A stretch of 64,000 nucleotides of DNA from Actinocorallia herbida. GTDB taxonomy: Bacteria; Actinomycetota; Actinomycetes; Streptosporangiales; Streptosporangiaceae. Position 1 is the first letter of the stretch, and every line of letters begins with the position of its first letter. Shown here one piece after another: positions 1 through 64,000 of the stretch. Both the position numbers and the translations under genes were made by a program. The stretch covers positions 2,604,001 through 2,668,000 of the forward strand of contig NZ_RJKE01000001.1 of the NCBI RefSeq assembly GCF_003751225.1, read 5' to 3'. The notes under the pieces are model-generated. The model did no database searches. It saw only the letters and a list, made by a program, of their open reading frames with translations, and had not been told where the DNA came from.

Positions 1-1
1 C

Positions 2-325
2 GGCGGCCTCAAGATCGTCCCGCAGGAGGTCGAGGAGGTCCTGCGCGGCCACCCCGACGTCGCCGACGCGTGCGTCGCGGGCGTCCCGGACGAGCGCCTC
101 GGCGAGGTGCCCGTCGCGTGGGTGCGGCCCAAGGCCGGCCGGACCCTTGACGAGGCCGATCTCGCCGCCTGCTCACGGCGGGAACTCGCCGGGTACAAGG
201 TGCCCGTCGCGTTCCGCGTCGTGGCCGACTTCCCCCGCACCGAGATCGGCAAGGTGCTCCGCCGCGACCTCGTCGCGGACTTCGTCCGGACGGCCGCCGA
301 GCCGTCGGACGCGCAGGTCCCCTGA
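2..325 (+). CDS. AMP-dependent acyl-CoA ligase, C-terminal fragment
   Basis: The reading frame is open from the window edge and gives the last 107 residues of an ANL-superfamily ligase (acyl-AMP formation, then CoA thioester). The C-terminal lid domain is clear: GGLKIVPQEVEEVL, then DVADACVAGVPDERLGE, and a closing PRTEIGKVLRRDL holding the catalytic Lys of the A10 motif. The start and AMP-binding core lie outside the window. It ends 26 bases before an enoyl-CoA hydratase on the same strand, so the two are probably co-transcribed and act in one acyl-CoA pathway. The substrate cannot be told from the lid domain. Confidence 0.9.
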   Translation, partial: GGLKIVPQEVEEVLRGHPDVADACVAGVPDERLGEVPVAWVRPKAGRTLDEADLAACSRRELAGYKVPVAFRVVADFPRTEIGKVLRRDLVADFVRTAAEPSDAQVP

Positions 326-351
326 CCCACGGCAACGAGAACGGAACGCCC

Positions 352-1146
352 TTGAGTTACCAGACCCTTCAGGTGGAGCGGCGCGGCCGCGTCGGGTGGC
401 TGATCTTCAACCGGCCCGACGTGCGCAACGCCATGAACAACGCGATGCGGGACGAACTACGCGAGGCCTGGACGGAGCTCGCCGCCGACCCGGAGGTGCG
501 CGTCATCGTCAACGCGGCCAACGGCAAGGCCTTCCAGACCGGTGCCGACGTCCGCGAACTGGCCACCGACGGCCAGGGCATGGAACGCTACCGGGCCTCG
601 GTCGAGGCCTGGGACCTCGGCTTCACGAGCTGGCACCTCGGCATCGACAAGCCCGTCATCGCCGCGGTGAACGGCATCTGCGCGGGCGGCGGCCTGCACT
701 TCGTGGCCGACGCCGACATCGTCCTCGCCGCCTCCGACGCCCAGTTCACCGACCCGCACGTCTCGGTCGGCCAGACCAGCGCCATCGAGACGATCGCCCT
801 CATGCGCAAGATGCCCGCCGAAGCCGTCCTGCGGATGGCCCTCGTCGGCCGCTACGAGCGGATGAGCGCGCAGCGCGCCCTGGACCTCGGCATGATCAGC
901 GAGATCGTCGACCCGCCGGACCGCCTCCACGAGGCGGCCCAGGACCTCGCCGAGAAGATCGCCCGCAACTCCCCGGCCGCGCTGGCCGCCACCAAACGCG
1001 CCCTCTGGGGCGCCCTCGAATCCGGCCTCACCGACGCCTGCCGGGCGGGCGCCGCCGAACTGACCGGCCTCTGGGGCCACCCCGACCAGACCGAAGGCCC
1101 CGCCGCCTTCGCCGCAAAGCGCGAACCCGACTGGAAGACCCTCTGA
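352..1146 (+). CDS. enoyl-CoA hydratase/isomerase (crotonase) family protein
   Basis: The 264-residue length is normal for a soluble crotonase-fold protein. The family hydrates, isomerises or otherwise remodels acyl-CoA thioesters through an oxyanion hole. Oxyanion-hole segments are visible at FQTGADV (about 61-67) and NGICAGGG (about 107-114). The segment where hydratases carry a second acid reads HVSVGQTSAIETIALMRKM, with a Glu near 145. The start is a TTG preceded by a weak GGA element; no better ATG lies upstream. It follows the ligase fragment closely and precedes a strong hairpin, so it is probably the last gene of that operon. Exact reaction unknown. Confidence 0.88.
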   Translation: MSYQTLQVERRGRVGWLIFNRPDVRNAMNNAMRDELREAWTELAADPEVRVIVNAANGKAFQTGADVRELATDGQGMERYRASVEAWDLGFTSWHLGIDKPVIAAVNGICAGGGLHFVADADIVLAASDAQFTDPHVSVGQTSAIETIALMRKMPAEAVLRMALVGRYERMSAQRALDLGMISEIVDPPDRLHEAAQDLAEKIARNSPAALAATKRALWGALESGLTDACRAGAAELTGLWGHPDQTEGPAAFAAKREPDWKTL

Positions 1147-1153
1147 GAAACGT

Positions 1154-1192
1154 GCCGGGCCGGGACACCCGCGCGGGCGACCCCGGCCCGGC
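1154..1192 (+). terminator. GC-rich hairpin terminator
   Basis: A perfect 11-bp inverted repeat, GCCGGGCCGGG at 1154-1164 and CCCGGCCCGGC at 1182-1192 with a 17-nt loop, lies 8 bases after the crotonase stop. No U-tract follows, as is common in high-GC actinomycetes. Confidence 0.6.
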
Positions 1193-1323
1193 CGCCCCTT
1201 CCCGGCCTCCGGACCGGGACCACCGGCCGCGTTCCCGGCGTGGAGCGGGGACGGGCGGTTCGGTGAGGCGAGCGTTCGGTTTTATGGATCGGTGCGTCTC
1301 GTAATGGCGTTTACAGTGGGGGT

Positions 1324-1908
1324 GTGATCGGAGGGACGCCCGCTCGGCGGGGGCGCAGACGCAGTGAGGAATCCCGCCTGGCCATTCTCACCGCCGCCTA
1401 CGAACTCGTGCTGGAGGTCGGCTATGGGGCGCTGACCGTCGAGGGCATCGCCGCGCGGGCCGGGTGCGGGAAGCAGACGGTGTACCGGTGGTGGCCGCGC
1501 AAGGCCGACGTGCTGATGGAGGCGCTGGCCGTCAAGGCCGACCTGCGGATCTCCACCGGCGACCACGGCTCCTACCGGGCCGACCTGCACGCCTTCCTCC
1601 GCGGCGCGGTCGCGCTCTCCCGTGCCGAAGGGGTCGCGCCGGTCCTGCGTGCGCTCATGGCCGAGGCGCAGATCGACCCGGAGTTCGGCGCCCGGTTCCG
1701 CGCCGGGTTCCTCGACCGTCGCCGGGCCGCCTTGGCCGTCCTGCTCGACCGGGCCCGCGAGCGCGGCGACCTGCCGGCGAGGCCCGCACCCGAACTCGTC
1801 GCGGACCTCGTCTTCGGCCTGGTCTGGTACCGGCTCCTGGCCACCGACCGGCCCCTCGCCGCCCCCGACGCCGACACCCTCATCACGCTGCTGACGGAGC
1901 ACCCGTGA
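1324..1908 (+). CDS. TetR-family transcriptional regulator
   Basis: A 194-residue DNA-binding repressor. After a basic N-terminus (RRGRRRSEESR), the TetR_N helix-turn-helix runs about 20-62, with the signature TVEGIAARAGCGKQTVYRWWPRK. The C-terminal ligand-binding half is of the type with ALMAEAQIDPEF and an LVWYRLL segment. The GTG start at 1324 lies 6 bases after TACAGT at 1312-1317, which could be a -10 box, and there is no Shine-Dalgarno sequence, so the mRNA may be leaderless. It sits between a terminated operon and a RibD-C-like gene. Ligand and targets are not evident. Confidence 0.9.
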   Translation: MIGGTPARRGRRRSEESRLAILTAAYELVLEVGYGALTVEGIAARAGCGKQTVYRWWPRKADVLMEALAVKADLRISTGDHGSYRADLHAFLRGAVALSRAEGVAPVLRALMAEAQIDPEFGARFRAGFLDRRRAALAVLLDRARERGDLPARPAPELVADLVFGLVWYRLLATDRPLAAPDADTLITLLTEHP

Positions 1909-2019
1909 CCGCGCCGCCGTCCGGTGCGGCGGGGGATCCGCGGAAATCCCGCGAGCCGCGACGGGCCGTGCGGCGTCCCGCGGTCGTACTGTCGAACCCA
2001 TGACCGGGGAGGGGTTCCG

Positions 2020-2586
2020 ATGCGCAGCGTGATCTATTCGATGGGCGTCTCGCTGGACGGCTACATCGTCGGGCCGGACGGCGAGTTCGGCTGGACGAAG
2101 CCGGACGAGGAGATCTTCGACTTCGTCACCGGCGAGATCCAGGAGATCGGCGTTCACCTGCTGGGCCGACGGCTGTACGAGACGATGCTGTTCTGGGAGA
2201 CCGCAGACCAGGATCCGTCACTCGAGGACTCCATGCTCGAGTGGGCCGCGATCTGGAAGCGGCTCCCCAAGGTGGTGTTCTCCACCACGCTGCCGGCGGT
2301 GCAGGGCGGCAACACCCGGCTGGCCTCCAGCGGCCTGGCGGAGGAGATCGGGCGGTTGCGGGCCGAGCCGGGAGAGGGCGACATCGCGATCGGCGGCGCG
2401 ACCCTCGCCGCCGAGGCGGCCGCCCTGGATCTGATCGACGAGTACCGGACCAGGGTCCACCCGGTGCTCATCGGCGGCGGCATCCCGTACTTCCCCCGGC
2501 AGGAGCGCCGGGCGGATCTCGAACTCGTCGAGAACCGCGCCTTCGGCTCAGGAGTCCTCTACCTCCGCTACCGCGTGGTGCGCTAG
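2020..2586 (+). CDS. dihydrofolate reductase-like (RibD C-terminal domain) protein
   Basis: A 188-residue protein of the RibD_C/DHFR-like fold, presumably an NADPH-dependent reductase. The N-terminus VIYSMGVSLDGYIVGPDG (about 4-21) is the usual beta1/loop signature. It is followed by GVHLLGRRLYETM, by a nucleotide-binding segment at IAIGGATLA (about 124-132), and by a RTRVHPVLIGGGIPYF tail. The ATG at 2020 is preceded by GAGGGG at 5-base spacing, which favours it over earlier in-frame starts. In actinomycetes these stand-alone proteins are common and mostly uncharacterised. It stands alone and converges on the next gene. Confidence 0.87.
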   Translation: MRSVIYSMGVSLDGYIVGPDGEFGWTKPDEEIFDFVTGEIQEIGVHLLGRRLYETMLFWETADQDPSLEDSMLEWAAIWKRLPKVVFSTTLPAVQGGNTRLASSGLAEEIGRLRAEPGEGDIAIGGATLAAEAAALDLIDEYRTRVHPVLIGGGIPYFPRQERRADLELVENRAFGSGVLYLRYRVVR

Positions 2587-2623
2587 GCCCGTCGCGGGGG
2601 CCCGCGGGCTTCGGGCACCCGGC

Positions 2624-3442
2624 CTACCGGCCGGTGAAGTCGGGAGAGCGGCGCTGGGCGAAGGCGGCCATGCCTTCGCGGAAGTCGGGGCTGCGTGAGC
2701 TGAGTTCCATGGCGTAGGCCTCGTCGGCGAGGTGGCGGCGGAGGTCGTGGTCGGGGGCGGCGGCCAGGAGCGACTTGGTGAGGCCCAGGGCGACGGTGGG
2801 GCCGGCGGCCAGGCGGGCGGCGAGGTCGTCGGCGGTCTCGGCGACCTTGTCGGCGGGGACGGCGGTGTGCGCGATGCCCCAGGCCGCGGCTTCGGCGCCG
2901 GACAGCCTGCGGTCGAGCATGAGGAGTTCGCGGGCGCGGGCGGGGCCGACGACGCGGGGGAGCAGCCAGGTGCTGCCGGAGTCGGGGGTGAAGCCGCGGC
3001 GGAGGAACGGGTACCAGAAGACGGCGTCCTCGGCCGTCACGGTGAAGTCGGCGGCGAGGGCGAGCTGGGCGCCGATGCCGACGGCCCAGCCGCGGACGGC
3101 GCAGACCACCGGGAGCTGGAGTTCCAGAAGCAGCGGGATCAGGCGGTTCGCCTGGTTCGGGAGGCGGCGCTGGATGCTGCCGGTGCGGGGCTTGGGGGCA
3201 TCGGCGGCACGGCGGTTGCGGCCGACGATGTCGAAGCCGCCGCAGAAGTCGCCGCCCGCGCCGGTGAGCAGGACGGCGCGCAGGTCCTCGTCGGTGGCGG
3301 CGAGTTCAAGCGCGCTGATGAGGCCCGCCATGGACACGTCGTCGAGGACGTTGCGGCGCTCGGGCCGGTCGAGGGTGAGCCGCAGGAGGCCGTTCTCGAC
3401 GGCGACGGCGAGTCCGTCGACCGAGGGGTACCTGTCGGACAT
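2624..3442 (-). CDS. enoyl-CoA hydratase family protein
   Basis: A 272-residue crotonase-fold enzyme. Oxyanion-hole segments are DFCGGFD (about 65-71) and VRGWAVGIGAQLA (about 116-128). The position usually holding the second catalytic acid reads GFTPDSGSTWLLPR (about 150-163), so Asp154 rather than Glu may be the general acid/base, which is seen in subsets of the family. The ATG at 3442 has an ideal GGAGG five bases upstream; the longer frame is discarded. It is transcribed divergently from a CaiB CoA-transferase across a 73-bp AT-rich gap. The same arrangement recurs at 31.1-33.1 kb. Confidence 0.88.
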   Translation of the reverse strand: MSDRYPSVDGLAVAVENGLLRLTLDRPERRNVLDDVSMAGLISALELAATDEDLRAVLLTGAGGDFCGGFDIVGRNRRAADAPKPRTGSIQRRLPNQANRLIPLLLELQLPVVCAVRGWAVGIGAQLALAADFTVTAEDAVFWYPFLRRGFTPDSGSTWLLPRVVGPARARELLMLDRRLSGAEAAAWGIAHTAVPADKVAETADDLAARLAAGPTVALGLTKSLLAAAPDHDLRRHLADEAYAMELSSRSPDFREGMAAFAQRRSPDFTGR

Positions 3443-3477
3443 GGGGCCTCCAAAACCACACCGGGGGAGCAAGTTGT

Positions 3478-3500
3478 AGTTTTAATATAATAAACAATCT
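3478..3500. promoter_or_regulatory. AT-rich divergent promoter/operator island (site A)
   Basis: About 20 consecutive A/T-dominated bases in DNA of over 70% GC, between the divergent hydratase and CoA-transferase. AATATAATAAACAATCT (3484-3500) matches AATAACATATACATTCT at 7463-7479 at 13 of 17 positions. Probably a -10 region and/or regulator site. Confidence 0.55.
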
Positions 3501-3515
3501 ATGGAGGGAGCTGAC

Positions 3516-4763
3516 GTGGTGGAGGCGACTCAGGGCGGCGGACTGCTGTCCGGGCTGCGTGTGGTCGAGTGCTCGATGCTCGGCCCTGGCGCGGTGTCCA
3601 CCCCGCTGGCCGATCTCGGCGCGGACGTGATCAAGGTGGAGCCGCCGTCGGGCGACTACATCCGGGCGATGAGCTGGCCGATCGTCGAGGGGCGGTCGCT
3701 GCTGCACCTGCACATCAGCCGGGGCAAGCGCAGCATCGTGCTCGACCTGCGCACCGAGGACGGCAAGGCGGTGTTCCTCGACCTCGTGAAGGACGCCGAC
3801 GTCGTCGTCGAGGCGATGCGGCCCGGCGGCCTCGACCGCCGCGGCCTCGGCTACGCGGCCCTGCGGGAGATCAACCCGAAGGTCGTCATGTTCACCATCT
3901 CCGGCTACGGCATGACCGGCCCCTACCGCGACCTGCCCTCCCACGGCATCGCCTACGACGCCTGGGCCGGCACCGTCACCCCCGTGCCCGGCCCCGACGG
4001 CCTCCCGACGATCCCGGACCACACCTCCATCGGCATCACCGCAGGGCCCCTGTTCGGCACCGCCGCGATCCTCGCGGCCGTCATCAGGGCCCGCGAGAGC
4101 GGTGAGGGCTGCCACCTGGAGGTCGCCCAGTCCGACGCCGCCGCGGCGTTCGACTGGCTGCGCAGCGAAGGCCACCGCGCGTACGAGAGGCCCGCCGACG
4201 AGGTCACAGGCAACCCGTCCGACGGCTTCGAAAGGCGTCCGCCCGGTACGGCCGGCATGGAGGAGGGCGTCCGGTACCAGTTCTACGCCTCCAAAGACGG
4301 CCACGTGCTCTTCATGGCGTCCGAGCAGAAGTTCTGGCGCAACTTCTGCGCCGCCGTAGGCCGCGACGACCTCTACGAGGCGAACCCCGGCTCGAAGCTC
4401 GCCGACCACGCTCGCGGGAACCTGCCCCTGCGCCACGAACTCGCCGCCATCTTCGCCGAACGGACGACCGCCGAGTGGATCGAGCTCGGCCTGTCCGCCG
4501 ACGTCCCCATCGGCCCGGCCAACACCCCGGCGTCGATCGCGCACGACCCCCAGTTCGCCGACCGCATGCCGTGGCAGCCCGCCGCCCGGCTCGTCGCCGA
4601 CCAGCTGCCCTTCCCCGTCCGCGTCGTCGGTGAGGCCCCGCCCGCCGCCGCCCTCCCCGCCCCCGAGCCCGGCGAGCACACCGAGGAGATCCTCCGCGAC
4701 GTCCTCGGCTACGACGCGGCCCGGCTGACCGCCCTCCGCGCCTCCGGGGCCCTGGGCTCCTAG
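3516..4763 (+). CDS. CaiB/BaiF (family III) CoA-transferase
   Basis: A 415-residue formyl-CoA-transferase-like enzyme that moves CoA between acyl groups through an aspartyl-CoA anhydride. Visible family features are GLRVVECSMLGPGAVSTPLA at the N-terminus, DVIKVEPPSGDYIR (about 38-50), VVVEAMRPG (about 96-104) and HGIAYDAWAG (about 143-152), whose Asp148 should be the catalytic nucleophile. An ATG at 3501 is in frame but lies within the purine-rich ribosome-binding stretch (3503-3510). The GTG at 3516 with that site upstream is the better start. It probably activates or recycles the CoA ester made by the divergent hydratase operon. Confidence 0.9.
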   Translation: MVEATQGGGLLSGLRVVECSMLGPGAVSTPLADLGADVIKVEPPSGDYIRAMSWPIVEGRSLLHLHISRGKRSIVLDLRTEDGKAVFLDLVKDADVVVEAMRPGGLDRRGLGYAALREINPKVVMFTISGYGMTGPYRDLPSHGIAYDAWAGTVTPVPGPDGLPTIPDHTSIGITAGPLFGTAAILAAVIRARESGEGCHLEVAQSDAAAAFDWLRSEGHRAYERPADEVTGNPSDGFERRPPGTAGMEEGVRYQFYASKDGHVLFMASEQKFWRNFCAAVGRDDLYEANPGSKLADHARGNLPLRHELAAIFAERTTAEWIELGLSADVPIGPANTPASIAHDPQFADRMPWQPAARLVADQLPFPVRVVGEAPPAAALPAPEPGEHTEEILRDVLGYDAARLTALRASGALGS

Positions 4764-4766
4764 ACG

Positions 4767-4852
4767 ACCGGGCGGCGCCTCGCACGCGCCCAAGGCGCCG
4801 CCCGGTCCCGAACGCCGAAGGCCGCCCCTCCCAGCGTGGGGGCGGCCTTCGG
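4767..4852. terminator. Tandem bidirectional terminator hairpins
   Basis: Two perfect inverted repeats lie between convergent genes. Hairpin 1 has 14-bp arms at 4767-4780 and 4793-4806. Hairpin 2 has 14-bp arms, CCGAAGGCCGCCCC at 4815-4828 and its complement at 4839-4852. One could serve each transcription direction. Confidence 0.75.
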
Positions 4853-4877
4853 TCTTCGCGGGGTCGGGCACGCGGGG

Positions 4878-5702
4878 TCAGGGGACGCGGGCGACCACAC
4901 CGTGCATGCAGATGTCCTCGGGCCTGGCGCGCTCGTGCTCCGGGACGTTCGGGCGCCAGCGGGAGAGCGCGCTCACGCCGGGCTCGATCAGGTCGAGACC
5001 GGCGCACAGGTCGCCGAGGTCGGCGGCCGAACGCAGCCGGAACGGGATGCCGGCCCGCCGGTTGAGCGCCTCGCGCTCGGCGACGTCGACACCGGGCTCG
5101 TCGTCGGTCGTGGCGTGGCTGAGGGCGATGTAGCTGCCCGGGGGGAGCGCCTCGCGGAGGAACTTGAAGAGGCGGTGCACCTCCGCGTCGTCGTCGAAGA
5201 AGTGCAGGACGGCGAGCAGCATCAGCGCGACAGGCCGCTCGAGGTCGATGGTCCGCAGCAGCTCGGGCATCGCGAGGATCCGCGCGGGGTCGTGGAGGTC
5301 GGCCTGGAGGTAGGCGGTCCTCCCCTCGGGAGTGCTGCGCAGCAGCGCCCTTGCGTGGGTGAGGACGATCGGGTCGTTGTCGACGTAGACGACGCGGCTG
5401 TCGGGCGCGATGTCCTGGGCGAGCTCGTGGACGTTGCCCGCCGACGGAAGCCCCGAGCCGATGTCGAGGAACTGGCGGATGCCCGCCTCGGCCGTCAGGA
5501 AGCGCACGACGCGGTGCAGGAACCTGCGGTTCTCGATGGCCGAGAGCCGGATCGTGGGGAACACCCCCGCGAGCATGTTCGCGGACTCGCGGTCCACCGC
5601 GAAGTTGTCCTTGCCGCCGAGCCAGTAGTCGTAGCGCCGTGCCGGGTGGGCGCGCGAGGTGTCGATCCCCGCCGGCACTTCCTCAAAGTCCACGAACGTC
5701 AT
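4878..5702 (-). CDS. SAM-dependent methyltransferase, DUF574 type
   Basis: A 274-residue member of the actinobacterial Methyltransf_19/DUF574 group. Typical features are HPARRYDYWLGGKDNFAVDR (about 19-38), the SAM-binding FLDIGSGLPSAGNVHELAQ (about 78-96), VVYVDNDPIVLTHARALL (about 104-121), and a C-terminal LSRWRPN motif. Streptomycetes and relatives carry many paralogues; they are often linked to ATP/GTP-binding or regulatory genes, and their substrates are unknown. It stands alone here, convergent with the CoA-transferase, and shows no evident link to acyl-CoA metabolism. Confidence 0.88.
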   Translation of the reverse strand: MTFVDFEEVPAGIDTSRAHPARRYDYWLGGKDNFAVDRESANMLAGVFPTIRLSAIENRRFLHRVVRFLTAEAGIRQFLDIGSGLPSAGNVHELAQDIAPDSRVVYVDNDPIVLTHARALLRSTPEGRTAYLQADLHDPARILAMPELLRTIDLERPVALMLLAVLHFFDDDAEVHRLFKFLREALPPGSYIALSHATTDDEPGVDVAEREALNRRAGIPFRLRSAADLGDLCAGLDLIEPGVSALSRWRPNVPEHERARPEDICMHGVVARVP

Positions 5703-5755
5703 TCTTCACCATGCGCACGACACTTCGGCTTCGAGATCGCGGGAGATTCCCGGGC

Positions 5756-7408
5756 TCAGGTCCGGGAGAGGCGGTCGCGGAGGACGTTCTTGAGCACCTT
5801 GCCCGCGGCGTTGACGGGGAGCTCACCGACGATGTGGACCTGGCGGGGGACCTTGTAGTTGGCGAGGTTGGCGCGGGCGAACTCGAGTACCTCCTCGGGG
5901 TCGAGAAGGGTGTCGCGCCGGGGGACGACGAAGGCGGCGCCGACTTCGCCCATCCGGAGGTCGGGGACGCCCACGACGGCGCTCTGGGCGACCTTGTCGA
6001 AGGAGTCGAGGACCTTCTCGATCTCGGCGGGGTAGGCGTTGAAGCCGCCGACGATGAACATGTCCTTGATCCGGTCGGTGATGCGGACCCGGCCGTCGGC
6101 GTCGATGACGCCGATGTCGCCGGTGTGCAGCCGGCCGTCGGCGTCGACGGTCGCGGCGGTCTCGGACTCCTCCCCGAAGTAGCCCTTCATCACCGTGTAG
6201 CCGCGGACGAGGATCTCGCCCTCCGTGCCGGAAGGGACGGGCTTGCCCTCGCCGTCCACGACGCTGACCTCGAGGCCGGGCAGCGGACGGCCCGCGGTGG
6301 CCGCGATGGTCTCCAGGGGGTCGTCGTAGCGGCACATGGAGACGATCGCGCACGACTCGGTGAGGCCGTAGCCGGTGACGATGTGGGAGAAGCCGAGTTC
6401 GTCGCGGATCCGGTAGAGCAGCGCGGGCGGCACGTTCGCGGCCCCCGTGACGGCCAGGCGGAGGTGCGCGACGCCGTCGGCCGAGAAGTCCGGGTGCTCC
6501 AGCATCGTCTGGTAGAGCGTGGGGGTGCCGGGAAGGACCGTGATGCGCTCCTCGCGGGCGACCCGGAGCACCTCGGGGACGTCGAGGGTCTTGGCGGGCA
6601 GGACCGTCGCGCCGACGATGAGGGAGGCGAGCCAGCCGGCCTTGTAGCCGAAGCCGTGGAAGAAGGGGTTGACCACGAGGTAGCGGTCGCCTTCGCGCAG
6701 CCCGACGACGGCCGCCCACACCGCGTATGCGCGCAGCGTCTGGCCGTGTGTGCACATCGCGCCCTTCGGGTTCCCCGTCGTGCCCGAAGTGAAGAGCATG
6801 TCCGACAGGTCGTCCGGGTCGATCCCCAGCGCGCGCGCTTCGACCTCCGCGACGGGCACGGAAGCGCCCGCGCTGAGGAAGTCCGCCCAGGTCGTCAGGG
6901 GGGCGCGGGCCGCGGAGCCGTCGAGGAGCACGACCTTCTCCAGGCCGGGCAGGTCGGCGTACGGGCGGCCGCCCGCCGGGCCGCCCGCGGCGGCCGCCAG
7001 GGACGCGGGGTAGTCGCGGCCCAGGAACTCGCCGACCACGCACAGGAGGCGGGCCCGGCTCTTGCGCAGGATGAAGGCGGCCTCCGTGCCCTGGAAGCGC
7101 GTGTTCAGCGGGACGAGCACGCCGCCCGCGCGCTGGAGGCCGAGCGCGGCGACGATCCAGCGCGCGGTGTTCGGCGCCCAGACCGCGACCCGGTCGCCCT
7201 TGCCGACCCCGGCGGCGAGGAACCCGCGGGCCGCCTCGGTGACCGCGGCGTCGAGTCCGGCGAAGGTGAGCCGGACGTCGCCGTCGACGATCGCCTCGGC
7301 CGTGCCCAGGCGCGCGGCGGCGTCGGCCAGCAGCGCGCTGGTCGTGCCCCAGCGCAGGTCGGCCCGCGGGTCGGTGAATCCGTCGTGGGTCGTGGTCGGT
7401 TCCGGCAC
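5756..7408 (-). CDS. AMP-dependent acyl-CoA ligase (FadD-like)
   Basis: A 550-residue ligase that activates a carboxylic acid to its CoA ester. The P-loop motif is LFTSGTTGNPKGAMCTHG, followed by TGYGLTESCA (A5), a TGDIGVIDADGRVRITDRIKD segment (A7/A8), GGFNAYPAEIE, and a C-terminal AAGKVLKNVLRD with the catalytic Lys. The GTG at 7408 is preferred because GGAGG lies seven bases upstream; the frame extends further to 7483 but runs into the AT-rich promoter. It is divergent from the SDR at 7531, and the two share site B. Its full length and complete motifs suggest an active enzyme; substrate unknown. Confidence 0.92.
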   Translation of the reverse strand: MPEPTTTHDGFTDPRADLRWGTTSALLADAAARLGTAEAIVDGDVRLTFAGLDAAVTEAARGFLAAGVGKGDRVAVWAPNTARWIVAALGLQRAGGVLVPLNTRFQGTEAAFILRKSRARLLCVVGEFLGRDYPASLAAAAGGPAGGRPYADLPGLEKVVLLDGSAARAPLTTWADFLSAGASVPVAEVEARALGIDPDDLSDMLFTSGTTGNPKGAMCTHGQTLRAYAVWAAVVGLREGDRYLVVNPFFHGFGYKAGWLASLIVGATVLPAKTLDVPEVLRVAREERITVLPGTPTLYQTMLEHPDFSADGVAHLRLAVTGAANVPPALLYRIRDELGFSHIVTGYGLTESCAIVSMCRYDDPLETIAATAGRPLPGLEVSVVDGEGKPVPSGTEGEILVRGYTVMKGYFGEESETAATVDADGRLHTGDIGVIDADGRVRITDRIKDMFIVGGFNAYPAEIEKVLDSFDKVAQSAVVGVPDLRMGEVGAAFVVPRRDTLLDPEEVLEFARANLANYKVPRQVHIVGELPVNAAGKVLKNVLRDRLSRT

Positions 7409-7450
7409 CGGGGGCCTCCGCAAAAAGGGTGGGGCGAGGGGCAGACAGCA

Positions 7451-7480
7451 ATCAGTATCTTCAATAACATATACATTCTG
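7451..7480. promoter_or_regulatory. AT-rich divergent promoter/operator island (site B)
   Basis: An A/T-dominated stretch between the divergent ligase and SDR. It contains ATACATTCT at 7471-7479, found exactly in reverse at 26090-26098 (site D). Confidence 0.55.
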
Positions 7481-7530
7481 CACCGTCGAGGGCGCTGCCC
7501 CCGTCGTCCGCTCATGTCTGGAGGCAGACC

Positions 7531-8442
7531 GTGTCCCGCTTGCTGGAGAACAAGATCGCCATCGTGACCGGCGCCGCCCACGGCATCGGCCGCGGCCACG
7601 CGCTGGAGCTGGCGAAGCACGGCGCCACGGTGGTCGTCGCCGACCTCGGCACCAGTGTGCGCGGCGAGGGCGCGGGACGCGACGCCGACGACGTCGTGGA
7701 GCTCATCACCAAGCGCGGCGGCGCCGCCATCGCCGACTTCGCCGACATCGCCGACGAGGCCCAGGCGACCGCGCTGGTCGACCGGACCGTCGCGGAGTTC
7801 GGCCGCCTGGACATCCTGGTGAACAACGCGGGCATCGCGCGCGACAAGGTCATCTGGAACATGGGCGTCGACGACTTCGACGCGGTCATGCGCGTCCACG
7901 TGCGCGGCACCTGGCTGATGACGCACCTGGCCGCCAAGCGGTGGCGGGCCCGCGCCCAGGCGGGTGAGACCTTCACCGGACGGGTCATCAACACCACGTC
8001 CGGCGCGGGCCTCGTCGGCAACTTCGGCCAGTCGAACTACGCGACGGCCAAGGCCGCGATCGTCGGCCTGACCCTCACGACGAGCCTGGAGCTCGCCAAG
8101 TTCGGCGTGACGGTCAACGCGGTCGGCCCCGGCGGCCTGACCCGGCTGACCGCCACGATGGGCAAGGACCTGAAGGCGTTCGAGCCCGACGACCTGGCCG
8201 AGGACGAGTACCACCCGATGGACCCGGCGGGCTCGTCCCCACTGGTGGCGTGGCTGGCCAGCGACCAGGCCCAGCACGTCAGCGGGCAGGTGATCCGCGC
8301 GATCCACGACAAGATCCACCTCATGGAGGGCTGGCGCGAATCCGCCACCATCTCCGCGAACGAGAAGAAGTGGGATGCCACCCGCCTGGGCGACCGGATC
8401 GCCACCGACCTCTTCCACACCCGCGCCCCCGGCCTGCGCTGA
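7531..8442 (+). CDS. SDR-family oxidoreductase (3-hydroxyacyl-CoA dehydrogenase-like)
   Basis: A 303-residue short-chain dehydrogenase. The Rossmann glycine motif is TGAAHGIGRG (about 13-22), followed by NNAG (about 98-101) and the catalytic SNYATAK with Tyr170 and Lys174. It is about 50 residues longer than the classical 250, with a C-terminal extension (HDKIHLMEGWRESATI...) seen in actinobacterial SDRs of acyl-CoA and steroid clusters. The GTG start has CTGGAGG upstream. Its stop shares one base with the acyl-CoA dehydrogenase start. It probably oxidises a hydroxyacyl-CoA or a ring hydroxyl in the same pathway; this is inferred from context. Confidence 0.9.
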   Translation: MSRLLENKIAIVTGAAHGIGRGHALELAKHGATVVVADLGTSVRGEGAGRDADDVVELITKRGGAAIADFADIADEAQATALVDRTVAEFGRLDILVNNAGIARDKVIWNMGVDDFDAVMRVHVRGTWLMTHLAAKRWRARAQAGETFTGRVINTTSGAGLVGNFGQSNYATAKAAIVGLTLTTSLELAKFGVTVNAVGPGGLTRLTATMGKDLKAFEPDDLAEDEYHPMDPAGSSPLVAWLASDQAQHVSGQVIRAIHDKIHLMEGWRESATISANEKKWDATRLGDRIATDLFHTRAPGLR

Positions 8443-9707
8443 TGGACGCGACCGACACGCCGGAACTCGCCGCGTTCCGGGCCGAGGCCCGCACCTGGCT
8501 CGCCGAGAACGCGCCGGAGCACGCCGGAACCGTCAAGCACCGGCTGCACTTCGAGCACGCCGACACCGCCCGGGAGTACGAGGAGGCGGAGCTCGCCAGC
8601 GTCCGCGCGGCGAAGGCCTGGCAGGCCAGGCTGCACGCGGGCGGGTGGGCGGGGGTGAGCTGGCCCGCCGCGTTCGGAGGCCGCGGCGGGACCCCCGGCC
8701 AGGAGGCCGTGTTCGCGGAGGAATCCGACCGCGCGGACGTCTCGGTGGGCCCGTTGCTGATCGGTCTGAAGATGGTCGGCCCGACCCTGATGCGACACGG
8801 CACCACGGCCCAGTGCGCCGCGCATCTCGGCCCGCTGCTGAGCGGGCAGAGCGTCTGGTGCCAGCTCTACAGCGAGCCCGAGGCGGGCTCCGACCTGGCC
8901 GCGCTGCGCACCCGGGCCGTCCTGGACGAGGCCGCGGGGGAGTGGGTCGTCACCGGCCAGAAGGTCTGGACGTCGAGCGCGCAGGTCGCCGACTGGGCGA
9001 TCCTGCTGGCCCGCACCGACGTCGACGTGCCCAAGCACCAGGGCATCACCTACTTCCTGGTCGACATGCGCTCGCCCGGCATCGAGGTCAGGCCACTGCG
9101 GCAGATGAACGGCTCGTACCACTTCAACGAGGTGTTCCTCGACGCCGTCCGGATCCCCGCCGACCAGGTCGTCGGCGAGGTGAACGGCGGCTGGAAGGTC
9201 GTGCACACGACGCTGGCCGCCGAGCGCGCGATGATCGGCGGTGGCGGCGGCGAGAAGGCGCGCGCCCTGCTCGCCCTGGCGGTCTCCCGGGGCCGCGACG
9301 GCGACCCGCTCGTCCGGCAGCGCATCGCCGAGGTGTTCACGCTCGACGAGATCCTGCGGTTCCTCGGCCTGAAGATGCGCGCCGCCATAGCGCGCGGCGT
9401 CCAGCCCGGCCCCGAGGGCTCGATCATGAAGCTCCTCGTCGCGCGCCGCGCCCACGAGGCCGCGGCGGCCGCGCTCGCGATCGAGGGCGAGGCCGCGCTC
9501 CTGGCCGGGGCGGACGCCCCCGACGACGGCGCCTGGCAGCAGCAGCTGCTGAGCGCGCAGGGCCTGCGGATCGGCGGCGGCACCGACTTCATCCAGCTCA
9601 ACGCGATCGCCGAACGCATCCTCGGCCTGCCCCGGCGCAGGCAGCCCGACAAGGACACCCCGTTCCGCGAGCTCACCGCGCGCGGCCGCAAGGAGGACCG
9701 ACCATGA
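8442..9707 (+). CDS. acyl-CoA dehydrogenase
   Basis: A 421-residue FAD-dependent enzyme that introduces an alpha-beta double bond into an acyl-CoA. The N-terminal helical domain carries GWAGVSWPAAFGG. The FAD-binding middle domain has CQLYSEPEAGSDLAALRTRA and GQKVWTSSAQVADW. The C-terminal part has GTDFIQLNAIAERILGLPR instead of the usual Gly-Gly-x-Gly end, so it is a divergent FadE-type subunit. The translational coupling (TGATG) to the SDR and the 4-base overlap with the following amidohydrolase make a tight three-gene operon. It may act alone or need a partner subunit; only one is encoded here. Confidence 0.92.
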   Translation: MDATDTPELAAFRAEARTWLAENAPEHAGTVKHRLHFEHADTAREYEEAELASVRAAKAWQARLHAGGWAGVSWPAAFGGRGGTPGQEAVFAEESDRADVSVGPLLIGLKMVGPTLMRHGTTAQCAAHLGPLLSGQSVWCQLYSEPEAGSDLAALRTRAVLDEAAGEWVVTGQKVWTSSAQVADWAILLARTDVDVPKHQGITYFLVDMRSPGIEVRPLRQMNGSYHFNEVFLDAVRIPADQVVGEVNGGWKVVHTTLAAERAMIGGGGGEKARALLALAVSRGRDGDPLVRQRIAEVFTLDEILRFLGLKMRAAIARGVQPGPEGSIMKLLVARRAHEAAAAALAIEGEAALLAGADAPDDGAWQQQLLSAQGLRIGGGTDFIQLNAIAERILGLPRRRQPDKDTPFRELTARGRKEDRP

Positions 9708-10576
9708 GCGTGCTCGACGGGCAGCCCATCATCGACACGATGATCGGGTTCCCCATGCGGGACCCGAAGGCCACCTACGCGTTCATCACGAACAAGACCA
9801 AGGACGCCGAGTCCAGCGCGCTCAAGATGCCCGCGGGGTACCTGTTCAAGGACGCCCCCGGCGAGCCGGATCCGGACGCGCCGCTGCCCGATCCCGTCGC
9901 CGTCACCCTCGCCCAGATGGACGCGCACGGGATCGCGGTCGGGCTCGTCGGGGTGAAGGGCGAGGACGGGAGGCGGGCCGTCCAGGAGTTCCCCGACAGG
10001 TTCGCGGGCTCCTTGTCGGTCGATCCGAACAAGGGCGTCGACACGCTGCGGGAGATCACCGCGGCCCACCGCGACCTCGGCATCAAGGCCGTCGACGTCT
10101 TCCCGGCCGGCCTCACCCCGCAGGTCGCCATCAACGACAAGAAGATGTACCCGGTCTACGCCAAATGCGTGGAACTCGGACTGCCGATCTTCGTCTGCGC
10201 GGGCATCCCCGGACCGCGGGTCCCGTTCGAGCCGCAGAAGGTCGAGTACCTCGACGAGGTCATGTACGACTTTCCGGAACTGGTCCTCGTCACCCGGCAC
10301 GGCTGCGAGCCCTGGACGGACCTCGCCGTCAAGCTCATGCTGCGCTGGCCGAACCTCTACTACTCCACCAGCGCGTTCGCGCCCAGGTACTACCCCCGCG
10401 ACATCGTCGACTACGCCAACTCGCGCGGCGCCGACAAGATCATCTATGGCGGCTACCACCCGATGGGGCTGAGCCTGGAGCGCATCATGCGCGAGCTGCC
10501 CACCGTCCCGTTCAAGGACGAGGTGTGGCCGAAGTTCCTGCACGGCAACGCCCGGCGCGTCCTCGGGCTCGACTGA
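9704..10576 (+). CDS. amidohydrolase-2-like protein with altered metal site
   Basis: A 290-residue TIM-barrel protein of the amidohydrolase-2 type, which normally hydrolyses or decarboxylates using one or two metals. The usual strand-1 HxH reads GQPIIDTMIGFP (about 7-18), with no His. The strand-8 catalytic Asp, usually in a GSDYP-like motif, reads KIIYGGYHPMGLSLERIM. Histidines do remain at VTRHGCEPW. Overall length and C-terminal HGNARRVLGL are normal, so the family call holds, but conventional metal catalysis is doubtful. The start overlaps the dehydrogenase stop by 4 bases. It could be a divergent hydrolase of a CoA-linked intermediate or a non-enzymatic partner. Confidence 0.82.
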   Translation: MSVLDGQPIIDTMIGFPMRDPKATYAFITNKTKDAESSALKMPAGYLFKDAPGEPDPDAPLPDPVAVTLAQMDAHGIAVGLVGVKGEDGRRAVQEFPDRFAGSLSVDPNKGVDTLREITAAHRDLGIKAVDVFPAGLTPQVAINDKKMYPVYAKCVELGLPIFVCAGIPGPRVPFEPQKVEYLDEVMYDFPELVLVTRHGCEPWTDLAVKLMLRWPNLYYSTSAFAPRYYPRDIVDYANSRGADKIIYGGYHPMGLSLERIMRELPTVPFKDEVWPKFLHGNARRVLGLD

Positions 10577-10662
10577 CCCCACCGCGACTCCGGAGACCCT
10601 GCCGGTTTCCCCTCCGTTCCGCCCTTGCCCGTTTCCCTCCACCCACCCCTCTGGAGGCATCC

Positions 10663-12387
10663 GTGACCGAAACCCAGTCCGCGCCCGTCACCCTCCGGTG
10701 GCGCGGCGACCGCCGTCTCGACCAGGGCATGCGCGACCTGCTGTGCGGCCCCGGCGGCGCCTTCGAACGCCGGATCGAGGACGTGCTCGGCGCGCCAGCC
10801 GAGGTGTTCGTCCAACGCGTGGGCAGCATCCCGGCGATGCTGGAGGCCGCCGTCGCGCGCGAGCCCGACACCACCTACCTCCTGCTGGACGGCCCGGAGC
10901 CGGAGACGCTGAGCTTCGCGCAGACCGAAAGGCTCGCCCGCGCCTACGCCGAGGTCCTGGCGGCCCGGTACGGGATCGGGTCCGGCGACCGCGTCGCCGT
11001 CGCCGCCGCCAACGGCCGCGAGCATCTGCTCCTGCTGTGGGCGACGCTCTCGCTCGGCGCGATCGCGGTCGGCCTGAACGGCTGGTGGGCGCCCGCGGAA
11101 CTCGACCACGGCCTCCGGCTGACCGAGCCGAAGGCGGCGTTCGGCCTGGGCCGCCCGCTGGAGCGCCTGCGCGCGAGTGAGACGGTCTCCTCCGGCGCGC
11201 TCACCGCGGACTCCCTCGACGACCTGCACGCCGCGGCCGTCGCGCTCGGCGAGCCGATCCGGGCGCTCACCGGGACCCCGATCGGCGAGGACGACCCGGC
11301 GCTCATCATGTTCACCAGTGGGACGACGAACCGGCCGAAGGGCGTCACCCTCTCGCACCGCAACGTCGTCCATTTCGGCATGTTCGGCGGCATCGGCGGC
11401 GCCGTCGCCGCGCTCACCGGCACCGGGCTCCGCCAGGTCCCGCCGGACCTCCAGCGCACCTCGATCCTCGCGAACCCGCTGTTCCACGTGTCCGGCGCGT
11501 GCGTCGCCCTCTCGAACGCGACGCTCTACGGACTGCGGCTCGTCATTCTCGACCGCGGCAAATGGGACGCCGAGCGGGCGCTGGAGATCACCGACAGGTA
11601 CCGCCTCACCCAGTGGACGGGCGTGCCCACCCACTTCTGGCGGATGCTCAACCACCCGGACTTCGAGAAGTACAGCACCGACCAGGTGACCGTCATCGGG
11701 AGCGGCGGGGCCACCTTCGCGCCCGAGCTCCTGCGGCTCTTCGCCAGGAAGATGCCCGGCCTCCAGATCACCAACGGCTACGGCATGACCGAGACGACCG
11801 GCTCCGGCACGTTCCTCAACGGGCTGGAGATGGACGGGCATCCGGCTTCGGTCGGCGCGGCCGCCCCGACCGTCGAGGTCCAGGTCCGCGACGAGTCCGG
11901 CAACGTACTGCCCGAGGGCGAGGTCGGCGAGATCCACGTCCGCAGCGCCTCGGTGTTCCTCGGCTACTGGAACGACCCCGACGCCACCGCCAAGGCCCTC
12001 ACCCCCGACCGCTGGTACCGCTCCGGTGACTACGGCCGCGTCGTCGAAGGCGTCCTCTACCTCGAAAGCCGCATGCGCGACCTCATCCTGCGCGGCGGTG
12101 AGAACGTCTACCCCATCGAGATCGAGTACCGCCTCGTCGAGCACCCCGGCATCGCCGACGCCGCGGTCATCGGCGTCCCCCACGAATCCCTGGGCCAGGA
12201 GGTCAAGGCCTTCGTCGTCGCCGAACCCGGCACCTCCCTCACCCCCGATGAGGTCCGCACCTGGGTCGCCGACGGGCTGGCCGCCTTCAAGGTCCCCGCA
12301 CAAGTCGAGTTCCTCGACGCCCTCCCCTACAACGAGACCGGCAAAGTCCTCAAACGCCTCCTAGAGGACCGCCCCACCTCGGCCTGA
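10663..12387 (+). CDS. AMP-dependent acyl-CoA ligase (class I adenylate-forming)
   Basis: A 574-residue ligase with IMFTSGTTNRPKGVTLSHRN (A3), NGYGMTETTGSG (A5), WYRSGDYGRVVEGVLYLESRMRD (A7/A8), GGENVYPIEIE and TGKVLKRLL (A10). All catalytic motifs are intact. The N-terminal extension (DRRLDQGMRDLLCGPGGAFERR) resembles the ligases of steroid/aromatic clusters more than fatty-acid FadD. GTG at 10663 follows CTGGAGG at good spacing, 86 bases after the amidohydrolase. The gap is C/T-rich with no terminator, so it is probably the last gene of the 7531 operon. Confidence 0.92.
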   Translation: MTETQSAPVTLRWRGDRRLDQGMRDLLCGPGGAFERRIEDVLGAPAEVFVQRVGSIPAMLEAAVAREPDTTYLLLDGPEPETLSFAQTERLARAYAEVLAARYGIGSGDRVAVAAANGREHLLLLWATLSLGAIAVGLNGWWAPAELDHGLRLTEPKAAFGLGRPLERLRASETVSSGALTADSLDDLHAAAVALGEPIRALTGTPIGEDDPALIMFTSGTTNRPKGVTLSHRNVVHFGMFGGIGGAVAALTGTGLRQVPPDLQRTSILANPLFHVSGACVALSNATLYGLRLVILDRGKWDAERALEITDRYRLTQWTGVPTHFWRMLNHPDFEKYSTDQVTVIGSGGATFAPELLRLFARKMPGLQITNGYGMTETTGSGTFLNGLEMDGHPASVGAAAPTVEVQVRDESGNVLPEGEVGEIHVRSASVFLGYWNDPDATAKALTPDRWYRSGDYGRVVEGVLYLESRMRDLILRGGENVYPIEIEYRLVEHPGIADAAVIGVPHESLGQEVKAFVVAEPGTSLTPDEVRTWVADGLAAFKVPAQVEFLDALPYNETGKVLKRLLEDRPTSA

Positions 12388-12507
12388 CCGGCCTCGCGCC
12401 GTCCCTTCCCGTTGAAGGGGCGGCCTCGGTCGCGTCCCCTGCCTTCGCACCGACAGGCCGGGTCCCGCACCCATGCGCACGGCTGCGGGCCCGCCGTCGC
12501 GCCGGCG

Positions 12508-13224
12508 TCAGATTCCCAGACGGGTGGCGATGCCTTCCAGAAGGCAGTCGAGGCCGTGCGTGAACTGCCAGCGGGCGTCGTCCTTGCGGGCGGCGGCGTG
12601 GAGGTAGGCCTCGAAGGCGGGGTAGCGGCCCGTGCCGATGAGCCAGGTCATCGCGGGGGCCAGTTCGGTGCGCAGTCCGGGGCCACCGGACAGGCCCTCC
12701 TCGCGGATGAGCGCGCTGACGGCGCACTCGTAGCCCATCGCGCCCTCCACGTAGGCGGCCACGGAGCGGAAGACGCTCATCGTGGTGTCGGCGTCGAGGC
12801 CGTGGCCCTGCAGCGCGGCGAGCACCTGCTCGGTGACGGCCATCCGATTGGGCGTGAGGGCGAGTTTGGCCCGCGGGGAGAGCTGCGCCAGCCACCGGTG
12901 CGCCAGGATCAGCTCCCGGGTGCGCATCGCCAGGTCGTGGAGGGTCTCCCGCCAGCCCAGGCCGCCGGGCAGCCGCAGGTCGGCGTAGGCGTGGTCGACC
13001 ATCAGTTCCAGAAGGTCGTCCTTGCCCGAGACGTAGCGGTACGGCGCCATCGGTGCGACACCGAGCTCACCGGCCAGGCGGCGCATGGTGACGGCCTCCA
13101 AGGACTCGGCGTCGGCGATGGCCACCGCGGTCGCGGCGATGCGCTGCGGGGAGAGCGTCTGGCGCGGCGCGGGCGACGGGCGCTCCAGCCGCTCCCACAG
13201 GGACTCGGGCTTCTCGGCGGACAT
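12508..13224 (-). CDS. TetR-family regulator with TetR_C tetracycline-repressor-like domain
   Basis: A 238-residue repressor. The HTH lies unusually far in, after a 30-residue leader: LSPQRIAATAVAIADAESLEAVTMRRLAGELGV, then MAPYRYVSGKDDLLELMVDHAY. This VTMRRLA...MAPYRYV form is typical of TetR proteins with the TetR_C domain that control drug efflux. ATG 13224 is chosen because the upstream extension (to 13257) would run through the operator repeats. It is divergent from an FMN reductase/MFS operon, so it very likely represses both that operon and itself through the repeats at 13227-13300. Confidence 0.92.
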   Translation of the reverse strand: MSAEKPESLWERLERPSPAPRQTLSPQRIAATAVAIADAESLEAVTMRRLAGELGVAPMAPYRYVSGKDDLLELMVDHAYADLRLPGGLGWRETLHDLAMRTRELILAHRWLAQLSPRAKLALTPNRMAVTEQVLAALQGHGLDADTTMSVFRSVAAYVEGAMGYECAVSALIREEGLSGGPGLRTELAPAMTWLIGTGRYPAFEAYLHAAARKDDARWQFTHGLDCLLEGIATRLGI

Positions 13225-13226
13225 GG

Positions 13227-13300
13227 ATACAACGTATCTCAAGTAGACAGCGTACAAAGTGCTGTGTACGTTGTATCTCGATCAATACGGCGTACACAGC
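13227..13300. promoter_or_regulatory. Clustered TetR operator repeats
   Basis: Between divergent starts lie ATACAACGTA (13227-13236) and its exact complement TACGTTGTAT (13267-13276), and GCTGTGTAC (13261-13269) with its exact complement GTACACAGC (13292-13300). GTACA/TGTAC half-sites recur at 13252, 13265 and 13292. They overlap the likely promoters of both genes. Confidence 0.75.
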
Positions 13301-13312
13301 AAGGGAAACGTC

Positions 13313-13900
13313 ATGGACCAGCTCAAGATCGCGGTCATCGTCGGCAGTACCCGTGAGGGCAGGTTCGGTCCCTCGGTCGCCTCCTGGGTGACGGGCCGGA
13401 TCACCCGGCGCGGCGACATGGAGGCCGAGGTGATCGACCTGGTGGAGACCCCGCTGCCGACCGTCTTCCCCGTGCTCGGGCAGCCTCCCGCGGCCGCCGG
13501 GGACCGGGCGCTGCTGGCCGCCGTGTCCCCGCGCATGGCCGCGGCCGACGCCTTCGTCATCGTGACGCCCGAGTACAACCACAGCTTTCCCGCCGCCCTG
13601 AAGAACGCCATCGACTGGCACTCCACCGAGTGGCACGCCAAGCCCGTCGCGTTCGTCTCCTACGGCGCCTTCTCCGGGGGCCTGCGCGCCATCGAGCAGC
13701 TCCGCCCGGTCCTCGCCGAACTGCACGCGGTGACGGTCCGCGACGCGGTCTCCCTCCAGCACCCGTGGGCGCTGTTCGACGGGGACGGAAAGGCGGTGGA
13801 CCCGGCCCTGGACGCCGCAGCCGAGCTCATGCTGGACCGAGTCGGCTGGTGGGCGCGCGCCCTTCGCACCGCCCGGACCGACAGCCCTTACGCCGCCTGA
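13313..13900 (+). CDS. NADPH-dependent FMN reductase-like oxidoreductase
   Basis: A 195-residue flavodoxin-fold protein. The phosphate-binding loop GSTREGRFGPSVASWV (about 10-25) and the TPEYNHSFPAALKNAIDW segment (about 84-101) are the two family signatures. Members reduce FMN, quinones, azo dyes or chromate with NAD(P)H. ATG 13313 has AAGGGA upstream and lies after the operators, which rules out the longer frame. It is followed one base later by an MFS transporter, so reduction and export are probably co-induced when the divergent TetR is released, for example by a quinone-like or nitro compound (inference). Confidence 0.9.
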   Translation: MDQLKIAVIVGSTREGRFGPSVASWVTGRITRRGDMEAEVIDLVETPLPTVFPVLGQPPAAAGDRALLAAVSPRMAAADAFVIVTPEYNHSFPAALKNAIDWHSTEWHAKPVAFVSYGAFSGGLRAIEQLRPVLAELHAVTVRDAVSLQHPWALFDGDGKAVDPALDAAAELMLDRVGWWARALRTARTDSPYAA

Positions 13901-13901
13901 C

Positions 13902-15455
13902 ATGAACGACCTCACGAAGCGCGAACGCCGCTCCCTCCACGTCGGCGTTCTCGGCCTGCTGCTCGGCATGTTCCTGGCGATGCTCGACGGCCTGATCGTG
14001 GGCACCGCGCTGCCCACGATCGCCGGCGACCTCGGCGGGCTCGGCCACCTGGCCTGGGTGGTGACGGCGTACCTGCTCGCCAGTGCGGCCACCACCCCGA
14101 TCTGGGGCAAACTCGGCGACCTGGTGGGCCGCAAAGCGGTGTTCGTCGGCGCGATCCTGGTCTTCCTGGTCGGCTCCGCCCTGTGCGGCCTGGCCCAGGA
14201 CATGGTCCAGCTGATCGTGTTCCGGGCCGTGCAGGGACTCGGCGCGGGCGGGCTCATGGTCGGCGCGCTCTCCATCATCGGCGTGGTGGTGGCGCCCCGC
14301 GACAGCGGCCGGATCCAGTCGATGATCGGCGTCATCATGCCGATCGCCTACGTCGGCGGCCCGCTGCTCGGCGGTCTGCTCACCGACCACCTCAGCTGGC
14401 GCTGGACCTTCTACGTCAACCTGCCCGTCGGCGCCGTCGCCCTGGTGCTCATCGCCACCCGCATCCACCCGCCATCCGCGCCGCGCGGCCGCCCCCGCAT
14501 CGACTACGCGGGCGCGGCCCTGCTGACGGCCGCCATCGTGGCGCTGACCCTGCTCGCCACCTGGGCCGGGACCACCTACCCGTGGGCGTCACCGCAGATC
14601 CTCGGCCTGGGCGCGCTCGGCGTCCTCGGCCTCGGCTGGTTCATCGCCGTCGAGCGGCGCGCCGCCGAGCCGATCATCCCGCCCCGGCTGTTCGCCGACC
14701 GGAACTTCACCGTCGTACAGGTGCTCGGCCTCCTGGTCGGCGCCGTGATGTTGACCGTGACCGGCTACCTGCCGCAGTACTTTCAGTTCGTCCAGGGAGC
14801 GTCCCCGGCGGCGAGCGGGATGCTGCTGCTCCCGCTGATGTTCGGCATGCTCGGCGCCCAGCTGCTCTCCGGCCGCCTCATCACCGAGAACGGCAGGTAC
14901 CGGAGATACCCGATCCTCGGCGGCGCGCTCATGGCCGCGGGCTCCGTAGCCCTGCTCCGGCTCGAGGTGGGGACCGCCGTCGTCACGGCGTCCGCGCTCA
15001 CCGCGGTCATCGGCGTCGGCATCGGCCTGCTGATGCAGAGCACCACCCTGATCACCATGAACAGCGCGGAGCCGCGCGACATGGGCGCCGCCAACGGCAC
15101 CCTCATGCTGGTCCGCGTCATCGGTGGCTCGGTGGGCATCGCCTTCCTGGGCACCCTTTACGCCGCCCGCATGGCCGCGGATCTGACCGCCGACCTCGGC
15201 CGGTCCGCCGCCCTGCGCCTCACCGAAGGCGGCGACCTCACCCCGGCCCTTCTCGCCGACCTCCCCGCCGCGACCGTCGACGCCGTCCGCGCGGCGGTGA
15301 CCGGCGGCCTCCACCTCCTCCTCCTGGGCGCCCTCCTCCTTTCCCTCCTGGCCTTCGCCGCCTCCTGGCTGATCCGCGAAGTCCCCCTCCGCGAGACGCC
15401 TCCCGACCCCGGAACCCCCGCCCCGCCCGTCCCGGACGCCCGTGCCCGCCCTTGA
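13902..15455 (+). CDS. MFS drug transporter, DHA2 (14-TM, EmrB/QacA) family
   Basis: A 517-residue integral membrane exporter driven by the proton gradient. The length and hydrophobic pattern fit 14 helices. Family motifs are visible: MFLAMLDGLIVGTALPTIAGDL in TM1, motif A as GKLGDLVGRKAVF (about 68-80), and WRWTFYVNLPVG after TM5. The C-terminus is a short Pro-rich tail (TPPDPGTPAPPVPD). It starts directly after the reductase stop, so expression is coupled. Substrate specificity cannot be read from sequence; the TetR context points to a toxic small molecule. Confidence 0.93.
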   Translation: MNDLTKRERRSLHVGVLGLLLGMFLAMLDGLIVGTALPTIAGDLGGLGHLAWVVTAYLLASAATTPIWGKLGDLVGRKAVFVGAILVFLVGSALCGLAQDMVQLIVFRAVQGLGAGGLMVGALSIIGVVVAPRDSGRIQSMIGVIMPIAYVGGPLLGGLLTDHLSWRWTFYVNLPVGAVALVLIATRIHPPSAPRGRPRIDYAGAALLTAAIVALTLLATWAGTTYPWASPQILGLGALGVLGLGWFIAVERRAAEPIIPPRLFADRNFTVVQVLGLLVGAVMLTVTGYLPQYFQFVQGASPAASGMLLLPLMFGMLGAQLLSGRLITENGRYRRYPILGGALMAAGSVALLRLEVGTAVVTASALTAVIGVGIGLLMQSTTLITMNSAEPRDMGAANGTLMLVRVIGGSVGIAFLGTLYAARMAADLTADLGRSAALRLTEGGDLTPALLADLPAATVDAVRAAVTGGLHLLLLGALLLSLLAFAASWLIREVPLRETPPDPGTPAPPVPDARARP

Positions 15456-15846
15456 CGCGTACGGGAGCCGCCCTCTTCGAGGGCTTCTGCCCGGGCGGCT
15501 GCGCGGAGGAGGGCGATGCCGCCCATGAGTGCGGCCCGCCCCGTCAGCCGGGCGGGCCGTTCGGGGTAGGTGGGGAGGGCGAGGCGGCGAGGGTGCGGAG
15601 GAAGGCGGCGCTTTCGGGGTTCGAGGGGTGTTGAACTGTTGTCCGTTGGGTGTTCAGGGGTGTTCGGAAGCGTCCATGAGGTCGTGTCCGTGGTGCTGTC
15701 GCTGTGTCTTCTGGTCGGGCGTGCGGTGGTTTCGGCAGCAGGTGACTGTGTGTTGCCCGATTCCTCGGACATGGCCCCGGCACCGGCAGTAGGTTCTCGA
15801 TCGATCGCATTCGGTGACATCGGCCAGGTGAGGGGGATCGTCCGCT
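15456..15846. other. Gene-free 391-bp stretch upstream of TnpB-like gene
   Basis: No convincing coding sequence on either strand. GC content and base pattern shift near 15630, where GT-rich DNA begins (TGTTGAACTGTTGTCC at 15631-15646, then GGTGTTCGG). This may mark the left edge of the TnpB-bearing element. No clear terminal inverted repeat was found. Confidence 0.4.
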
Positions 15847-17394
15847 ATGAGTGTTCCGGTGCCGTTGCGGTCGATGGCCGCGCCGTTCGTGGTCTCCGAG
15901 GCCTGCGGGGTGTCGGTGCGGACCCGTCTCAATGACCTCACCGCGGCCGATGAGATGGTGTTGCGCCGGGTCGGCGCGCATCTGGGATCGCTGGCGTCCC
16001 GGGACCTGAAAGCGCGTTGTGCTGACGGGCTGGGCCATAGCGCACAGCGGTGGGCGGAGCGTAAGCGGGAGTTGACGGGGTTGTCGTCGTCGCGGTGGGC
16101 GGGTGCGATCACGAAGGCCTCGCATGATCAGTGGGCGCTGGCCCGCCGCTCCCAGACCGCCCACATCACGACCCTCGACGCCGCCATCACCACGATCAGC
16201 CACCGCCTCGCCCTGCCGGTCGGGCAGAAAAGCGCCCGAGGTGTACCGGGCGGGTACCGGTCGGCTAAGGAGTGGTTCGGCAAATCCCGTCGCCTCACGG
16301 TCCTGAAGCAACGCCGGCAGCGGGCCGTAGCGGACCGGGCCGACGGCCGGGTACGGGTGGTGCGGGGCGGAAAGAGCCTTGCTCGGGGCCGGCATCAGCT
16401 GGAGGCCGCGGGGGTGAGTGAGCAGGAGTGGCGGGAGCGGTGGGAGGCGGCCCGCTGGTTCCTGACCGCCGACGGCGAGACCGGCAAACGGCACGGCAAT
16501 GAGACCCTGCGGATCACCCCTGACGGGCAGGTGTCGATCAAGCTGCCCGCCCCGCTGGCGGAGTTCGCGAACGCCCCTCACGGCCGGTACGTACTGTCCG
16601 CCCGGGTCTCCTTCGCATTTCGGGGTGAGGAGTGGGTGGATCGGGTGGAGGCGGACCGGGCGGTGGCCTACCGCATCCACCTGGATGCGGTGCGGGGCCG
16701 TTGGTATGTGGACGCGTCCTGGCAGCGCCCGCCCGTGCAGGCGATCCCGCTGGAGGCCGCGCTAACTGCTGGTGTGGTGGGGGTCGACACGAACGCCGAC
16801 CACCTCGCCGGCTGGCAGCTCGACGCCCGCGGCAACCCGGTGGGTAGGCCCCGCAGGTTCTTCTACGACCTGTCGGGCAGCGCCTCGCACCGCGACGCGC
16901 AGCTTCGCCACGCCCTCACCCGGCTCCTGCACTGGACCCGGCATCTCGGCGTCACCGCGATCGCCATCGAAGACCTCGACTTCGGTGACGTCAAGTCCCG
17001 CGAGAAGCACGGCCGACGCCGTCTGCGCCGGGTCGTGCACGGGATTCCGACGGGCCGGTTGAAGGCCCGGCTGGTGTCGATGGCCGCCGAATGCGGGATC
17101 GCGCTGGTGGCGGTCGACGCGGCCTACACCAGCCGGTGGGGAGCCGAGCATTGGCAGCAGGCCACCAGCACACGCAAGATCAAGACCAGCCGTCATGAGG
17201 CAGCGAGTCTCGTGATCGGACGGCGCGCCCAAGGTCATGGGGCCCGGCGTCGGACGGCACCGCCCCCGCACCACCGGAGTGATGATGCGGGGCATCGGAC
17301 CGCCCAGGCCCGACACCACGACCCAGGACGCGAGGAACCCCGCCCCGCCCGGACCGGAGGGCGGACGAGATCCGCTGCTCTACCGAGTGTGTGA
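15847..17394 (+). CDS. TnpB-like (IS200/IS605 accessory) RuvC-fold protein
   Basis: A 515-residue basic protein resembling the actinobacterial TnpB-related group. TnpB proteins are RNA-guided DNA nucleases of IS200/IS605 and IS607 elements. RuvC-I is VVGVDTNADH (Asp314), RuvC-II is IAIEDLDFGD (Glu375), and the third motif is SRHEAASLVIGRRAQGHG (Glu451 where TnpB usually has Asp). The zinc ribbon (two CxxC pairs) normally found between motifs II and III is absent: the region reads DAAYTSRWGAEHWQQ. The N-terminal half is Arg-rich and lacks a recognised HTH. No TnpA is adjacent. Tandem hairpins follow the stop. The low-complexity Pro/Arg/His tail is usual in this subgroup, so I regard the gene as intact. 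Confidence 0.72.
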   Translation: MSVPVPLRSMAAPFVVSEACGVSVRTRLNDLTAADEMVLRRVGAHLGSLASRDLKARCADGLGHSAQRWAERKRELTGLSSSRWAGAITKASHDQWALARRSQTAHITTLDAAITTISHRLALPVGQKSARGVPGGYRSAKEWFGKSRRLTVLKQRRQRAVADRADGRVRVVRGGKSLARGRHQLEAAGVSEQEWRERWEAARWFLTADGETGKRHGNETLRITPDGQVSIKLPAPLAEFANAPHGRYVLSARVSFAFRGEEWVDRVEADRAVAYRIHLDAVRGRWYVDASWQRPPVQAIPLEAALTAGVVGVDTNADHLAGWQLDARGNPVGRPRRFFYDLSGSASHRDAQLRHALTRLLHWTRHLGVTAIAIEDLDFGDVKSREKHGRRRLRRVVHGIPTGRLKARLVSMAAECGIALVAVDAAYTSRWGAEHWQQATSTRKIKTSRHEAASLVIGRRAQGHGARRRTAPPPHHRSDDAGHRTAQARHHDPGREEPRPARTGGRTRSAALPSV

Positions 17395-17672
17395 AAGCAG
17401 GGGGGCCAGTCTGTCCAGCACCGTTCGGGACAGACACACTGATTCCGGGAGGAACACTCCCGGACAGTGCTCAGGAACGGTTCGTCCGGGGTGAAGAACT
17501 CGGCGAGGAGGGCGGCGATGAAAGGGTCGCCGGTCTTGGCGGCCTGGCGGGACCTGCCCGTCTCGACGAGGCTGACGTACCGGGGCGAGACGTCCGCCGC
17601 CAGCGCGAGGTCGAGCTGGCTCAGCCGCCGGCTGTGCCGCCACTCGCGCAACAGGACGCCCACCGACTCCAC
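17235..17672 (-). pseudogene. XRE-family HTH regulator, probably truncated or rearranged
   Basis: From GTG 17672 the frame gives VGVLLREWRHSRRLSQLDLA, then LAADVSPRYVSLVETGRSR, a clear XRE helix-turn-helix of the kind found in MmyB-type regulators. It is followed by GDPFIAALLAEFFTPDEPFL, which looks like the end of a different XRE domain. After about residue 70 the sequence becomes Arg/Cys/Trp-rich and unlike any domain, and its last 160 bases run antisense to the TnpB-like gene. The gene probably lost its original C-terminus when the element arrived. The HTH portion may still bind the palindrome at 17709-17725. Confidence 0.5.
17408..17463 (+). other. Tandem hairpins 3' of TnpB-like gene
   Basis: Hairpin 1: GTCTGTCC (17408-17415) pairs with GGACAGAC (17427-17434). 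Hairpin 2: TCCGGGAG (17443-17450), 5-nt loop, CTCCCGGA (17456-17463). Both stems are perfect. They begin 14 bases after the TnpB stop, where the guide-RNA scaffold and right end lie in IS200/IS605 elements. They could also act as a terminator. Confidence 0.5.
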
Positions 17673-17708
17673 GCCGCCGACCCTAACCGGGCGATCCGGA
17701 CGCCGTCC

Positions 17709-17725
17709 ATGAACTCCGAGTTCAT
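17709..17725. promoter_or_regulatory. Palindromic operator candidate
   Basis: Perfect inverted repeat ATGAACTC-C-GAGTTCAT between the XRE start (17672) and the SnoaL-like start (17761). Placement and symmetry suit autoregulation by the XRE protein. Confidence 0.6.
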
Positions 17726-17760
17726 CGACAGCGCCCCGCCTCCGCCGTGACACTCGGGTC

Positions 17761-18123
17761 ATGACCACTGATCCCAAGGAACACGTCCTGACCTGCCTGA
17801 AGCTGTACGGCGCCGGTGACTTCGAGGCGCTCGCGCCGCTCGTGCGCGACGACTACCGGGACCACGGGCTGCCCTTCCAGACCGCCACGAGAGGCGACTG
17901 GATCGAGGTGTCGCGCAAGCTCCCCTTCGCCGATCTGCGGATCGACATCCGCCGCGTCGTCGCGGAAGGCGACTACGTGACGCTGTTCTCCCGCAGGACG
18001 CGCCCCGGCCTCGACATCGCGGTGACCGACCTCTTCCGTCTCCAGGACGGCCTGATCGCCGAACGCTGGGAGGTCGTCCAGCACCTCCCGGCCGACTCCC
18101 CGGACCCGCTCGCGACCCTGTGA
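17761..18123 (+). CDS. SnoaL-like / nuclear-transport-factor-2 fold protein
   Basis: A 120-residue NTF2-fold protein of the SnoaL type. Visible landmarks are LKLYGAGDFEALAPLVRDDYRDHG (about 14-37), WIEVSRKLPFADLRIDIRRVVAEGDYVTLFSR, and AVTDLFRLQDGLIAERWEVVQ (about 89-109), the last being the conserved closing sheet. Such proteins act as cyclases, isomerases or hydratases, or simply bind ligands; no definite catalytic residue set is recognisable. It stands alone, divergent from the XRE remnant, with the palindrome 36 bases upstream, so it may be that regulator's target. Confidence 0.82.
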   Translation: MTTDPKEHVLTCLKLYGAGDFEALAPLVRDDYRDHGLPFQTATRGDWIEVSRKLPFADLRIDIRRVVAEGDYVTLFSRRTRPGLDIAVTDLFRLQDGLIAERWEVVQHLPADSPDPLATL

Positions 18124-18179
18124 CCCGGCGCCCCTGACCGCCGCCGTAGGGGAGCGGGACCCCTGCGGCGGCCGCGAGG

Positions 18180-18545
18180 TCAGAGCCAGACGGTGCCGAG
18201 CCAGACCGCTCCGGCCGCGGCGGCCAGGAGGCCGATGTTGAGGCCGATGAGCCGGGCCTCGCCGCGGGAGAGGTGGACGGCGATGCCGCCCACCTGGATC
18301 AGCACGAGGCCGACGGCGGCGGCGACGGCGAGCACGGGGGCGACACCGGTGAGGGGCGGGAGGACCAGGCCGACGGCACCCGCCAGTTCCAGGGCCCCGA
18401 TGACCCTGACGAGGGGCATCGGCACCCGGTCCACCCAGCCCATCATCGGCTGGAGCCGCTCCTGCGTCTGCGCGACCTTCTTGCCTCCGGCGTAGAGGTA
18501 GAACACCGCGAGCAGCCCGCCGACGATCCAGTAGGCGATCTCCAT
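18180..18545 (-). CDS. DoxX-like membrane protein
   Basis: A 121-residue protein with four predicted membrane helices: about 5-20, 46-63, 69-90 and 98-117. The N-terminus IAYWIVGGLLAVFYLYAGGKK and the VRVIGALELAGAVGLVLPPL segment are typical of the DoxX-like/DUF4267-type small membrane proteins. Function is unknown; several are linked to thiol-stress or oxidoreductase systems. It is divergent from an HxlR regulator, an arrangement in which the DoxX gene is usually the regulated target. Confidence 0.85.
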   Translation of the reverse strand: MEIAYWIVGGLLAVFYLYAGGKKVAQTQERLQPMMGWVDRVPMPLVRVIGALELAGAVGLVLPPLTGVAPVLAVAAAVGLVLIQVGGIAVHLSRGEARLIGLNIGLLAAAAGAVWLGTVWL

Positions 18546-18641
18546 GAAAGGGCCCTTCGCATACGGAGAAGTACCGGCTACCTGCTTGGTTACCGGTCGT
18601 AAGTAGCCACATCATGCGGTACTACTGGAACCCTTACAAAA

Positions 18642-18657
18642 GGCACACGGGTGTGCC
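18642..18657. promoter_or_regulatory. Palindromic operator candidate for HxlR
   Basis: GGCACAC-GG-GTGTGCC, with 7-bp perfect arms and a further GGCACA copy at 18661, lies 20 bases upstream of the HxlR start within the divergent DoxX/HxlR promoter region. Confidence 0.6.
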
Positions 18658-18676
18658 TCAGGCACAAGGGGCTGCC

Positions 18677-19045
18677 ATGAACGGCGAGGACACCTGCATG
18701 ATCCGGGGCGACGGCGGCCGGATCCTCCGCGCGGTCCTCGACCGCATCTGCAACAAATGGACCCTGCTCGTCGTGGCCACCCTCGACCAGGGCACCGTCC
18801 GGTTCACCGACCTGCACCGTCAGATCCCCGGCATCTCCCAGCGCATGCTCACCCTGACCCTCCGCAACCTGGAGGCCGACGGCCTCGTCACCCGGACCGT
18901 CCACCCCGAGGTCCCGCCCCGCGTCGAATACGCCCTCACCCCCACCGGCAAGAGCCTCATCCCCCCGGCGCTGGCCCTCGCGAGCTGGGCCGCCGACCAC
19001 GTCCCCGAGATCGAGGCGACCCGGGCCGCCCGCGAGCACGGCTGA
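18677..19045 (+). CDS. HxlR-family winged-helix regulator
   Basis: A 122-residue MarR-related winged-helix repressor or activator. The core is RICNKWTLLVVATLDQGTVRF (about 27-47), TDLHRQIPGISQRMLTLTLRNLE, and the wing PPRVEYALTPTGKSLIPPALAL. A Cys near the N-terminus (EDTCM, Cys7) occupies the position used for redox sensing in HypR/QorR-like members; a second lies at Cys29. ATG 18677 has AAGGGG upstream and is preferred over the earlier ATG at 18614. It is divergent from the DoxX gene, suggesting thiol- or quinone-responsive control (inference). Confidence 0.88.
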   Translation: MNGEDTCMIRGDGGRILRAVLDRICNKWTLLVVATLDQGTVRFTDLHRQIPGISQRMLTLTLRNLEADGLVTRTVHPEVPPRVEYALTPTGKSLIPPALALASWAADHVPEIEATRAAREHG

Positions 19046-19049
19046 CCCG

Positions 19050-19613
19050 TCAGCGGTCCGGGCGGTCGATCCGGTACACGAAGTGCAGCGGCGGATCGAC
19101 CGGATTGTCCGGCTCCATCTCCCCTTCGGCCACCCGCCGGTACCCCGCCTTCTCCAGGCACCGCCACGACGCCCGGTTCCCCGCGACGACGGGGATCACG
19201 ACGCAGGGCGCGTCGGGGAAGTCCCGCCACACCAGGTCCGTCGCCGCCCGCACCATCGCCGGCCCCAGCCCCCGCCCGGTATCGGCGACCGCCCCGATGA
19301 GGTAGTCCAGCATCGCCGCCCCTTCGGGCACCTCCGTCAGCGCCGCGATCGGCGCGAAGTCCTCGGCGTAGTCCGCGATCCGGCACCGCTGCACGAGCCC
19401 GACCGCCCGCCCGTCGACCAGCGCCAGAAAGTCCTCCGACGGCTCCTCCCCCCGCGCCGAAGCCCCGAAGTCGCGCGCCACGGCCTCCATCGACGTCTCG
19501 TGGTTCCACCACCGCGCCACATGCGGCTCGGCCAGCCACCGCCCGAGCACCGGGAAGTCCCCCTCGCCCACCCGCCGGAACGCGACCGGCGCCGCACTCT
19601 CGTCATCGCCCAC
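19050..19613 (-). CDS. GNAT acetyltransferase, AAC(6')-like
   Basis: A 187-residue acetyl-CoA-dependent N-acetyltransferase. LGRWLAEPHVARWWN (about 23-37) and the split Ala/Gly acetyl-CoA loop in LIGAVADTGRGLGPAMVRAATDL, followed by VVAGNRASWRCLEKAGYRRV, match the Acetyltransf_8 group, which contains aminoglycoside 6'-acetyltransferases and siderophore/lysine acetylases. No biosynthetic neighbours point to a substrate. It is convergent with HxlR (5-base gap). Resistance to an aminoglycoside is possible but not shown by the sequence. Confidence 0.85.
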   Translation of the reverse strand: MGDDESAAPVAFRRVGEGDFPVLGRWLAEPHVARWWNHETSMEAVARDFGASARGEEPSEDFLALVDGRAVGLVQRCRIADYAEDFAPIAALTEVPEGAAMLDYLIGAVADTGRGLGPAMVRAATDLVWRDFPDAPCVVIPVVAGNRASWRCLEKAGYRRVAEGEMEPDNPVDPPLHFVYRIDRPDR

Positions 19614-19779
19614 GGGTGCAGTATCGCCCCGGCGCGCGGCGAAGGCACCTCGTTTTGCGGCCTCTGCACCGACCTGACGGACCCGGGTTCTTTGCTCGGG
19701 TTCGAAGGGATCTTGGCCTAGGGCGGACGTGGGGGCGGGTGAACTCGGTCGGGGGCGGGGGCATCAGAAGAAGTGTTGA

Positions 19780-19853
19780 AGGGCTGAGCCAAATGGATGG
19801 GCGGCCGGGGGTCCAACCTCGGCGGAATGCAGGTTCGACTCCTGCCGGCCCTG
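19780..19853 (+). tRNA. tRNA-Trp-like sequence (CCA anticodon), possibly a pseudo-tRNA
   Basis: A 74-nt cloverleaf can be drawn. Acceptor AGGGCTG (19780-19786) pairs with CGGCCCT (19846-19852), one G-U, with G73 discriminator. The T-arm is perfect: GCAGG, loop TTCGACT, CCTGC (19829-19845). The D-stem has 3 bp (GCC/GGC) with a GG in the loop. The anticodon stem has 6 bp including one G-U, and its 8-nt loop GGTCCAAC (19810-19817) places T33-CCA-A37. A1 with G73 and the CCA anticodon are tRNA-Trp hallmarks. The missing U8, short D-stem and enlarged anticodon loop are abnormal. CCA is not encoded. Confidence 0.5.
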
Positions 19854-19868
19854 CTGGGGGGATGAGAG

Positions 19869-19903
19869 ACGGCGCGGGTTCCCGGGGAGGGAGCCCGCGC
19901 CGT
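19869..19903. terminator. Strong hairpin terminator
   Basis: ACGGCGCGGG (19869-19878) and CCCGCGCCGT (19894-19903) are perfect complements, 15-nt loop. It lies between the tRNA-like sequence and the end of the minus-strand hydratase and could serve both. Confidence 0.7.
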
Positions 19904-19909
19904 TCCGGG

Positions 19910-20638
19910 TCAGCGGGACAGGAGGTCGGCGAAGGCGGCGTCCTCGCGGGCGCGGGCGGCGAGGACGGCGGCGCGGTGGGGTTCGGTGATGACCCGCTTG
20001 GTGGCGAGCAGGGAGGCCAGGGGCTTCTCCGCGAGTTCGCGGGCCAGGACCAGGGTCTCCGGGAGCACCTCGTCGCGGGGGAGCGACTTGAGTGCCAGGC
20101 CGTGTTCGACGGCTTCGGCGGCGGTCAGGGGACGGCCGCAGAGCAGGACAAGGTTGGCCAGCTGGGCGCCGAGGCGGAGAGGGAGCAGGTAGCTGCTCGC
20201 CGCTTCGGGGGCGACGCCCATGGTGGTGAAGGGGGCGTGGAGCCTGGCCCCCTCGGCGATGACGACGAGGTCGCAGTGGGGGAGGATCGTCAGGCCCAGG
20301 CCGATGCCGCTGCCGTTGACGGCGGCCAGGAGCGGCTTGGGGAAGGCGACGACGGCGTCCATGAGGATGGGGAAGCCCTTGCCTACGTCGCCCACGTCCT
20401 CGCCCGCCGCGTGCTTGCGGGCGATCTCGGCCATCTCGTTGAGGTCGGTGCCCGCGCTGAACACGGTGCCCTCACCCGTCAGGACGACGACGCTCACCGA
20501 CGGGTCGGCCGCCGCCGCGTCGAGGGCGGCGGCGGTCGCGCGGTACAGCTCCTCGTTGAAGGCGTTGCGGACGTCGGGGCGGCGGAACGTCAGGAGGCGG
20601 ACGGCGCCTTCGTCGGTGATGCCGAGCAGATCGCTCAT
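19910..20638 (-). CDS. enoyl-CoA hydratase/isomerase family protein
   Basis: A 242-residue crotonase. Oxyanion-hole segments are VFSAGTDLNEMAE (about 61-73) and NGSGIGLGLTILPHCD (about 106-121). TMGVAPEAASSYLLPLRLG (about 136-154) carries a Glu at the usual second-acid position. The pattern resembles short enoyl-CoA isomerase (ECI)-like proteins. Its ATG overlaps the stop of the preceding acyl-CoA dehydrogenase (ATGA), so the two are translationally coupled. It is the last gene of the three-gene minus-strand operon that begins with a substrate-binding protein at 23069. Confidence 0.9.
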   Translation of the reverse strand: MSDLLGITDEGAVRLLTFRRPDVRNAFNEELYRATAAALDAAAADPSVSVVVLTGEGTVFSAGTDLNEMAEIARKHAAGEDVGDVGKGFPILMDAVVAFPKPLLAAVNGSGIGLGLTILPHCDLVVIAEGARLHAPFTTMGVAPEAASSYLLPLRLGAQLANLVLLCGRPLTAAEAVEHGLALKSLPRDEVLPETLVLARELAEKPLASLLATKRVITEPHRAAVLAARAREDAAFADLLSR

Positions 20639-21723
20639 GAGGCCCTCCCGGAGGTGGCGAGGCGGTCCACGAGGTCGTCGCGGTGCCGGTCGGACGAGCC
20701 GAAGAGCGCCTGGACGCCCTGGGCCCTGCGGAAGTAGAGGTGGGCGGGGTGCTCCCAGGTGACGCCTATGCCACCGTGCAGCTGGATCGCCTCCGTGGCG
20801 ACCCTTATGAACGCGTCCGCGCAGTACGCCTTGGCGAGGGACGCCGCGAGCGGCGCCTCGGGCGAGCCCGCGGCGGCGGCCAGCAGCGCGTGGTGCGCCG
20901 CCGCACGGGCCGACTCGACCTCGACGTACATCTGCGCGCACGCGTGCTGGACCGCCTGGAAGGAGCCGATCGGCTCGCCGAACTGCACCCGGTCCCGCAC
21001 GTGCGCGACGGTCCGGTCCAGCAGGAACGCCGCGCCGCCGACCGCCTCGGCCGCCAGCGCCGCGCGCGCGTGGACCAGCACGTCCTCGACGATCCGGGCG
21101 GCGTCCCCGCCGATCCGCCGGGCCGGAACCCCGGCGAACTCCAGCCGGGCGAGCGGCCGGGTGGCGTCCAGCGTGCGCAGCGGGACCGCGGTGAACCCCC
21201 GCACCGCGTACAGCCCGAGCCCGTCCGCGCCGGACGCCGTCACCAGGACGAGCCCGGCCCGCCCCCCGTCCGGCACGAGGTCCTTGACGCCGTGGAGCAC
21301 CGGCCCGTCCGGCCCGTCCTCCGCGCTGACGCCGGGCGCGCCCTCGCCGAACGCGACGGCGGCGACCGTGCTCCCCGAGGCGATCCCCGGCAGGAGCTCC
21401 GCGGCCGCCCCGGCGTCCCCCGCGGCGAGCAGCGCCCGCACCGCGAGCACCGCCGAAAGGTAGGGCCCGCTGTACAGCGCCCGCCCCATCTCCTCCAGGA
21501 CGATCCCGGTCTCGACGGGCCCCGCGCCGGATCCGCCGAACTCCTCCGGCACGGCGAGCCCCTGCAACCCGAGTTGTCCGGCCATCCGCGCCCACCCGGC
21601 CGGGTCGTACCCGGCCGCGCCGTCCAGGTGCCGCCGCAGCTCGGCCTCGGTGGCGTGCTCGCCGAGGAACGCGCGGACGACGCCGCGCAGCTCCTCCTGC
21701 TCGTCGCTGAACGCCAGGTCCAT
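20635..21723 (-). CDS. acyl-CoA dehydrogenase, short (heterotetramer-type) subunit
   Basis: A 362-residue FadE-like flavoprotein. MDLAFSDEQEELRGVVRAFL opens the N-terminal domain. RVQFGEPIGSFQAVQHACAQMYV and LHGGIGVTWEHPAHLYFRRA are typical of the short partner in alpha2beta2 acyl-CoA dehydrogenases of actinobacterial sterol side-chain degradation, which often lack their own base. The middle FAD domain is degenerate, with no clear SEP-GSD motif. The usual long partner is not in this operon; the 8442 protein is a possible partner but is encoded 12 kb away. The stop and start codons overlap both neighbours. Confidence 0.88.
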   Translation of the reverse strand: MDLAFSDEQEELRGVVRAFLGEHATEAELRRHLDGAAGYDPAGWARMAGQLGLQGLAVPEEFGGSGAGPVETGIVLEEMGRALYSGPYLSAVLAVRALLAAGDAGAAAELLPGIASGSTVAAVAFGEGAPGVSAEDGPDGPVLHGVKDLVPDGGRAGLVLVTASGADGLGLYAVRGFTAVPLRTLDATRPLARLEFAGVPARRIGGDAARIVEDVLVHARAALAAEAVGGAAFLLDRTVAHVRDRVQFGEPIGSFQAVQHACAQMYVEVESARAAAHHALLAAAAGSPEAPLAASLAKAYCADAFIRVATEAIQLHGGIGVTWEHPAHLYFRRAQGVQALFGSSDRHRDDLVDRLATSGRAS

Positions 21724-23069
21724 CACGCCTGCTTGACGATCGGCGACAGCGTGTTGGAGGGCCACTGCGGCCGGTGGTAGCCGCGGAAGTGGAGCTCGCC
21801 GCCGCGCAGTTCCCTGATCGTCAGGAAGTCGCCCTTGTAGCCGCGGTGGTCGTACTCGGCGAAGGTGAGGTAGCAGCCGGGTCCGCCGTTGGTGCAGGGC
21901 ATCCATTTGATCTTCTCCAGGCCGATCTTCACCTCCTCGGGGATGGCGATCCGGGCGTTGGCGATGCCGTGGAGGGCGGCGCGGGCCGTGTCGTACGACA
22001 GCGCGACGACGACGTTCCGGCTGACGCGGCCGAAGCGGGCCTCGAACCGCTCCAGCATGGCCTCGTAGTTGGGGTTGGCGCCGTCTTCGCCGAGCTGGTC
22101 GACGCCGTGCCAGCCTTCCAGGCCCTCGGCCCAGGCGTTGGAGTTGGAGTAGAACATGAAGGCGGTGCCCATGAAGCGGGGCGGGTCCCAGTCGAGGTTC
22201 TTGAAGCCGCGGGCGAAGTGGAAGGTGGAGTAGCCGTAGCCCATGTAGACGATGGCCTCGGCGCCCTGCTCCCGCATCGTCGCGAGGTGCCGCTCGAAGT
22301 TCTTCGGGTTCGGGCCGAGGCAGACCTCCTTGATGATCTCGAGGTCGTAGCGGCGGGCGGCGTCACGGAAGTAGTCGGAGTACAGGTCGCCGGAGGAGCC
22401 CTGCTCCCAGAAGAAGCCGACCTTGGTGTAGCCGTTCTGGAAGCACCAGTCGGCGGCCATGACGCCCTCGGTGGGGATGTCGCCGTTGGCGACGGTGAAG
22501 CAGTATTCGCCCGCGAACCGCGTCGTGCCCGTCCAGCCGAGCGCGGCGACGCCGGTCTCGTTGACGGTCTTGCACAGGTTCACCGAGTTGTCGCTGATGA
22601 ACGGCCCGATGACGACGACGCAGCCGGCGTCCACGAGCTTCTGGTAGCCCTTGCGGACCTTGAGGTAGTTCTCGCGGGGCAGGCCGCGGGCGTCGACGGT
22701 GAGGATCTCGACGGGTCTGTCGTAGACGCCTTCGTTGAGCGCGTCCTCGACGGCCAGGATGATCGGGTCCATCAGGTCGGCGGTGAGCTGGCCGAGGTCC
22801 ATGTCGATGAGGACGCCGATCTTCACCGGTTCGAACGGGTCGCCCTGCCCGACGACGCCGCGCGTCGGCGGGTAGATGACGATGGACTCGACCGGCTTCT
22901 CGCCGATCCTCCCGCTGCCCTGGTACCACAGCTCGTTGACGTGCTCCCCGGCCTCGGTGTCGGTCCCCGACCTGACGGACGCGACGGCCCGGTCGGGCAG
23001 CGCGATCCCGTGGTCGACGGGGGCGGGGAACAGCCGGTCCGCGTAACGCGGGGCGTCCTGCTCGGACAT
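21723..23069 (-). CDS. Leu/Ile/Val-type substrate-binding-fold protein without signal peptide
   Basis: A 448-residue protein of the type I periplasmic-binding fold (Peripla_BP_6, as in branched-chain amino acid and urea/amide ABC systems). Visible segments are FEPVKIGVLIDMDLGQL (about 79-95), GYQKLVDAGCVVVIGPFISDNSVNL, and GYTKVGFFWEQGSSGDLYSDYF. The first 78 residues are hydrophilic, with no signal peptide and no lipobox. The start is well fixed by AGGAGG seven bases upstream. No permease or ATPase is nearby; instead it leads an operon with an acyl-CoA dehydrogenase and a hydratase. It is probably a cytoplasmic ligand binder, perhaps for a CoA ester or pathway acid (inference). Confidence 0.82.
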   Translation of the reverse strand: MSEQDAPRYADRLFPAPVDHGIALPDRAVASVRSGTDTEAGEHVNELWYQGSGRIGEKPVESIVIYPPTRGVVGQGDPFEPVKIGVLIDMDLGQLTADLMDPIILAVEDALNEGVYDRPVEILTVDARGLPRENYLKVRKGYQKLVDAGCVVVIGPFISDNSVNLCKTVNETGVAALGWTGTTRFAGEYCFTVANGDIPTEGVMAADWCFQNGYTKVGFFWEQGSSGDLYSDYFRDAARRYDLEIIKEVCLGPNPKNFERHLATMREQGAEAIVYMGYGYSTFHFARGFKNLDWDPPRFMGTAFMFYSNSNAWAEGLEGWHGVDQLGEDGANPNYEAMLERFEARFGRVSRNVVVALSYDTARAALHGIANARIAIPEEVKIGLEKIKWMPCTNGGPGCYLTFAEYDHRGYKGDFLTIRELRGGELHFRGYHRPQWPSNTLSPIVKQA

Positions 23070-23116
23070 GCAGCAACCTCCTCGTGCCGCCCCGGGGCGG
23101 CCTTTCCACTGGGTGC

Positions 23117-23142
23117 TAACTTATATACAAAATATATTTGCT
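23117..23142. promoter_or_regulatory. AT-rich divergent promoter/operator island (site C)
   Basis: AACTTATATACAAAATATAT and adjacent bases lie between the divergent substrate-binding protein and the SnoaL-like gene. The ATATACA core (23123-23129) is shared with site B. Confidence 0.5.
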
Positions 23143-23158
23143 ACAAGGGAGTGGGCCC

Positions 23159-23575
23159 ATGCTCGGCGACCGACGTGACGTGGCGGACGAACTGGAGATC
23201 CGGGGGGTGCTCGCCCGGGTCGCGCAGTACTCCGACACCGGTGACCTCGACGACTACGCCGCCCTGTTCACCGAGGACGCCCGCTGGTCGATGGGCGACT
23301 GGCCGGAGAAGAACGGCCGCGCCGAGATCCGCGCCGCCGGCGCCGCCCGCCGCGCCGAGGGCCAGACCGGCCCCGGCAGCCAGAGCCGGCACCTCGTCGG
23401 CACCGTCGCGGTCGCCCTCGACGGCGATCGCGCGGTGGCCGACTCCTACTGGCAGTTCTGGGTCGAGACCGCCGCGGAGGCGCCGCGCCTGTTCTCCATG
23501 GGCGCCTACCGCGACACCCTTCACCGGACCGGCCACGGCTGGCGGATCGCCGAACGCGTCGTCACCGCGGGCTGA
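23159..23575 (+). CDS. SnoaL_4-type NTF2-fold protein
   Basis: A 138-residue protein. DELEIRGVLARVAQYSDTGDLDDYAALFTEDARWSMGDWPEKNGRAEI (about 10-57) is the characteristic opening of SnoaL_4/ring-hydroxylating-dioxygenase-beta-like proteins, and SRHLVGTVAVALDGDRAVADSYWQFWV forms the central sheet. Such proteins in steroid and aromatic clusters act as isomerases or hydratases or assist oxygenases. ATG 23159 with AAGGGA upstream is favoured over an earlier TTG at 23138. It is expressed from site C and ends 4 bases before the convergent SDR. Confidence 0.85.
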   Translation: MLGDRRDVADELEIRGVLARVAQYSDTGDLDDYAALFTEDARWSMGDWPEKNGRAEIRAAGAARRAEGQTGPGSQSRHLVGTVAVALDGDRAVADSYWQFWVETAAEAPRLFSMGAYRDTLHRTGHGWRIAERVVTAG

Positions 23576-23579
23576 CGCC

Positions 23580-24323
23580 TCACATGTGCCGTCCGCCGGT
23601 GACCTCAAGGACGGTGCCGGTCATGTAGCTGGACAGGTCGCCCGCAAGGAACAGGGCGACCTTCCCGACCTCCTCCGGCTCCGCGGCGCGGCCCATCGGC
23701 ACCCCGGCGAGCTTCTCGGCCCAGATGTCCGGGCGCAGCGCCTCGGTCATCGCGGTCCGCACCAGGCCGGGCTGGATCGCGTTCACCCTGATGTTCAGAT
23801 GCGCGAGCTCCTTGGCCGCGGCCTTCGTCATGCCGACGATCCCGGCCTTGGCCGCGCTGTAGTTGGTCTGGCCCGGCAGGCCGACCTTGCCGGAGATCGA
23901 CGAGATGTTGACGATCGAGCCGCCGCCCTGCTCGCGCATCCTGAGGGACGCGTGCTTCATGCCCAGCCACGTCCCGTACAGGTGGACGTCCATGACCTGG
24001 CGGAACTGGTCGCCGGTCATCTTGCGCAGGGTCGCGTCACGGGTGATCCCGGCGTTGTTCACCAGGACGTCCACCCGGCCGTAGGCGTCGGCGCAGGCGG
24101 CGATCATCGCCTCGACGTCGGCCTCCTCGGTCACGTCGCAGCGGACGGCGATCGCCTCGGCCCCGTCGGCGGCGAGTTCCGCGGCGGCCTTGGCGGCGGC
24201 GTCGCCGTCGATGTCGGCGACGACCAGGCGGGCGCCCGCGCCCGCGAAGACCCGGGCGATGGCCAGGCCGATGCCCTGGGCGGCGCCGGTGATGACCGCG
24301 GAGCGGCCTTCCAGCAGGCTCAT
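23580..24323 (-). CDS. 3-oxoacyl-ACP/CoA reductase-like SDR (FabG family)
   Basis: A 247-residue classical [15 protein letters not shown] (about 12-23) binds the cofactor and VVADID (about 34-39) ends with Asp, favouring NAD(H). NNAG lies at about 89-92. The catalytic set is Ser142 (SSISG), Tyr155 and Lys159 (NYSAAKAG). [13 protein letters not shown] follows. The C-terminus VTGGRHM is normal. ATG 24323 has AGGAAG upstream. It follows a thiolase 28 bases upstream in the same minus-strand operon (MaoC, thiolase, SDR), fitting hydration, dehydrogenation and thiolysis steps of beta-oxidation. Direction of the reaction is inferred. Confidence 0.92.
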
Positions 24324-24351
24324 CTTGCTTCCTCTTCCTTGGTTCGGGGGA

Positions 24352-25566
24352 TCAGGCGGGGAGGCGTTCGAAGATCGCGGAGATGCCCTGGCCGCCGCCG
24401 ACGCAGAGGGTCTCCAGGCCGTAGCGGGCCTCGCGGCGGTCGAGCTCGCGCAGCAGCGTCGCGAGGATGCGGGCGCCGGTCGCGCCGACGGGGTGGCCGA
24501 GGGAGATGCCGGATCCATGGACGTTCGTCCGGTCCCAGTCGGCGGCGCCGAAGCCCCAGGCGCGGCCGCAGGCGAGGACCTGCGCGGCGAACGCCTCGTT
24601 CAGCTCGATCAGATCGAGGTCGGCGAGTTTCAGCCCGGCCCGCTCCAGCGCGAGCGCGGTCGACGGGACCGGGCCGATGCCCATCGTGCGCGGCGGCACG
24701 CCGGCGACGGCCCACGAGACGAGCCGCGCGAGCGGGCGCAGGCCGAGCCGCTCCGCGTTGGCGGGATGCGTCACGACGCAGACCGCCGCGCCGTCGTTCT
24801 GGCCGCTGGCGTTGCCCGCGGTGACGGTCGCGGCGGGGTCGGACTTCAACAGGACGGGCTTGAGCCGGGCCAGCGCCTCGGCCGAGATGTCGGGCCGGGG
24901 GTGCTCGTCGGCGTCGACGGTCTGCTCGCCCTTGCGGGTCTTCAGGACGACCGGGACGATCTCCTCCGCGAACAGCCCCGCCTGCTGCGCGGCCACCGCT
25001 CGCCGGTGCGAGGTCAGGGAGAGCGCGTCCTGCTCCTCCCGGGTGATGCCGTACTCGGCGCGCAGGTTCTCCGCGGTCTCCAGCATGCCGCCGGGCACCG
25101 GGTGGTGGCGGCCGCCCGCGGTGGTCCTGCCGCGCGCCAGCGCGTCGTGCAGCGGGACCGACGGGTCCTTGACGCCCCAGCGCATGCCGGTCGAATAGAA
25201 CGCGGCCGAGCTCATGCTCTCGGCGCCGCCGGCGATGACGAGTTCGCTGACGCCGGTCTGGACCTGCATGGCGGCGTTGAGCACGGCCTGGAGGCCCGAG
25301 CCGCAGCGGCGGTCGATCTGGAGGCCGGTGACGGTGACGTCGAGTCCGGCGTCCAGGGCGGCGACGCGGCCGATCGCGGGGGCGTCGGAGTTCGGGTAGC
25401 ACTGGCCGAGCAGCACCTCGTCGATGTCCTCGGCGGCCAGGCCCGTCCGGGCGACGAGGCCGCGGATCGCGGTCGCGGCGAGCTCCGCGGGCGGGACGTC
25501 GCGCAGCGCGCCCCCGTACCGTCCGACGGGGGTGCGCACCGGCTCACAGATGACTGCTTCACGCAT
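24352..25566 (-). CDS. acetyl-CoA C-acyltransferase (thiolase)
   Basis: A 404-residue degradative thiolase. The acylated Cys88 is in [11 protein letters not shown]. The other conserved blocks are present: [26 protein letters not shown] with the active His, and the proton-relay Cys in LCVGGGQG. Length fits FadA-type enzymes. The start is the ATG at 25566, 40 bases after MaoC; a longer frame to 25641 lacks a ribosome site. Together with MaoC and the SDR it supplies the second half of a beta-oxidation cycle for an acyl-CoA whose identity is unknown. Confidence 0.94.
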
Positions 25567-25606
25567 CGCGTTCCGGCTCCTCTCTTCTCGGTGGTCTCGG
25601 GGAGGG

Positions 25607-26059
25607 TCAGACGGAGTAGCGCAGGAGCATGGCGGCGACACAGGCGGGCTTGGCCGCGCCTTCGATCTCCCAGGTGAACTTGAGGCGGACCTGGAGCCCG
25701 CCCGGGACGTCCTGGACCTCTTCGATCTCCGCGCCGACGCGGACCTTGGCGTCCACCGGGACGGGGGAGGGGAAGCGGATGCGGTCGTAGCCGTAGTTGA
25801 CGCCCATCTTCATGCCCTCGATCCGATAGATCTCCCGGACGAGGCGCGGGCCGAGCGAGAGCGTCAGCAGGCCGTGCGCGATGGTGCCGCCGAACGGTCC
25901 CTGGGCGGCGCGTTCCGGGTCGACGTGGATCCACTGGTCGTCGCCGGTGAGGGCGGCGAAGGTGTCGATGTCGGCCTGGGTGACGGTCCGGTAGGAGCTG
26001 TGGCCAAGGTGCTCGCCGATGGCGGCCTTGATCTCCTCGACACCGTTGAGGACGCGCAT
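25607..26059 (-). CDS. MaoC-like (R)-specific enoyl-CoA hydratase
   Basis: A 150-residue single hot-dog-domain hydratase. The catalytic loop is [33 protein letters not shown] (about 37-68), with the Asp (about 40) and His45 dyad. These proteins hydrate trans-enoyl-CoAs, often with bulky or unusual acyl groups, and usually dimerise. ATG 26059 has GGAG upstream. It is the first gene of the minus-strand operon expressed from site D, divergent from an acyl-CoA ligase. Confidence 0.92.
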
Positions 26060-26070
26060 GGGGTCTCCTC

Positions 26071-26100
26071 ACTCAATAAAATATTAAAAAGAATGTATCA
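26071..26100. promoter_or_regulatory. AT-rich divergent promoter/operator island (site D)
   Basis: Thirty bases with only four G/C separate MaoC from the divergent ligase. AGAATGTAT (26090-26098) is the exact reverse complement of ATACATTCT at 7471-7479. Confidence 0.55.
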
Positions 26101-26135
26101 AGGATGCCGGTCCGGTCCGGGGTTAGGGTTCGGCT

Positions 26136-27632
26136 GTGACAGGAACGCGCGCGCATCCCGACACCCTCCCGGGCGTCCTGGAGCAGACCGCCAGGGAGCA
26201 CCCCACCCGTCCCGCGGTCCGCGACCCCCGCCTCACCTACCCCGATCTCCTCGACGCCGCGATGACGGCCGCCGCAGGGCTCATCGGCCTGGGCGTCCGG
26301 CCCGGTGAGAGCGTGGGCGTCTGGGCGCCCAACGGACTCCCCTGGATCACCGCCTCCTACGGGGTGCTCTGCGCGGGGGCCCGTCTGGTGCCGCTCAACA
26401 CCCGGTACACGGCTCCGGAAGCGGCCGACCTGATAGCGCGGTCCGGTTGCCGGGTCGTCATCGCCGGGGGAGAGGGCGCGGGCGGGAGGCCGCTCGCCGA
26501 ACTCGCCGCGGAGGCGGGTGCCCGCCTGATCGTCTCTCCGGAGGAACTGGAAGGCGGGCCCGCCGACAGGGCCGAGACCTTGCGGCGGATGGGCGCACTG
26601 CGCCCCGAGACCGTCAGCCATGTGCAGTACACGTCGGGCACCACGGGGCGGCCCAAGGGGGCGCTGCTGCGGCACGGCGGGCTCGTGGAGACCACCCGGA
26701 GCTGGGTGCGGATCACGGGGCTGCGCGCCGGGGACGTCTACCCGGTCGTCGCGCCCTTCGCGCACATCGGCGGGCACAAGACGGGGCTGCTCGCGTGCGC
26801 GGTCGCGGGGGCCGCGCTGATCCCCGTGCCATCGCTCGATCCGGCCGCGCTCGCACGGGCCGTCGCCGCGCGCGGCGTGACCTTCCTCCAGGGGCCGCCC
26901 GCGCTGTTCCGGGCGCTGCTCGCCGAGCCGGAGATGCCGCGCGACGCGGTCCGGGTCGCGGTGACGGGCGCGGCGGTCGTGCCGCGCGACCTCATCGGGG
27001 CGCTGCGCGACCGGCTCGGGATCCGGCACGTGTTCACCGCCTACGGGCTGACGGAGGCGGGCGGCGTCCTCACCATCACCCGGCCGGACGATCCGGTGGG
27101 CGTCGTGTCCGAGACGTCGGGGCTGCCCATTCCGGGCACCGAGGTGCGGATCGACGCCCCGGACGGGCCGGGCGAGATCCTGGTGCGCGGCCCCGGCGTC
27201 ATGACGGGCTACCTGGACGATCCGGCCGCCACCGCTGAGGCGTTCTCGAAGGGCTGGTTGCGCACCGGCGACGTCGGCGAGCTCGATGCCGCGGGCCGGC
27301 TTCGCATCGTGGACCGGCTCAAGGACATCGTCATCGTGGGCGGCCTCAACGTCTACCCCGCCGAGGTCGAGCACGTCCTGACCATCGCGGCGGGGGTGCG
27401 CGCCGCGGCCGTCGTCGGGATTCCGCACGCGCGGCTCGGGGAGGTGCCCGCGGCGTTCGTCGTCGGGGGAGGGCCGGTCGAGAAGATCGTGGCGCGCTGC
27501 GCGGCCCGGCTCGCCGCGTTCAAGGTGCCGAGGACCGTCTGGCAGGTCGACGCGCTGCCCTTGACCGCGGCGGGCAAAGTGGACAAGGCCGCGCTGCGCC
27601 GTGCCGCGCTGGACCGGCTGGACCCCCCTTGA
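26136..27632 (+). CDS. AMP-dependent acyl-CoA ligase
   Basis: A 498-residue ligase of the short, FadD3-like size class. QYTSGTTGRPKGALLRHGG (A3), FTAYGLTEAGG (A5), GWLRTGDVGELDAAGRLRIVDRLKD (A7/A8), GGLNVYPAEVEH and AAGKVDKAALR (A10) are all intact. The GTG start has only a weak TAGGGT upstream. In actinobacteria, ligases of this size next to SDR and thiolase genes often activate ring-derived acids rather than plain fatty acids, but the substrate here is not determinable. It is divergent from the MaoC operon and 63 bases ahead of an SDR with its own AT island. Confidence 0.92.
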   Translation: MTGTRAHPDTLPGVLEQTAREHPTRPAVRDPRLTYPDLLDAAMTAAAGLIGLGVRPGESVGVWAPNGLPWITASYGVLCAGARLVPLNTRYTAPEAADLIARSGCRVVIAGGEGAGGRPLAELAAEAGARLIVSPEELEGGPADRAETLRRMGALRPETVSHVQYTSGTTGRPKGALLRHGGLVETTRSWVRITGLRAGDVYPVVAPFAHIGGHKTGLLACAVAGAALIPVPSLDPAALARAVAARGVTFLQGPPALFRALLAEPEMPRDAVRVAVTGAAVVPRDLIGALRDRLGIRHVFTAYGLTEAGGVLTITRPDDPVGVVSETSGLPIPGTEVRIDAPDGPGEILVRGPGVMTGYLDDPAATAEAFSKGWLRTGDVGELDAAGRLRIVDRLKDIVIVGGLNVYPAEVEHVLTIAAGVRAAAVVGIPHARLGEVPAAFVVGGGPVEKIVARCAARLAAFKVPRTVWQVDALPLTAAGKVDKAALRRAALDRLDPP

Positions 27633-27648
27633 ACCGCGCCGATCACCC

Positions 27649-27675
27649 ATGATTTATTATCATTTATATAATTTC
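27649..27675 (+). promoter_or_regulatory. AT-rich promoter island (site E)
   Basis: GATTTATTATCATTTATATA and neighbours, directly upstream of the SDR/thiolase operon; the ribosome-binding site follows at 27685. Unidirectional, unlike most of the related islands. Confidence 0.5.
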
Positions 27676-27695
27676 CCCCACCCCCGGAGGCTCGT

Positions 27696-28457
27696 GTGGA
27701 CGCAGCGAACAAGGTGGCCGTCATCGTCGGCGGCGGATCGGGCATGGGCCGCGCGACGGCCGAGCTGCTCGCCGCGGCGGGCGCCAAGATCGCGATCCTC
27801 GATCTGCCCGACGGGCGCGGCCCCGAGGCGGCCAAGGAGATCGGCGCGACCTTCCACGCCTGTGACGTCACCGACGAGACCGGCACCGAGGCCGCGATCG
27901 AGGAAGTGGTGGCGGCGCACGGCGCGATCCACATCGCGGTCAACACCGCGGGCGGCGGCGTCAGCAAGCGGACCATCGGCAAGAACGGGCCGCTCCCCCT
28001 CGCGGACTTCCGCTCCATCATCGAGCTGAACCTCATCGGCACGTTCAACCTCAACCGGCTCCAGGCCTGGCACATGAGCAAGAACGAGCCCGAGGACACC
28101 GGCGAGCGCGGCGTCATCATCAACACCGCGTCCATCGCGGCGTTCGAGGGACAGATCGGCCAGGTCTCCTACACCGCGGCCAAGGCGGGCATCGCGGGCA
28201 TGAGCCTCACCATGGCCCGCGACCTCGGCAGCCTCGGCATCCGCGTCATGGCCATCGCGCCGAGCCTCTTCGCGACCGGCCTGCTGGAAGGCGCCCCGCA
28301 GGAGATCATCGACGTGCTCACCAAGGACGCGGCCTTCCCGCGCCGGGCCGGCCGGCCCGAGGAGTACGCCTGGCTCGCCGAGTCGATCGTGCGCAACCCG
28401 ATGCTCAACGGCCAGACCATCCGCCTCGACGGCGGCCAGCGCTTCGCCCCCAAGTAA
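27696..28457 (+). CDS. SDR oxidoreductase, type II 3-hydroxyacyl-CoA dehydrogenase-like
   Basis: A 253-residue SDR resembling 17-beta-hydroxysteroid dehydrogenase 10/HADH2. The glycine motif is IVGGGSGMGRA (about 10-20), with ILDLPDG at the NAD-selecting loop and NTAGGG at about 83-88. A long GPLPLADFRSIIELNLIGTFNLNRL and a catalytic SYTAAKAG with Tyr159 and Lys163 follow. The IGQVSYTAAKAGI and FPRRAGRPEEYAWL segments are hallmarks of that subgroup, which oxidises 3-hydroxyacyl-CoAs and hydroxysteroids. GTG 27696 follows CGGAGG. It is 12 bases ahead of a thiolase, so the pair probably performs the last two steps of one beta-oxidation round. Confidence 0.92.
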   Translation: MDAANKVAVIVGGGSGMGRATAELLAAAGAKIAILDLPDGRGPEAAKEIGATFHACDVTDETGTEAAIEEVVAAHGAIHIAVNTAGGGVSKRTIGKNGPLPLADFRSIIELNLIGTFNLNRLQAWHMSKNEPEDTGERGVIINTASIAAFEGQIGQVSYTAAKAGIAGMSLTMARDLGSLGIRVMAIAPSLFATGLLEGAPQEIIDVLTKDAAFPRRAGRPEEYAWLAESIVRNPMLNGQTIRLDGGQRFAPK

Positions 28458-28469
28458 GGAGGACGACCC

Positions 28470-29642
28470 ATGCCCGAAGCCGTCATCGTCGCCGCCGCCC
28501 GCACCGCGATCGGCAAGGCCCACAAGGGGTCCCTCGTCGACGTGGACGCGTTCGCGCTCGCCCGTGCCGCGGTCGTCGCCGCGGTCGAGCGGTCCGGCGT
28601 GCCCGTCGACGCGATCGACGACCTGGTGCTCGCCGAGTCGCTCCAGGGCGGCGGGGTCATCGCCCGGCACGTCGCGGTCGAGGCCGGCATGCACCAGGTG
28701 CCCGGACTCGCCGACAACCGGCACTGCGCCGCCGGGCTCAGCGCGCTCCAGATCGCGGCGGGCTCGATCCGCGCCGGGATGGACCGCGTCGTCGTCGCGG
28801 GCGGCACCGAGAGCCTCAGCTCCATGCCGCAGGGGCTCAAGTCGGTCCCGGCCTCCGCGCGCGACTACAAACCGTGGATGTCGCCGAGCCACCCCGCGAC
28901 GCCCGAGGCGCCCGCGTTCGACATGGCCCTGACCGTCGGGGAGAACACCGCGCGCATCGCCGGGGTCACCCGCGCCGAGGCCGACGCGTGGGCCGCGCGC
29001 TCGCACCAGCGCGCGGCGGCGTCGATCGCACGCGGCGACTTCGCCGCCGAGATCGTCCCCGTCACCCTGCCGGACGGGAGGGTGTTCGACACCGACGAGC
29101 ACCCGCGCCCCGACACGACCGCCGAGAAGCTCGCCGGGCTGCGGCTGCTGCACCCGGAGATCGACGGCGCAGTGGTCACCGCGGGCAACTCGGCCGGGAT
29201 CAACGACGCGGCGGCCGCCCTCGTGGTCGTCTCGGACGAGTACGCCCGCGCCCACGGCCTCGTGCCGCTGGCCCGGATCGTCTCGTGGGGCTCGGTCGGA
29301 GTGCTGCCCGAGCGGACCGGCCTCGCGCCGACCCTCGCGGTGCCGAAGGCGCTGGACCGGGCCGGCCTGAAGATCTCCGACATCGACCTGTTCGAGATCA
29401 ACGAGGCGTTCGCCACAATGGCCGTCGCCTCGAGCCGGATCCTCGGCCTGGACGAGGACCTCGTCAACGTCAACGGCTCCGGCTGCGGCCTCGGCCACCC
29501 GATCGCCGCGACCGGCGCCCGCATGGTCGTCACCATGCTCGGCGAGCTCCGCCGCCGCGGCGGCTCCCTGGGCTGCGTGTCGATGTGCGCGGGCGGCGGC
29601 ATGGGCTCCGCCCTCGTCCTGGAACTCCTCGGCGACGGCTGA
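28470..29642 (+). CDS. acetyl-CoA acyltransferase (thiolase)
   Basis: A 390-residue thiolase. Nucleophilic Cys86 is in DNRHCAAGLSALQ. Downstream blocks are EINEAFATMAVA, GCGLGHPIAATGAR with the active His, and the second Cys in CVSMCAGGGMGSA. The N-terminal RTAIGKAHKGSL is standard. It is less like the thiolase at 24352 than expected for a duplicate, so the two probably serve different chain or ring intermediates. It is co-transcribed with the SDR upstream and with the epoxide-hydrolase-like gene 4 bases downstream. Confidence 0.94.
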   Translation: MPEAVIVAAARTAIGKAHKGSLVDVDAFALARAAVVAAVERSGVPVDAIDDLVLAESLQGGGVIARHVAVEAGMHQVPGLADNRHCAAGLSALQIAAGSIRAGMDRVVVAGGTESLSSMPQGLKSVPASARDYKPWMSPSHPATPEAPAFDMALTVGENTARIAGVTRAEADAWAARSHQRAAASIARGDFAAEIVPVTLPDGRVFDTDEHPRPDTTAEKLAGLRLLHPEIDGAVVTAGNSAGINDAAAALVVVSDEYARAHGLVPLARIVSWGSVGVLPERTGLAPTLAVPKALDRAGLKISDIDLFEINEAFATMAVASSRILGLDEDLVNVNGSGCGLGHPIAATGARMVVTMLGELRRRGGSLGCVSMCAGGGMGSALVLELLGDG

Positions 29643-29646
29643 CCCG

Positions 29647-30117
29647 ATGCCCGACGCGAAGCCGACCCCGGCGGAGGAGGCCCGCGAGATCGTCGCGGCC
29701 TTCTGGACGGCCCTGTACGACCGCGACTGGGCACGTCTGAGGACGTTCTTCACCGCGGAGTCCATCTACTACGACGTGCCCACGGGCCCGGGCGCCGCCG
29801 CCCGCGGCCCGGAGGGCATCGAGGCCCGCCTCAAACTGGGCCTGGAACCCCTCGCCGGCTACGACCACGGCACCTCCCAGGTCGTCGCCTCCGACGGCCT
29901 GGTCATCACCGAACACGAGGAGCACTGGCACTGGCCCACCGGCGAACGGGTCACCCTCCCGTTCGTCTCCGTCCAGCACCTGGCCGACGGCAAGATCACC
30001 CTGTGGCGCGACTACTGGGACCTCGCCACCCTCATGTCCGGCGCCCCACCCGACTGGCAGCACACCCTCGCCTCCGGCGACATGTCCTGGCTCGTCGACG
30101 TGACGGACGAGGTCTGA
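29647..30117 (+). CDS. limonene-1,2-epoxide hydrolase-like NTF2-fold protein
   Basis: A 156-residue NTF2-fold protein. The C-terminal GKITLWRDYWDLATL (about 113-127) matches the Arg-Asp motif of limonene-epoxide hydrolases, whose catalysis uses an Asp-Arg-Asp triad. FWTALYDRDWARLRTFFTAESIYYDVPTGP opens the fold. The third acid is not assignable without structure, so hydrolase activity is likely but unproven; SnoaL-type isomerisation is the alternative. Four bases separate it from the thiolase, and a terminator follows, so it closes that operon. Context suggests hydration of a cyclic epoxide or alkene intermediate. Confidence 0.82.
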   Translation: MPDAKPTPAEEAREIVAAFWTALYDRDWARLRTFFTAESIYYDVPTGPGAAARGPEGIEARLKLGLEPLAGYDHGTSQVVASDGLVITEHEEHWHWPTGERVTLPFVSVQHLADGKITLWRDYWDLATLMSGAPPDWQHTLASGDMSWLVDVTDEV

Positions 30118-30126
30118 CACAGCACG

Positions 30127-30158
30127 AAGCGGCGGGGCCCGGGAGGGCTCCGCCGCTT
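30127..30158 (+). terminator. Hairpin terminator
   Basis: AAGCGGCGG (30127-30135) pairs with CCGCCGCTT (30150-30158), followed by TC; 9 bases after the epoxide-hydrolase-like stop. The next 229 bases to 30387 hold nothing recognisable. Confidence 0.7.
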
Positions 30159-30387
30159 TCATTGGGGGCCGTGAGCCGGAGCTTCCGGCGGATCGCCGTG
30201 GTCGGCTTCGGGTGGGCCGCGCCGTGCCTTGCCACGGTCGCCTTGCCGGAGCGGAGACACGCCATGGGGGCGTGCCGGGGCGGCGGCGCATGGTCGGGGG
30301 TGCAGCGGATGGCCACCGGGGAGGAGGCTCCGCATGGGCGGGGTCGCCCCGGGGGTGTCAAAAGAGCGGGGTGTTCGGGGTGCGGGG

Positions 30388-31071
30388 TCAGGTGGTGAAG
30401 AGGCCGCGGGTGGAGAAGAGGGCGGCGACGAGGTCGCCTTGGGATTTGAGCATGGCGGCGTAGGCGGAGGCGGCGGCTTCGGGGTCGGCGGCGCGGACGG
30501 CTTCCAGGACGGCGCGGCTGCCGGTGCGCTCCACGGCGATGGCGCCGGGGACCAGGGCGAAGAAGTTGCCGGGGACGATGCCGACCATGGCGCGGAGGAC
30601 GGCGCGGAGCCGGGGGGAGCTCGCGGTGCCGAGGATGAGGCGGTCGAAGTCGCGGTTGAGGCGGGCCACCTCGCCGGGGTCGTCCTCGGCGGCGAGGCGG
30701 TCGCAGACGGCGGTCAGGCGCTCGATGAGGGCGGGGTCGGCGCGTTCGGTGGCGCGGCGGGCGGCGAAGCCGTAGACGAGGCCGTAGAGGGCGTAGTGGT
30801 CGCGGACGGCGGCCTCGTCGAGGGCGCCGATGAACGCGCCGCGGTGCGGGCGGATCGTCACCCAGCCTTCGCGCTCCAGCGACAGGAGCGCCTCGCGGAC
30901 GGGGATGCGGCTGACACCGAGGGTGCGGGCGATCTCGTCCTGGGGCACCCGGTCGCCCTGGCGGAGGCGTCCGTCGAAGATGAGCCGGCGGATGTACAGG
31001 GCGGCCTGCTCGCCGCTGCTGCGCCGGACCATCGCGTCGCCGGGCGGCGGAAGGCGGGTCTCGGAGGTCAT
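30388..31071 (-). CDS. GntR-family regulator, FadR/FCD subfamily
   Basis: A 227-residue regulator. The winged HTH is EQAALYIRRLIFDGRLRQGD, then EIARTLGVSRIPVREALLSLEREGWVTIRPHRGAFI (about 21-80). The C-terminal all-helical FCD domain (about 95-215) carries FDRLILG and MLKSQGDLVAAL. FCD regulators bind organic acids or acyl-CoAs, usually through a metal. Its ATG overlaps the hydratase stop (ATGA), so it is co-transcribed with that enzyme and divergent from a CoA-transferase. It probably controls this pair at site F and may govern the other AT islands (inference). Confidence 0.92.
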   Translation of the reverse strand: MTSETRLPPPGDAMVRRSSGEQAALYIRRLIFDGRLRQGDRVPQDEIARTLGVSRIPVREALLSLEREGWVTIRPHRGAFIGALDEAAVRDHYALYGLVYGFAARRATERADPALIERLTAVCDRLAAEDDPGEVARLNRDFDRLILGTASSPRLRAVLRAMVGIVPGNFFALVPGAIAVERTGSRAVLEAVRAADPEAAASAYAAMLKSQGDLVAALFSTRGLFTT

Positions 31072-31859
31072 CGTGACTCCCTTGCCGTCGGGTTCGGGCT
31101 GCGGCGCAGGCCGTCCTGGATGCGCCGGACGTTCTCTGCGAAGCCGGGGCGGTCGACCGACCACTGCTGGGCGGCGAGTTCGAGCGCCGAGGCGTCCTCG
31201 GCACGGTCGAGCGCGAGGCTCGCGGTGAGCGTGCGCTTGGCGCGCCTGACGAGTTCGGGGTCGCGCGCGGCGGCGCGTCCGGCGAACTTCAGCGCGAGCG
31301 GCTCCAACCGGTCCTGCGGCACGCAGCGCCAGGCCAGGCCGCATGCGGCGGCCTCCTCACCGGTGAGCGCGTCGCCGCACAGCACGAGCGCGGCGGCCCC
31401 CTGCGCGCCGACCCGGGCCGCGAGCCGCCACAGGTGGCCTCCGCCCGGATGGATGCCGACGTCCAGGAACCGCGGATCGAAGCGCGCGTCGGGCGTCGCG
31501 AGCACGATGTCGCAGGCGAGCGGCAGGTTGACCCCGGCCCCGATCGCGGCGCCCCCGACCGCCGCGATCGTCGGCACGGGCGCGGCGGCGAGCCGTTCCA
31601 TGCCCGCGTACATCTCGGCGAGCGGGACCTCGCGGTTGATCAGCCCGTCGAGGGAGCCGCCCGCGCAGAACACGGGCGGGGCCGCGGTGAGGACGAGGGC
31701 GCGCGCTCCGACGTCGAGGGCGGAGTCGACGGCCCTGGCCAGGTCGTCGCTGAGCGCCTTGGACAGCGCGTTGCGCCGGTCCGGGTCGTTCAGCCGGAGG
31801 ACCGCTACGCCGTCGTGCAGCGCGAGGTCGACCAGCCGGGCCTTCGCGGTGGCCGCCAT
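31068..31859 (-). CDS. enoyl-CoA hydratase/isomerase family protein
   Basis: A 263-residue crotonase. PPVFCAGGSLDGLI (about 60-73) and GGAAIGAGVNLPLACD (about 101-116) form the oxyanion hole. The segment DVGIHPGGGHLWRLAARVG carries no acid where hydratases hold their second Glu, so it may be an isomerase, a thioesterase-like or otherwise altered member. ATG 31859 has GGGAGGGG upstream. It is divergent from a CaiB CoA-transferase, exactly as the 2624/3516 pair, and followed by its overlapping GntR regulator. Confidence 0.88.
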   Translation of the reverse strand: MAATAKARLVDLALHDGVAVLRLNDPDRRNALSKALSDDLARAVDSALDVGARALVLTAAPPVFCAGGSLDGLINREVPLAEMYAGMERLAAAPVPTIAAVGGAAIGAGVNLPLACDIVLATPDARFDPRFLDVGIHPGGGHLWRLAARVGAQGAAALVLCGDALTGEEAAACGLAWRCVPQDRLEPLALKFAGRAAARDPELVRRAKRTLTASLALDRAEDASALELAAQQWSVDRPGFAENVRRIQDGLRRSPNPTARESR

Positions 31860-31887
31860 GGCCCCTCCCAGGGTTGCGCTGAGTGAC

Positions 31888-31930
31888 TCGATATCAAGAT
31901 GCTATTTTATACATAATCAAATCGACAATG
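31888..31930. promoter_or_regulatory. AT-rich divergent promoter/operator island (site F)
   Basis: An A/T-dominated stretch between the hydratase and CoA-transferase. AAGATG (31896-31901), CTATTTTATACATAAT, resembles site G (AAGATG-TATATA...CATTAT), and TATACAT is shared with site B. Confidence 0.5.
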
Positions 31931-31955
31931 TCGTGGGGCGAAAACAGGGGGAACG

Positions 31956-33146
31956 ATGCTGCCACTCGCCGGTGTGCTGGTCGTGGCGGTGGAGCAGGCC
32001 GTCGCGGCCCCGCTGTGCACCCGTCACCTGGGCGACCTCGGAGCCCGGGTCGTCAAGGTGGAGAACCGCGCGGGCGGCGACTTCGCCCGCGCTTACGACG
32101 AGGTCGTCAACGGCATGGCCGCGCACTTCGTCTGGGCCAACCGCAACAAGGAGTCCCTCGCCCTCGACCTCAAGCACCCCGAAGGACGGGAGGCGCTGGC
32201 CCGGCTCGTCGCCCAGGCCGACGTGGTCGTGCAGAACCTCGCCCCCGGGGCGGCGGCCCGGCTCGGCCTGGACCCCGCGGAACTGCGCGCGAAGCACCCG
32301 CGCCTCATCTGCGTCGACATCTCCGGCTACGGCAAGGGCGGGCCCTATGCGCAGGCCCGCGCGTACGACCTGCTCGTGCAGTCCGAAGCGGGATCCTGCG
32401 CCATCACCGGGACCCCGGAGGCGCCCGCCAAGCCGGGCATCCCCATCGCCGACATAGGCGCCGGCATGTACGCGCTCTCCAGCATCCTCACCGCCTTGTA
32501 CGTCCGGGAACGCACCGGAGAGGGCGCGGCCATCTCCGTCGGGCTCTTCGACGTCGTCGCCGAGTGGATGGGCTTCGCGCTCAACCAGGCCCGCTACGGC
32601 GGCTTCGACGTCGCGCCGAACGGCCTCAGCTCCCCGATGGTCTCCCCGTACGGCGCCTACCGCACCGCCGACGGCCAGACCCTCGTCCTCGGCACCACCA
32701 ACGACCGGGAGTGGCGCCGCCTCGCCGGGCACGTGCTGGGCCGTCCCGACCTCGCTAAGGACCCCAGGTACACGACCAACGCCGACCGCGTCGCGCTGCG
32801 CCCCGAACTCGACGCCGTCATCGCCGCCTGGGCCGCGACCCTTCCGCTGGCCGAGTGCCGCCGCCTCGCCGAGGACGCGGGACTGGGCCACGCCCGCCTG
32901 AACACCCCCACCGAGGTCCTCGCCCACCCCCAGCTCACCGACCGCGACCGCTGGCAGACCGTGGACAGCCCCGCGGGCCCCGTCCAGGTCCTCCTCCCGC
33001 CGCCGCAGTGCGACTCCTGGGACTGGCGCCTCGACGCCGTCCCGGCCCTCGGCGCCCACTCCGCCCAGATCCTCGCCGACCTCGGCTACCCGCCCGCGGA
33101 CGTCGCGCGCCTGGTCGCCGACGGGGTCGCGGGCCCCGCCGACTGA
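31956..33146 (+). CDS. CaiB/BaiF (family III) CoA-transferase
   Basis: A 396-residue CoA-transferase. RVVKVENRAGGDFARAYDEVVNG (about 31-53), ADVVVQNLAPGAAARLGL (about 88-105), ICVDISGYGKGGPYAQARAYDLLVQSEAG with catalytic Asp138, and IADIGAGMYALSSIL are all canonical. ATG 31956 follows AGGGGGA. It is less similar to the 3516 enzyme than the shared gene order would suggest: for example VENRAGGDF versus VEPPSGDY. It probably uses a different CoA acceptor. Likely role: activation or recycling of an acid within the GntR-controlled unit. Confidence 0.92.
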   Translation: MLPLAGVLVVAVEQAVAAPLCTRHLGDLGARVVKVENRAGGDFARAYDEVVNGMAAHFVWANRNKESLALDLKHPEGREALARLVAQADVVVQNLAPGAAARLGLDPAELRAKHPRLICVDISGYGKGGPYAQARAYDLLVQSEAGSCAITGTPEAPAKPGIPIADIGAGMYALSSILTALYVRERTGEGAAISVGLFDVVAEWMGFALNQARYGGFDVAPNGLSSPMVSPYGAYRTADGQTLVLGTTNDREWRRLAGHVLGRPDLAKDPRYTTNADRVALRPELDAVIAAWAATLPLAECRRLAEDAGLGHARLNTPTEVLAHPQLTDRDRWQTVDSPAGPVQVLLPPPQCDSWDWRLDAVPALGAHSAQILADLGYPPADVARLVADGVAGPAD

Positions 33147-33174
33147 CCGAGAGACCGGGTGCGTGCGGCCGGCG

Positions 33175-34041
33175 TTACCGGAGCGGGGACCCGTCCGGGA
33201 GGCGCACGACGGCGGTACCGGCCTGGGACTCGCCGAACGCCCAGCCCGCGACGAGGGAGCAGCCGACCGTTTCCAGCGCATCGGTCGACGGCCAGTAGCC
33301 GGTTCCGCAGTAGAAGCCGCCCTCGCTCCGCGCGTCGTCCTCCGTGCGGCACAGCATGCGGAGATGGTCGCGAAGACCGGGATACGTGACCGCGCTCAGC
33401 TTCTCCTCCCAGGGTTCGTCGGCGGGGCCGGGCCGGGAGATCTCGCGCACCGAGACCAGGTGGCCGGGCCCGCGCTCGGTGAACGTCGCGGCCCGCATCG
33501 CGTCGGTGAGGGTGCCGTCGGTGGCCACGCGCAGCAGCACCGTCACCCAGCCGTTCAGCTTCTTGGAGCTCTTGTGCGTCAGGTCGATCCCGTGCCGGCC
33601 CAGCAGCGGTCCCAGCTCCGCCCCGTACACCAGTGCCGCACCGTCGTCCCCTGACGTGGAGACGGCCCGCAGGTCGGTGACGAACGCGTCATCGAACGGC
33701 CGGGGACCCTTGTGCCCGCCCTCGCCCCACGGACCCGTGCCGGCCAGGAGGTCGGGATCGAACCAGAACAACGACCCGCTCAGGTCGAACCGCCAGGTGA
33801 ACGGGGAGAAGGGGTGATCCTCCGGATCCGGCAGCGGTCTCGGCTCCCGTCCTGTCAGGGCGTCGGGGGTCGCCCACGGGCTGGGGAACAGGAACTCGTC
33901 GAATGGATCCGAGGCGTGGAACACCCCGTATCGAGCGGCGGGCTCGGCGGCGGGCCTTCCACCGAGCAGTATCTCGAACGCGCTGCTCAGCGCGTCGTCC
34001 CATCCGCTGGGGGAAGTCACCGGGGGCGTCGCGGGAATCAT
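33175..34041 (-). CDS. hypothetical protein (288 residues)
   Basis: I do not recognise a family. The protein is soluble and acidic with many Pro, Gly and aromatic residues. Visible features are FHASDPFDEFLFPSPWATPDAL (about 41-62), SPFTWRFDLSGSLFWFDPDLL, and a C-terminal RSEGGFYCGTGYWPSTDALETVGCSLVAGWAFGES with two Cys. There is no signal peptide or membrane helix. The overall look recalls actinobacterial immunity or SUKH-like proteins, but nothing diagnostic is present. ATG 34041 has GGAG nine bases upstream. It converges on the CoA-transferase and stands apart from the catabolic genes. Confidence 0.75.
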   Translation of the reverse strand: MIPATPPVTSPSGWDDALSSAFEILLGGRPAAEPAARYGVFHASDPFDEFLFPSPWATPDALTGREPRPLPDPEDHPFSPFTWRFDLSGSLFWFDPDLLAGTGPWGEGGHKGPRPFDDAFVTDLRAVSTSGDDGAALVYGAELGPLLGRHGIDLTHKSSKKLNGWVTVLLRVATDGTLTDAMRAATFTERGPGHLVSVREISRPGPADEPWEEKLSAVTYPGLRDHLRMLCRTEDDARSEGGFYCGTGYWPSTDALETVGCSLVAGWAFGESQAGTAVVRLPDGSPLR

Positions 34042-34467
34042 GATCGGTACTCCTTGACCGGACCGGCAGAACCGGCGGGACATGTCATCGACGGCACCCT
34101 ATGCGCCGCCACCGACAACGGCCCCGTCTCCCGGGAACGCGGAGATCCGGGCGGCTCCGGTGCGCTCGGGCCAGATGGCGAAGGCCATCGCGGCGGGGTG
34201 GATCCGCCGGGTGGCCGCGATGTCCGCGCGGTAGCCGCGCGCTGCTCACCTGGCTCCGCGCGGTCGGCGCGCACGCGGTGGCCGACCGGGGCCTGGGCGC
34301 GCTGAACCGGACCCGGATCTCCGGCGCACGTCTCAGGAGGGGATCGTGCCGAACGAGAAATCCCAGGTCACAGTCTTGTGGATTTGTTACGGATTGACGT
34401 TGGTGGGGATTTTGTCCAGTCCGTCTTGGGTAGCCTCGAAGTCCGTTCTGTTAACAAAGGACACATC
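34042..34467. other. Intergenic region with AT-rich promoter portion
   Basis: 426 bases between divergent genes. The first 300 show no coding signature. The last 100 (34370-34467) are distinctly less GC-rich and include TTGACG at 34394-34399 as a possible -35. A small open frame (34346-34489) is listed separately. Confidence 0.5.
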
Positions 34468-34489
34468 GTGGACATCGCCCGCGTGCTGA
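34346..34489 (+). CDS. possible leader peptide (47 residues)
   Basis: GTG 34346 has a very good AGGAGG five bases upstream. The frame encodes a short hydrophobic stretch (VTVLWICYGLTLVGIL) and ends inside the following Roadblock-like gene, overlapping its start. Codon use is poor (weak G/C at third positions) and a rare TTA codon is present, so it may be only a chance frame behind a ribosome-binding-like sequence, or a leader that controls the next gene. Confidence 0.2.
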   Translation: MPNEKSQVTVLWICYGLTLVGILSSPSWVASKSVLLTKDTSWTSPAC

Positions 34490-34836
34490 AGGAGACCATG
34501 GCGATCGACGGGGCGCTCGGCGCCGCGCTGGTCGACTACAAGACCGGAAGGTCCCTGGGCTCGCTCGGCGGCGGTCCCGCACTGGACCTCGACGTCGCAG
34601 CGGCGCACAACGCCGAGGTCGTCCGGGCCAAGCTGCGCGCGATCCAGGCGCTCCGGCTCGACGACGTCATCGAGGACATCCTCATCTCCCTCGGCCGCCA
34701 GTACCACCTCATCCGGCTCTTCGAGGGGAACGTCGGCTCGCTGTTCCTCTACGTCGCGCTCGACCGCGACCGCGCCAACCTCGGTCTCGCCCGCTACGGC
34801 CTCCGCCAGGTCGAACGCCTCGTCTCCGGCGCCTGA
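34468..34836 (+). CDS. Roadblock/LC7-like small protein
   Basis: A 122-residue alpha/beta protein. MDIARVLKETMAIDGALGAALVDYKTGRSLGSLGG (about 1-35) has the pattern of a Roadblock/LC7 domain (helix, then a beta hairpin with A-L-V-D-x-x-T-G). Later segments YHLIRLFEGNVGSLFLYVALDRDRANLGLARYGLRQVE complete the sheet and last helix. In actinomycetes, Roadblock proteins act with small GTPases in cvn-type conservons, but none of those partners is here. GTG 34468 with AAAGGAC upstream is preferred over the earlier ATG at 34378. A single gene followed by a strong terminator. Confidence 0.75.
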   Translation: MDIARVLKETMAIDGALGAALVDYKTGRSLGSLGGGPALDLDVAAAHNAEVVRAKLRAIQALRLDDVIEDILISLGRQYHLIRLFEGNVGSLFLYVALDRDRANLGLARYGLRQVERLVSGA

Positions 34837-34859
34837 CCCGCGCCTCCCACGCAGGCCGC

Positions 34860-34890
34860 GGCCCGGACCGACCCCGTGTCGGTCCGGGCC
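34860..34890 (+). terminator. Strong hairpin terminator
   Basis: GGCCCGGACCGAC (34860-34872), 5-nt loop, and its exact complement at 34878-34890: a 13-bp perfect stem after the Roadblock-like gene. Confidence 0.85.
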
Positions 34891-34953
34891 GTCGCCTTTC
34901 CCCGGCCGGTGCGGGTCTGGTGGGGGAGCGGGCGCGGTGTTATCGTCGAATTA

Positions 34954-34972
34954 AAGAAGCTTCTTCAAGAAG
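34954..34972 (+). promoter_or_regulatory. Overlapping palindromes upstream of Rieske gene
   Basis: AAGAAGCTTCTT (34954-34965) is a perfect palindrome overlapping CTTCTT-C-AAGAAG (34960-34972), 26 bases before the Rieske ATG. Likely operator of the TetR encoded at the end of the same operon. Confidence 0.6.
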
Positions 34973-34998
34973 TCTCTTCATCAACCCAGGAGGACTCC

Positions 34999-35979
34999 AT
35001 GGGCCGGTTCCCGTTTCCGATTCCGAACGGCTGGTTCGCCGTCGCGCGGTCGGACGAGGTCGCCGACGGGCAGGTCGTGCCCGCGCACTACTTCGGGAAG
35101 GACCTCGCGGTCTTCCGGACGGTGACGGGCGAGGCCCGGGTCGTCGACGCGTACTGCCCGCACCTCGGGGCCAACCTCGCCAAGGGCGGCCGGGTCGAGG
35201 GGCAGCTGCTGGAGTGCCCGTTCCACGCGTGGCGGTACGACGGGGTGAGCGGCCGCTGCGTGGACGTTCCCTATTCCGACGCGGAGCCTTCGCCGAAGGC
35301 CAAGGTGCACGCCTACCCCGTCGTCGAGCGGTTCGGGTTGATCTTCGCCTGGCACCACCTCGGCAGGGAGGCCCCGTACATCCCGATGCCGGAGATGGCG
35401 GAGTTCGACGACGCGGAATGGTCGGCGCCGGTCTTCCACGAGTTCAAGTTCGCGACGTGCTGCCAGGAGATGGCCGAGAACAACGCCGACTACGTCCACT
35501 TCAAGTACGTGCACGGGATGGAGTCCGTCCCGGGAGGCGACGTCGGCTATGACGGGTTCGTGAAGACCGTCACGGAACGCCAGGAGTTCAAGAGCAAGAG
35601 CGGCCAGGTCCACGCGCTCGACTTCGTCCGGAAGTCCTTCGGCCTCGGGCTCGGCGCGCTCCGCCTCAAGGGCGTCATGTCGTTCGTCTCGTCGGTGTCC
35701 CCGATCGACGAGGAGAACGTGCACATCCGCTGGGTGTTCGTCATGCCGAAGTCGATGGAGTCCTTCTCCGCCAAGATGATCAACACGTTCGTCGAGGCCA
35801 TCGCCGAGGACGTTCCCATCTGGGAGAACAAGATCTTCATCGAGAAGCCGCTGCTCATCAAGGGCGACGGCCCGATCATCGAGTTCCGCCACTGGGCGAA
35901 GCAGTTCTATGGTGAGAACGTGCCGACCGAGGCGTGGGCGCCGAACCGAGTGAAGCGGCTGGAAGAGAGCGGTGTCTGA
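34999..35979 (+). CDS. Rieske non-heme iron oxygenase (KshA-like)
   Basis: A 326-residue oxygenase component. The Rieske 2Fe-2S site is AYCPHLGANL, then LECPFHAWRYDG, giving Cys53/His55 and Cys73/His76. The mononuclear iron site is AENNADYVHFKYVHG with His167 and His172; the third ligand Asp is probably in EDVPIWENKIF. The layout resembles KshA-type ketosteroid 9-alpha-hydroxylase and related alicyclic/aromatic ring hydroxylases. No reductase partner is encoded nearby, so it must borrow electrons. ATG 34999 follows AGGAGG. Its stop overlaps the TetR start, so the regulator is coupled to it. Confidence 0.9.
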   Translation: MGRFPFPIPNGWFAVARSDEVADGQVVPAHYFGKDLAVFRTVTGEARVVDAYCPHLGANLAKGGRVEGQLLECPFHAWRYDGVSGRCVDVPYSDAEPSPKAKVHAYPVVERFGLIFAWHHLGREAPYIPMPEMAEFDDAEWSAPVFHEFKFATCCQEMAENNADYVHFKYVHGMESVPGGDVGYDGFVKTVTERQEFKSKSGQVHALDFVRKSFGLGLGALRLKGVMSFVSSVSPIDEENVHIRWVFVMPKSMESFSAKMINTFVEAIAEDVPIWENKIFIEKPLLIKGDGPIIEFRHWAKQFYGENVPTEAWAPNRVKRLEESGV

Positions 35980-36664
35980 GAGACGGACGAGTGCGCGCGG
36001 CGCCGAGACGCGGGAACGCATCCTCGACGCCGCCGAGCGGCTCATGGCCGAGCGCGGCATCAGCGGGGTCTCGCTCAACGAGATCAACACCGCCGCGGGG
36101 CAGCGCAACACCGCGGCGTTGCACTACCACTTCGGGGGGCGCGAGGAACTCGTCAGGGCGATCCTGCGAAGGCACGGGGCTTGGCTGCGGGCGCGTCATG
36201 ACGAGTTGTACGCGGCGCTGGACGGGCGGGAGCCTTCCACGCGGGAGCTCGTCGAGGTGATCGTCCTGCCCGTCGCGGAGTACGTGGCGGAGGGGCCCAG
36301 CGCGCGGGCGGCGATCAGGATCTGGGTGTCGGCGATCAACCGGCCGGAACTCGCGGTCGAGGAGATCCAGGGGCTGGTCGACGCCACCCTGACACGGGCG
36401 GCGCGGGTGCTCATCGAGCGGATGCCGGAGACGATGCCGCGTCCGCTGGCGGTGGCCCGCCTCGTCACCGCCGCGCAGGCGGCACTGCACGTGCTGGCGG
36501 ACCGGGCCGTGCTGGAGGACGCGCCGGAGCCCCGGCGGGGCGACCTGCCGCTCCCGCTCGTCGCCGCGAACCTCGTCGACATGACCGTCGCGGCGCTCAC
36601 CGCGCCCGTCAGCGAGACGACGCGCGCGGCCGCGGTCGGCGCGCTGGACCCGGCCTCGGCCTGA
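35972..36664 (+). CDS. TetR-family regulator
   Basis: A 230-residue repressor. RERILDAAERLMAERGISGVSLNEINTAAGQRNTAALHYHFGGREELVRAIL (about 14-65) is the TetR_N domain, with HTH LNEINTAAGQRNTAALHYHF. The C-terminal domain has the IWVSAINRPEL...ALHVLAD pattern seen in regulators of ring-degradation operons. GTG 35972 overlaps the Rieske stop by 8 bases. It probably represses the Rieske operon through the palindromes at 34954-34972 and could also act on site G just downstream. Confidence 0.9.
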   Translation: MSERRTSARGAETRERILDAAERLMAERGISGVSLNEINTAAGQRNTAALHYHFGGREELVRAILRRHGAWLRARHDELYAALDGREPSTRELVEVIVLPVAEYVAEGPSARAAIRIWVSAINRPELAVEEIQGLVDATLTRAARVLIERMPETMPRPLAVARLVTAAQAALHVLADRAVLEDAPEPRRGDLPLPLVAANLVDMTVAALTAPVSETTRAAAVGALDPASA

Positions 36665-36715
36665 CGGGCCGGGTCCGATCGGCGGGGCCCCTTCACCCGG
36701 GCCGAGCCTGCCCGT

Positions 36716-36740
36716 AAGATGTATATAGAATCCATTATAA
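36716..36740 (+). promoter_or_regulatory. AT-rich promoter island (site G)
   Basis: AAGATGTATATAGAATCC (36716-36733) followed by ATTATAA, directly upstream of the amidohydrolase ribosome site (AAGGAGG, 36741-36747). On the reverse strand it reads ATATACATCTT, close to ATATACATTCT of site B. Confidence 0.5.
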
Positions 36741-36751
36741 AAGGAGGCGCC

Positions 36752-37990
36752 GTGACCGAGCAGTCACTGGCTCCGGACGTCCTCGCCGAGCGCCTGGCGA
36801 AGATCCCGCGGCTCATCGACGTGGACGCCCATGTCGTCGAACCGGCGAACCTGTGGAGCACCCGCCTGCCGACGCGGCTGCGCGAGGTCGGGCCGCGGAT
36901 CGAGTACGCGCCCGCCGGGGAAGTGAAGCTCGTGGACGGCCGCTACGTCGAGACCCCCGGCACCGAGGGCCCGGACGTCGCGTGGTGGCACTACGAGGAC
37001 ACCCGGACCCAGATCAAGAAGTACATCGCGGCGGCCGGGGTGCCCGCCGACGAGGTGACGAACGAGGGCATCACCTACGACGACATGCGTCCGGGGTGCT
37101 GGATCCCGTCGGAGCGGCTGGCCGACATGGACGTGAACGGTGTGGAGGCGCAGATGTGCTTCCCGAACTATGTGCGGTTCTGCGGGCAGATCTTCCTGTG
37201 GGGCAAGGACAAGGACCTGTCTCTCGCTTCGGTGCGGGCCTACAACGACTGGATGGTCGAGGAGTGGTGCGGCGACAGCGGCGGCCGTCTCATCCCGCTC
37301 TGCCTGGTCCCGCTGTGGGACGTCGACCTCGCCGTCGCCGAAGTCCGCCGCAACGCCGCTCGCGGAGTGCGCGCGGTGGCGTTCTCGGAGCTGCCCGCGT
37401 ATCTCGGCCTGCCGAGTCTGCATTCCGGCTACTGGGATCCGTTCTTCGCGGCCTGCCAGGAGACGGGCACGGTCCTGGCGATGCACATCGGGTCGGGCAC
37501 CAAGACCCCGCAGACGTCCCCGGACGCCCCGGGCGCGGTCGGCGCGACCATCATCTTCGGCAACAGCGTCGCCAGCATGACCGACTTCCTCTTCTCCGGC
37601 GTCCTGCACCGCTTCCCCCGCCTCAAGCTCCTGTACGCCGAGGCCCAGATCGGCTGGATCCCCTACCTCCTCGAGCGCATCGACGACGTCTGGGAGACCC
37701 ACCGGGGCTGGGCCAACGGGCAGCTCAACTGCCCGGAGAAGCCCTCGACGTACTACTACCGCCAGATCACCAGCTGCTTCTTCAAGGACTCGGTCGGCGT
37801 CGAGCTCCTGGACAAGGTGGGCCTCGACAACGTCACCTTCGAGACCGACTACCCCCACCAGGACGGCACCTGGCCCCGATCCCGCGAAGAGGCCGCCCTC
37901 CAGTACGGCCACCTCGACCAGCCGTCCATCAACAAGATCGCCCGCGGCAACGCCATCCGCCTCCTCGGCCTCACCCTCCCCGAGGCCTGA
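36752..37990 (+). CDS. amidohydrolase-2 family protein
   Basis: A 412-residue TIM-barrel metal-dependent hydrolase or decarboxylase. IDVDAHVVEPANLW (about 16-29) is the N-terminal His-x-x-Glu form common in actinobacterial members. MHIGSGTKTP (about 245-254) holds a metal His, and VTFETDYPHQDGTWP carries the C-terminal catalytic Asp. So, unlike the 9704 protein, its metal site looks intact. GTG 36752 after AAGGAGG is preferred; the ATG at 36719 lies within the AT island. Similar proteins accompany Rieske oxygenases and acyl-CoA genes and may open or decarboxylate ring-cleavage products (inference). Confidence 0.9.
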   Translation: MTEQSLAPDVLAERLAKIPRLIDVDAHVVEPANLWSTRLPTRLREVGPRIEYAPAGEVKLVDGRYVETPGTEGPDVAWWHYEDTRTQIKKYIAAAGVPADEVTNEGITYDDMRPGCWIPSERLADMDVNGVEAQMCFPNYVRFCGQIFLWGKDKDLSLASVRAYNDWMVEEWCGDSGGRLIPLCLVPLWDVDLAVAEVRRNAARGVRAVAFSELPAYLGLPSLHSGYWDPFFAACQETGTVLAMHIGSGTKTPQTSPDAPGAVGATIIFGNSVASMTDFLFSGVLHRFPRLKLLYAEAQIGWIPYLLERIDDVWETHRGWANGQLNCPEKPSTYYYRQITSCFFKDSVGVELLDKVGLDNVTFETDYPHQDGTWPRSREEAALQYGHLDQPSINKIARGNAIRLLGLTLPEA

Positions 37991-38007
37991 CCCCCGCAAC
38001 GCCCCGG

Positions 38008-38047
38008 ACCGTGCCGGAGACCTCGCGCGCGAGATCTCCGGCACGGT
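38008..38047. terminator. Bidirectional hairpin terminator
   Basis: ACCGTGCCGGAGA (38008-38020) and its exact complement (38035-38047) enclose a further self-complementary CTCGCGCGCGAG. It sits between the convergent amidohydrolase and flavoprotein genes. Confidence 0.85.
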
Positions 38048-38072
38048 GCTCGATGAAGCCCGCCGCGCGTGA

Positions 38073-39829
<1,757 letters not shown>

Positions 39830-40666
39830 ATGAACGGAAACCCTCCCGATGACGGGCTCGCCGCGAACCGTGCCCTCTGGGATGACCGCGCCCGGGCACA
39901 TGGCACGACCCCTGACGACATGCTGTACGACGTCGATTCGTTCCTGGCGGGCCGGCAGACGCTCTACGGGATCGAGCTGGAGCTGGCCGGTGATGTGACC
40001 GGCCAGGATGTGCTGCATCTGCAGTGCCACTTCGGCATGGACACACTCAACTGGGCCCGTCTGGGTGCCAGGGTCACCGGTGTCGATTTCTCGACGCCGG
40101 CGCTCGTCCGGGCACGCGAGCTGGCCGGGCGCGCCGGGCTGACCGCCGATTTCGTCGAGGCGGACACCCAGAATCTACCGGCCCGCCTGGCGGGCGGATT
40201 CGACCTCGTGATCGCCACGTACGGTGTGCTGTGCTGGATCGGGGACCTTGACGCGTGGATGCGTGGTGCGGCGATGGCGCTGCGGCCAGGTGGAAGGCTG
40301 GTGCTGGTCGACCTGCATCCCGCGTACCAGACCCTCGCCAGCTTTGAGCCGCTCGTGGCCGACTGGCCCTACGGGGGAGGAGAGCCCCAGCGCGAGGTCG
40401 TCGCGGGCACGTATGCGGACCCGGTCCTGCCGATGACCGCACGGGAGGTGGTCCAGTACCCGCATTCGGTGGGCGAGATCGTGACGGCGGCCGCCGGAGC
40501 GGGACTGATCATCGACCGGCTCGTCGAGCACACCGAGGTCGAATTCCCCGGAAGCCGCATCCTGCCCGAAGGCCCCGACGGCACACGTCGGTTCCCGTTC
40601 GGTGACACCTACCTCCCCGTCCTCTACTCGCTGAGAGCGAGATCACCCCGAACGGCCACGGCGTAG
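39830..40666 (+). CDS. class I SAM-dependent methyltransferase
   Basis: A 278-residue methyltransferase. NRALWDDRARAH (about 13-24) opens the protein. The SAM-binding motif I is VLHLQCHFGMDTLNWARLGARVTGVDFS (about 61-88), followed by FVEADTQNLP and FDLVIATYGVLCWIGDLDAW. The HLQCHFGMDTL form marks a family of small-molecule or unknown-substrate methyltransferases. The ribosome site at ATG 39830 is poor. Base composition here is somewhat lower in GC than neighbours, suggesting separate acquisition. It converges on the TetR at 40700; no functional link to the flavoprotein is shown beyond divergence. Confidence 0.88.
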   Translation: MNGNPPDDGLAANRALWDDRARAHGTTPDDMLYDVDSFLAGRQTLYGIELELAGDVTGQDVLHLQCHFGMDTLNWARLGARVTGVDFSTPALVRARELAGRAGLTADFVEADTQNLPARLAGGFDLVIATYGVLCWIGDLDAWMRGAAMALRPGGRLVLVDLHPAYQTLASFEPLVADWPYGGGEPQREVVAGTYADPVLPMTAREVVQYPHSVGEIVTAAAGAGLIIDRLVEHTEVEFPGSRILPEGPDGTRRFPFGDTYLPVLYSLRARSPRTATA

Positions 40667-40699
40667 CCGCCCGCGGTTCGGTCGCCGCTCGAGCTCCGT

Positions 40700-41257
40700 C
40701 TAGTGGCCGAGGGCGCGGTGGCTGACTTCGACGAGTTCGTCGAGGGAGGCGGCCGTCAGGTGGTTCTGCAGGGCGAAGCGGGCTACGCCCAGGGCGCCGA
40801 GGGCGCCTGCGACGCGGATGACCCTGTTCGGGTCGCTGTCGTAGGTGTCGGGGTGGACGTCGAACGCCGACATGAGGGTGTCGATGTGCTCCTTCAGCAC
40901 CTCGTGTTCGCAGTCGGCCGGCAGGTGCAGCAGTCCGGAGAGGAGCAGGGCGACGAACCCGGGGCGGCGCATCACCAGTTCCGCCAGCGCCCGGAGCGCG
41001 GCCCGGTCGCGCTCCGGTCCCGGGTCCTGGCCGGCCACCTCCCGCACGATCTGGTGGAGTCCGGCGAGGCAGCGCTCGAGGACCGCGTCCTGCAGGGCCT
41101 CCTTGGACGGGTAGTGCCTCAGCAGACCGCTCTTGGAGTAGCCCACGGCGTCCGCGATGCGCTGGAGCGAGGTCTCCTTCAGCCCGTGCCGGGCGAACAA
41201 CGTGGCGGCGCAGTCGATGATCGCGTCATCGACCTGCTGGCGTGTCTGGCGAAGCAT
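40700..41257 (-). CDS. TetR-family regulator
   Basis: A 185-residue repressor. RQQVDDAIIDCAATLFARHGLKETSLQRIADAVGYSKSGLLRHYPSKEALQDAVLE (about 5-60) is a textbook TetR_N domain. The rest is helical with no recognised ligand motif. It lies downstream of an MMPL transporter on the same strand but has its own promoter region containing two palindromes. Related half-sites occur before the transporter. It therefore probably represses itself and the transporter and is relieved by the exported compound. Confidence 0.92.
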   Translation of the reverse strand: MLRQTRQQVDDAIIDCAATLFARHGLKETSLQRIADAVGYSKSGLLRHYPSKEALQDAVLERCLAGLHQIVREVAGQDPGPERDRAALRALAELVMRRPGFVALLLSGLLHLPADCEHEVLKEHIDTLMSAFDVHPDTYDSDPNRVIRVAGALGALGVARFALQNHLTAASLDELVEVSHRALGH

Positions 41258-41273
41258 GGGACCACACTACTGG

Positions 41274-41316
41274 ATGCGGACCATCATGGTCGCAATGAGA
41301 CCATGATGGTCCGCAT
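41274..41316. promoter_or_regulatory. Nested palindromic TetR operators
   Basis: An 18-bp perfect inverted repeat (arms 41274-41291 and 41299-41316, 7-nt spacer). Each arm itself contains a palindrome: GACCAT-C-ATGGTC (41279-41291) and GACCAT-G-ATGGTC (41299-41311), centres 20 bp apart. It lies 17 bases upstream of the TetR start and may double as the transporter's terminator. Confidence 0.8.
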
Positions 41317-41343
41317 CGGCGTTCGGCCTCCTGGCGTAGGCCG

Positions 41344-43524
41344 TCAGAGGGATGCGGCAGGTTCGAGTTCGGGGGCGTCGGCATCCGGCGACCCGGATCG
41401 CAGGGCGGCGCCTTCCACGTCGAGAACGGGCAGGCGGCGTAGGGCGCGGGGCAGTTTCCAGGCGGTGGAGCCGAGCAGGGCCAGGGCGGCGGGGACCGCG
41501 ATCATGCGGATGACGACGGCGTCGAAGAGGATGCCGGTGGCCAGGGCGAAGGCGATGGGTTTGATGGTGGCGTCGCCCTGGGGGACGAACCCGGCGAAGA
41601 CGGCGAACATGATCGTCGCCGCGGCCATGACGACGGGGGCGGCCTGGCGGAAGCCGGTGGTGACGGCGGTGCGGGGGTCGGCGCCGTGGGAGTGCGCCTC
41701 GTGCATGCGGGAGACCAGGAAGACCTGGTAGTCCATGGCCAGGCCGAACAGGATGCCGATGATGATGATCGGCGAGAGGCTCATCAGGGGGCCGGTGGAC
41801 CGGGCGTTCACCAGGTCGGCGAGCCAGCCCCATTGGAAGACGGCCGTGGTGGCGCCGAGCGTCGCGCCGATGGTGAGCAGGAAGCCGAGGACGCCGACGA
41901 TCGGGACGAGCAGGGAGCGGAACACGAGGACGAGCAGGACCAGGGCGAGTCCGACGACGAGCGCGAGGTAGCGCGGCAGGGCGTCGTCGAGCTTCTGGGA
42001 CACGTCGATGTTCACCGCCGTGGTGCCGGTGACGTAGATCCTGGCGCCATCGGTGTCGGTGAGGTCGGCCCGCAGCGTGTGCACGAGCTCGGTCGTGGCG
42101 GCGCTGTCCGGACCGGAGCCGGGCACCACGGTGATCAGCGCGGCGGAACGGTCCGTGGCCGTCCGCGGTGCGGTGGCCAGCGCGACGTGGGGGAGGGCCG
42201 CGGTCTGCTGCCGGACGGCGGCGGCGCGGCCGGGCGCGTCGGTCCCGTCGATGAGGATGAGGAGCGGCCCGGTGAAGCCCGCGCCGAAGCTCTCGGAGAT
42301 GATCTGCTCGGCCTTGGCCTGGGTGCCGCCTTCCGCGGGGTGCTGGACGAGCGAGGTGCGCATCGAGGCGACCGGGACCGCGATCACCGCCAGGGCGGCG
42401 ACGGCGGCGAGCAGGCTGCCCCACCGGTGGCGGGTGACCAGGCGCGCCCAGCCCGCGTAGAAGCCGTGATCTTTGTGCGCTTCCGCGTGCCTGGCACCGG
42501 TCCGCGAGCGGCGCGGCAGCGCGCGATGTCCGACGAAACCGGTCATGGCGGGGACCAGGGTGATCGCGATGAGGACGGCGACGACGACGCTCGCCGCGGC
42601 GGCCAGGCCCATCTGGGTGAGGAAGGGGATCCCGGCGACGGCCAGCCCGGCCAGGGCGATCACGACGGTGAGACCGGCGGTGACGACGGCGGATCCGGCG
42701 GTCCCGACCGCCATCGCCGCGGCCTCCGGCACCGGCCGTCCGGCGTTGAGCTCATGCCGGAAGCGCGTGATGATGAACAGCGCGTAGTCGATGCCGACGG
42801 CCAGCCCGAGCATCACGGCGAGCACCGGCGTCGTGGCCTGGATGTCGGTGAACCCGGTGAGCGTGATGACGCCGAGCGCGCCGATGCCCACGCCGACGAC
42901 CGCGGTGAGCAGGTTCATGCCCGCCGTGATGAGCGAGCCGTAGGTGAGGGCGAGCACGAGCAGCGCGACGACGACGCCGATCACTTCGGCGGGGCCGCCG
43001 AGGTGCACCTGTTCCTGGAGGGCGTCGCCGCGCGCCTCCACCGTCAGCCCGCCGTCGCGCGCCCGGTCGACGGCGTCCAGCAGGGCTTCGCGCTGGAGCT
43101 CGGTGACCTCCTGCGCGGGCGCGGCGTACGTGACGGTGCTGTAGGCGGCTCTCCGGTCCACCGACACGACGGGCGCTTGCGGATCCAGGGGATCGCTGAC
43201 CGATGCCACGCCGGGCAGGCCCTTCAGTTCGCCGACGAGCGCGGTGACCCGGGCCGCCGTCGCCTGGTCGGTGACCTGTGCTCCCGCCGGGGCCTGGACC
43301 ACGACCTGGGCGGTGCCGCCGGTCGAGGCGGCGCCGAAGCGCTCGTGCATGAGGTCCAGCGCGGTGGTCGACTCCTGCCGGGGGATCTCGAAGGTGGAGA
43401 CGGTCGATCCGGACAAGGCCGCCGCGCCCACGCCGGCGCCGACGAACACGGCGAGCCAGACGAGCGTGACGATGACCCGGTGCCGGACCGAGGTGAGCCC
43501 CAGCCGGTACAACAGCGATGCCAT
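41344..43524 (-). CDS. MMPL/RND-type membrane transporter
   Basis: A 726-residue transporter of the MmpL superfamily, proton-driven export of lipids or hydrophobic drugs. A TM helix at about 14-36 is followed by an extracytoplasmic domain and a helix bundle with VMLGLAVGIDYALFIITRFRHEL, then a second extracytoplasmic domain and bundle with IIIIGILFGLAMDYQVFLVSRMHEAH. These two GxxxDY motifs carry the proton-relay Asp-Tyr pairs. The 12-helix layout is complete. ATG 43524 fits the first helix; the longer frame is discarded. Controlled by the TetR downstream, judging from the palindrome at 43638. Confidence 0.93.
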   Translation of the reverse strand: MASLLYRLGLTSVRHRVIVTLVWLAVFVGAGVGAAALSGSTVSTFEIPRQESTTALDLMHERFGAASTGGTAQVVVQAPAGAQVTDQATAARVTALVGELKGLPGVASVSDPLDPQAPVVSVDRRAAYSTVTYAAPAQEVTELQREALLDAVDRARDGGLTVEARGDALQEQVHLGGPAEVIGVVVALLVLALTYGSLITAGMNLLTAVVGVGIGALGVITLTGFTDIQATTPVLAVMLGLAVGIDYALFIITRFRHELNAGRPVPEAAAMAVGTAGSAVVTAGLTVVIALAGLAVAGIPFLTQMGLAAAASVVVAVLIAITLVPAMTGFVGHRALPRRSRTGARHAEAHKDHGFYAGWARLVTRHRWGSLLAAVAALAVIAVPVASMRTSLVQHPAEGGTQAKAEQIISESFGAGFTGPLLILIDGTDAPGRAAAVRQQTAALPHVALATAPRTATDRSAALITVVPGSGPDSAATTELVHTLRADLTDTDGARIYVTGTTAVNIDVSQKLDDALPRYLALVVGLALVLLVLVFRSLLVPIVGVLGFLLTIGATLGATTAVFQWGWLADLVNARSTGPLMSLSPIIIIGILFGLAMDYQVFLVSRMHEAHSHGADPRTAVTTGFRQAAPVVMAAATIMFAVFAGFVPQGDATIKPIAFALATGILFDAVVIRMIAVPAALALLGSTAWKLPRALRRLPVLDVEGAALRSGSPDADAPELEPAASL

Positions 43525-43637
43525 GCGGGTTCCCCGAGTTCTCCAGTGGCAGATGGCCTGGTGGCCGAGCGCCTTGCGGCCGACTTCGACGGGCTCCGCC
43601 GTCGCGTCCGGCGAAGCCTGCGACCAGATTAGCCACC

Positions 43638-43658
43638 ATGCGACCAATTCGGTCGCAT
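43638..43658. promoter_or_regulatory. Palindromic operator upstream of MMPL gene
   Basis: ATGCGACC, 5-nt spacer, GGTCGCAT. The ATGCG...ACCA pattern resembles the arms of the repeat at 41274-41316, and a further TGCGACCA-like half-site lies beside it (43618-43625). Probably the same TetR controls both. Confidence 0.65.
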
Positions 43659-43785
43659 TGCGATCGTGACGGTCGCCACAGGGGTGGTGCGGGGGAGCGG
43701 CGAGCGGCCATCCGGGAGGCCGTCGTACCGCCGCGGACCGGCGTGCTCGTGCCGTCATGCCGTGCTGGGCATACGCGCCGAGCGG

Positions 43786-44421
43786 TCAGCGGCGGATGAG
43801 GCCGAGTCCGGTCGCGGCGGCGACGGCCGCGGTGCGCGAGGCGACGCCGAGCTTGGTGTAGACGCGGGCGAGGTGGGACTTGACGGTCGCCTCGGTGAGG
43901 TGGAGGCGGCGGCCGACGTCCTGGTTGGACAGGCCGTCGGCGACGAGGGAGAGGACCTCGGTCTCGCGCCGGGTGAGGGCGGCGCCCGGGGAGCGCAGCC
44001 GGGTCACGAGCCGGTCCGCGATCGCGGGGGCGAGGGCGGTGCGGCCCGTCACGGCCGAGCGGACGGCTGCGGCGAGCTCGTCCGGCGGCGCGTCCTTGAG
44101 GAGGTAGCCGGTGGCGCCGGCCTCGATGGCGGGCAGGATGTCGGCGTCGGAGTCGTAGGTGGTGACGATCACGACCCGGGGGGCGTCCTGGCGCGCGGTG
44201 ATCGCCGCGGTGGCCGCCGCGCCGCCCATGCCGCCGCCGAACCTGAGGTCCATGAGGACGACGTCGATGCCGCCGCCGACCGTCAGGGCGACGGCCTCCT
44301 CGGCGGTGGCGGCCTCGGCCGCGACGATCAGGTCTGGCTCGGTCTCCAGCACGGCGCGGAGCCCGGCGCGCACCACGGGGTGGTCGTCGGCGAGGAGGAG
44401 ACGGATCGGGCCGCCCGTCAT
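43786..44421 (-). CDS. NarL/LuxR-type response regulator
   Basis: A 211-residue regulator. The receiver domain (about 6-120) has acidic residues Asp12/Asp13, phospho-acceptor Asp58 in VVLMDLRFGG, and Lys in YLLKDAPPDEL. The C-terminal GerE HTH is LTRRETEVLSLVADGLSNQDVGRRLHLTEATVKSHLARVYTKLGV (about 150-194). Its ATG overlaps the kinase stop (ATGA), making a coupled pair. It is divergent at operon level from an ABC exporter at 45791, the arrangement of antibiotic- or lipid-II-sensing systems, so that exporter is its likely target. Confidence 0.94.
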   Translation of the reverse strand: MTGGPIRLLLADDHPVVRAGLRAVLETEPDLIVAAEAATAEEAVALTVGGGIDVVLMDLRFGGGMGGAAATAAITARQDAPRVVIVTTYDSDADILPAIEAGATGYLLKDAPPDELAAAVRSAVTGRTALAPAIADRLVTRLRSPGAALTRRETEVLSLVADGLSNQDVGRRLHLTEATVKSHLARVYTKLGVASRTAAVAAATGLGLIRR

Positions 44422-45623
44422 GGCCGGACCTCGGCGGCCTGTGCCAGGGGGAGCCGGGCGGCCACGCCGGTGCCGCCGCCGGGGGCGGAGGCGACGGTCA
44501 GCGTGCCCCCGAGGGCCTGGAGGCGGGCGCGCATCGCGGCCAGGCCGAACCCGCCGCCCGCGAGGCCGGGAGCCGAACGCGGCGCGGTGTCGAAGCCCAC
44601 GCCGTCGTCGGAGATGTCGAGGCGCACCTCCGCGAGGGCGTAGCGCAGGGTGATCTCGGCGCCGCCCGCCCGGGCGTGCTGGACGATGTTCGCGAGGGCG
44701 GACTGCGCCACTCGCAGCAGGGCGACCTCCTGGGCGCGCGGCAGCGGGACGGGCTCCCCGACGACGGCGAAGCGCACGGCCACCCGGTCGAGCGGGCCGG
44801 TGCCGGCGCACAGGCGCTCCAGCGCGTCGGCCAGGGTCGTGCCCTCCAGCGCGGGCGGGGAGAGGGCCGCGACGAAGCGGCGGGCCTCGGCGAGGTTGTC
44901 CGCCGCGGTCTCGCGGGCCCGGTCCACATGGCGGGCGGCGGCGTCGGGCCGGGCGGGCAGGGCCCGTTCGGCGGCGCGCAGCAGGAGCTGGATGCTCGTC
45001 AGGCCCTGGGCGAGGGTGTCGTGGATCTCGCGCGCGAGGCGTTCGCGCTCGGCGAGGACGCCCGCGGTGTGCTCGGCCCGGGCCAGGTCGGCGCGGGTCG
45101 CGGTGAGCTCCTCGATCAGGAGCCTGCGCCGTTCGCTCTCCCGGTACAGGGCCTCGTAGCCCCACATGACGGCCACCGCCACGGCGGCGCCGAGCGCGGG
45201 TCCGACCGCCATCGCCAGGCCGAAGGATCCCTGGTGGACGGAGAAGCCGGTGATCGCGGCGATGGCGGTCGCCGCCACGGCGGCGAGACCCGCCCGGCGC
45301 GTCAGCAGATGGAGGTGCAGGAAGTAGAGCGGGAAGGCGAGCCACACGGCCTCGGCGGACAGCGCCAGCAGGGCCAGCCACGCGGCGCCCACGGCGGACA
45401 GCCACCAGGCGGCGGCGCGCCGGGAGGCGCGGACCCGCGGCAGGAGCTGTACCGCGTACACCGCGCCGCACACGGCCGCCGCTGCGGCGACCAGCCCGGC
45501 CCGCGGGAGGGACGCCATGACGGCCCGGCCGGCGGCCAGCGCGAGCAGCGCGCCGACCAGCAGGTGCAGGCACCAGGCGAGGGCGCGGACGGCCTGGGGC
45601 GGGGCGGGAGCGAGGGTGTTCAC
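44418..45623 (-). CDS. HisKA_3-type sensor histidine kinase
   Basis: A 401-residue membrane kinase. About five to six N-terminal membrane helices (to about residue 155) with almost no extracytoplasmic loops suggest intramembrane sensing. The dimerisation/phospho-acceptor motif is ERERLAREIHDTLAQGLTSIQLLL, with the His near residue 200. The ATP-binding domain has VAQSALANIVQHARAGGAEI (N box) and LDISDDGVGFDT and GGFGLAAMRARLQALGG (G boxes). Partner of the overlapping NarL regulator. The neighbouring ABC exporter suggests it senses a membrane-active compound (inference). Confidence 0.93.
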   Translation of the reverse strand: MNTLAPAPPQAVRALAWCLHLLVGALLALAAGRAVMASLPRAGLVAAAAAVCGAVYAVQLLPRVRASRRAAAWWLSAVGAAWLALLALSAEAVWLAFPLYFLHLHLLTRRAGLAAVAATAIAAITGFSVHQGSFGLAMAVGPALGAAVAVAVMWGYEALYRESERRRLLIEELTATRADLARAEHTAGVLAERERLAREIHDTLAQGLTSIQLLLRAAERALPARPDAAARHVDRARETAADNLAEARRFVAALSPPALEGTTLADALERLCAGTGPLDRVAVRFAVVGEPVPLPRAQEVALLRVAQSALANIVQHARAGGAEITLRYALAEVRLDISDDGVGFDTAPRSAPGLAGGGFGLAAMRARLQALGGTLTVASAPGGGTGVAARLPLAQAAEVRP

Positions 45624-45790
45624 GGTCCCCTCAGCCTAAGCAGGCCCTTCCGGTACCGCGTCCATCGAAAGATGCAAATCGCGCGCCTCCCTTCGACCCC
45701 GAAAATGCCTTCGCCCGCCGGAGGCGGCTGTGAGGCCCGTCCGGCGACCCTGGGAGGGCACCTTCCCATCGTCCGAAAGGCACCGAGGCC

Positions 45791-46870
45791 GTGTTCGTCG
45801 CCTGGAGAGATCTCCGGTTCGCCAAAGGGCGTTTCGCCCTGATGGCGACGGTCATCACGTTGATCACCCTGCTCGTAGGGCTGCTGTCCGGGCTGGCGGC
45901 CGGACTGGAGCGGCAGAACGTCTCCGCGATCACCGGCCTTCCCGCCGACCGGATCGCCTTCGCCGCCCCCGCCGGTGACCGGGCTCCCGCCTATGCGGAC
46001 TCCGCCGTCACGGCCGGGCAGTGGTGGCGGTGGAGCGGGACCCCCGGCGTCACCCGCGCCGAGCCGCTGGGAATCACCACCACCCGGGCCGCCTCCGGTG
46101 GCTCCACCACCGCGGTGTCCGCCTTCGGCGTCCGGCCCGGATCGCCCCTCGCCCCGGGCGCGGTCGGCGAGGGCACCGCGGTGCTGTCCGCCACCGCCGC
46201 CCGAGACCTCGGGGCAGGGCCGGGGGACATGTTCTCCCTCGCCGGCACGGACCTCGTGGTGGCCGCGGTGAGGGGAGACGCCCACTTCAGCCATGTCCCC
46301 GTCGTCTGGGTGGGCCTCACCGCCTGGCGGCGGGCCGCACCCCCGACGAGCGGCGGCGAACGCCCGTTCGCGACGGTGATCGCCCTCCGCACGTCCTCCG
46401 GCACCGACGTGGACGCGGCCGACCTGGCCGCGGGAACCTCGACCGTCGCCAAGGACGACTCGTTGCGGGCGATCGGGTCCTACAGCTCGGAGAACGGCTC
46501 CCTCGGCCTGATGCGGATCTTCCTGTTCGTGATCTCCGCCCTCGTCGTCGGCGCCTTCTTCAGCGTGTGGACGATCCAGCGCGGCGGCGACATCGCGATC
46601 CTCAAGGCGCTCGGCGCGTCCACCGGCCGGCTCCTCGCCGACGCGCTCGGGCAGGCGTCCGTCCTGCTCGCCGGAGGCGTCCTCGCCGGCACGGGGCTGG
46701 CCCTGGCCGCCGGAACGCTCGTCGCGGGCGCCGTCCCCTTCGTGCTGAGCCCCGCGACCGTCCTCGCCCCCGCCGCCGTGACGGTCGGACTCGGCCTGCT
46801 CGGCGCCGCGCTGTCCGTTCGCCGCATCACTTCCGTCGACCCGTTGATCGCCCTGGGGAACGCCCGATGA
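45791..46870 (+). CDS. FtsX-like ABC transporter permease
   Basis: A 359-residue MacB/FtsX-type permease: TM1 at about 17-38 (LMATVITLITLLVGLLSGLAAG), a large extracytoplasmic domain of about 190 residues, then three TM helices (about 238-258, 286-308, 313-335). WRDLRFAKGRFALM at the start and SVRRITSVDPLIALGNAR at the end are family landmarks. These act by mechanotransmission rather than classical transport. GTG 45791 is the start. Its stop overlaps the ATPase start by 4 bases. It lies 167 bases from the divergent two-component operon, which probably regulates it. Confidence 0.92.
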   Translation: MFVAWRDLRFAKGRFALMATVITLITLLVGLLSGLAAGLERQNVSAITGLPADRIAFAAPAGDRAPAYADSAVTAGQWWRWSGTPGVTRAEPLGITTTRAASGGSTTAVSAFGVRPGSPLAPGAVGEGTAVLSATAARDLGAGPGDMFSLAGTDLVVAAVRGDAHFSHVPVVWVGLTAWRRAAPPTSGGERPFATVIALRTSSGTDVDAADLAAGTSTVAKDDSLRAIGSYSSENGSLGLMRIFLFVISALVVGAFFSVWTIQRGGDIAILKALGASTGRLLADALGQASVLLAGGVLAGTGLALAAGTLVAGAVPFVLSPATVLAPAAVTVGLGLLGAALSVRRITSVDPLIALGNAR

Positions 46871-47550
46871 GCCTGCGCCTGACCGAGGTCACCCTGACCT
46901 ACCCCGACGGAGAGGCCCGGCTGACCGCACTCGACCGGGTCACCCTGCACGTCCCCCCGGGCGAGATGACGGCCGTCGTCGGCCCGTCGGGTTCGGGGAA
47001 GTCGAGTCTCCTGGCGGTCGCCGCCACCCTGGTCGCCCCGGATTCGGGAGCCGTCGTGATCGACGGCACGGACACCGGGGGGCTGACCGGCGGCGAGCGC
47101 GCGGAACTGCGCCGCCGCAGGATCGGGATCGTCTTCCAGCAGGCCAACCTCCTGCCGTCCCTCACCGCCGCCGAGCAGCTCCAGGTCATGGCCCGGATCG
47201 ACGGCCGGCCGCCGGCCGCGGCCCGCGAGAGGGCCATGGACCTGCTGGACGCCGTGGGCCTCGCCGGCGAGGCCGGGAGACGCCCCCACCTGCTTTCCGG
47301 CGGTCAGCGCCAGCGCGTCAACATCGCCCGTGCCCTGATGAACGACCCCGGCGTGCTTCTCGTGGACGAACCGACCAGCGCCCTCGACCGCGACAGGGGC
47401 GCCGCCGTCGTCGATCTCCTCGCCCGCCTCACCCGCCGCCAGGGCACCGCGACCGTGCTGGTCACCCACGACCACGCCCATCTCGCCGCCGCCGACCGGA
47501 CCGCCGAGGTCCGCGACGGCCGCCTCCGCACGGTGACGCCGCCCGCCTGA
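46867..47550 (+). CDS. MacB/LolD-type ABC transporter ATPase
   Basis: A 227-residue cytoplasmic nucleotide-binding subunit. Walker A GPSGSGKSSLL (about 38-48), Q-loop FQQANLLPSL, signature LLSGGQRQRVNIARAL, Walker B VLLVDEPTSALD, and the H-loop VTHDHAH are all intact. Partner of the overlapping FtsX-like permease. Together they probably make a homodimeric exporter or a resistance/cell-envelope device. It ends 50 bases before the convergent orphan histidine kinase. Confidence 0.95.
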   Translation: MSLRLTEVTLTYPDGEARLTALDRVTLHVPPGEMTAVVGPSGSGKSSLLAVAATLVAPDSGAVVIDGTDTGGLTGGERAELRRRRIGIVFQQANLLPSLTAAEQLQVMARIDGRPPAAARERAMDLLDAVGLAGEAGRRPHLLSGGQRQRVNIARALMNDPGVLLVDEPTSALDRDRGAAVVDLLARLTRRQGTATVLVTHDHAHLAAADRTAEVRDGRLRTVTPPA

Positions 47551-47600
47551 CCGCGCGCGGTCTCCGCGGCGCGCACCACCGCTGCGCGGACCGAGCTCGG

Positions 47601-48962
47601 TCAGGCGCGGGGGAGGCGGATCGTCACCCGGGTGCCTTCGGGGGAGGGGGTGATGTGCGCGGTGCCGTGGTGGGCGTGGGCGATGTCGCGGACGATGGTC
47701 AGGCCGAGGCCGCTGCCGCCGGTGTCCTTGGTGCGGGAGGCGTCCAGGCGGGTGAACCGTTCGAAGACGGCTTCGCGTTTGTCCTCGGGGATGGCGTCAC
47801 CGTCGTTCGCGACCTGGAGGACGACCTGGTCGGCCTCGGTGCGGACGTCGATGCCGACGCGGTGGTCGGCGTGGCGCAGCGCGTTGTCGAGAAGGTTGTC
47901 GAACAGGCGGGTCAGCTGGATCCTCGACCCGTGCACCGGAGCCGGCCCGGTGCGGACCTCCAGGTCGAGCTCGTCGGGGAGGGCGTCGGTGCCGCGGAGG
48001 CGCGTGATCTCGCCCTGCACCAGGTCGGCCAGGTCGAGCACCTGCTGATCCTGCGCGGCTCCGGCGTCGAGGCGGGCGAGGACCAGCAGGTCCTCGACGA
48101 GTTGCTGGAGCCGGTCGACGCTGGTCAGGAGCCGGCGTGCGAGGGGCGGCCAGTCGGTGTCGTCGGGGTGCAGGAGGGCTTCGTCGAGTTCGACGCGCAT
48201 CGCGGCCAGCGGGGTGCGCAGGTCGTGGGACGTGCTGGAGGTGAACTCGCGCTCGCGCAGCAGCGAGGTCTCCAAATGGGCGATCATCTCGTTGGAGGTG
48301 ACCGCCAAGGCCCGCAGCTCGTCGTGCTGAGGGGGCAGGGTGATGCGGTGGCCCGTGCTGCGGCCCGCCAGGACCGCGGCGCTGATCTGCCCGGTCTGCG
48401 CGCGGATCTCCTCGACGGGCCGCAGCGCCCGTCCGATCACCTGGTAGGCCCCCGCCCCCGCCAGGGCGACGATCGCGAGCGACGCGAGGATCATCTGCGC
48501 CAGGAACAGGTCGCCGACGTACCAGGGGACTGCGTCCTCGAGCGAGTACACGTACCAGTCGCCGCCGGGCCGGTAGACCCGGATCACCACGACGATCTTG
48601 CACCCGTGCAGACCCGGCAGGTCGCACTCGACCTCGGTGCCGGCGGTCTCGTCCGCAGGAGGTCTCTGCGTCGACAGGCGCGGGCCCAGCCCCTGGGGTG
48701 CGGTGCCCGCCTGTACCCGCCCCTGGGCGTCGACGACCTGGACGATGGACGAGCGCGAGGAGGTGACGATCTCCCGGGGCAGCTCGCCGCTCCTGATCAG
48801 CCGGACGGTCTTCAGCGCGGTCGCCTCCGCCTGATCGACGCGTTCGCGGGTCTCATGCCCGTACCCCAGTGCGGTGCCGAGCGCGCTGATGACCACGCAC
48901 AGCAGCGCCATGACCAGGCAGCCGATCACCGTCAACCGGGTACGGACCGACCACGACCCCAA
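47601..48962 (-). CDS. HAMP-containing sensor histidine kinase (orphan)
   Basis: A 453-residue EnvZ/OmpR-type kinase. TM1 is at about 12-34, followed by an extracytoplasmic sensor domain (about 35-150) with a Cys pair in EVECDLPGLHGCKIVVV. TM2 is at about 156-176, then a HAMP-like region (RALRPVEEIRAQTGQIS). The phospho-acceptor HisKA box is FTSSTSHDLRTPLAAMRVEL. The ATPase domain has LFDNLLDNALRHA, NDGDAIPEDKREAVFERF and GGSGLGLTIVRDIAHAHHG. The TTG start is supported by GGAGGGG upstream. No response regulator adjoins it, which is unusual for this class; the partner must be elsewhere. Confidence 0.93.
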   Translation of the reverse strand: MGSWSVRTRLTVIGCLVMALLCVVISALGTALGYGHETRERVDQAEATALKTVRLIRSGELPREIVTSSRSSIVQVVDAQGRVQAGTAPQGLGPRLSTQRPPADETAGTEVECDLPGLHGCKIVVVIRVYRPGGDWYVYSLEDAVPWYVGDLFLAQMILASLAIVALAGAGAYQVIGRALRPVEEIRAQTGQISAAVLAGRSTGHRITLPPQHDELRALAVTSNEMIAHLETSLLREREFTSSTSHDLRTPLAAMRVELDEALLHPDDTDWPPLARRLLTSVDRLQQLVEDLLVLARLDAGAAQDQQVLDLADLVQGEITRLRGTDALPDELDLEVRTGPAPVHGSRIQLTRLFDNLLDNALRHADHRVGIDVRTEADQVVLQVANDGDAIPEDKREAVFERFTRLDASRTKDTGGSGLGLTIVRDIAHAHHGTAHITPSPEGTRVTIRLPRA

Positions 48963-49085
48963 CTGCCCCTCCAGCCCGTGGTGTTCCCGTACCGGCGCGC
49001 GATGGGACCGCGCTCCACGGTCGGCCGATCGGCCCAGTCTGCCGGGCCGTCCGCCGCGCGCCGGTATGCGCGAGTCCGCGTCATC

Positions 49086-49101
49086 TTGAAGAACTCTTCA
49101 A
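49086..49101. promoter_or_regulatory. Palindromic site TTGAAGA-AC-TCTTCAA
   Basis: Perfect 7-bp arms with a 2-nt spacer, 124 bases upstream of the orphan kinase. The TCTTCAA half-site is also present in the palindromes before the Rieske gene (CTTCTTCAAGAAG at 34960-34972). Confidence 0.5.
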
Positions 49102-49210
49102 ATCGAGCGGACGCGCGTGAACGCCCGCGCCGTGGCACCCACGGCTTCCCGGGCCTCGATGCGACGGGCTTTCCGCTCTACGGGCCCGGCCCGGAGGAGA
49201 CCGCGCCGGG

Positions 49211-49330
49211 TCAGAGGCCGGGGCCGGTGCAGGTGTAGGTGTAGGTGGCGGCGAAGGCGCCCGTGCCACCGCGGGCCGTCAACGGGGCGGGAGAGCGGCA
49301 CCGCGAAGGCAGGTCCGTGGAAGTCCCAGG
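49211..49330 (-). pseudogene. possible remnant of a secreted protein C-terminus
   Basis: The minus frame ending at the stop in 49211-49213 reads GGTGAFAATYTYTCTGPGL, a beta-rich tail like those closing small actinobacterial exported proteins. Upstream of it the frame is Pro/Arg-rich and lacks a start or signal. It could equally be chance; low confidence. Confidence 0.2.
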
Positions 49331-49492
49331 GTGAGAAGGCCGAACCCGATGGTCAAGAGAGACCGCGGCACCGCCCCCGGCCGGATGAGGCGTCGCGCCA
49401 CGAGTTCGGGTCGGTCGGCGGGTCGGAACGCGCCGGGGCCGCGCGGCGGGTGTTGCCTTGGGCTTTCGTGTTGTCTCTGAAGGGGGTTCGGG

Positions 49493-49660
49493 GTGGCTGT
49501 ACGCGGCGTCGTCACGATGTTGGTGTGCTCGGTGACGGTCTTGGCCGGAGGGCCGGCGGCACACGCCGACGTCCTTCCGCTGCCCGACGAGCTCAAGTCC
49601 ATGACCGACCGGATCCCGTTCGTCGGTTCCCTCCTCTCCGGCTCCCCGCTCAAGGGCTGA
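49493..49660 (+). CDS. small secreted peptide (55 residues)
   Basis: GTG 49493 with AAGGGGG upstream opens a 56-codon frame with strong actinomycete third-position GC. The first 25 residues, AVRGVVTMLVCSVTVLAGGP then AAHA, form a classical signal peptide with an Ala-His-Ala cleavage site. The mature part is about 30 residues: DVLPLPDELKSMTDRIPFVG followed by SLLSGSPLKG. It is acidic-to-neutral and amphipathic with no Cys. I do not recognise a family. It is followed by a hairpin terminator and is convergent with the aldolase operon. Being under 60 residues it would be missed by length-filtered gene finding. Possible roles include a surface or signalling peptide; none is demonstrated. Confidence 0.65.
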   Translation: MAVRGVVTMLVCSVTVLAGGPAAHADVLPLPDELKSMTDRIPFVGSLLSGSPLKG

Positions 49661-49682
49661 TCGGGTCCCGTTCCCCGCGCCG

Positions 49683-49724
49683 CACCGGCTCGCGGCCCCG
49701 CCCGTCCGGGCCGCGACGCCGGTG
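49683..49724. terminator. Hairpin terminator between convergent units
   Basis: CACCGGC-CGCGGCCC on one arm (49683-49698, one bulged T) and GGGCCGCG-GCCGGTG on the other (49708-49724, bulged AC). It closes both the secreted-peptide gene and the long minus-strand operon. Confidence 0.7.
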
Positions 49725-49734
49725 GGCCGTCGGC

Positions 49735-50418
49735 TCAGGAGGGGAGGGTTCGCACCAGGTAGGCCCAGGCGGCCTCCATCTGGGACGGGGCGTAGCAGCG
49801 GTCTCGTTTCGCCAGGGACTCTTCCGCGTCGGAGAACTCCGGCTCGGGCGTGGCGGCGGTGACCTGGAGCTGCATGCGGCAGGCCTTCTCCAGGAAGATC
49901 GCGGTCAGGACGGCCGTGGGGACGTCGGGGCCGACGGTGACGAGTCCGTGCCGGTGGAGCAGGATCGCGTCGCGGTCGCCGAGGGCGGAGGCCAGCTCCG
50001 CGCCGAGCGGGCGATCGCGGATGAGGTCGCCGGTACGGGTGAAGCGGGCGATGTCCGGCGGCCAGAACAGGGTGCCCTCGTGGCCGACCGGGCGGAGTTC
50101 GGCGCCGGTGGCGGCGAAGGCGACGGCGGCTTCGGCATGGCTGTGCACGACCGCGCCGACGTCGGGGCGGGCGGCCAGGATCTCGGTGTGGATCGGGTAC
50201 TCCAGGTGGACCCGGTCGCCGCCCGCGAGCAGGGCGCCGTCCCGGTCGACAAGGGTGACGCGCTCGGGGGTGATCTCCTCCATGCCGTACCCCGCCGACT
50301 TCAGCCAGACGCCTTCGCCGTCGGGGTCGCGCAGGGACAGGTGGCCCCAGATGAGGTCGGCGTTGCCGTGGGCGGCGAGGACGCGGCAGCCGAGGGCGAC
50401 CTCCTCGGCGGGGGTCAC
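49735..50418 (-). CDS. class II aldolase/adducin family protein
   Basis: A 227-residue zinc-dependent aldolase-fold protein. GNADLIWGHLSLRDPDGEGVWLKSAGYGMEEI (about 18-49) and VVHSHAEAAVAFAATG (about 87-102, two zinc His) are canonical, with a third His in LLHRHGLVTVG. In catabolic operons the family performs retro-aldol cleavage or decarboxylation of hydroxy-keto acids from ring cleavage. Its GTG overlaps the stop of the alpha/beta hydrolase (GTGA). It is the terminal gene of the 12-gene operon, well placed to release pyruvate-type fragments. Confidence 0.9.
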   Translation of the reverse strand: MTPAEEVALGCRVLAAHGNADLIWGHLSLRDPDGEGVWLKSAGYGMEEITPERVTLVDRDGALLAGGDRVHLEYPIHTEILAARPDVGAVVHSHAEAAVAFAATGAELRPVGHEGTLFWPPDIARFTRTGDLIRDRPLGAELASALGDRDAILLHRHGLVTVGPDVPTAVLTAIFLEKACRMQLQVTAATPEPEFSDAEESLAKRDRCYAPSQMEAAWAYLVRTLPS

Positions 50419-51290
50419 CGGGCGCCCTCGACGAGGAAGTCGCCGACGACGCGGTTGAACTGCTCCGGCTGCTCGAACATCGGCCAGTGGCCGGCGCCGG
50501 TGATCATGTCGAACGAGGCGTTCGGCAGGATCTGCGCGGCGCGGCGGCCCACTTCGGCGGGGGTCGTCGGGTTGCGGTCGCTCCACAGCACGAGCGTCTC
50601 GTGCCGGATCGAGGCGAGGTGCTCCTCGGTCAGCATGTGGGCGCGGTTGGCCTCGCTGGGCTGCTCGGCGACGAGCTTGGCCAGCGCCTCCTCGGCGCCG
50701 GGCAGGGTGTAGTACCGGTAGCGGCACTCCACGAGCTCGTCGGTGACGGTCGCGGGGTCGACCATCAGCCATTCGAGCCGCTCGCGGACGCTCTCGCGGG
50801 TCGGCGCCGCGGCCGCCTTCGCGGTGACGGACTTGACCTGGGCGTGCACGCGCTCGCTCTCCGCGGCCCGGCCCGCGTCCGACAGCAGCAGGCCCGCCCC
50901 GGTGACGGACACGACCTTGCCGACCCGGTCGGGGTGCTTCAGCGCGGTGTGGAGGGCGGTCCAGCCGCCGAGGGACTGACCGACGAGGTGGGCCTTCTCC
51001 GCGCCGATCGCGTCGAGGAAACCGATGAGGTGCTCGGTGAAGACGGGCGCGTGGTAGGTGACGTCGGTCGGCCGGGCCGTGAGGCCGTGGCCTAGGGCGT
51101 CGATGGCGTGGACGCGCAGGCCGCGTTCGGCGAGCGGCACGACGTTGCGCAGGAAGCCTTCGGCGTGGCCGGTGAGCCCGCCCATGAGGATGACGGCGTC
51201 GCCTTCGCCCGCCTCGATGGAGCGGGTGCGCCAACCGGCGGCGTCGCGGTAGCGGGTCTCGGCGCCGAGGGAGTCGGTCCACAGGGTCAT
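50415..51290 (-). CDS. alpha/beta hydrolase (meta-cleavage-product hydrolase-like), complete triad
   Basis: A 291-residue hydrolase. Nucleophile Ser106 in HLVGQSLGGWTALH; oxyanion region GGLTGHAEGF (about 37-46); an acid in LWSDRNPTTP; catalytic His268 in GAGHWPMFEQPEQF. The pattern fits MhpC/BphD-like C-C bond hydrolases that act on ring-fission products. The N-terminal TLWTDSLGAETRYRDAAGWR closely resembles that of the next gene upstream, showing the two are tandem paralogues. Start and stop overlap both neighbours by 4 bases, so translation is coupled. Confidence 0.9.
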   Translation of the reverse strand: MTLWTDSLGAETRYRDAAGWRTRSIEAGEGDAVILMGGLTGHAEGFLRNVVPLAERGLRVHAIDALGHGLTARPTDVTYHAPVFTEHLIGFLDAIGAEKAHLVGQSLGGWTALHTALKHPDRVGKVVSVTGAGLLLSDAGRAAESERVHAQVKSVTAKAAAAPTRESVRERLEWLMVDPATVTDELVECRYRYYTLPGAEEALAKLVAEQPSEANRAHMLTEEHLASIRHETLVLWSDRNPTTPAEVGRRAAQILPNASFDMITGAGHWPMFEQPEQFNRVVGDFLVEGAR

Positions 51291-52156
51291 GAGTGGTCGT
51301 CCTTCTTGGTGGGGGAGTCTGCGAGGAAGTCGATGAGGGAGGCGTTGACGAGATCGGGCCGCTCGTACTGCGGCCACTGCTTGGCTCCGGGCACGGTCAG
51401 CAGCCGCCCGTGGGGGACGGCGGAGACCGCCGCCTCGACGACGGCCGCGGGGGTGTGCCCGTGCTCGCCGCGCACGAAGAGGACGGGCGCGGCGACGGAG
51501 GCGAGCCGCTCCGGGGTGAGGAGCGAAGGGCCGTTGTCGGCCGCCCGGACCAGCCGGTGCACGCGCCGGGCGTCCTCCGGCCGGTACAGCGCGGTGCGCA
51601 CGTCGACGAGTTCGGCGTCGACCGTCGAGGGGTCGGCGAGCAGCCCGGCGAGCCGGGTCCGCACGGCCTCGGGCGTCGGCTCGGCGTAGGCCCGGCCGCC
51701 CCGCTCGTAGGCCGCGCGCACCGTCGGGTCGGCGAGCCGGTCGGTCTCCGCCTGGAGCCCGGCCGGTTCGATGAGGACCAGCCGCCGCACCCGGTCCGGC
51801 GCGCGCGGCGCGGCCAGCGCGGCGGCCCACCCGCCCAGCGACTGCCCGACCAGGTCGACCGAGTCCAGCCCGAGCGCGTCGAGCACCGCCAGCGCGTGGG
51901 CGGTCAGGTCCGCCACCGTGTAGGAGCCGGCCGGAGACCTGCCGGTGAGCCCGTGGCCGAGCAGGTCGAAGGCGATCGCGCGGTGCCCGGCGGCGGCGAG
52001 TGCGGGAAGGGTCCGCGCGAACGTCTCCAGGTGGCCGCCCCGCCCGTGCAGGAGGACGACCGGGTCGCCCGAGCCGAGGGCGGCGACACGGGTCGGCACT
52101 CCGGCCGCGTCGAGGTGCCGGATCTCGGCGCCGAGCAGGTCGGTCCACAGGCTCAC
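51287..52156 (-). CDS. alpha/beta hydrolase paralogue lacking the catalytic His
   Basis: A 289-residue paralogue of the downstream hydrolase: SLWTDLLGAEIRHLDAAGVP at the N-terminus, LLHGRGGHLETF oxyanion loop, and Ser106 in DLVGQSLGGWAAAL retained. Where the triad His should be, the protein reads VPGAKQWPQYERPD, with Lys259-Gln260 in place of Gly-His; the codons are clearly AAG CAG. No compensating His lies nearby. The protein may be catalytically dead, may use another base, or may form a mixed dimer with its paralogue. GTG 52156 overlaps the dienelactone hydrolase stop. Confidence 0.88.
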   Translation of the reverse strand: MSLWTDLLGAEIRHLDAAGVPTRVAALGSGDPVVLLHGRGGHLETFARTLPALAAAGHRAIAFDLLGHGLTGRSPAGSYTVADLTAHALAVLDALGLDSVDLVGQSLGGWAAALAAPRAPDRVRRLVLIEPAGLQAETDRLADPTVRAAYERGGRAYAEPTPEAVRTRLAGLLADPSTVDAELVDVRTALYRPEDARRVHRLVRAADNGPSLLTPERLASVAAPVLFVRGEHGHTPAAVVEAAVSAVPHGRLLTVPGAKQWPQYERPDLVNASLIDFLADSPTKKDDHS

Positions 52157-52908
52157 AGGTGCTCCCTCAGAAAGGCGAGGGTGCGCTCCCAGGTGAGGCG
52201 GGCGGCGGCCGCGTCGTGGTTGGGGTGCGTGTCGTCGTGGTAGGCGTGCCCTGCGCCGTCATAGACGTGGACCTCGGTCTCCTGCCCGGACAGCTTCAGC
52301 GCGTCGGTGAGACGGCCGACCTGGTCGAGCGGGATGACCTCGTCCGCGCCGCCGAAGTGCGCCTGGACGGGGCAGCGGACGGCGTCGGCGACGGTGATGC
52401 GGGAGCGGACCTGCCCGGTGGGGCTGTAGGACGGCGGCAGCTCGGGCAGTCCGTAGAGCGGCACGGCGCAGGCCAGCCGGTCGGTCCGCGTCGCCCAGGC
52501 GAGGGCGAGCCCGCCGCCGAGGCAGAACCCGACGACGGCGGCCCGGGAGGCGTCGACGTCGTCGCGTCCGGCCAGATGATCCAGGCCCGCCTCGAGGTCG
52601 GGCAGGGCCTGTTCGTCGCGGGCGGCGAGGAACGCCTTGGCGCGGCGCTCGTCGGGGGTCGCGTAATCCTGTGGGGGGCGGCCGCCGATCCTGCTGTACA
52701 GGTCGACGGTCAGGCACGCGAAGCCCTCGTCGGCGACGAGCTCGGTGACCCGACGCCGGTGCTCGGTGACGCCGAGGTTCTCGTGCGCCATGACGACGAC
52801 GGGCGGCGGGGCCTCGCCGGGGCGGCGGACGGGCACGGCGAGGTAGCCGCGGATCTCGTCGGGTCCGCTGGGGAAGGTCACCCAGCCCGCTTCGGGTGCT
52901 CTCTGCAT
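52153..52908 (-). CDS. dienelactone hydrolase family protein
   Basis: A 251-residue cysteine hydrolase. The nucleophile is Cys129 in AAVVGFCLGGGLALAWA, followed by the acid in FGGADEVIPLDQV and His in YDGAGHAYHDD. PVVVMAHENLGVTEHRRRV (about 36-54) supplies the oxyanion site. The family opens dienelactones formed from catechol cleavage, though many members act on other esters. It lies 15 bases after the IclR gene within the operon, next to ring-cleavage genes, so lactone opening in the same pathway is a reasonable role. Confidence 0.92.
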   Translation of the reverse strand: MQRAPEAGWVTFPSGPDEIRGYLAVPVRRPGEAPPPVVVMAHENLGVTEHRRRVTELVADEGFACLTVDLYSRIGGRPPQDYATPDERRAKAFLAARDEQALPDLEAGLDHLAGRDDVDASRAAVVGFCLGGGLALAWATRTDRLACAVPLYGLPELPPSYSPTGQVRSRITVADAVRCPVQAHFGGADEVIPLDQVGRLTDALKLSGQETEVHVYDGAGHAYHDDTHPNHDAAAARLTWERTLAFLREHL

Positions 52909-52923
52909 GGTGGTCTCCGAGGG

Positions 52924-53739
52924 TCAGCCCGCACGCGGCGGGGAGGGCGGGTGCGCGGCCGCGGTCCGGCCGAGCAGGTGCTTGATGTGGGTGCCGAGGG
53001 CTTCGAGCCGCCGGCGCGGCATGCGCGCGATCTGGCCGCAGACCGCGATCGCGCCGGCGGGCCTGCCGCCGACCATCACCGGGACGGCGACCCCGGCGAT
53101 GCCGGGGATGAACTCGCCGATCTCGATGGCGTAGCCGTAGCGGCGGCAGGTCTCCAGCTCGCGGTGGAGGGCTTCGGGGTCGGTGATGCTGGCCGGGGTG
53201 CGCTGCGCCAGCGGCAGCCGGGTGACGATCTCCTCGCTCTCCTCCCGCGGCAGGCCGCTGAGGATGGCGCGGCTGATGCAGCCGTTGGCCAGCATCGAGC
53301 GCCTGCCGAGCGGCGACAGCGACTCCGGGGAGTGCGGCGCCTCCCGCTTGCCCGTGATGAGCAGCGACCTGTCCCGCCAATCGATCTCGGCGACCAGGAC
53401 GGTCTCACCGGTGGAGCGGATGAGCTCCTCGGCGACGCCCTGCGTCAGGTGGGACAGGGCGGTCGTCGCCGAGACGAGGCTGCCGAGCTCCAGCAGGCGG
53501 TTGCCGAGGACGTAGGCGCCGTCGGCCTCCTGCCGGAGGAAGCCGCGCTCGACCAGGGTCACCGCGATGCGGTGGGTGCTGGTCTTCGGCACGCCCGCGG
53601 CCTCGGCCAGCTCGGTGAGCTGGAGGCGCGGGTGCGCGGCGCTGAACGCGCCGAGCACGTCCAGGGCGCGGTCGACGGAGCGTACTCCGCGGCGGCGGCC
53701 GCCTTCGTCGTCGGGAAGGGAGCGAGGAGAGTCGTTCAC
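52924..53739 (-). CDS. IclR-family regulator
   Basis: A 271-residue regulator. N-terminal winged HTH: SVDRALDVLGAFSAAHPRLQLTELAEAAGVPKTSTHRIAVTLVERGFLRQ (about 21-70). The C-terminal GAF-like effector domain contains LANGCISRAILSGLP, YGYAIEIGEFIPGIAGVAVPV and RPAGAIAVCG. IclR proteins respond to aromatic acids and similar effectors. GTG 53739 has GAGG at 5-base spacing; a longer frame lacks support. Unusually it is embedded in the middle of the operon, 7 bases after the substrate-binding lipoprotein, so it is made together with the pathway it presumably controls. Confidence 0.92.
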   Translation of the reverse strand: MNDSPRSLPDDEGGRRRGVRSVDRALDVLGAFSAAHPRLQLTELAEAAGVPKTSTHRIAVTLVERGFLRQEADGAYVLGNRLLELGSLVSATTALSHLTQGVAEELIRSTGETVLVAEIDWRDRSLLITGKREAPHSPESLSPLGRRSMLANGCISRAILSGLPREESEEIVTRLPLAQRTPASITDPEALHRELETCRRYGYAIEIGEFIPGIAGVAVPVMVGGRPAGAIAVCGQIARMPRRRLEALGTHIKHLLGRTAAAHPPSPPRAG

Positions 53740-53746
53740 GGTGGCC

Positions 53747-54727
53747 TCACGCGCAGTAGGAGGGAGCTTCGCTCGCATTCTCACTGGTCACGAGCGCGTC
53801 CGGCACGGTGGCGATCTTCTCGACGCCCTGCGTGCCGCGCAGGAGGCCGACGACGTTGTCCACGGCCATCTCGCCGACGCTCTTGGGGGTGTTGCTGACG
53901 GTGACCGCGAACTCCCCGTCCTGAACGGCCTTGACGCCCGCCTCGCTGCCCCCGTTGGTGAGGATCTTGATGTCGTCGCGTCCCGCGGCCTTGAAGGCGG
54001 CGAGCGCGCCGAACGCCATGTCCTCGTTGTGCACGAACACGTAGGTGACCTTCGGCCGTGCCTGCAGGAGGTTGTCGGCGACGTCCTGGGCCTTGGCGCG
54101 CTGCCACATGGCGGGCTGGTCGAAGACGACCTTCGCCGAGTCGCCGACGGCGCCCTTGAACGCGTCGTTCATCAGGTCGGCGGCCGCGCCGGGCGCCCCG
54201 CCGATGACGCCGACCTCGACGGGCTCTCCGCCGCTGTCCTTCGCGAGCCACTCGCCGAGTTCACGGCCGACCTTCTTGACGTCGGTGACGACCGCGCCGA
54301 GGATCTTGGTCTGGTCGACGGACGCGACCGAGGTCAGGAAGATGGGGATGCCGGCCCGGTTGGCGCGGCCGATGCCGCCTTCGAGCGAGTCGATGTTGAC
54401 CGTCTGGACGACGATGGCGTCGACCTTCTTGACGATCATGTCGTCGATGTTGGACAGCTCCTTGGCCGGGTCCATCGCGGAGTTCGACGTCAGCAGCTTC
54501 ACGCCGGAGGCGTCGGCGCGGGCCTGCATGGCGCGCTGGAGGCAGGTGTGGAACTCGATGGAGTTGCCGTTGACGAACCCGAGGGTCAGGTCCTTGCCGG
54601 CGGCGATCGGCGCGGAGGCCGTCTTCCCTTCGTCGACGGAGCAGCCGGCCAGCGCGAGGCCCGCGAGAGCGAGCGCGGTGGCGGTTCTGAAGGCGGGGAT
54701 GCGGCCTCTGCCTGGGGTGGCGGACAT
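53747..54727 (-). CDS. sugar-type ABC transporter substrate-binding lipoprotein
   Basis: A 326-residue exported binding protein of the RbsB type (Peripla_BP_4). The signal peptide ends in a lipobox, LALAGLALAGCSVDEG, so Cys28 should be lipidated. LTLGFVNGNSIEFHTCLQRAMQARADASGVKLL (about 48-80) and VDAIVVQTVNIDSLEGGIGRANRAGIPIFL match the fold. ATG 54727 with GGAAGG upstream is chosen; another ATG 24 bases earlier is possible. It delivers substrate to the adjoining permease. Its neighbours are aromatic-degradation enzymes, so the ligand is probably not a simple sugar. Confidence 0.92.
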   Translation of the reverse strand: MSATPGRGRIPAFRTATALALAGLALAGCSVDEGKTASAPIAAGKDLTLGFVNGNSIEFHTCLQRAMQARADASGVKLLTSNSAMDPAKELSNIDDMIVKKVDAIVVQTVNIDSLEGGIGRANRAGIPIFLTSVASVDQTKILGAVVTDVKKVGRELGEWLAKDSGGEPVEVGVIGGAPGAAADLMNDAFKGAVGDSAKVVFDQPAMWQRAKAQDVADNLLQARPKVTYVFVHNEDMAFGALAAFKAAGRDDIKILTNGGSEAGVKAVQDGEFAVTVSNTPKSVGEMAVDNVVGLLRGTQGVEKIATVPDALVTSENASEAPSYCA

Positions 54728-54777
54728 GGCTTTCCTTCCGAACTGATTCATGGGGGTGGGTGGTGGGGCGGCCTGCG

Positions 54778-55752
54778 TCAGCGGGGTGTGCCGCGCAGGT
54801 GGTTGATGACGGCCGCGACGAGCAGCACCGTGCCGAGCGCCACGTCCTGGAAGTGGGAGTTGATCTGGAGCAGGTTGATGGCGTTGGCGACGACGCCGAG
54901 GAGCACCACGCCCAGGGCGGTGCCGACGATGGTTCCGCTGCCGCCGTGCAGCGCGGTGCCGCCGATGACGACCGCGGCGACCACGGTGAGCTCCAGGTGC
55001 AGGCCGCCGGTGCCGGGGCTGGCGGCGCCGAGCCGGGCGACGAGCATGACCCCGCCGAGCCCGGCGAGCAGCCCGCCCAGGGTGTAGAGCAGCAGCTTGG
55101 TGCGCGCCACGGGGATCCCCGCGAGGCGGGCCGCCTGCTCGTTGCCGCCGATGGCGAAGGCGTTGCGGCCGAACGCCGTCCACCGGAGGATCAGGCCCGC
55201 GGCGACGCAGACGGCGATCGCGACGACCACGAGGGCGGGAACGGCGCCGAGGACCTCGCCGAAGCCGAGCGGCATCAGCGCGTCGCCGATGGAGATGCTC
55301 TTGCCGTCGATGATGAGCAGGGCCGCGCCGCCGAGGACCGTCGAGGTGGCGAGCGTGGCGACGAACGGGGCGACCCGCAGGTAGGTCACCACGAGCCCGT
55401 TGACCAGGCCGATCGCCGCGCCCAGCGCGAGCGCCAGCCCGGCCGCGGTCCACTCGTTCACACCCGCGACGACGAGCTGGGCGGTGACGCCGTGGGCGAC
55501 GGCCGCGATCGCACCGAGAGAGAAGTCGATGCCTCCCGCGGCCATGAGCAGGGTGAGCCCCGCCGCGAGGACGGCGACGACGGCGATCTGCTGGGAGACG
55601 TTGAGCAGGTTCGGCCCGGTGAGGAACGCCTCGCTGCGCAGCGCGGTGAAGGCCCCGACGAGCAGCAGCACGGCGAGCAGGCCGGTGTGCCGGGACACGC
55701 CCGGTGGCAGCCCGAGGCGGGGCAGGCCCTTTGAGGCGGTGAGTGCGGTCAT
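54778..55752 (-). CDS. RbsC-type ABC transporter permease
   Basis: A 324-residue membrane protein of the BPD_transp_2 family with 8-10 helices. Landmarks are AAGGIDFSLGAIAAVAHGV (about 70-88), RWTAFGRNAFAIGGNEQAARLAGIPVAR, and VIGGTALHGGSGTIVGTALGVVLLGVVANAINLL (about 264-297). It presumably works as a homodimer with the fused ATPase, whose gene overlaps it by 4 bases. It is part of the uptake system of the aromatic/ketone operon. Confidence 0.93.
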   Translation of the reverse strand: MTALTASKGLPRLGLPPGVSRHTGLLAVLLLVGAFTALRSEAFLTGPNLLNVSQQIAVVAVLAAGLTLLMAAGGIDFSLGAIAAVAHGVTAQLVVAGVNEWTAAGLALALGAAIGLVNGLVVTYLRVAPFVATLATSTVLGGAALLIIDGKSISIGDALMPLGFGEVLGAVPALVVVAIAVCVAAGLILRWTAFGRNAFAIGGNEQAARLAGIPVARTKLLLYTLGGLLAGLGGVMLVARLGAASPGTGGLHLELTVVAAVVIGGTALHGGSGTIVGTALGVVLLGVVANAINLLQINSHFQDVALGTVLLVAAVINHLRGTPR

Positions 55753-57260
55753 GGTCGTTCTCCTCCTGCGGTGAGCGTGACGAGGTCGTCCCGGCTCACC
55801 TGGTCCATGGGCAGGTCGGCGATGGTCCGGCCGCCTCGGACGACGACGACGCGGTCCGCGAGCCGGATCACCTCGTCGATGTCGGAGGAGCCGAGCAGGA
55901 CGGCGGTGCCGCGTTCGGCGAGGCCGTCGACGATGCGGTGGATGTCGGCCTTGGCGGCCACGTCGACGCCGTTGGTCGGCTCCTCCAGGAGGCAGGCGGC
56001 CGGGTCGCCGTCGAGCCACGCCGACAGCAGCACCTTCTGCTGGTTGCCTCCGGACAGGGCCGCCACCGGCGGGTCCTGCTGGATCGCGGTGACGCCGTAG
56101 CCGGCGCGGGACGCCCGCCCGCGGGCGTGCAGGTCGCGCCAGCGCACCAGCCAGGGCCGGAGCCTGCCGCGGCGGACGAGGTCGAGGTTCTCGTCGACGC
56201 CGAGCCCGGCCACGAGCCCGTAGGAGAGCCGGTCACCGGTCACGCAGCGCAGCCCCGTGCGCAGGGCCGCGGCGACGCTGCCGGACCGGACGGCCGTCCC
56301 GTGCACGGCGATGGTGCCGCCGTCGGCCCGGCGCAGCCCGCTGAGCAGTCCGAACAGCTCGGACTGGCCGTCGCCGGCCGGGCCGAGGACGGCGACGACC
56401 TCACCGGCCCGCACTTCGAGGTCGAAGGGCGCGAGCCGTCCACCGCTGAGCCCGGACAGCGTCAGCACCGGGGCGCCCGGCGTGCGGTCCTTGTCAGGTC
56501 TGCCCTGCATCGGCCGGTCGCCGACCATGGCCCGCACGAGCGCGGGCAGGTCGAGCGCGGTCCGGTCCTCGACGGCCGCGACACGTCCGTCGCGCATGAC
56601 GGTGACGCGGTCGGCGAGGGTGAGCACCTCGTCGAGGTGGTGCGAGATGTAGATGATGGCGGTGCCCCTGGCGCGCAGGGTCCGCACGAGACCGTGGATC
56701 CGCGCGGCGTCGGCGCCGCCGAGCGAGGCCGTCGGCTCGTCCAGGACGAGGACCCGGCCGCCGTGGTGGACCTCGCGGGCGATCTCGACGAGCGTCCGCT
56801 CGCCGGGCCCGAGGTCCCCCGCGAGCGCGGTCGGCGCGACGTCAAGGCCGAGGTCGGCCAGCGCGGCGGAGGCCTCTTCGCGGACCTTCCGCCACAGCAC
56901 CCTTCCCGCACGGGTGGGGAGCCTGCCGAGCAGCAGGTTCTCCGCCACGCTGAGCCCGGCGACGAGCGTGCGCTTCTGATGGACGATGCTCACGCCCGCC
57001 GCGCGGGCGCGGCGCGGGTTGAGCGGCCCCTGGCGACGCCCGTCGACGCGGATCTCGCCGTCGTCCTGGGTGAACGACCCGCAGATCAGCTCGACCAGGG
57101 TCGACTTGCCCGCGCCGTTCATGCCGACGACGGCGTGCACCTCGCCGGGCAGCAGCGTGAAGTCGACGCCCGCGAGCGCCTGCGCCCCGCCGAAGGCCTT
57201 GCGCACGCCCCGCAGTTCCAGCACGGGGGCCGGTGTTCCCTTCGCGTCGGACACGGCCAT
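55749..57260 (-). CDS. RbsA-type dual ATPase of an ABC importer
   Basis: A 503-residue protein with two ABC domains. Domain 1 has Walker A GMNGAGKST (about 46-54), a signature that reads LGPGERTLVEIAR rather than LSGG, and Walker B VLVLDEPTAS. Domain 2 has a degenerate Walker A, GPAGDGQSE, without the Lys, but a good signature LSGGNQQKV and CLLEEPTNGVDV. This asymmetry is common in RbsA-like proteins, so it should be functional. It lies 1 base after LigA and overlaps the permease, placing uptake and ring cleavage in one transcript. Confidence 0.94.
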   Translation of the reverse strand: MAVSDAKGTPAPVLELRGVRKAFGGAQALAGVDFTLLPGEVHAVVGMNGAGKSTLVELICGSFTQDDGEIRVDGRRQGPLNPRRARAAGVSIVHQKRTLVAGLSVAENLLLGRLPTRAGRVLWRKVREEASAALADLGLDVAPTALAGDLGPGERTLVEIAREVHHGGRVLVLDEPTASLGGADAARIHGLVRTLRARGTAIIYISHHLDEVLTLADRVTVMRDGRVAAVEDRTALDLPALVRAMVGDRPMQGRPDKDRTPGAPVLTLSGLSGGRLAPFDLEVRAGEVVAVLGPAGDGQSELFGLLSGLRRADGGTIAVHGTAVRSGSVAAALRTGLRCVTGDRLSYGLVAGLGVDENLDLVRRGRLRPWLVRWRDLHARGRASRAGYGVTAIQQDPPVAALSGGNQQKVLLSAWLDGDPAACLLEEPTNGVDVAAKADIHRIVDGLAERGTAVLLGSSDIDEVIRLADRVVVVRGGRTIADLPMDQVSRDDLVTLTAGGERP

Positions 57261-57261
57261 G

Positions 57262-57516
57262 TCAGCCCCCGTTCTTCGCGGCCGGGTACATGTCCTGGTG
57301 GGCGATCCCGAGGACGACCATCAGGTTGCGCAGCGCGACGGGGTTCATCCCGGCGTCGAGCAGCCAGGCCGCGTCCTTGCCGGCCACCGCGCGCCGCTCG
57401 GATTCCGTCAGCCGGTACTCGTCGAGCACGGTGCCGGGGGATTCCAGGTAGCGCCCGAGCAGGCCGGGGGTGTGCTCCAGTTCCCGGGCGAGCCGGTTCA
57501 GGCCGACGACGCTCAC
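57262..57516 (-). CDS. LigA-like (protocatechuate 4,5-dioxygenase alpha) subunit
   Basis: An 84-residue small helical protein. RYLESPGTVLDEYRLTESERRAVAGKDAAWLLDAGMNPVALRNLMVVLG (about 23-71) is the LigA fold, which caps the LigB active site and shapes substrate binding. It is shorter than the 139-residue Sphingomonas LigA. GTG 57516 overlaps the LigB stop (GTGA). It presumably pairs with the LigB-like protein encoded just upstream to make an extradiol dioxygenase of the PCA 4,5-dioxygenase superfamily; fused or split versions occur in gallate- and methylgallate-cleaving enzymes. Confidence 0.88.
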   Translation of the reverse strand: MSVVGLNRLARELEHTPGLLGRYLESPGTVLDEYRLTESERRAVAGKDAAWLLDAGMNPVALRNLMVVLGIAHQDMYPAAKNGG

Positions 57517-58331
57517 GACGCCACCTCGAAGGAGGCGATGCCGATCCCGACGGTCCAGGCCGGCATCGGCCGGTAGGCGTGCACCCGGGCCGGGCCGCCC
57601 GCCGCGCCCGCGGCGACGAGCCAGGTACGGATCTCCAGCGCGCCGTTGCCCGCCTCGTCCAGGATCGACGCGTCGTCCCAGGTGAGGACCTCGTCGGCGG
57701 CCCCCCGCTCCAGCAGGCCGAGCAGGCGGCCGTCGAACTCGGGGTTGATGTCGCCGAAGCGCGGCAGCCCGACCCAGTGCGACAGGCCCCCGGTGCCGAG
57801 CACGCCGACCCGGACGTCGCCGGGCAGCTCCCGCACGGTCGCGCGCAGCGCGGCGCCGAGGTCGAGGCAGCGGCGCAGGGTCGGCAGCGGGGCGGTGTTG
57901 CAGTTGACGAACAGGGGCACCACCCCGGCGGCGGCCGCCGCCGGGAGCTTGGCGAGCGGGACCGTGAAGCTGTGGTCCAGCGCCATCGTGTGCGAGCGGG
58001 CGAGGTCGAAGCCGCGGGAGGTGAGGCCCTCCAGGAGCGCCCCGGCGACCTCGGGCCGCCCGGCCACGGTCCCGCCCGGGTTGCCGAACTCCGCCCAGCC
58101 CTCGTGCTCCTCGGCCATGCCGAGGCAGAAGGCCGGGTAGTTCTCCAGCCCGAACGTCTCGTAGTGGTCGGTGGCCACGACGACGACGGCGTCGAGGCGG
58201 GCGGCGGCGATCTCGGCGTCGAGCCGCCGCCAGGCGTCGTGCAGCACTCCGGAGACCGCGGGGTCGGCGTCGGCGTTCTTGACGATCGCGCCGACGTGGG
58301 AGGTCGCCGCGGCGAGCGCGAGGTGGCCCAT
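57513..58331 (-). CDS. LigB-type extradiol ring-cleavage dioxygenase
   Basis: A 272-residue class III extradiol dioxygenase that cleaves a catechol-type ring using Fe(II). Iron ligands by analogy with LigB (His12, His61, Glu242) are His12 in AATSHVGAI, His56 in VATDHYETF, and Glu233 in GNGALEIRTW. The catalytic base is His185 in GTGGLSHWVGLPRFGDINPEFD, and MALDHSFTVPL lines the site. All key residues are present. ATG 58331 shares a base with the HyuB stop. With LigA it forms the ring-opening step of the operon. The native catechol is not known. Confidence 0.92.
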   Translation of the reverse strand: MGHLALAAATSHVGAIVKNADADPAVSGVLHDAWRRLDAEIAAARLDAVVVVATDHYETFGLENYPAFCLGMAEEHEGWAEFGNPGGTVAGRPEVAGALLEGLTSRGFDLARSHTMALDHSFTVPLAKLPAAAAAGVVPLFVNCNTAPLPTLRRCLDLGAALRATVRELPGDVRVGVLGTGGLSHWVGLPRFGDINPEFDGRLLGLLERGAADEVLTWDDASILDEAGNGALEIRTWLVAAGAAGGPARVHAYRPMPAWTVGIGIASFEVAS

Positions 58332-60553
58332 CACTCCTCCGTTCCGGTGAGCGGGCGGATGTCGTCGGGATGGGCGGCGCCGATCCGGACCACGTCGGTG
58401 GCCTGGAGGCGGCCGCACGAGGGGCAGGAGTAGGCGCGCAGCTCCAGGCCCTCGTCCAGGCGGGTGGCGTGGCCGAACGCGTGCACGTCGCGGCTGGTCG
58501 CCTGCGCGGCGTGCGCGCGCCACGGCTCGTCGGCGCGGGAGAGGACGCAGCCGCAGGCGCAGGCGATCCAGCGGCTTCCGTCGGCCTCGACGACGGCGAG
58601 GCCGTCGCCCATCGGGTGGATCCGGGTGCGTGCGCCCTGCGGCTGCTCCGGAAGGGGGAGCCCGGCGGGCAGGGACAGGCGCGCCGCGCGCAGGCTCGCG
58701 CGCCGGGCGGCGGTGGCCGGGCCGTCGATCCCGCCGTCATCGCCCAGGACCACCCCGTAGAGGCGGACCGCCGCGCCGGCGGTGACGGCCCCGAAGTCGA
58801 GGTCGGCCTGGACGGCCGCGGCGGGCCGGTCGAGCGGATCGCCCCAGCCGCCGCCCGCCTGCGGCACGGTGGCCAGGACGTCGTCGTCGCCCAGGTGGTA
58901 GAGGCCCTGGCGGCCCCGCATGACCGGGCGCTCGCCGGACAGGTCGCCGACCGAGGGGATGGTCCCGGCCGCGAGCCTGGCCTTGACGTCGCTCCCGTGC
59001 ACGACGGTGCGGGTGTTCTGCGCGCCGGGGTAGCCGCCGAAGATCCCCGTGGAGTTCGGCACCTCCCAGCCGTGCGCGGAGTTCAGCGCGGTCACGTCCC
59101 GGCCGCTGTGCACGGTGTAGACGGCGCCCATGCTCATCCCACCGCGGTGGCGGCCCGCGCCGCCGGAGTCGGCGACGAGCCCGCGCCACAGGTACAGCAG
59201 CGGCGAGTCCATCTCGACGGCCTCGACGTTGGAGATCCGCTGCCGTTCGATGTTGTGCTGGCCCTGCGTCCAGGCCCCGTCGCGGTGCGAGTACGCCGCG
59301 CCGCCCGTCGCGAGGCAGTCCATGATCACGTAGGTCTGGCGGGCCCCGTTGTCGCCCGCGCCGGTCAGGACGAACTTGTCGGGGCCGCCGGCCGGACCCG
59401 CCTGGGCCTCCCGCAGCAACTCGTCGGAGCAGGCCGCGAGCTTCGACAGGCACTCCAGCGCCGTCATCTCGACGAGCCAGCCCGCCTCCAGCGCCCCGCC
59501 GCTCACCGCCGCCGGACGTGCCGCGTTGCAGATCAGGCCCTCGGGGCACTCGACCTCGACCGGCTGGAACAGGCCCTCGTTCCAGGGTGCGTCGAACGCC
59601 AGCGTCGGCAGCAGCGCCGCGGCGATCCCGGCCATCATCCCGGAGTAGGCGCAGTTGATGTAGCCCTTGGCCTGCGGAGAGGAGCCGGAGAAGTCGAAGT
59701 GCAGGGTGTCGCCGCGCTTGGTGAGCACGAGGTCGACCTCGTAGGTGGCGTTCTCCGACGACTGGGCCAGGCCGCCGTCGTTGTCGAGGAACGCCCGCGA
59801 GTGCAGCCGGGCGTCGGGCAGCAGCGCGAGCCGGTTGCGCAGGCGGCGCTCCGACAGGCCGATGAGGTTGGCCATCACCGTGCGGACCGTCGCCGCGCCG
59901 TACTTCTCGGCCAGCGCCGTCATGGCGCGGATCGCGGTGTTGTTCGCGCCGATGAGCGCCCGCAGGTCGAGGTTGACGGTCGGGGCCATGCGGGTGTGGC
60001 CGAGGATCAGGTTCCACACGTCGGTGCGGACCTCGCCGCCGTCGACGAGCTTCGTCGGCGGCATCTGGAGGCCCTCCTGGTAGGAGTCCGTCGCGTCGAT
60101 GCAGAAGCTGCCGGGGGTCATGCCGCCGACGTCGACCATGTGGCACATCGCGCCGGTCCAGGCGAGCAGTTCGCCGTCGAAGAAGATCGGGGCGATGAGG
60201 CCGACGTCCTGGGCGTGGACGGTGCCCTTCCAGGGGTCGTTGACGATGAACATGTCGCCCGGACGGATCCCGGGGGAGTCGGTGCAGTCCTCGATGACCG
60301 AGCGGGTGATCGCGGCCATGGACGAGGCGTGCGACAGGATCGTGCGGCCCATCGCGGCGACCGAGCCGTCCGGCAGGTAGAGGCCGACGTTGTAGTCGCT
60401 GGCCTCGACCACGTGGGTGGAGCCGGAGATGGCCGCGAGGGTCGCGCCCTGCTCGTCGGTGATGGCCAGCAGCCGGTGCCGGATGACCTCGAAGGTGATC
60501 GGGTCGATGGCCGTGCCGGACTCGGTGGCCGTGCCGGTGGCGGAAATGGTCAC
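58331..60553 (-). CDS. hydantoinase B/oxoprolinase-type subunit with fused C-terminal zinc domain
   Basis: A 740-residue protein. Residues about 14-560 are the HyuB domain: DPITFEVIRHRLLAITDEQG, FIVNDPWKGTVHAQDVGLIAP and GAGRHRGGMSMGAVYTV are typical. The last 80 residues hold two Cys clusters, WIACACGCVLSRADEPWR (Cys665/667/669) and YSCPSCGRLQATDVV (Cys710/713), spaced as in the gamma subunit of acetone and acetophenone carboxylases. HyuB proteins are usually 520-600 long, so this looks like a beta-gamma fusion. With HyuA it should form an ATP-dependent carboxylase or hydantoinase-like enzyme. GTG 60553 overlaps the HyuA stop. Confidence 0.88.
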   Translation of the reverse strand: MTISATGTATESGTAIDPITFEVIRHRLLAITDEQGATLAAISGSTHVVEASDYNVGLYLPDGSVAAMGRTILSHASSMAAITRSVIEDCTDSPGIRPGDMFIVNDPWKGTVHAQDVGLIAPIFFDGELLAWTGAMCHMVDVGGMTPGSFCIDATDSYQEGLQMPPTKLVDGGEVRTDVWNLILGHTRMAPTVNLDLRALIGANNTAIRAMTALAEKYGAATVRTVMANLIGLSERRLRNRLALLPDARLHSRAFLDNDGGLAQSSENATYEVDLVLTKRGDTLHFDFSGSSPQAKGYINCAYSGMMAGIAAALLPTLAFDAPWNEGLFQPVEVECPEGLICNAARPAAVSGGALEAGWLVEMTALECLSKLAACSDELLREAQAGPAGGPDKFVLTGAGDNGARQTYVIMDCLATGGAAYSHRDGAWTQGQHNIERQRISNVEAVEMDSPLLYLWRGLVADSGGAGRHRGGMSMGAVYTVHSGRDVTALNSAHGWEVPNSTGIFGGYPGAQNTRTVVHGSDVKARLAAGTIPSVGDLSGERPVMRGRQGLYHLGDDDVLATVPQAGGGWGDPLDRPAAAVQADLDFGAVTAGAAVRLYGVVLGDDGGIDGPATAARRASLRAARLSLPAGLPLPEQPQGARTRIHPMGDGLAVVEADGSRWIACACGCVLSRADEPWRAHAAQATSRDVHAFGHATRLDEGLELRAYSCPSCGRLQATDVVRIGAAHPDDIRPLTGTEE

Positions 60554-62679
60554 GCCTCCCCCTTGCAGTCGATGACGAGGTTGCTGTGGTGGTCGACGGC
60601 GAGCGTCTGGTCCGGGCCGAGCACGACGGTGGTGCCGGCGAACTCCAAGATCGCGGGGCCGCGCAGGGCCGCGCCGCTGCCGAGGCCCTCGCCGCGGTAG
60701 ACGCGGGTGGCGACCCGGCCGGTCTCGGGGAAGTGCACGGCGCGCTCGCCGATGAGCGCGGCGTCGGGGTCGGCCGCGCCCGGGTACTGGCCCTCGCGGA
60801 CGTCGGTGATCTTCACCCGGCCCTCGACGCGCAGGGTGTGGATCTCCACGCCCGCGCCGAGCAGGGCGGTGCCCGCGCCGTAGATCCGCTCGTAGGCGGC
60901 GCGGAAGTCCTCGATCAGCCCGCGCAGCACCTCGGTGGTGACCGGGCCGTCGGCGACGGTGAGGGGCAGTTCGTGCGACTGGCGGCGGAACTTCAGGTAC
61001 GCCACGCGGGAGAGCCGGACGCGCGGGTCGTCGTCCAGGTCGGCGCGGCACTGGGCGGCCAGCGCGTCGAACGTGGCGGAGATGCGCTCGGCGTCCAGGT
61101 GCGCGGCGGGGTCCTGCGAGCCAGGGGGAGTGCGGTGCACTTCCGTCGTCTGGACGGCCCGGTACCGGTCGGAGGTGACGGTGCCGTAGGCGGAGTGGAC
61201 CGTCGAGGTCGGCGGGACGACGAGCGTCGCGATGCCCGCGGCCTCGGTGTAGGCGTAGGCGTGGGTGGGGCCCGCCCCGCCGTAGGCGTAGACGACGAAG
61301 TCACGCGGGTCATGGCCCTGCTCGACCGTCACCTTGCGCAGAAGGTCGGCCATCTGGTTGTCGGCGACCTTGCGGATGCCCGCCGCGGCCTCCTCGACGG
61401 TCAGGCCGAGCGGGTCGGCCACGTGCACGCGGATCGCCTTCTCGGCGAGCGCGCGGTCCAGCGGCATCCGGCCGCCGAGGAAGCGGGCCGGGTCGATGAT
61501 GCCGAGGACCACGTCGGCGTCGGTCACGGTCGGGCGGTCGCCGCCACGGCCGTAGCAGGCGGGGCCGGGCACCGATCCGGCGCTTTCGGGGCCGACGGTC
61601 AGCACGCCCGACTCGTCCACGCCCGCCAGCGAGCCGCCGCCCGCGCCGATCGCCGTCACCTTGATGCGCGGCAGCGCCAGATGCAGGTCGCCGACCTCGC
61701 TGACCCGCTCCACCAGCGGCTCGCCGTCGATGATGAGGCCGACGTCGAAGCTGGTGCCGCCCATGTCGGAGGTGATGACGTTGCGGTGCCCGAGCCGCGC
61801 GGCGAGCGCGGTCGAGGCCAGGACGCCGCCCGCGGGGCCGGAGGTGAGCATCGACGCCGAGCGGCGCGCCGCGTCCTCGGCCCGCATGACGCCGCCGCCG
61901 GAGTCCATGATGGAGAAGTCGCCGGTGAACCCGGTGGCGCGCAGGCGGCCTTCCAGGTTGGCGACGTAGTCGCGGATGACCGGGCCGAGGTAGCTGTTGA
62001 CGACCGTGGTCGCGGACCGCTCGTACTCGCCGATGACCGGCGCGACCTCGTGCGAGAGCGTCGCGTAGGCCTCGGGCCACTCCTCGGCGATGATCTCGGC
62101 GACCTTCTCCTCGTGCGCGCCGTTCACGAACGACCACAGGAACGACACCGCGAGAGCGCGCACGCCCTCGGCGCGGAGCCTGCGGAGCGTCGCCCGCACC
62201 TCGGCCTCGTCCAGTGCGACGATCTCGGCCCCCGCGGCGTCGGTCCGCTCGGTGATCTCCACGATCCGCGACCGCGGCACGATCGGGTCGGGGTTGCGGC
62301 GGCGGCTGTAGTGGCCGGTCGCCGCGCCCATCCCGACCCACGAGGTCATCGACCGCTGGATGAGCATGGTGTCGCTGAACCCGCGCGTGGTGAGCAGCGC
62401 CGTCGGCGCGCCCTTGCGCTCGATCAGCGCGTTCGTCGCGGCGGTCGTGCCGTGGGCGAAGTAGACGACGGCGGCGCAGAAGTCCCCGAGGTCCATCCCG
62501 TAGGACTCCGCGGCGAGCCTGAGCGCGTTGACGACGCCCTCGGACCTGTCCTCGGGGGTCGTCGGCGACTTGAACAGCCGCGGTGGCCGCCCGTCGCGAA
62601 GGGCGACGAGGTCGGTGAACGTACCCCCCACGTCCGTGCCCACAAAGAACCGCGGACTTGATTCCGAATTACTTTCCAC
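60550..62679 (-). CDS. hydantoinase A/acetone-carboxylase-type ATP-dependent subunit
   Basis: A 709-residue protein of the HyuA/oxoprolinase family. The sugar-kinase/Hsp70-like ATPase motif is FVGTDVGGTFTDLVAL (about 12-27), followed by FAHGTTAATNALIER, a second phosphate loop SDMGGTSFDVGLI (about 304-316), and GAGGGSLA. YAYGGAGPTHAYAYTEAAGI and the C-terminal beta domain are complete. The family phosphorylates amide or enol oxygens with ATP before hydrolysis or carboxylation. The length matches AcxA (about 717). GTG 62679 has only a weak ribosome site. First gene of the operon, so its promoter should lie in 62680-63215. Confidence 0.92.
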   Translation of the reverse strand: MESNSESSPRFFVGTDVGGTFTDLVALRDGRPPRLFKSPTTPEDRSEGVVNALRLAAESYGMDLGDFCAAVVYFAHGTTAATNALIERKGAPTALLTTRGFSDTMLIQRSMTSWVGMGAATGHYSRRRNPDPIVPRSRIVEITERTDAAGAEIVALDEAEVRATLRRLRAEGVRALAVSFLWSFVNGAHEEKVAEIIAEEWPEAYATLSHEVAPVIGEYERSATTVVNSYLGPVIRDYVANLEGRLRATGFTGDFSIMDSGGGVMRAEDAARRSASMLTSGPAGGVLASTALAARLGHRNVITSDMGGTSFDVGLIIDGEPLVERVSEVGDLHLALPRIKVTAIGAGGGSLAGVDESGVLTVGPESAGSVPGPACYGRGGDRPTVTDADVVLGIIDPARFLGGRMPLDRALAEKAIRVHVADPLGLTVEEAAAGIRKVADNQMADLLRKVTVEQGHDPRDFVVYAYGGAGPTHAYAYTEAAGIATLVVPPTSTVHSAYGTVTSDRYRAVQTTEVHRTPPGSQDPAAHLDAERISATFDALAAQCRADLDDDPRVRLSRVAYLKFRRQSHELPLTVADGPVTTEVLRGLIEDFRAAYERIYGAGTALLGAGVEIHTLRVEGRVKITDVREGQYPGAADPDAALIGERAVHFPETGRVATRVYRGEGLGSGAALRGPAILEFAGTTVVLGPDQTLAVDHHSNLVIDCKGEA

Positions 62680-63215
62680 GCTTTCCCGCCCATTTCCAGA
62701 ATGAAAAGGTCAGCGCAGCACCGTTCCCATCGTCGATATGACGAACGTGTTGCGCCTCGCGCCACACTCTGCGCGGTGACCGCCATCACTCACAACGCCC
62801 GAGTCCGCACCGCGGACCGACCCGCGCAACCCGCCTTCGCCCCCGATCCCCACAGGTGCCGACCCCGAGCCCCCAGGCCACCCGGCCTGCCGGGCCTCAC
62901 GGGGGCGTGGGTTCCGCCAAGGACCTCGCCGTGGCGCGGACGTCGTCGGTGCCTTGGCGCTGGGTTCCCCTGCGCCGACCGTTGCGCGGAAAAGGTGCCG
63001 ATGGACCGTCACGTCAACGCACGATGCGAGACGGCGGCCGGTGCGGGCCTTTCGGAATCAGGAAGGCGACGGTCGAAGGCGGCGAAGCGGCGACGTGGGC
63101 GCTGATCGGGACGTTCGAACCCGCGGCGCGACCGGGCGATTGCGGACGAGGCGGCGCTGTGCCGTTCCGTCGGAGGTCCCGAGGTGCTCCACGAGCAGGT
63201 CGAGGTGGCGCCGGG
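62680..63215. other. Promoter region of the 12-gene operon; otherwise gene-free
   Basis: 536 bases. A lower-GC patch (62640-62710) straddles the start of HyuA. No convincing palindrome, RNA or coding sequence was recognised; short open frames here have poor codon use. Confidence 0.5.
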
Positions 63216-63971
63216 TCAGGGGGCGGTGGGGTGCCAGAGGGTCACCCGGAATTCGATCTTGGTGGGGGCGTTGCCGGGGCGGCGGGCGGCGTGGGCGGGG
63301 GTGTAGCGGGTGATCTCGGCCATGGCGGTGTTGCCCTGGTCGGTGGTGAGGCAGAAGACCGTGCCGAGCGGGGGGCGGACGGACATTTTGGTGGTCTTGA
63401 AGGTGGACGTCTTGGCGCGGTGGGCGCAGGCGGCGGCGTCGAGAGGGGATGCGGCGGGCTTGAGCTGGGCGGCCGTGCGGCCGGGGAGCAGGGTCAGGCC
63501 ACCGCGGGCGGGGTTCCGGTAGGTGAACTCGGCGGCCAAGCGGGTGCCGGACTCCTTGGCCGCCGCCGCCAGGGACGTCCAGGCCTTTTCGGTGTGGCGG
63601 GCGGTGGCGGGGGCGTCGAAGTCGATCGCGGTGACGGCGCGGCCGGGGGGGAGGGCGAGGGTCAGGGACCTGTTCTCGAAGACGAGTTCATACTCGGCGG
63701 GGCCCGGGGACGTGGGCGCCGGGGTGGGGGCGCCGCCCGCGCCGGACGGGGCCGACAGCTGCGGTGGGTTCGAGGCCGGGACGGTCGGTCGCGGCTCGGG
63801 TTCGTCGTCGAAGGGGAAACGGCCGCTGACCAGGGCGAGGAGCGTGATGATGACGGCGCCGACGAGCGAGGTCGCGGCGGCCGACAGGAGGAAGGGCTTG
63901 AGGCCCTTTCCCGGCGGCTGTCCGCGGTCCGGGGGCGGAGTCGTGGTGTGCGGTGGCTGCGCCGATGCCAA
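63216..63971 (-). CDS. membrane-anchored hypothetical protein
   Basis: A 251-residue protein with a short Pro-rich cytoplasmic N-terminus (TTTPPPDRGQPP), one TM helix (about 27-48, FLLSAAATSLVGAVIITLLALV), an extracytoplasmic Pro/Ser/Ala linker (about 57-92), and a folded domain of about 155 residues with a Cys pair (Cys181 and Cys206) that could form a disulfide. The TTG start at 63971 has GGGAGG six bases upstream. I recognise no family; the layout is common among actinobacterial envelope proteins. It is separated from the operon by 536 bases and is not evidently linked to it. Confidence 0.75.
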   Translation of the reverse strand: MASAQPPHTTTPPPDRGQPPGKGLKPFLLSAAATSLVGAVIITLLALVSGRFPFDDEPEPRPTVPASNPPQLSAPSGAGGAPTPAPTSPGPAEYELVFENRSLTLALPPGRAVTAIDFDAPATARHTEKAWTSLAAAAKESGTRLAAEFTYRNPARGGLTLLPGRTAAQLKPAASPLDAAACAHRAKTSTFKTTKMSVRPPLGTVFCLTTDQGNTAMAEITRYTPAHAARRPGNAPTKIEFRVTLWHPTAP

Positions 63972-64000
63972 GACGTACCTCCCGGAGCCTTTCCCATGGC

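Follow-up and report, generated by a model that had tools for sequence, protein, structure and literature searches.

A predicted fusion of HyuB with a gamma subunit of the acetone/acetophenone carboxylase type beside meta-cleavage genes in Actinocorallia herbida

The acetone carboxylase AcxABC of Xanthobacter autotrophicus (5M45, 5SVB, 5SVC) consists of one alpha, one beta and one gamma subunit, with gamma encoded directly after beta. The acetophenone carboxylase ApcABCDE of Aromatoleum aromaticum (5L9W) belongs to an anaerobic route (PMC9618137) and includes a second alpha-type subunit, alpha'. Hydantoinases are described as having alpha and beta subunits only, with no gamma, and the same source reports that gamma lies distant from the active sites of the carboxylases (PMC5214803). 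The caprolactamase CapAB (6YRA) and the N-methylhydantoinase (7HK5, 9H03) are likewise HyuA/HyuB pairs, and they share with the system described here the ATP motifs, the metal ligands and the overall fold of beta. ATP consumption by the caprolactamase is likewise bicarbonate-dependent (PMC8453981, Table 2). No report of a beta-gamma fusion was found in literature searches that covered open-licence PMC papers.

The window, a stretch of 64,000 nucleotides from A. herbida, encodes a HyuB protein with an additional C-terminal domain, called here HyuB-gamma (58331..60553, minus strand, as are all features below). Its frame is open throughout, with 740 codons from a GTG start, which is preceded by the purine-rich stretch AAGGGGGAGGC, and it overlaps the HyuA gene by 4 bases. 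The assignment is based on this frame, on the Pfam matches and on the alignment of the tail with 16 orthologues. The plus strand of the same interval is also open and high in GC, but its translation resembles nothing related and it was discarded as a gene. A preliminary description had given the protein about 150 residues more than ordinary HyuB, in agreement with the 159 residues by which it exceeds the 581-residue CapB (PMC8453981, Table 1). Database annotation would class HyuB-gamma with the hydantoin-splitting enzymes.

The features of the superfamily are present in both partners. Residues 17-573 of HyuB-gamma form a Hydantoinase_B (beta) domain (58835..60505; PF02538, E 2.7e-124), whose predicted fold is matched by the beta subunit of Apc (5l9w_A, Z 38.0, the best beta match), by CapB (6yra_B, Z 35.1) and by Acx (5svc_A, Z 34.0). 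The predicted active-site metal ligands Asp53, His113, Asp116 and His138 (60140..60397) align with Asp41, His99, Asp102 and His124, the ligands described for CapB (PMC8453981), and among 41 aligned rows each of the four residues is kept in no fewer than 90%. HyuA (alpha; 60550..62679, 709 aa; PF05378, PF01968, PF19278) is the single ATP-binding partner, with the motifs DVGGTFTD at 16, ERTDAAG at 144, DMGGT at 305 and GSVPGP at 368. HyuA adjoins HyuB in all 13 named loci. A tblastn search with the HyuA of the window, which a very remote alpha' could escape, found one HyuA in each of these loci and no second, alpha'-like gene.

The C-terminal domain (residues 640-740; 58334..58636) is, according to profiles and predicted structure, a gamma subunit of the acetone/acetophenone carboxylase type. 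Searched on its own, the tail matches the acetone carboxylase gamma profile PF08882 (residues 647-722) with E-values of 4.2e-5 (119-residue tail) and 1.5e-4 (182-residue tail). The scores of 22.4 and 24.2 bits, and of 22.1 bits in a six-frame search, exceed the cut-off of 21, under which the full-length protein remains (18.4 bits). At E<=1 this is the sole PF08882 match in the genome, and the profile matches all 17 tails (that of the window and those of the 16 orthologues; best E 2.3e-10). An hhalign comparison between the 17 tails and 17 gammas taken to be stand-alone gave a probability of 97.8% (E 1.2e-12), one stand-alone gamma from a locus near a contig end (L027) being left out of the set. 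The value was 97.9% against the Acx-like gammas and 89.1% against the Apc-like ones, and 0.05% for the reversed control. The predicted model of the tail has a mean pLDDT of 87.9, and Foldseek retrieved 5m45_C with it (E 5.1e-6). In VIA-align, the model of the tail alone matched the gamma of Acx (5svb_F) with Z 12.2 and an rmsd of 2.7 over 101 residues, and that of Apc (5l9w_C) with Z 9.5 and an rmsd of 3.4 over 96, while the best unrelated chain reached Z 4.2; the full model yields only one best chain per entry. Alignments to the caprolactamase and the N-methylhydantoinase stop near residue 620, so that this tail is not standard equipment of the characterised hydrolases.

Five cysteines had been noted in this region and all are present, at positions 665, 667, 669, 710 and 713. 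Four of them form two putative zinc knuckles, Cys665-Ala-Cys667 (58553..58561) and Cys710-Pro-Ser-Cys713 (58415..58426), and are cysteine in 17/17 tails. They reproduce the CxC...CxxC arrangement of Acx gamma, published as Cys74/76/124/127 (PMC5543143), and are likely the zinc ligands. Cys669, which had been counted in the same gamma-like spacing, is not conserved, being cysteine in 6/17 tails only. The first knuckle is CxxC in Apc, as opposed to CxC here.

The relatives of HyuB-gamma supply further evidence on the origin of the tail. Two of them, L004 and L068, have no tail, but a separate small gene just downstream codes for this domain (67 and 83 bits with the tail model), overlapping HyuB in L004 and about 85 bases further on in L068; the tail is therefore read as a fused gamma. 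Within about 1.5 kb of ten plain HyuBs from the hydrolase side, no gamma match at E<=1e-3 was found. Chance addition of some generic zinc ribbon without kinship to gamma would be hinted at by weak matches at E<=1 to Cas12f1-like_TNB (10/17 tails) and Zn_ribbon_3 (3/17). Against it stand the profile, the fold over 101 residues, the ligand spacing, the location of the tail behind beta and the neighbouring separate genes of the split relatives, which together make such an origin extremely improbable. The beta-gamma fusion put forward in the preliminary description is thus upheld by profile, predicted fold, conserved cysteines and the split relatives.

Four other proteins (L030, L031, L032 and L044) match an Acx HyuB-type chain and an Acx gamma in one frame. 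Since such Acx-type fusions exist, gamma as a separate third gene is not a strict feature of Acx. In L006, L007, L039, L076 and L077, the tail is kept but cysteines have been lost. Hydantoinase B/oxoprolinase is the annotation of the plasmid relatives H2, H3, H4 and H7, whose match extends into the tail.

Whether the fused protein belongs to a carboxylase or to a hydrolase was addressed with trees of the beta core built without the tail, with FastTree on 55 rows and with IQ-TREE on 43 (12 rows having been removed as near-copies or to shorten the run) under LG+G4, which is not a mixture model. A branch with 100/99 support in IQ-TREE separates 11 rows, namely CapB, the N-methylhydantoinase and nine plain HyuBs, from the other 32, among which are ApcD, the Acx types and the clade of the window; a grouping of the HyuB-gamma core with CapB and the N-methylhydantoinase was thus not seen in the 43-row tree. 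ApcD is the only characterised carboxylase in the tree, the Acx rows being genomic and cut at the N-terminus, and IQ-TREE warned that the long branches of L017 and L018 meet. Of the four tail-less rows on the carboxylase side, two are the relatives with a split gamma; no gamma gene was found adjoining L074 or within the short flank of L013. A 100/100 group of three Acx-type rows excludes the clade of the window, whose placement relative to Acx and Apc has no firm order (inner branches 39/26, 44/85 and 60/46).

Because the core lies on the ApcD/Acx side, the carboxylase reading is likely. An ATP-dependent amidohydrolase, which would open a lactam, cyclic imide or ureide ring of an N-heterocycle and leave the aromatic product to LigAB, with gamma kept or gained as a structural part, is nevertheless a possibility of some weight, albeit an unlikely one. 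It would agree with the order of phmmer matches (CapB first, N-methylhydantoinase second) and with the single alpha and beta genes in hydAB order, as in hydantoinases (PMC5214803). Three tail-bearing proteins with an incomplete cysteine set (L006, L076 and L077) also sit nearer the hydrolases, with a support of 0.998 in FastTree and only weakly in IQ-TREE (82/80). The amidohydrolase has against it the 100/99 branch and the description of hydantoinases without gamma. The carboxylase, for its part, has against it that HyuB-gamma reaches neither NCBIfam cut-off and that the CapB model scores higher (227 bits) than the ApcD equivalog (190 bits, cut-off 1500). The earlier proposal, that the fusion identifies a carboxylase and not a hydantoinase, holds as an inference from the 100/99 branch and from the gamma-less hydantoinases, and is weakened by the three proteins nearer the hydrolases and by gamma itself, which may not decide the reaction because published work places it far from the active sites. 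Carboxylation by the fused proteins is proposed from kinship.

The gene content of the operon suggests that an aromatic compound is degraded aerobically by meta-cleavage. A LigB-type class III extradiol dioxygenase (57513..58334; PF02900, 1.5e-40, match frame 57513-58460) shares 4 bases with the end of HyuB and is followed by a LigA-type small subunit (57262..57510; PF07746, 1.2e-7), both present in 13/13 loci. Next come a ribose-type ABC transporter ATPase (55749..57260) and permease (54778..55752), identified by profile matches, a sugar-type periplasmic binding protein (53747..54724; PF13407, 6.8e-40) and an IclR-type regulator (52924..53784; PF01614, PF09339), the last two with uncertain starts. 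Four more proteins are encoded in all 11 loci that reach this far: a dienelactone-hydrolase-family protein (52153..52908; PF01738, 4e-44), two alpha/beta hydrolases (51287..52156, PF00561; 50415..51287, nearest to the C-C hydrolases HsaD and BphD in NCBIfam, below their cut-offs) and a class II aldolase-fold protein (49735..50418; PF00596, 5e-39). In NCBIfam, the second-best model for the latter is that of the 3,4-dihydroxyphthalate decarboxylase PhtC (115 bits, cut-off 200). No ring hydroxylase or ketone-making enzyme was found among the annotated genes of the operon, a point against carboxylation of a ketone. The operon is conserved in Actinomycetota, and its core also occurs on an alphaproteobacterial plasmid.

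The only report of HyuAB near extradiol genes found among open-licence PMC papers concerns the ARO microcompartment locus of Actinobacteria, where HyuAB lies beside meta-cleavage genes (PMC10470539). Shell proteins of microcompartments had no match in the genome of the window or in any of the 15 genomes with fused relatives. They were detected at E<=1e-5 in 29 of 394 genomes of the class, and none of 20 shell-protein loci, from 19 of these 29, gave a tblastn match to HyuA or HyuB. No ARO locus that could have borne on a possible link was found among these 20. The hydroxyphenylethanone carboxylase HpeCBA of Rhodococcus resembles the present case in that an aryl ketone is carboxylated in an aerobic aromatic pathway. 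Kinship was dropped, as HpeCBA is biotin-dependent and is stated to be non-homologous to the ATP-dependent carboxylase of Aromatoleum (PMC9618137). An apc1-4 cluster is mentioned in Rhodococcus ruber (PMC6498646).

The system matches neither Acx nor Apc exactly. It shares with AcxABC one alpha, one beta and one gamma, gamma following beta directly, the beta metal site and both folds; it differs in the fusion of gamma (about 20% identical to that of Acx), in a core outside the Acx-type clade and in the surrounding meta-cleavage operon. With Apc, it has the aromatic context in common; it differs in that no alpha' gene was found in the operon, in the fused gamma and in an oxygen-dependent ring cleavage in place of the anaerobic route.

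A gamma fused to HyuB in an aromatic ring-cleavage operon makes it probable that HyuB-gamma helps to carboxylate a substrate there. Judging from sequence and models, HyuA and HyuB-gamma probably constitute an ATP-dependent carboxylase acting on an aryl ketone. Because only one alpha is present, HyuA is proposed to act as in Acx and to phosphorylate first the ketone enol and afterwards bicarbonate. The phosphorylated intermediates would move to the metal site of beta, where a beta-keto acid would be formed. The gamma domain would bind zinc and play a structural part, as a clamp that the C-terminal arm of beta keeps in place; the fusion would ensure 1:1 assembly. An aromatic ketone, possibly already dihydroxylated, might be carboxylated first, both the substrate and the order of steps being a guess. 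After removal of the side chain by a hydrolase of the operon, the ring would be taken through meta-cleavage by LigAB, a C-C hydrolase and, as a decarboxylase, the class II aldolase-like protein.

The same structural evidence would serve a carboxylase of this kind acting on another enolisable compound, such as a product of ring cleavage or an aliphatic ketone arising within the pathway, and the hydrolases and the decarboxylase-like protein could act after ring cleavage. This variant leaves it unexplained why a carboxylase should act late in meta-cleavage, of which we know no example, and is considered improbable. More specifically, HyuA and HyuB-gamma are tentatively regarded as forming, from two polypeptides (alpha and the fused beta-gamma), a biotin-free, ATP-dependent carboxylase distinct from both Acx and Apc, which would start aerobic meta-cleavage by carboxylating an aromatic ketone and would be common to Actinomycetota and the alphaproteobacterial plasmid; this full scheme is possible, though rather doubtful in its entirety.

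Since the plasmid relatives that match the gamma tail carry the name hydantoinase B/oxoprolinase, the tail could mark annotations to be corrected. What gamma does in acetone carboxylase is not clear according to the literature (PMC5543143); it could be examined with the series that nature offers, namely beta-gamma fusions, split sister genes and versions that have lost cysteines. The authors of the Hpe study of 2022 were aware of no further aerobic route for aromatic compounds that includes a carboxylation (PMC9618137). The HyuB-gamma operon is a candidate for a second such pathway, from a different enzyme family.

The HyuB-gamma gene (58331-60553, minus strand, 740 codons) encodes a HyuB (beta) core with a Hydantoinase_B domain at residues 17-573 (Pfam, E 2.7e-124), followed by a C-terminal tail matching Acetone_carb_G (PF08882, Pfam) at residues 647-722. 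The latter profile scores 18.4 bits on the whole protein, below its cut-off of 21, and exceeds it on the tail alone, with 22.4 bits for 182 residues and 24.2 bits for 119 residues. A 776-codon open frame lies antisense to HyuB (plus strand, 58370-60700), which is not surprising because of the G+C content of 72.6%.

The preliminary description had likened the tail to the gamma subunits of acetone carboxylase (Acx) and acetophenone carboxylase (Apc), and profile comparison, predicted fold, cysteine pattern and separate-gene relatives all agree with this assignment. Seventeen tails of the window's orthologue group, compared with 17 gammas read as stand-alone (7 Acx-like, 10 Apc-like), matched at 97.8% (E 1.2e-12); the value was 97.9% against the Acx-like and 89.1% against the Apc-like gammas, and 0.05% in a reversed-gamma control. 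The AlphaFold2 model of the tail (38 alignment rows, mean pLDDT 87.9) resembles the Acx gamma 5m45_C (Foldseek E 5.1e-6). In VIA-align, it scores Z 12.2 over 101 residues with the Acx gamma 5svb_F and Z 9.5 over 96 residues with the Apc gamma, the next-best chain after these gammas reaching Z 4.2.

Cysteines 665, 667, 669, 710 and 713 were all found where they had been described. Cys665, 667, 710 and 713, the likely zinc ligands, are present in 17/17 tails, but Cys669 is not conserved (6/17). The four invariant residues show the CxC...CxxC spacing known from Acx gamma (Cys74, 76, 124 and 127; PMC5543143); the CxxC...CxxC of Apc gamma (Cys22, 25, 75 and 78; PMC5214803) also occurs, in 11/11 aligned tails of the paralogue group L062-L073 (35-39% identity). 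Five relatives (L006, L007, L039, L076 and L077) keep a gamma-like tail with at least two of the four cysteines lost.

In loci L004 and L068, HyuB ends short of the tail; a small gene directly downstream scores 67 and 83 bits, respectively, against the tail model. It overlaps the HyuB end (ATGA) in L004 and begins ~85 bases past HyuB in L068, if the first ATG is used. Both loci nest beside a fused sister, L063, in the beta-core tree (support 99/96); the fused or split state has therefore changed at least once within the group. L030, L031, L032 and L044 (genomes G274, G317, G221 and G274) each have one frame in which a match to the HyuB-type chain of Acx (E 4e-88 to 4e-103) is followed by a match to Acx gamma (E 4e-49 to 5e-39); PF08882 scores strongly there, at 118-138 bits. 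Beta-gamma fusion thus occurs in the Acx branch too. L031 and L044 lack some zinc cysteines. Literature searches over open-licence PMC papers turned up no beta-gamma fusion.

The window's tail is the only PF08882 match at E<=1 in its genome (9.8 Mb, single contig). A second HyuB-like match there (L003, G000:C1:1010089-1011507; 30% identity over query 10-512) contains one stop. Within the order, 37/345 genomes match HyuB-gamma at E<=1e-90, a threshold biased toward tail-bearing proteins, and 44/47 matches listed extend into the tail; 12 genomes, the window's included, hold a copy with at least 83% identity. The 13 named orthologous loci (65-93% identity) belong to Actinomadura, Thermomonospora, Nonomuraea, Sinosporangium, Rhizohabitans, Frankia, Parafrankia, Phytoactinopolyspora, Blastococcus and Aeromicrobium. 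PF08882 was detected at E<=0.01 in 21/296 genomes drawn from the phylum, above cut-off in 18. Among the 29 matches, three fall under the cut-off, 18 were read, by frame and start, as stand-alone gammas, and eight belong to fusions, namely that of the window, the four of Acx type and three remote ones (L039, L047, L048).

The fusion had also been taken to mark a carboxylase rather than a hydantoinase. As described by Weidenweber et al. (PMC5214803), hydantoinase clusters comprise alpha and beta only, Acx clusters add gamma after beta, and Apc clusters contain alpha', gamma, alpha, beta (and epsilon); gamma is distant from the active sites, and sequence motifs alone failed to separate the three classes. 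Our tree rests on the beta core alone, residues 15-603 of the window's HyuB-gamma, without the tail. A 100/99 branch (IQ-TREE, 43 rows) separates caprolactamase beta (CapB), N-methylhydantoinase and nine plain HyuBs from the other 32 rows. These comprise ApcD (the Apc beta), three Acx-type rows, N-terminally cut because their loci are short, the window clade, the remaining rows with a tail, and four rows that lack it. Of these last four, L004 and L068 have a split gamma, and no gamma was found for L074 or L013. FastTree on all 55 rows groups L006/L076/L077 with the hydrolases (0.998), a grouping weak in IQ-TREE (82/80). The inner branches that place the window clade relative to Acx and Apc have low support (39/26, 44/85, 60/46). 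Sequence scores alone slightly favour CapB. On balance, a carboxylase is the better inference than a hydantoinase, though short of proof.

HyuA, the ATP-binding alpha partner, shares 4 bases with HyuB and has retained the adenosine motif as well as the two phosphate motifs. It adjoins HyuB in 13/13 named loci, and a HyuA match stands beside HyuB in 16/16 regions around other relatives (partial at a contig end in L096; L109 surrounds a split form). An additional HyuA/HyuB pair is present in the L102 region. An alpha' gene was not observed among the loci. Because there is one alpha only, ketone and bicarbonate would need activation in turn, as in Acx.

From HyuA to a class II aldolase, all genes share one strand, and most of them abut or overlap their neighbours (largest gaps 53 and 15 bases). 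Their order is HyuA, HyuB-gamma, LigB (class III extradiol dioxygenase type), LigA (small dioxygenase subunit type), a three-gene ribose-type ABC transporter, IclR, a dienelactone-hydrolase-like protein, two alpha/beta hydrolases and the aldolase. HyuA, HyuB-gamma, LigB and LigA occur together in 13/13 named loci, and the three hydrolases and aldolase in 11/11 loci long enough to include them (L079 and L080 stop short). The ABC genes are absent at this position in L084, L086, L087, L088 and L089, a different ribose-type system lying further along in the first three. A MarR-type regulator (Pfam) stands between LigA and the ABC ATPase in L083 (13276-14010), with similar frames in L082 and L085. 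In L089, the aldolase match spans two overlapping frames (16711-17423), possibly by frameshift or sequencing error. By NCBIfam, hydrolase 2 is nearest HsaD/BphD, below cut-off, and the aldolase is near the 3,4-dihydroxyphthalate decarboxylase PhtC, second to a generic subfamily model, neither above cut-off. An acetaldehyde dehydrogenase, which belongs to the lower route of meta-cleavage, adjoins the aldolase in L088 and lies upstream in L090; the window's genome encodes one, located elsewhere.

Together, these genes point towards an aerobic meta-cleavage pathway for an aromatic compound, in which, we propose, the ketone step would come first. HyuAB, of unknown role, is also described beside meta-cleavage genes in the ARO microcompartment (PMC10470539). 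A plasmid of the alphaproteobacterium Niveispirillum (NZ_CP025613.1; L091, 12852-21411) carries HyuA (54%), HyuB-gamma (45%) and the aldolase (38%), together with LigB, LigA and all three hydrolases, in a gene order different from the window's, adjoined by a TonB receptor and an MFS transporter. The presence of this gene set in an alphaproteobacterium, in another order and with such neighbours, suggests its horizontal spread.
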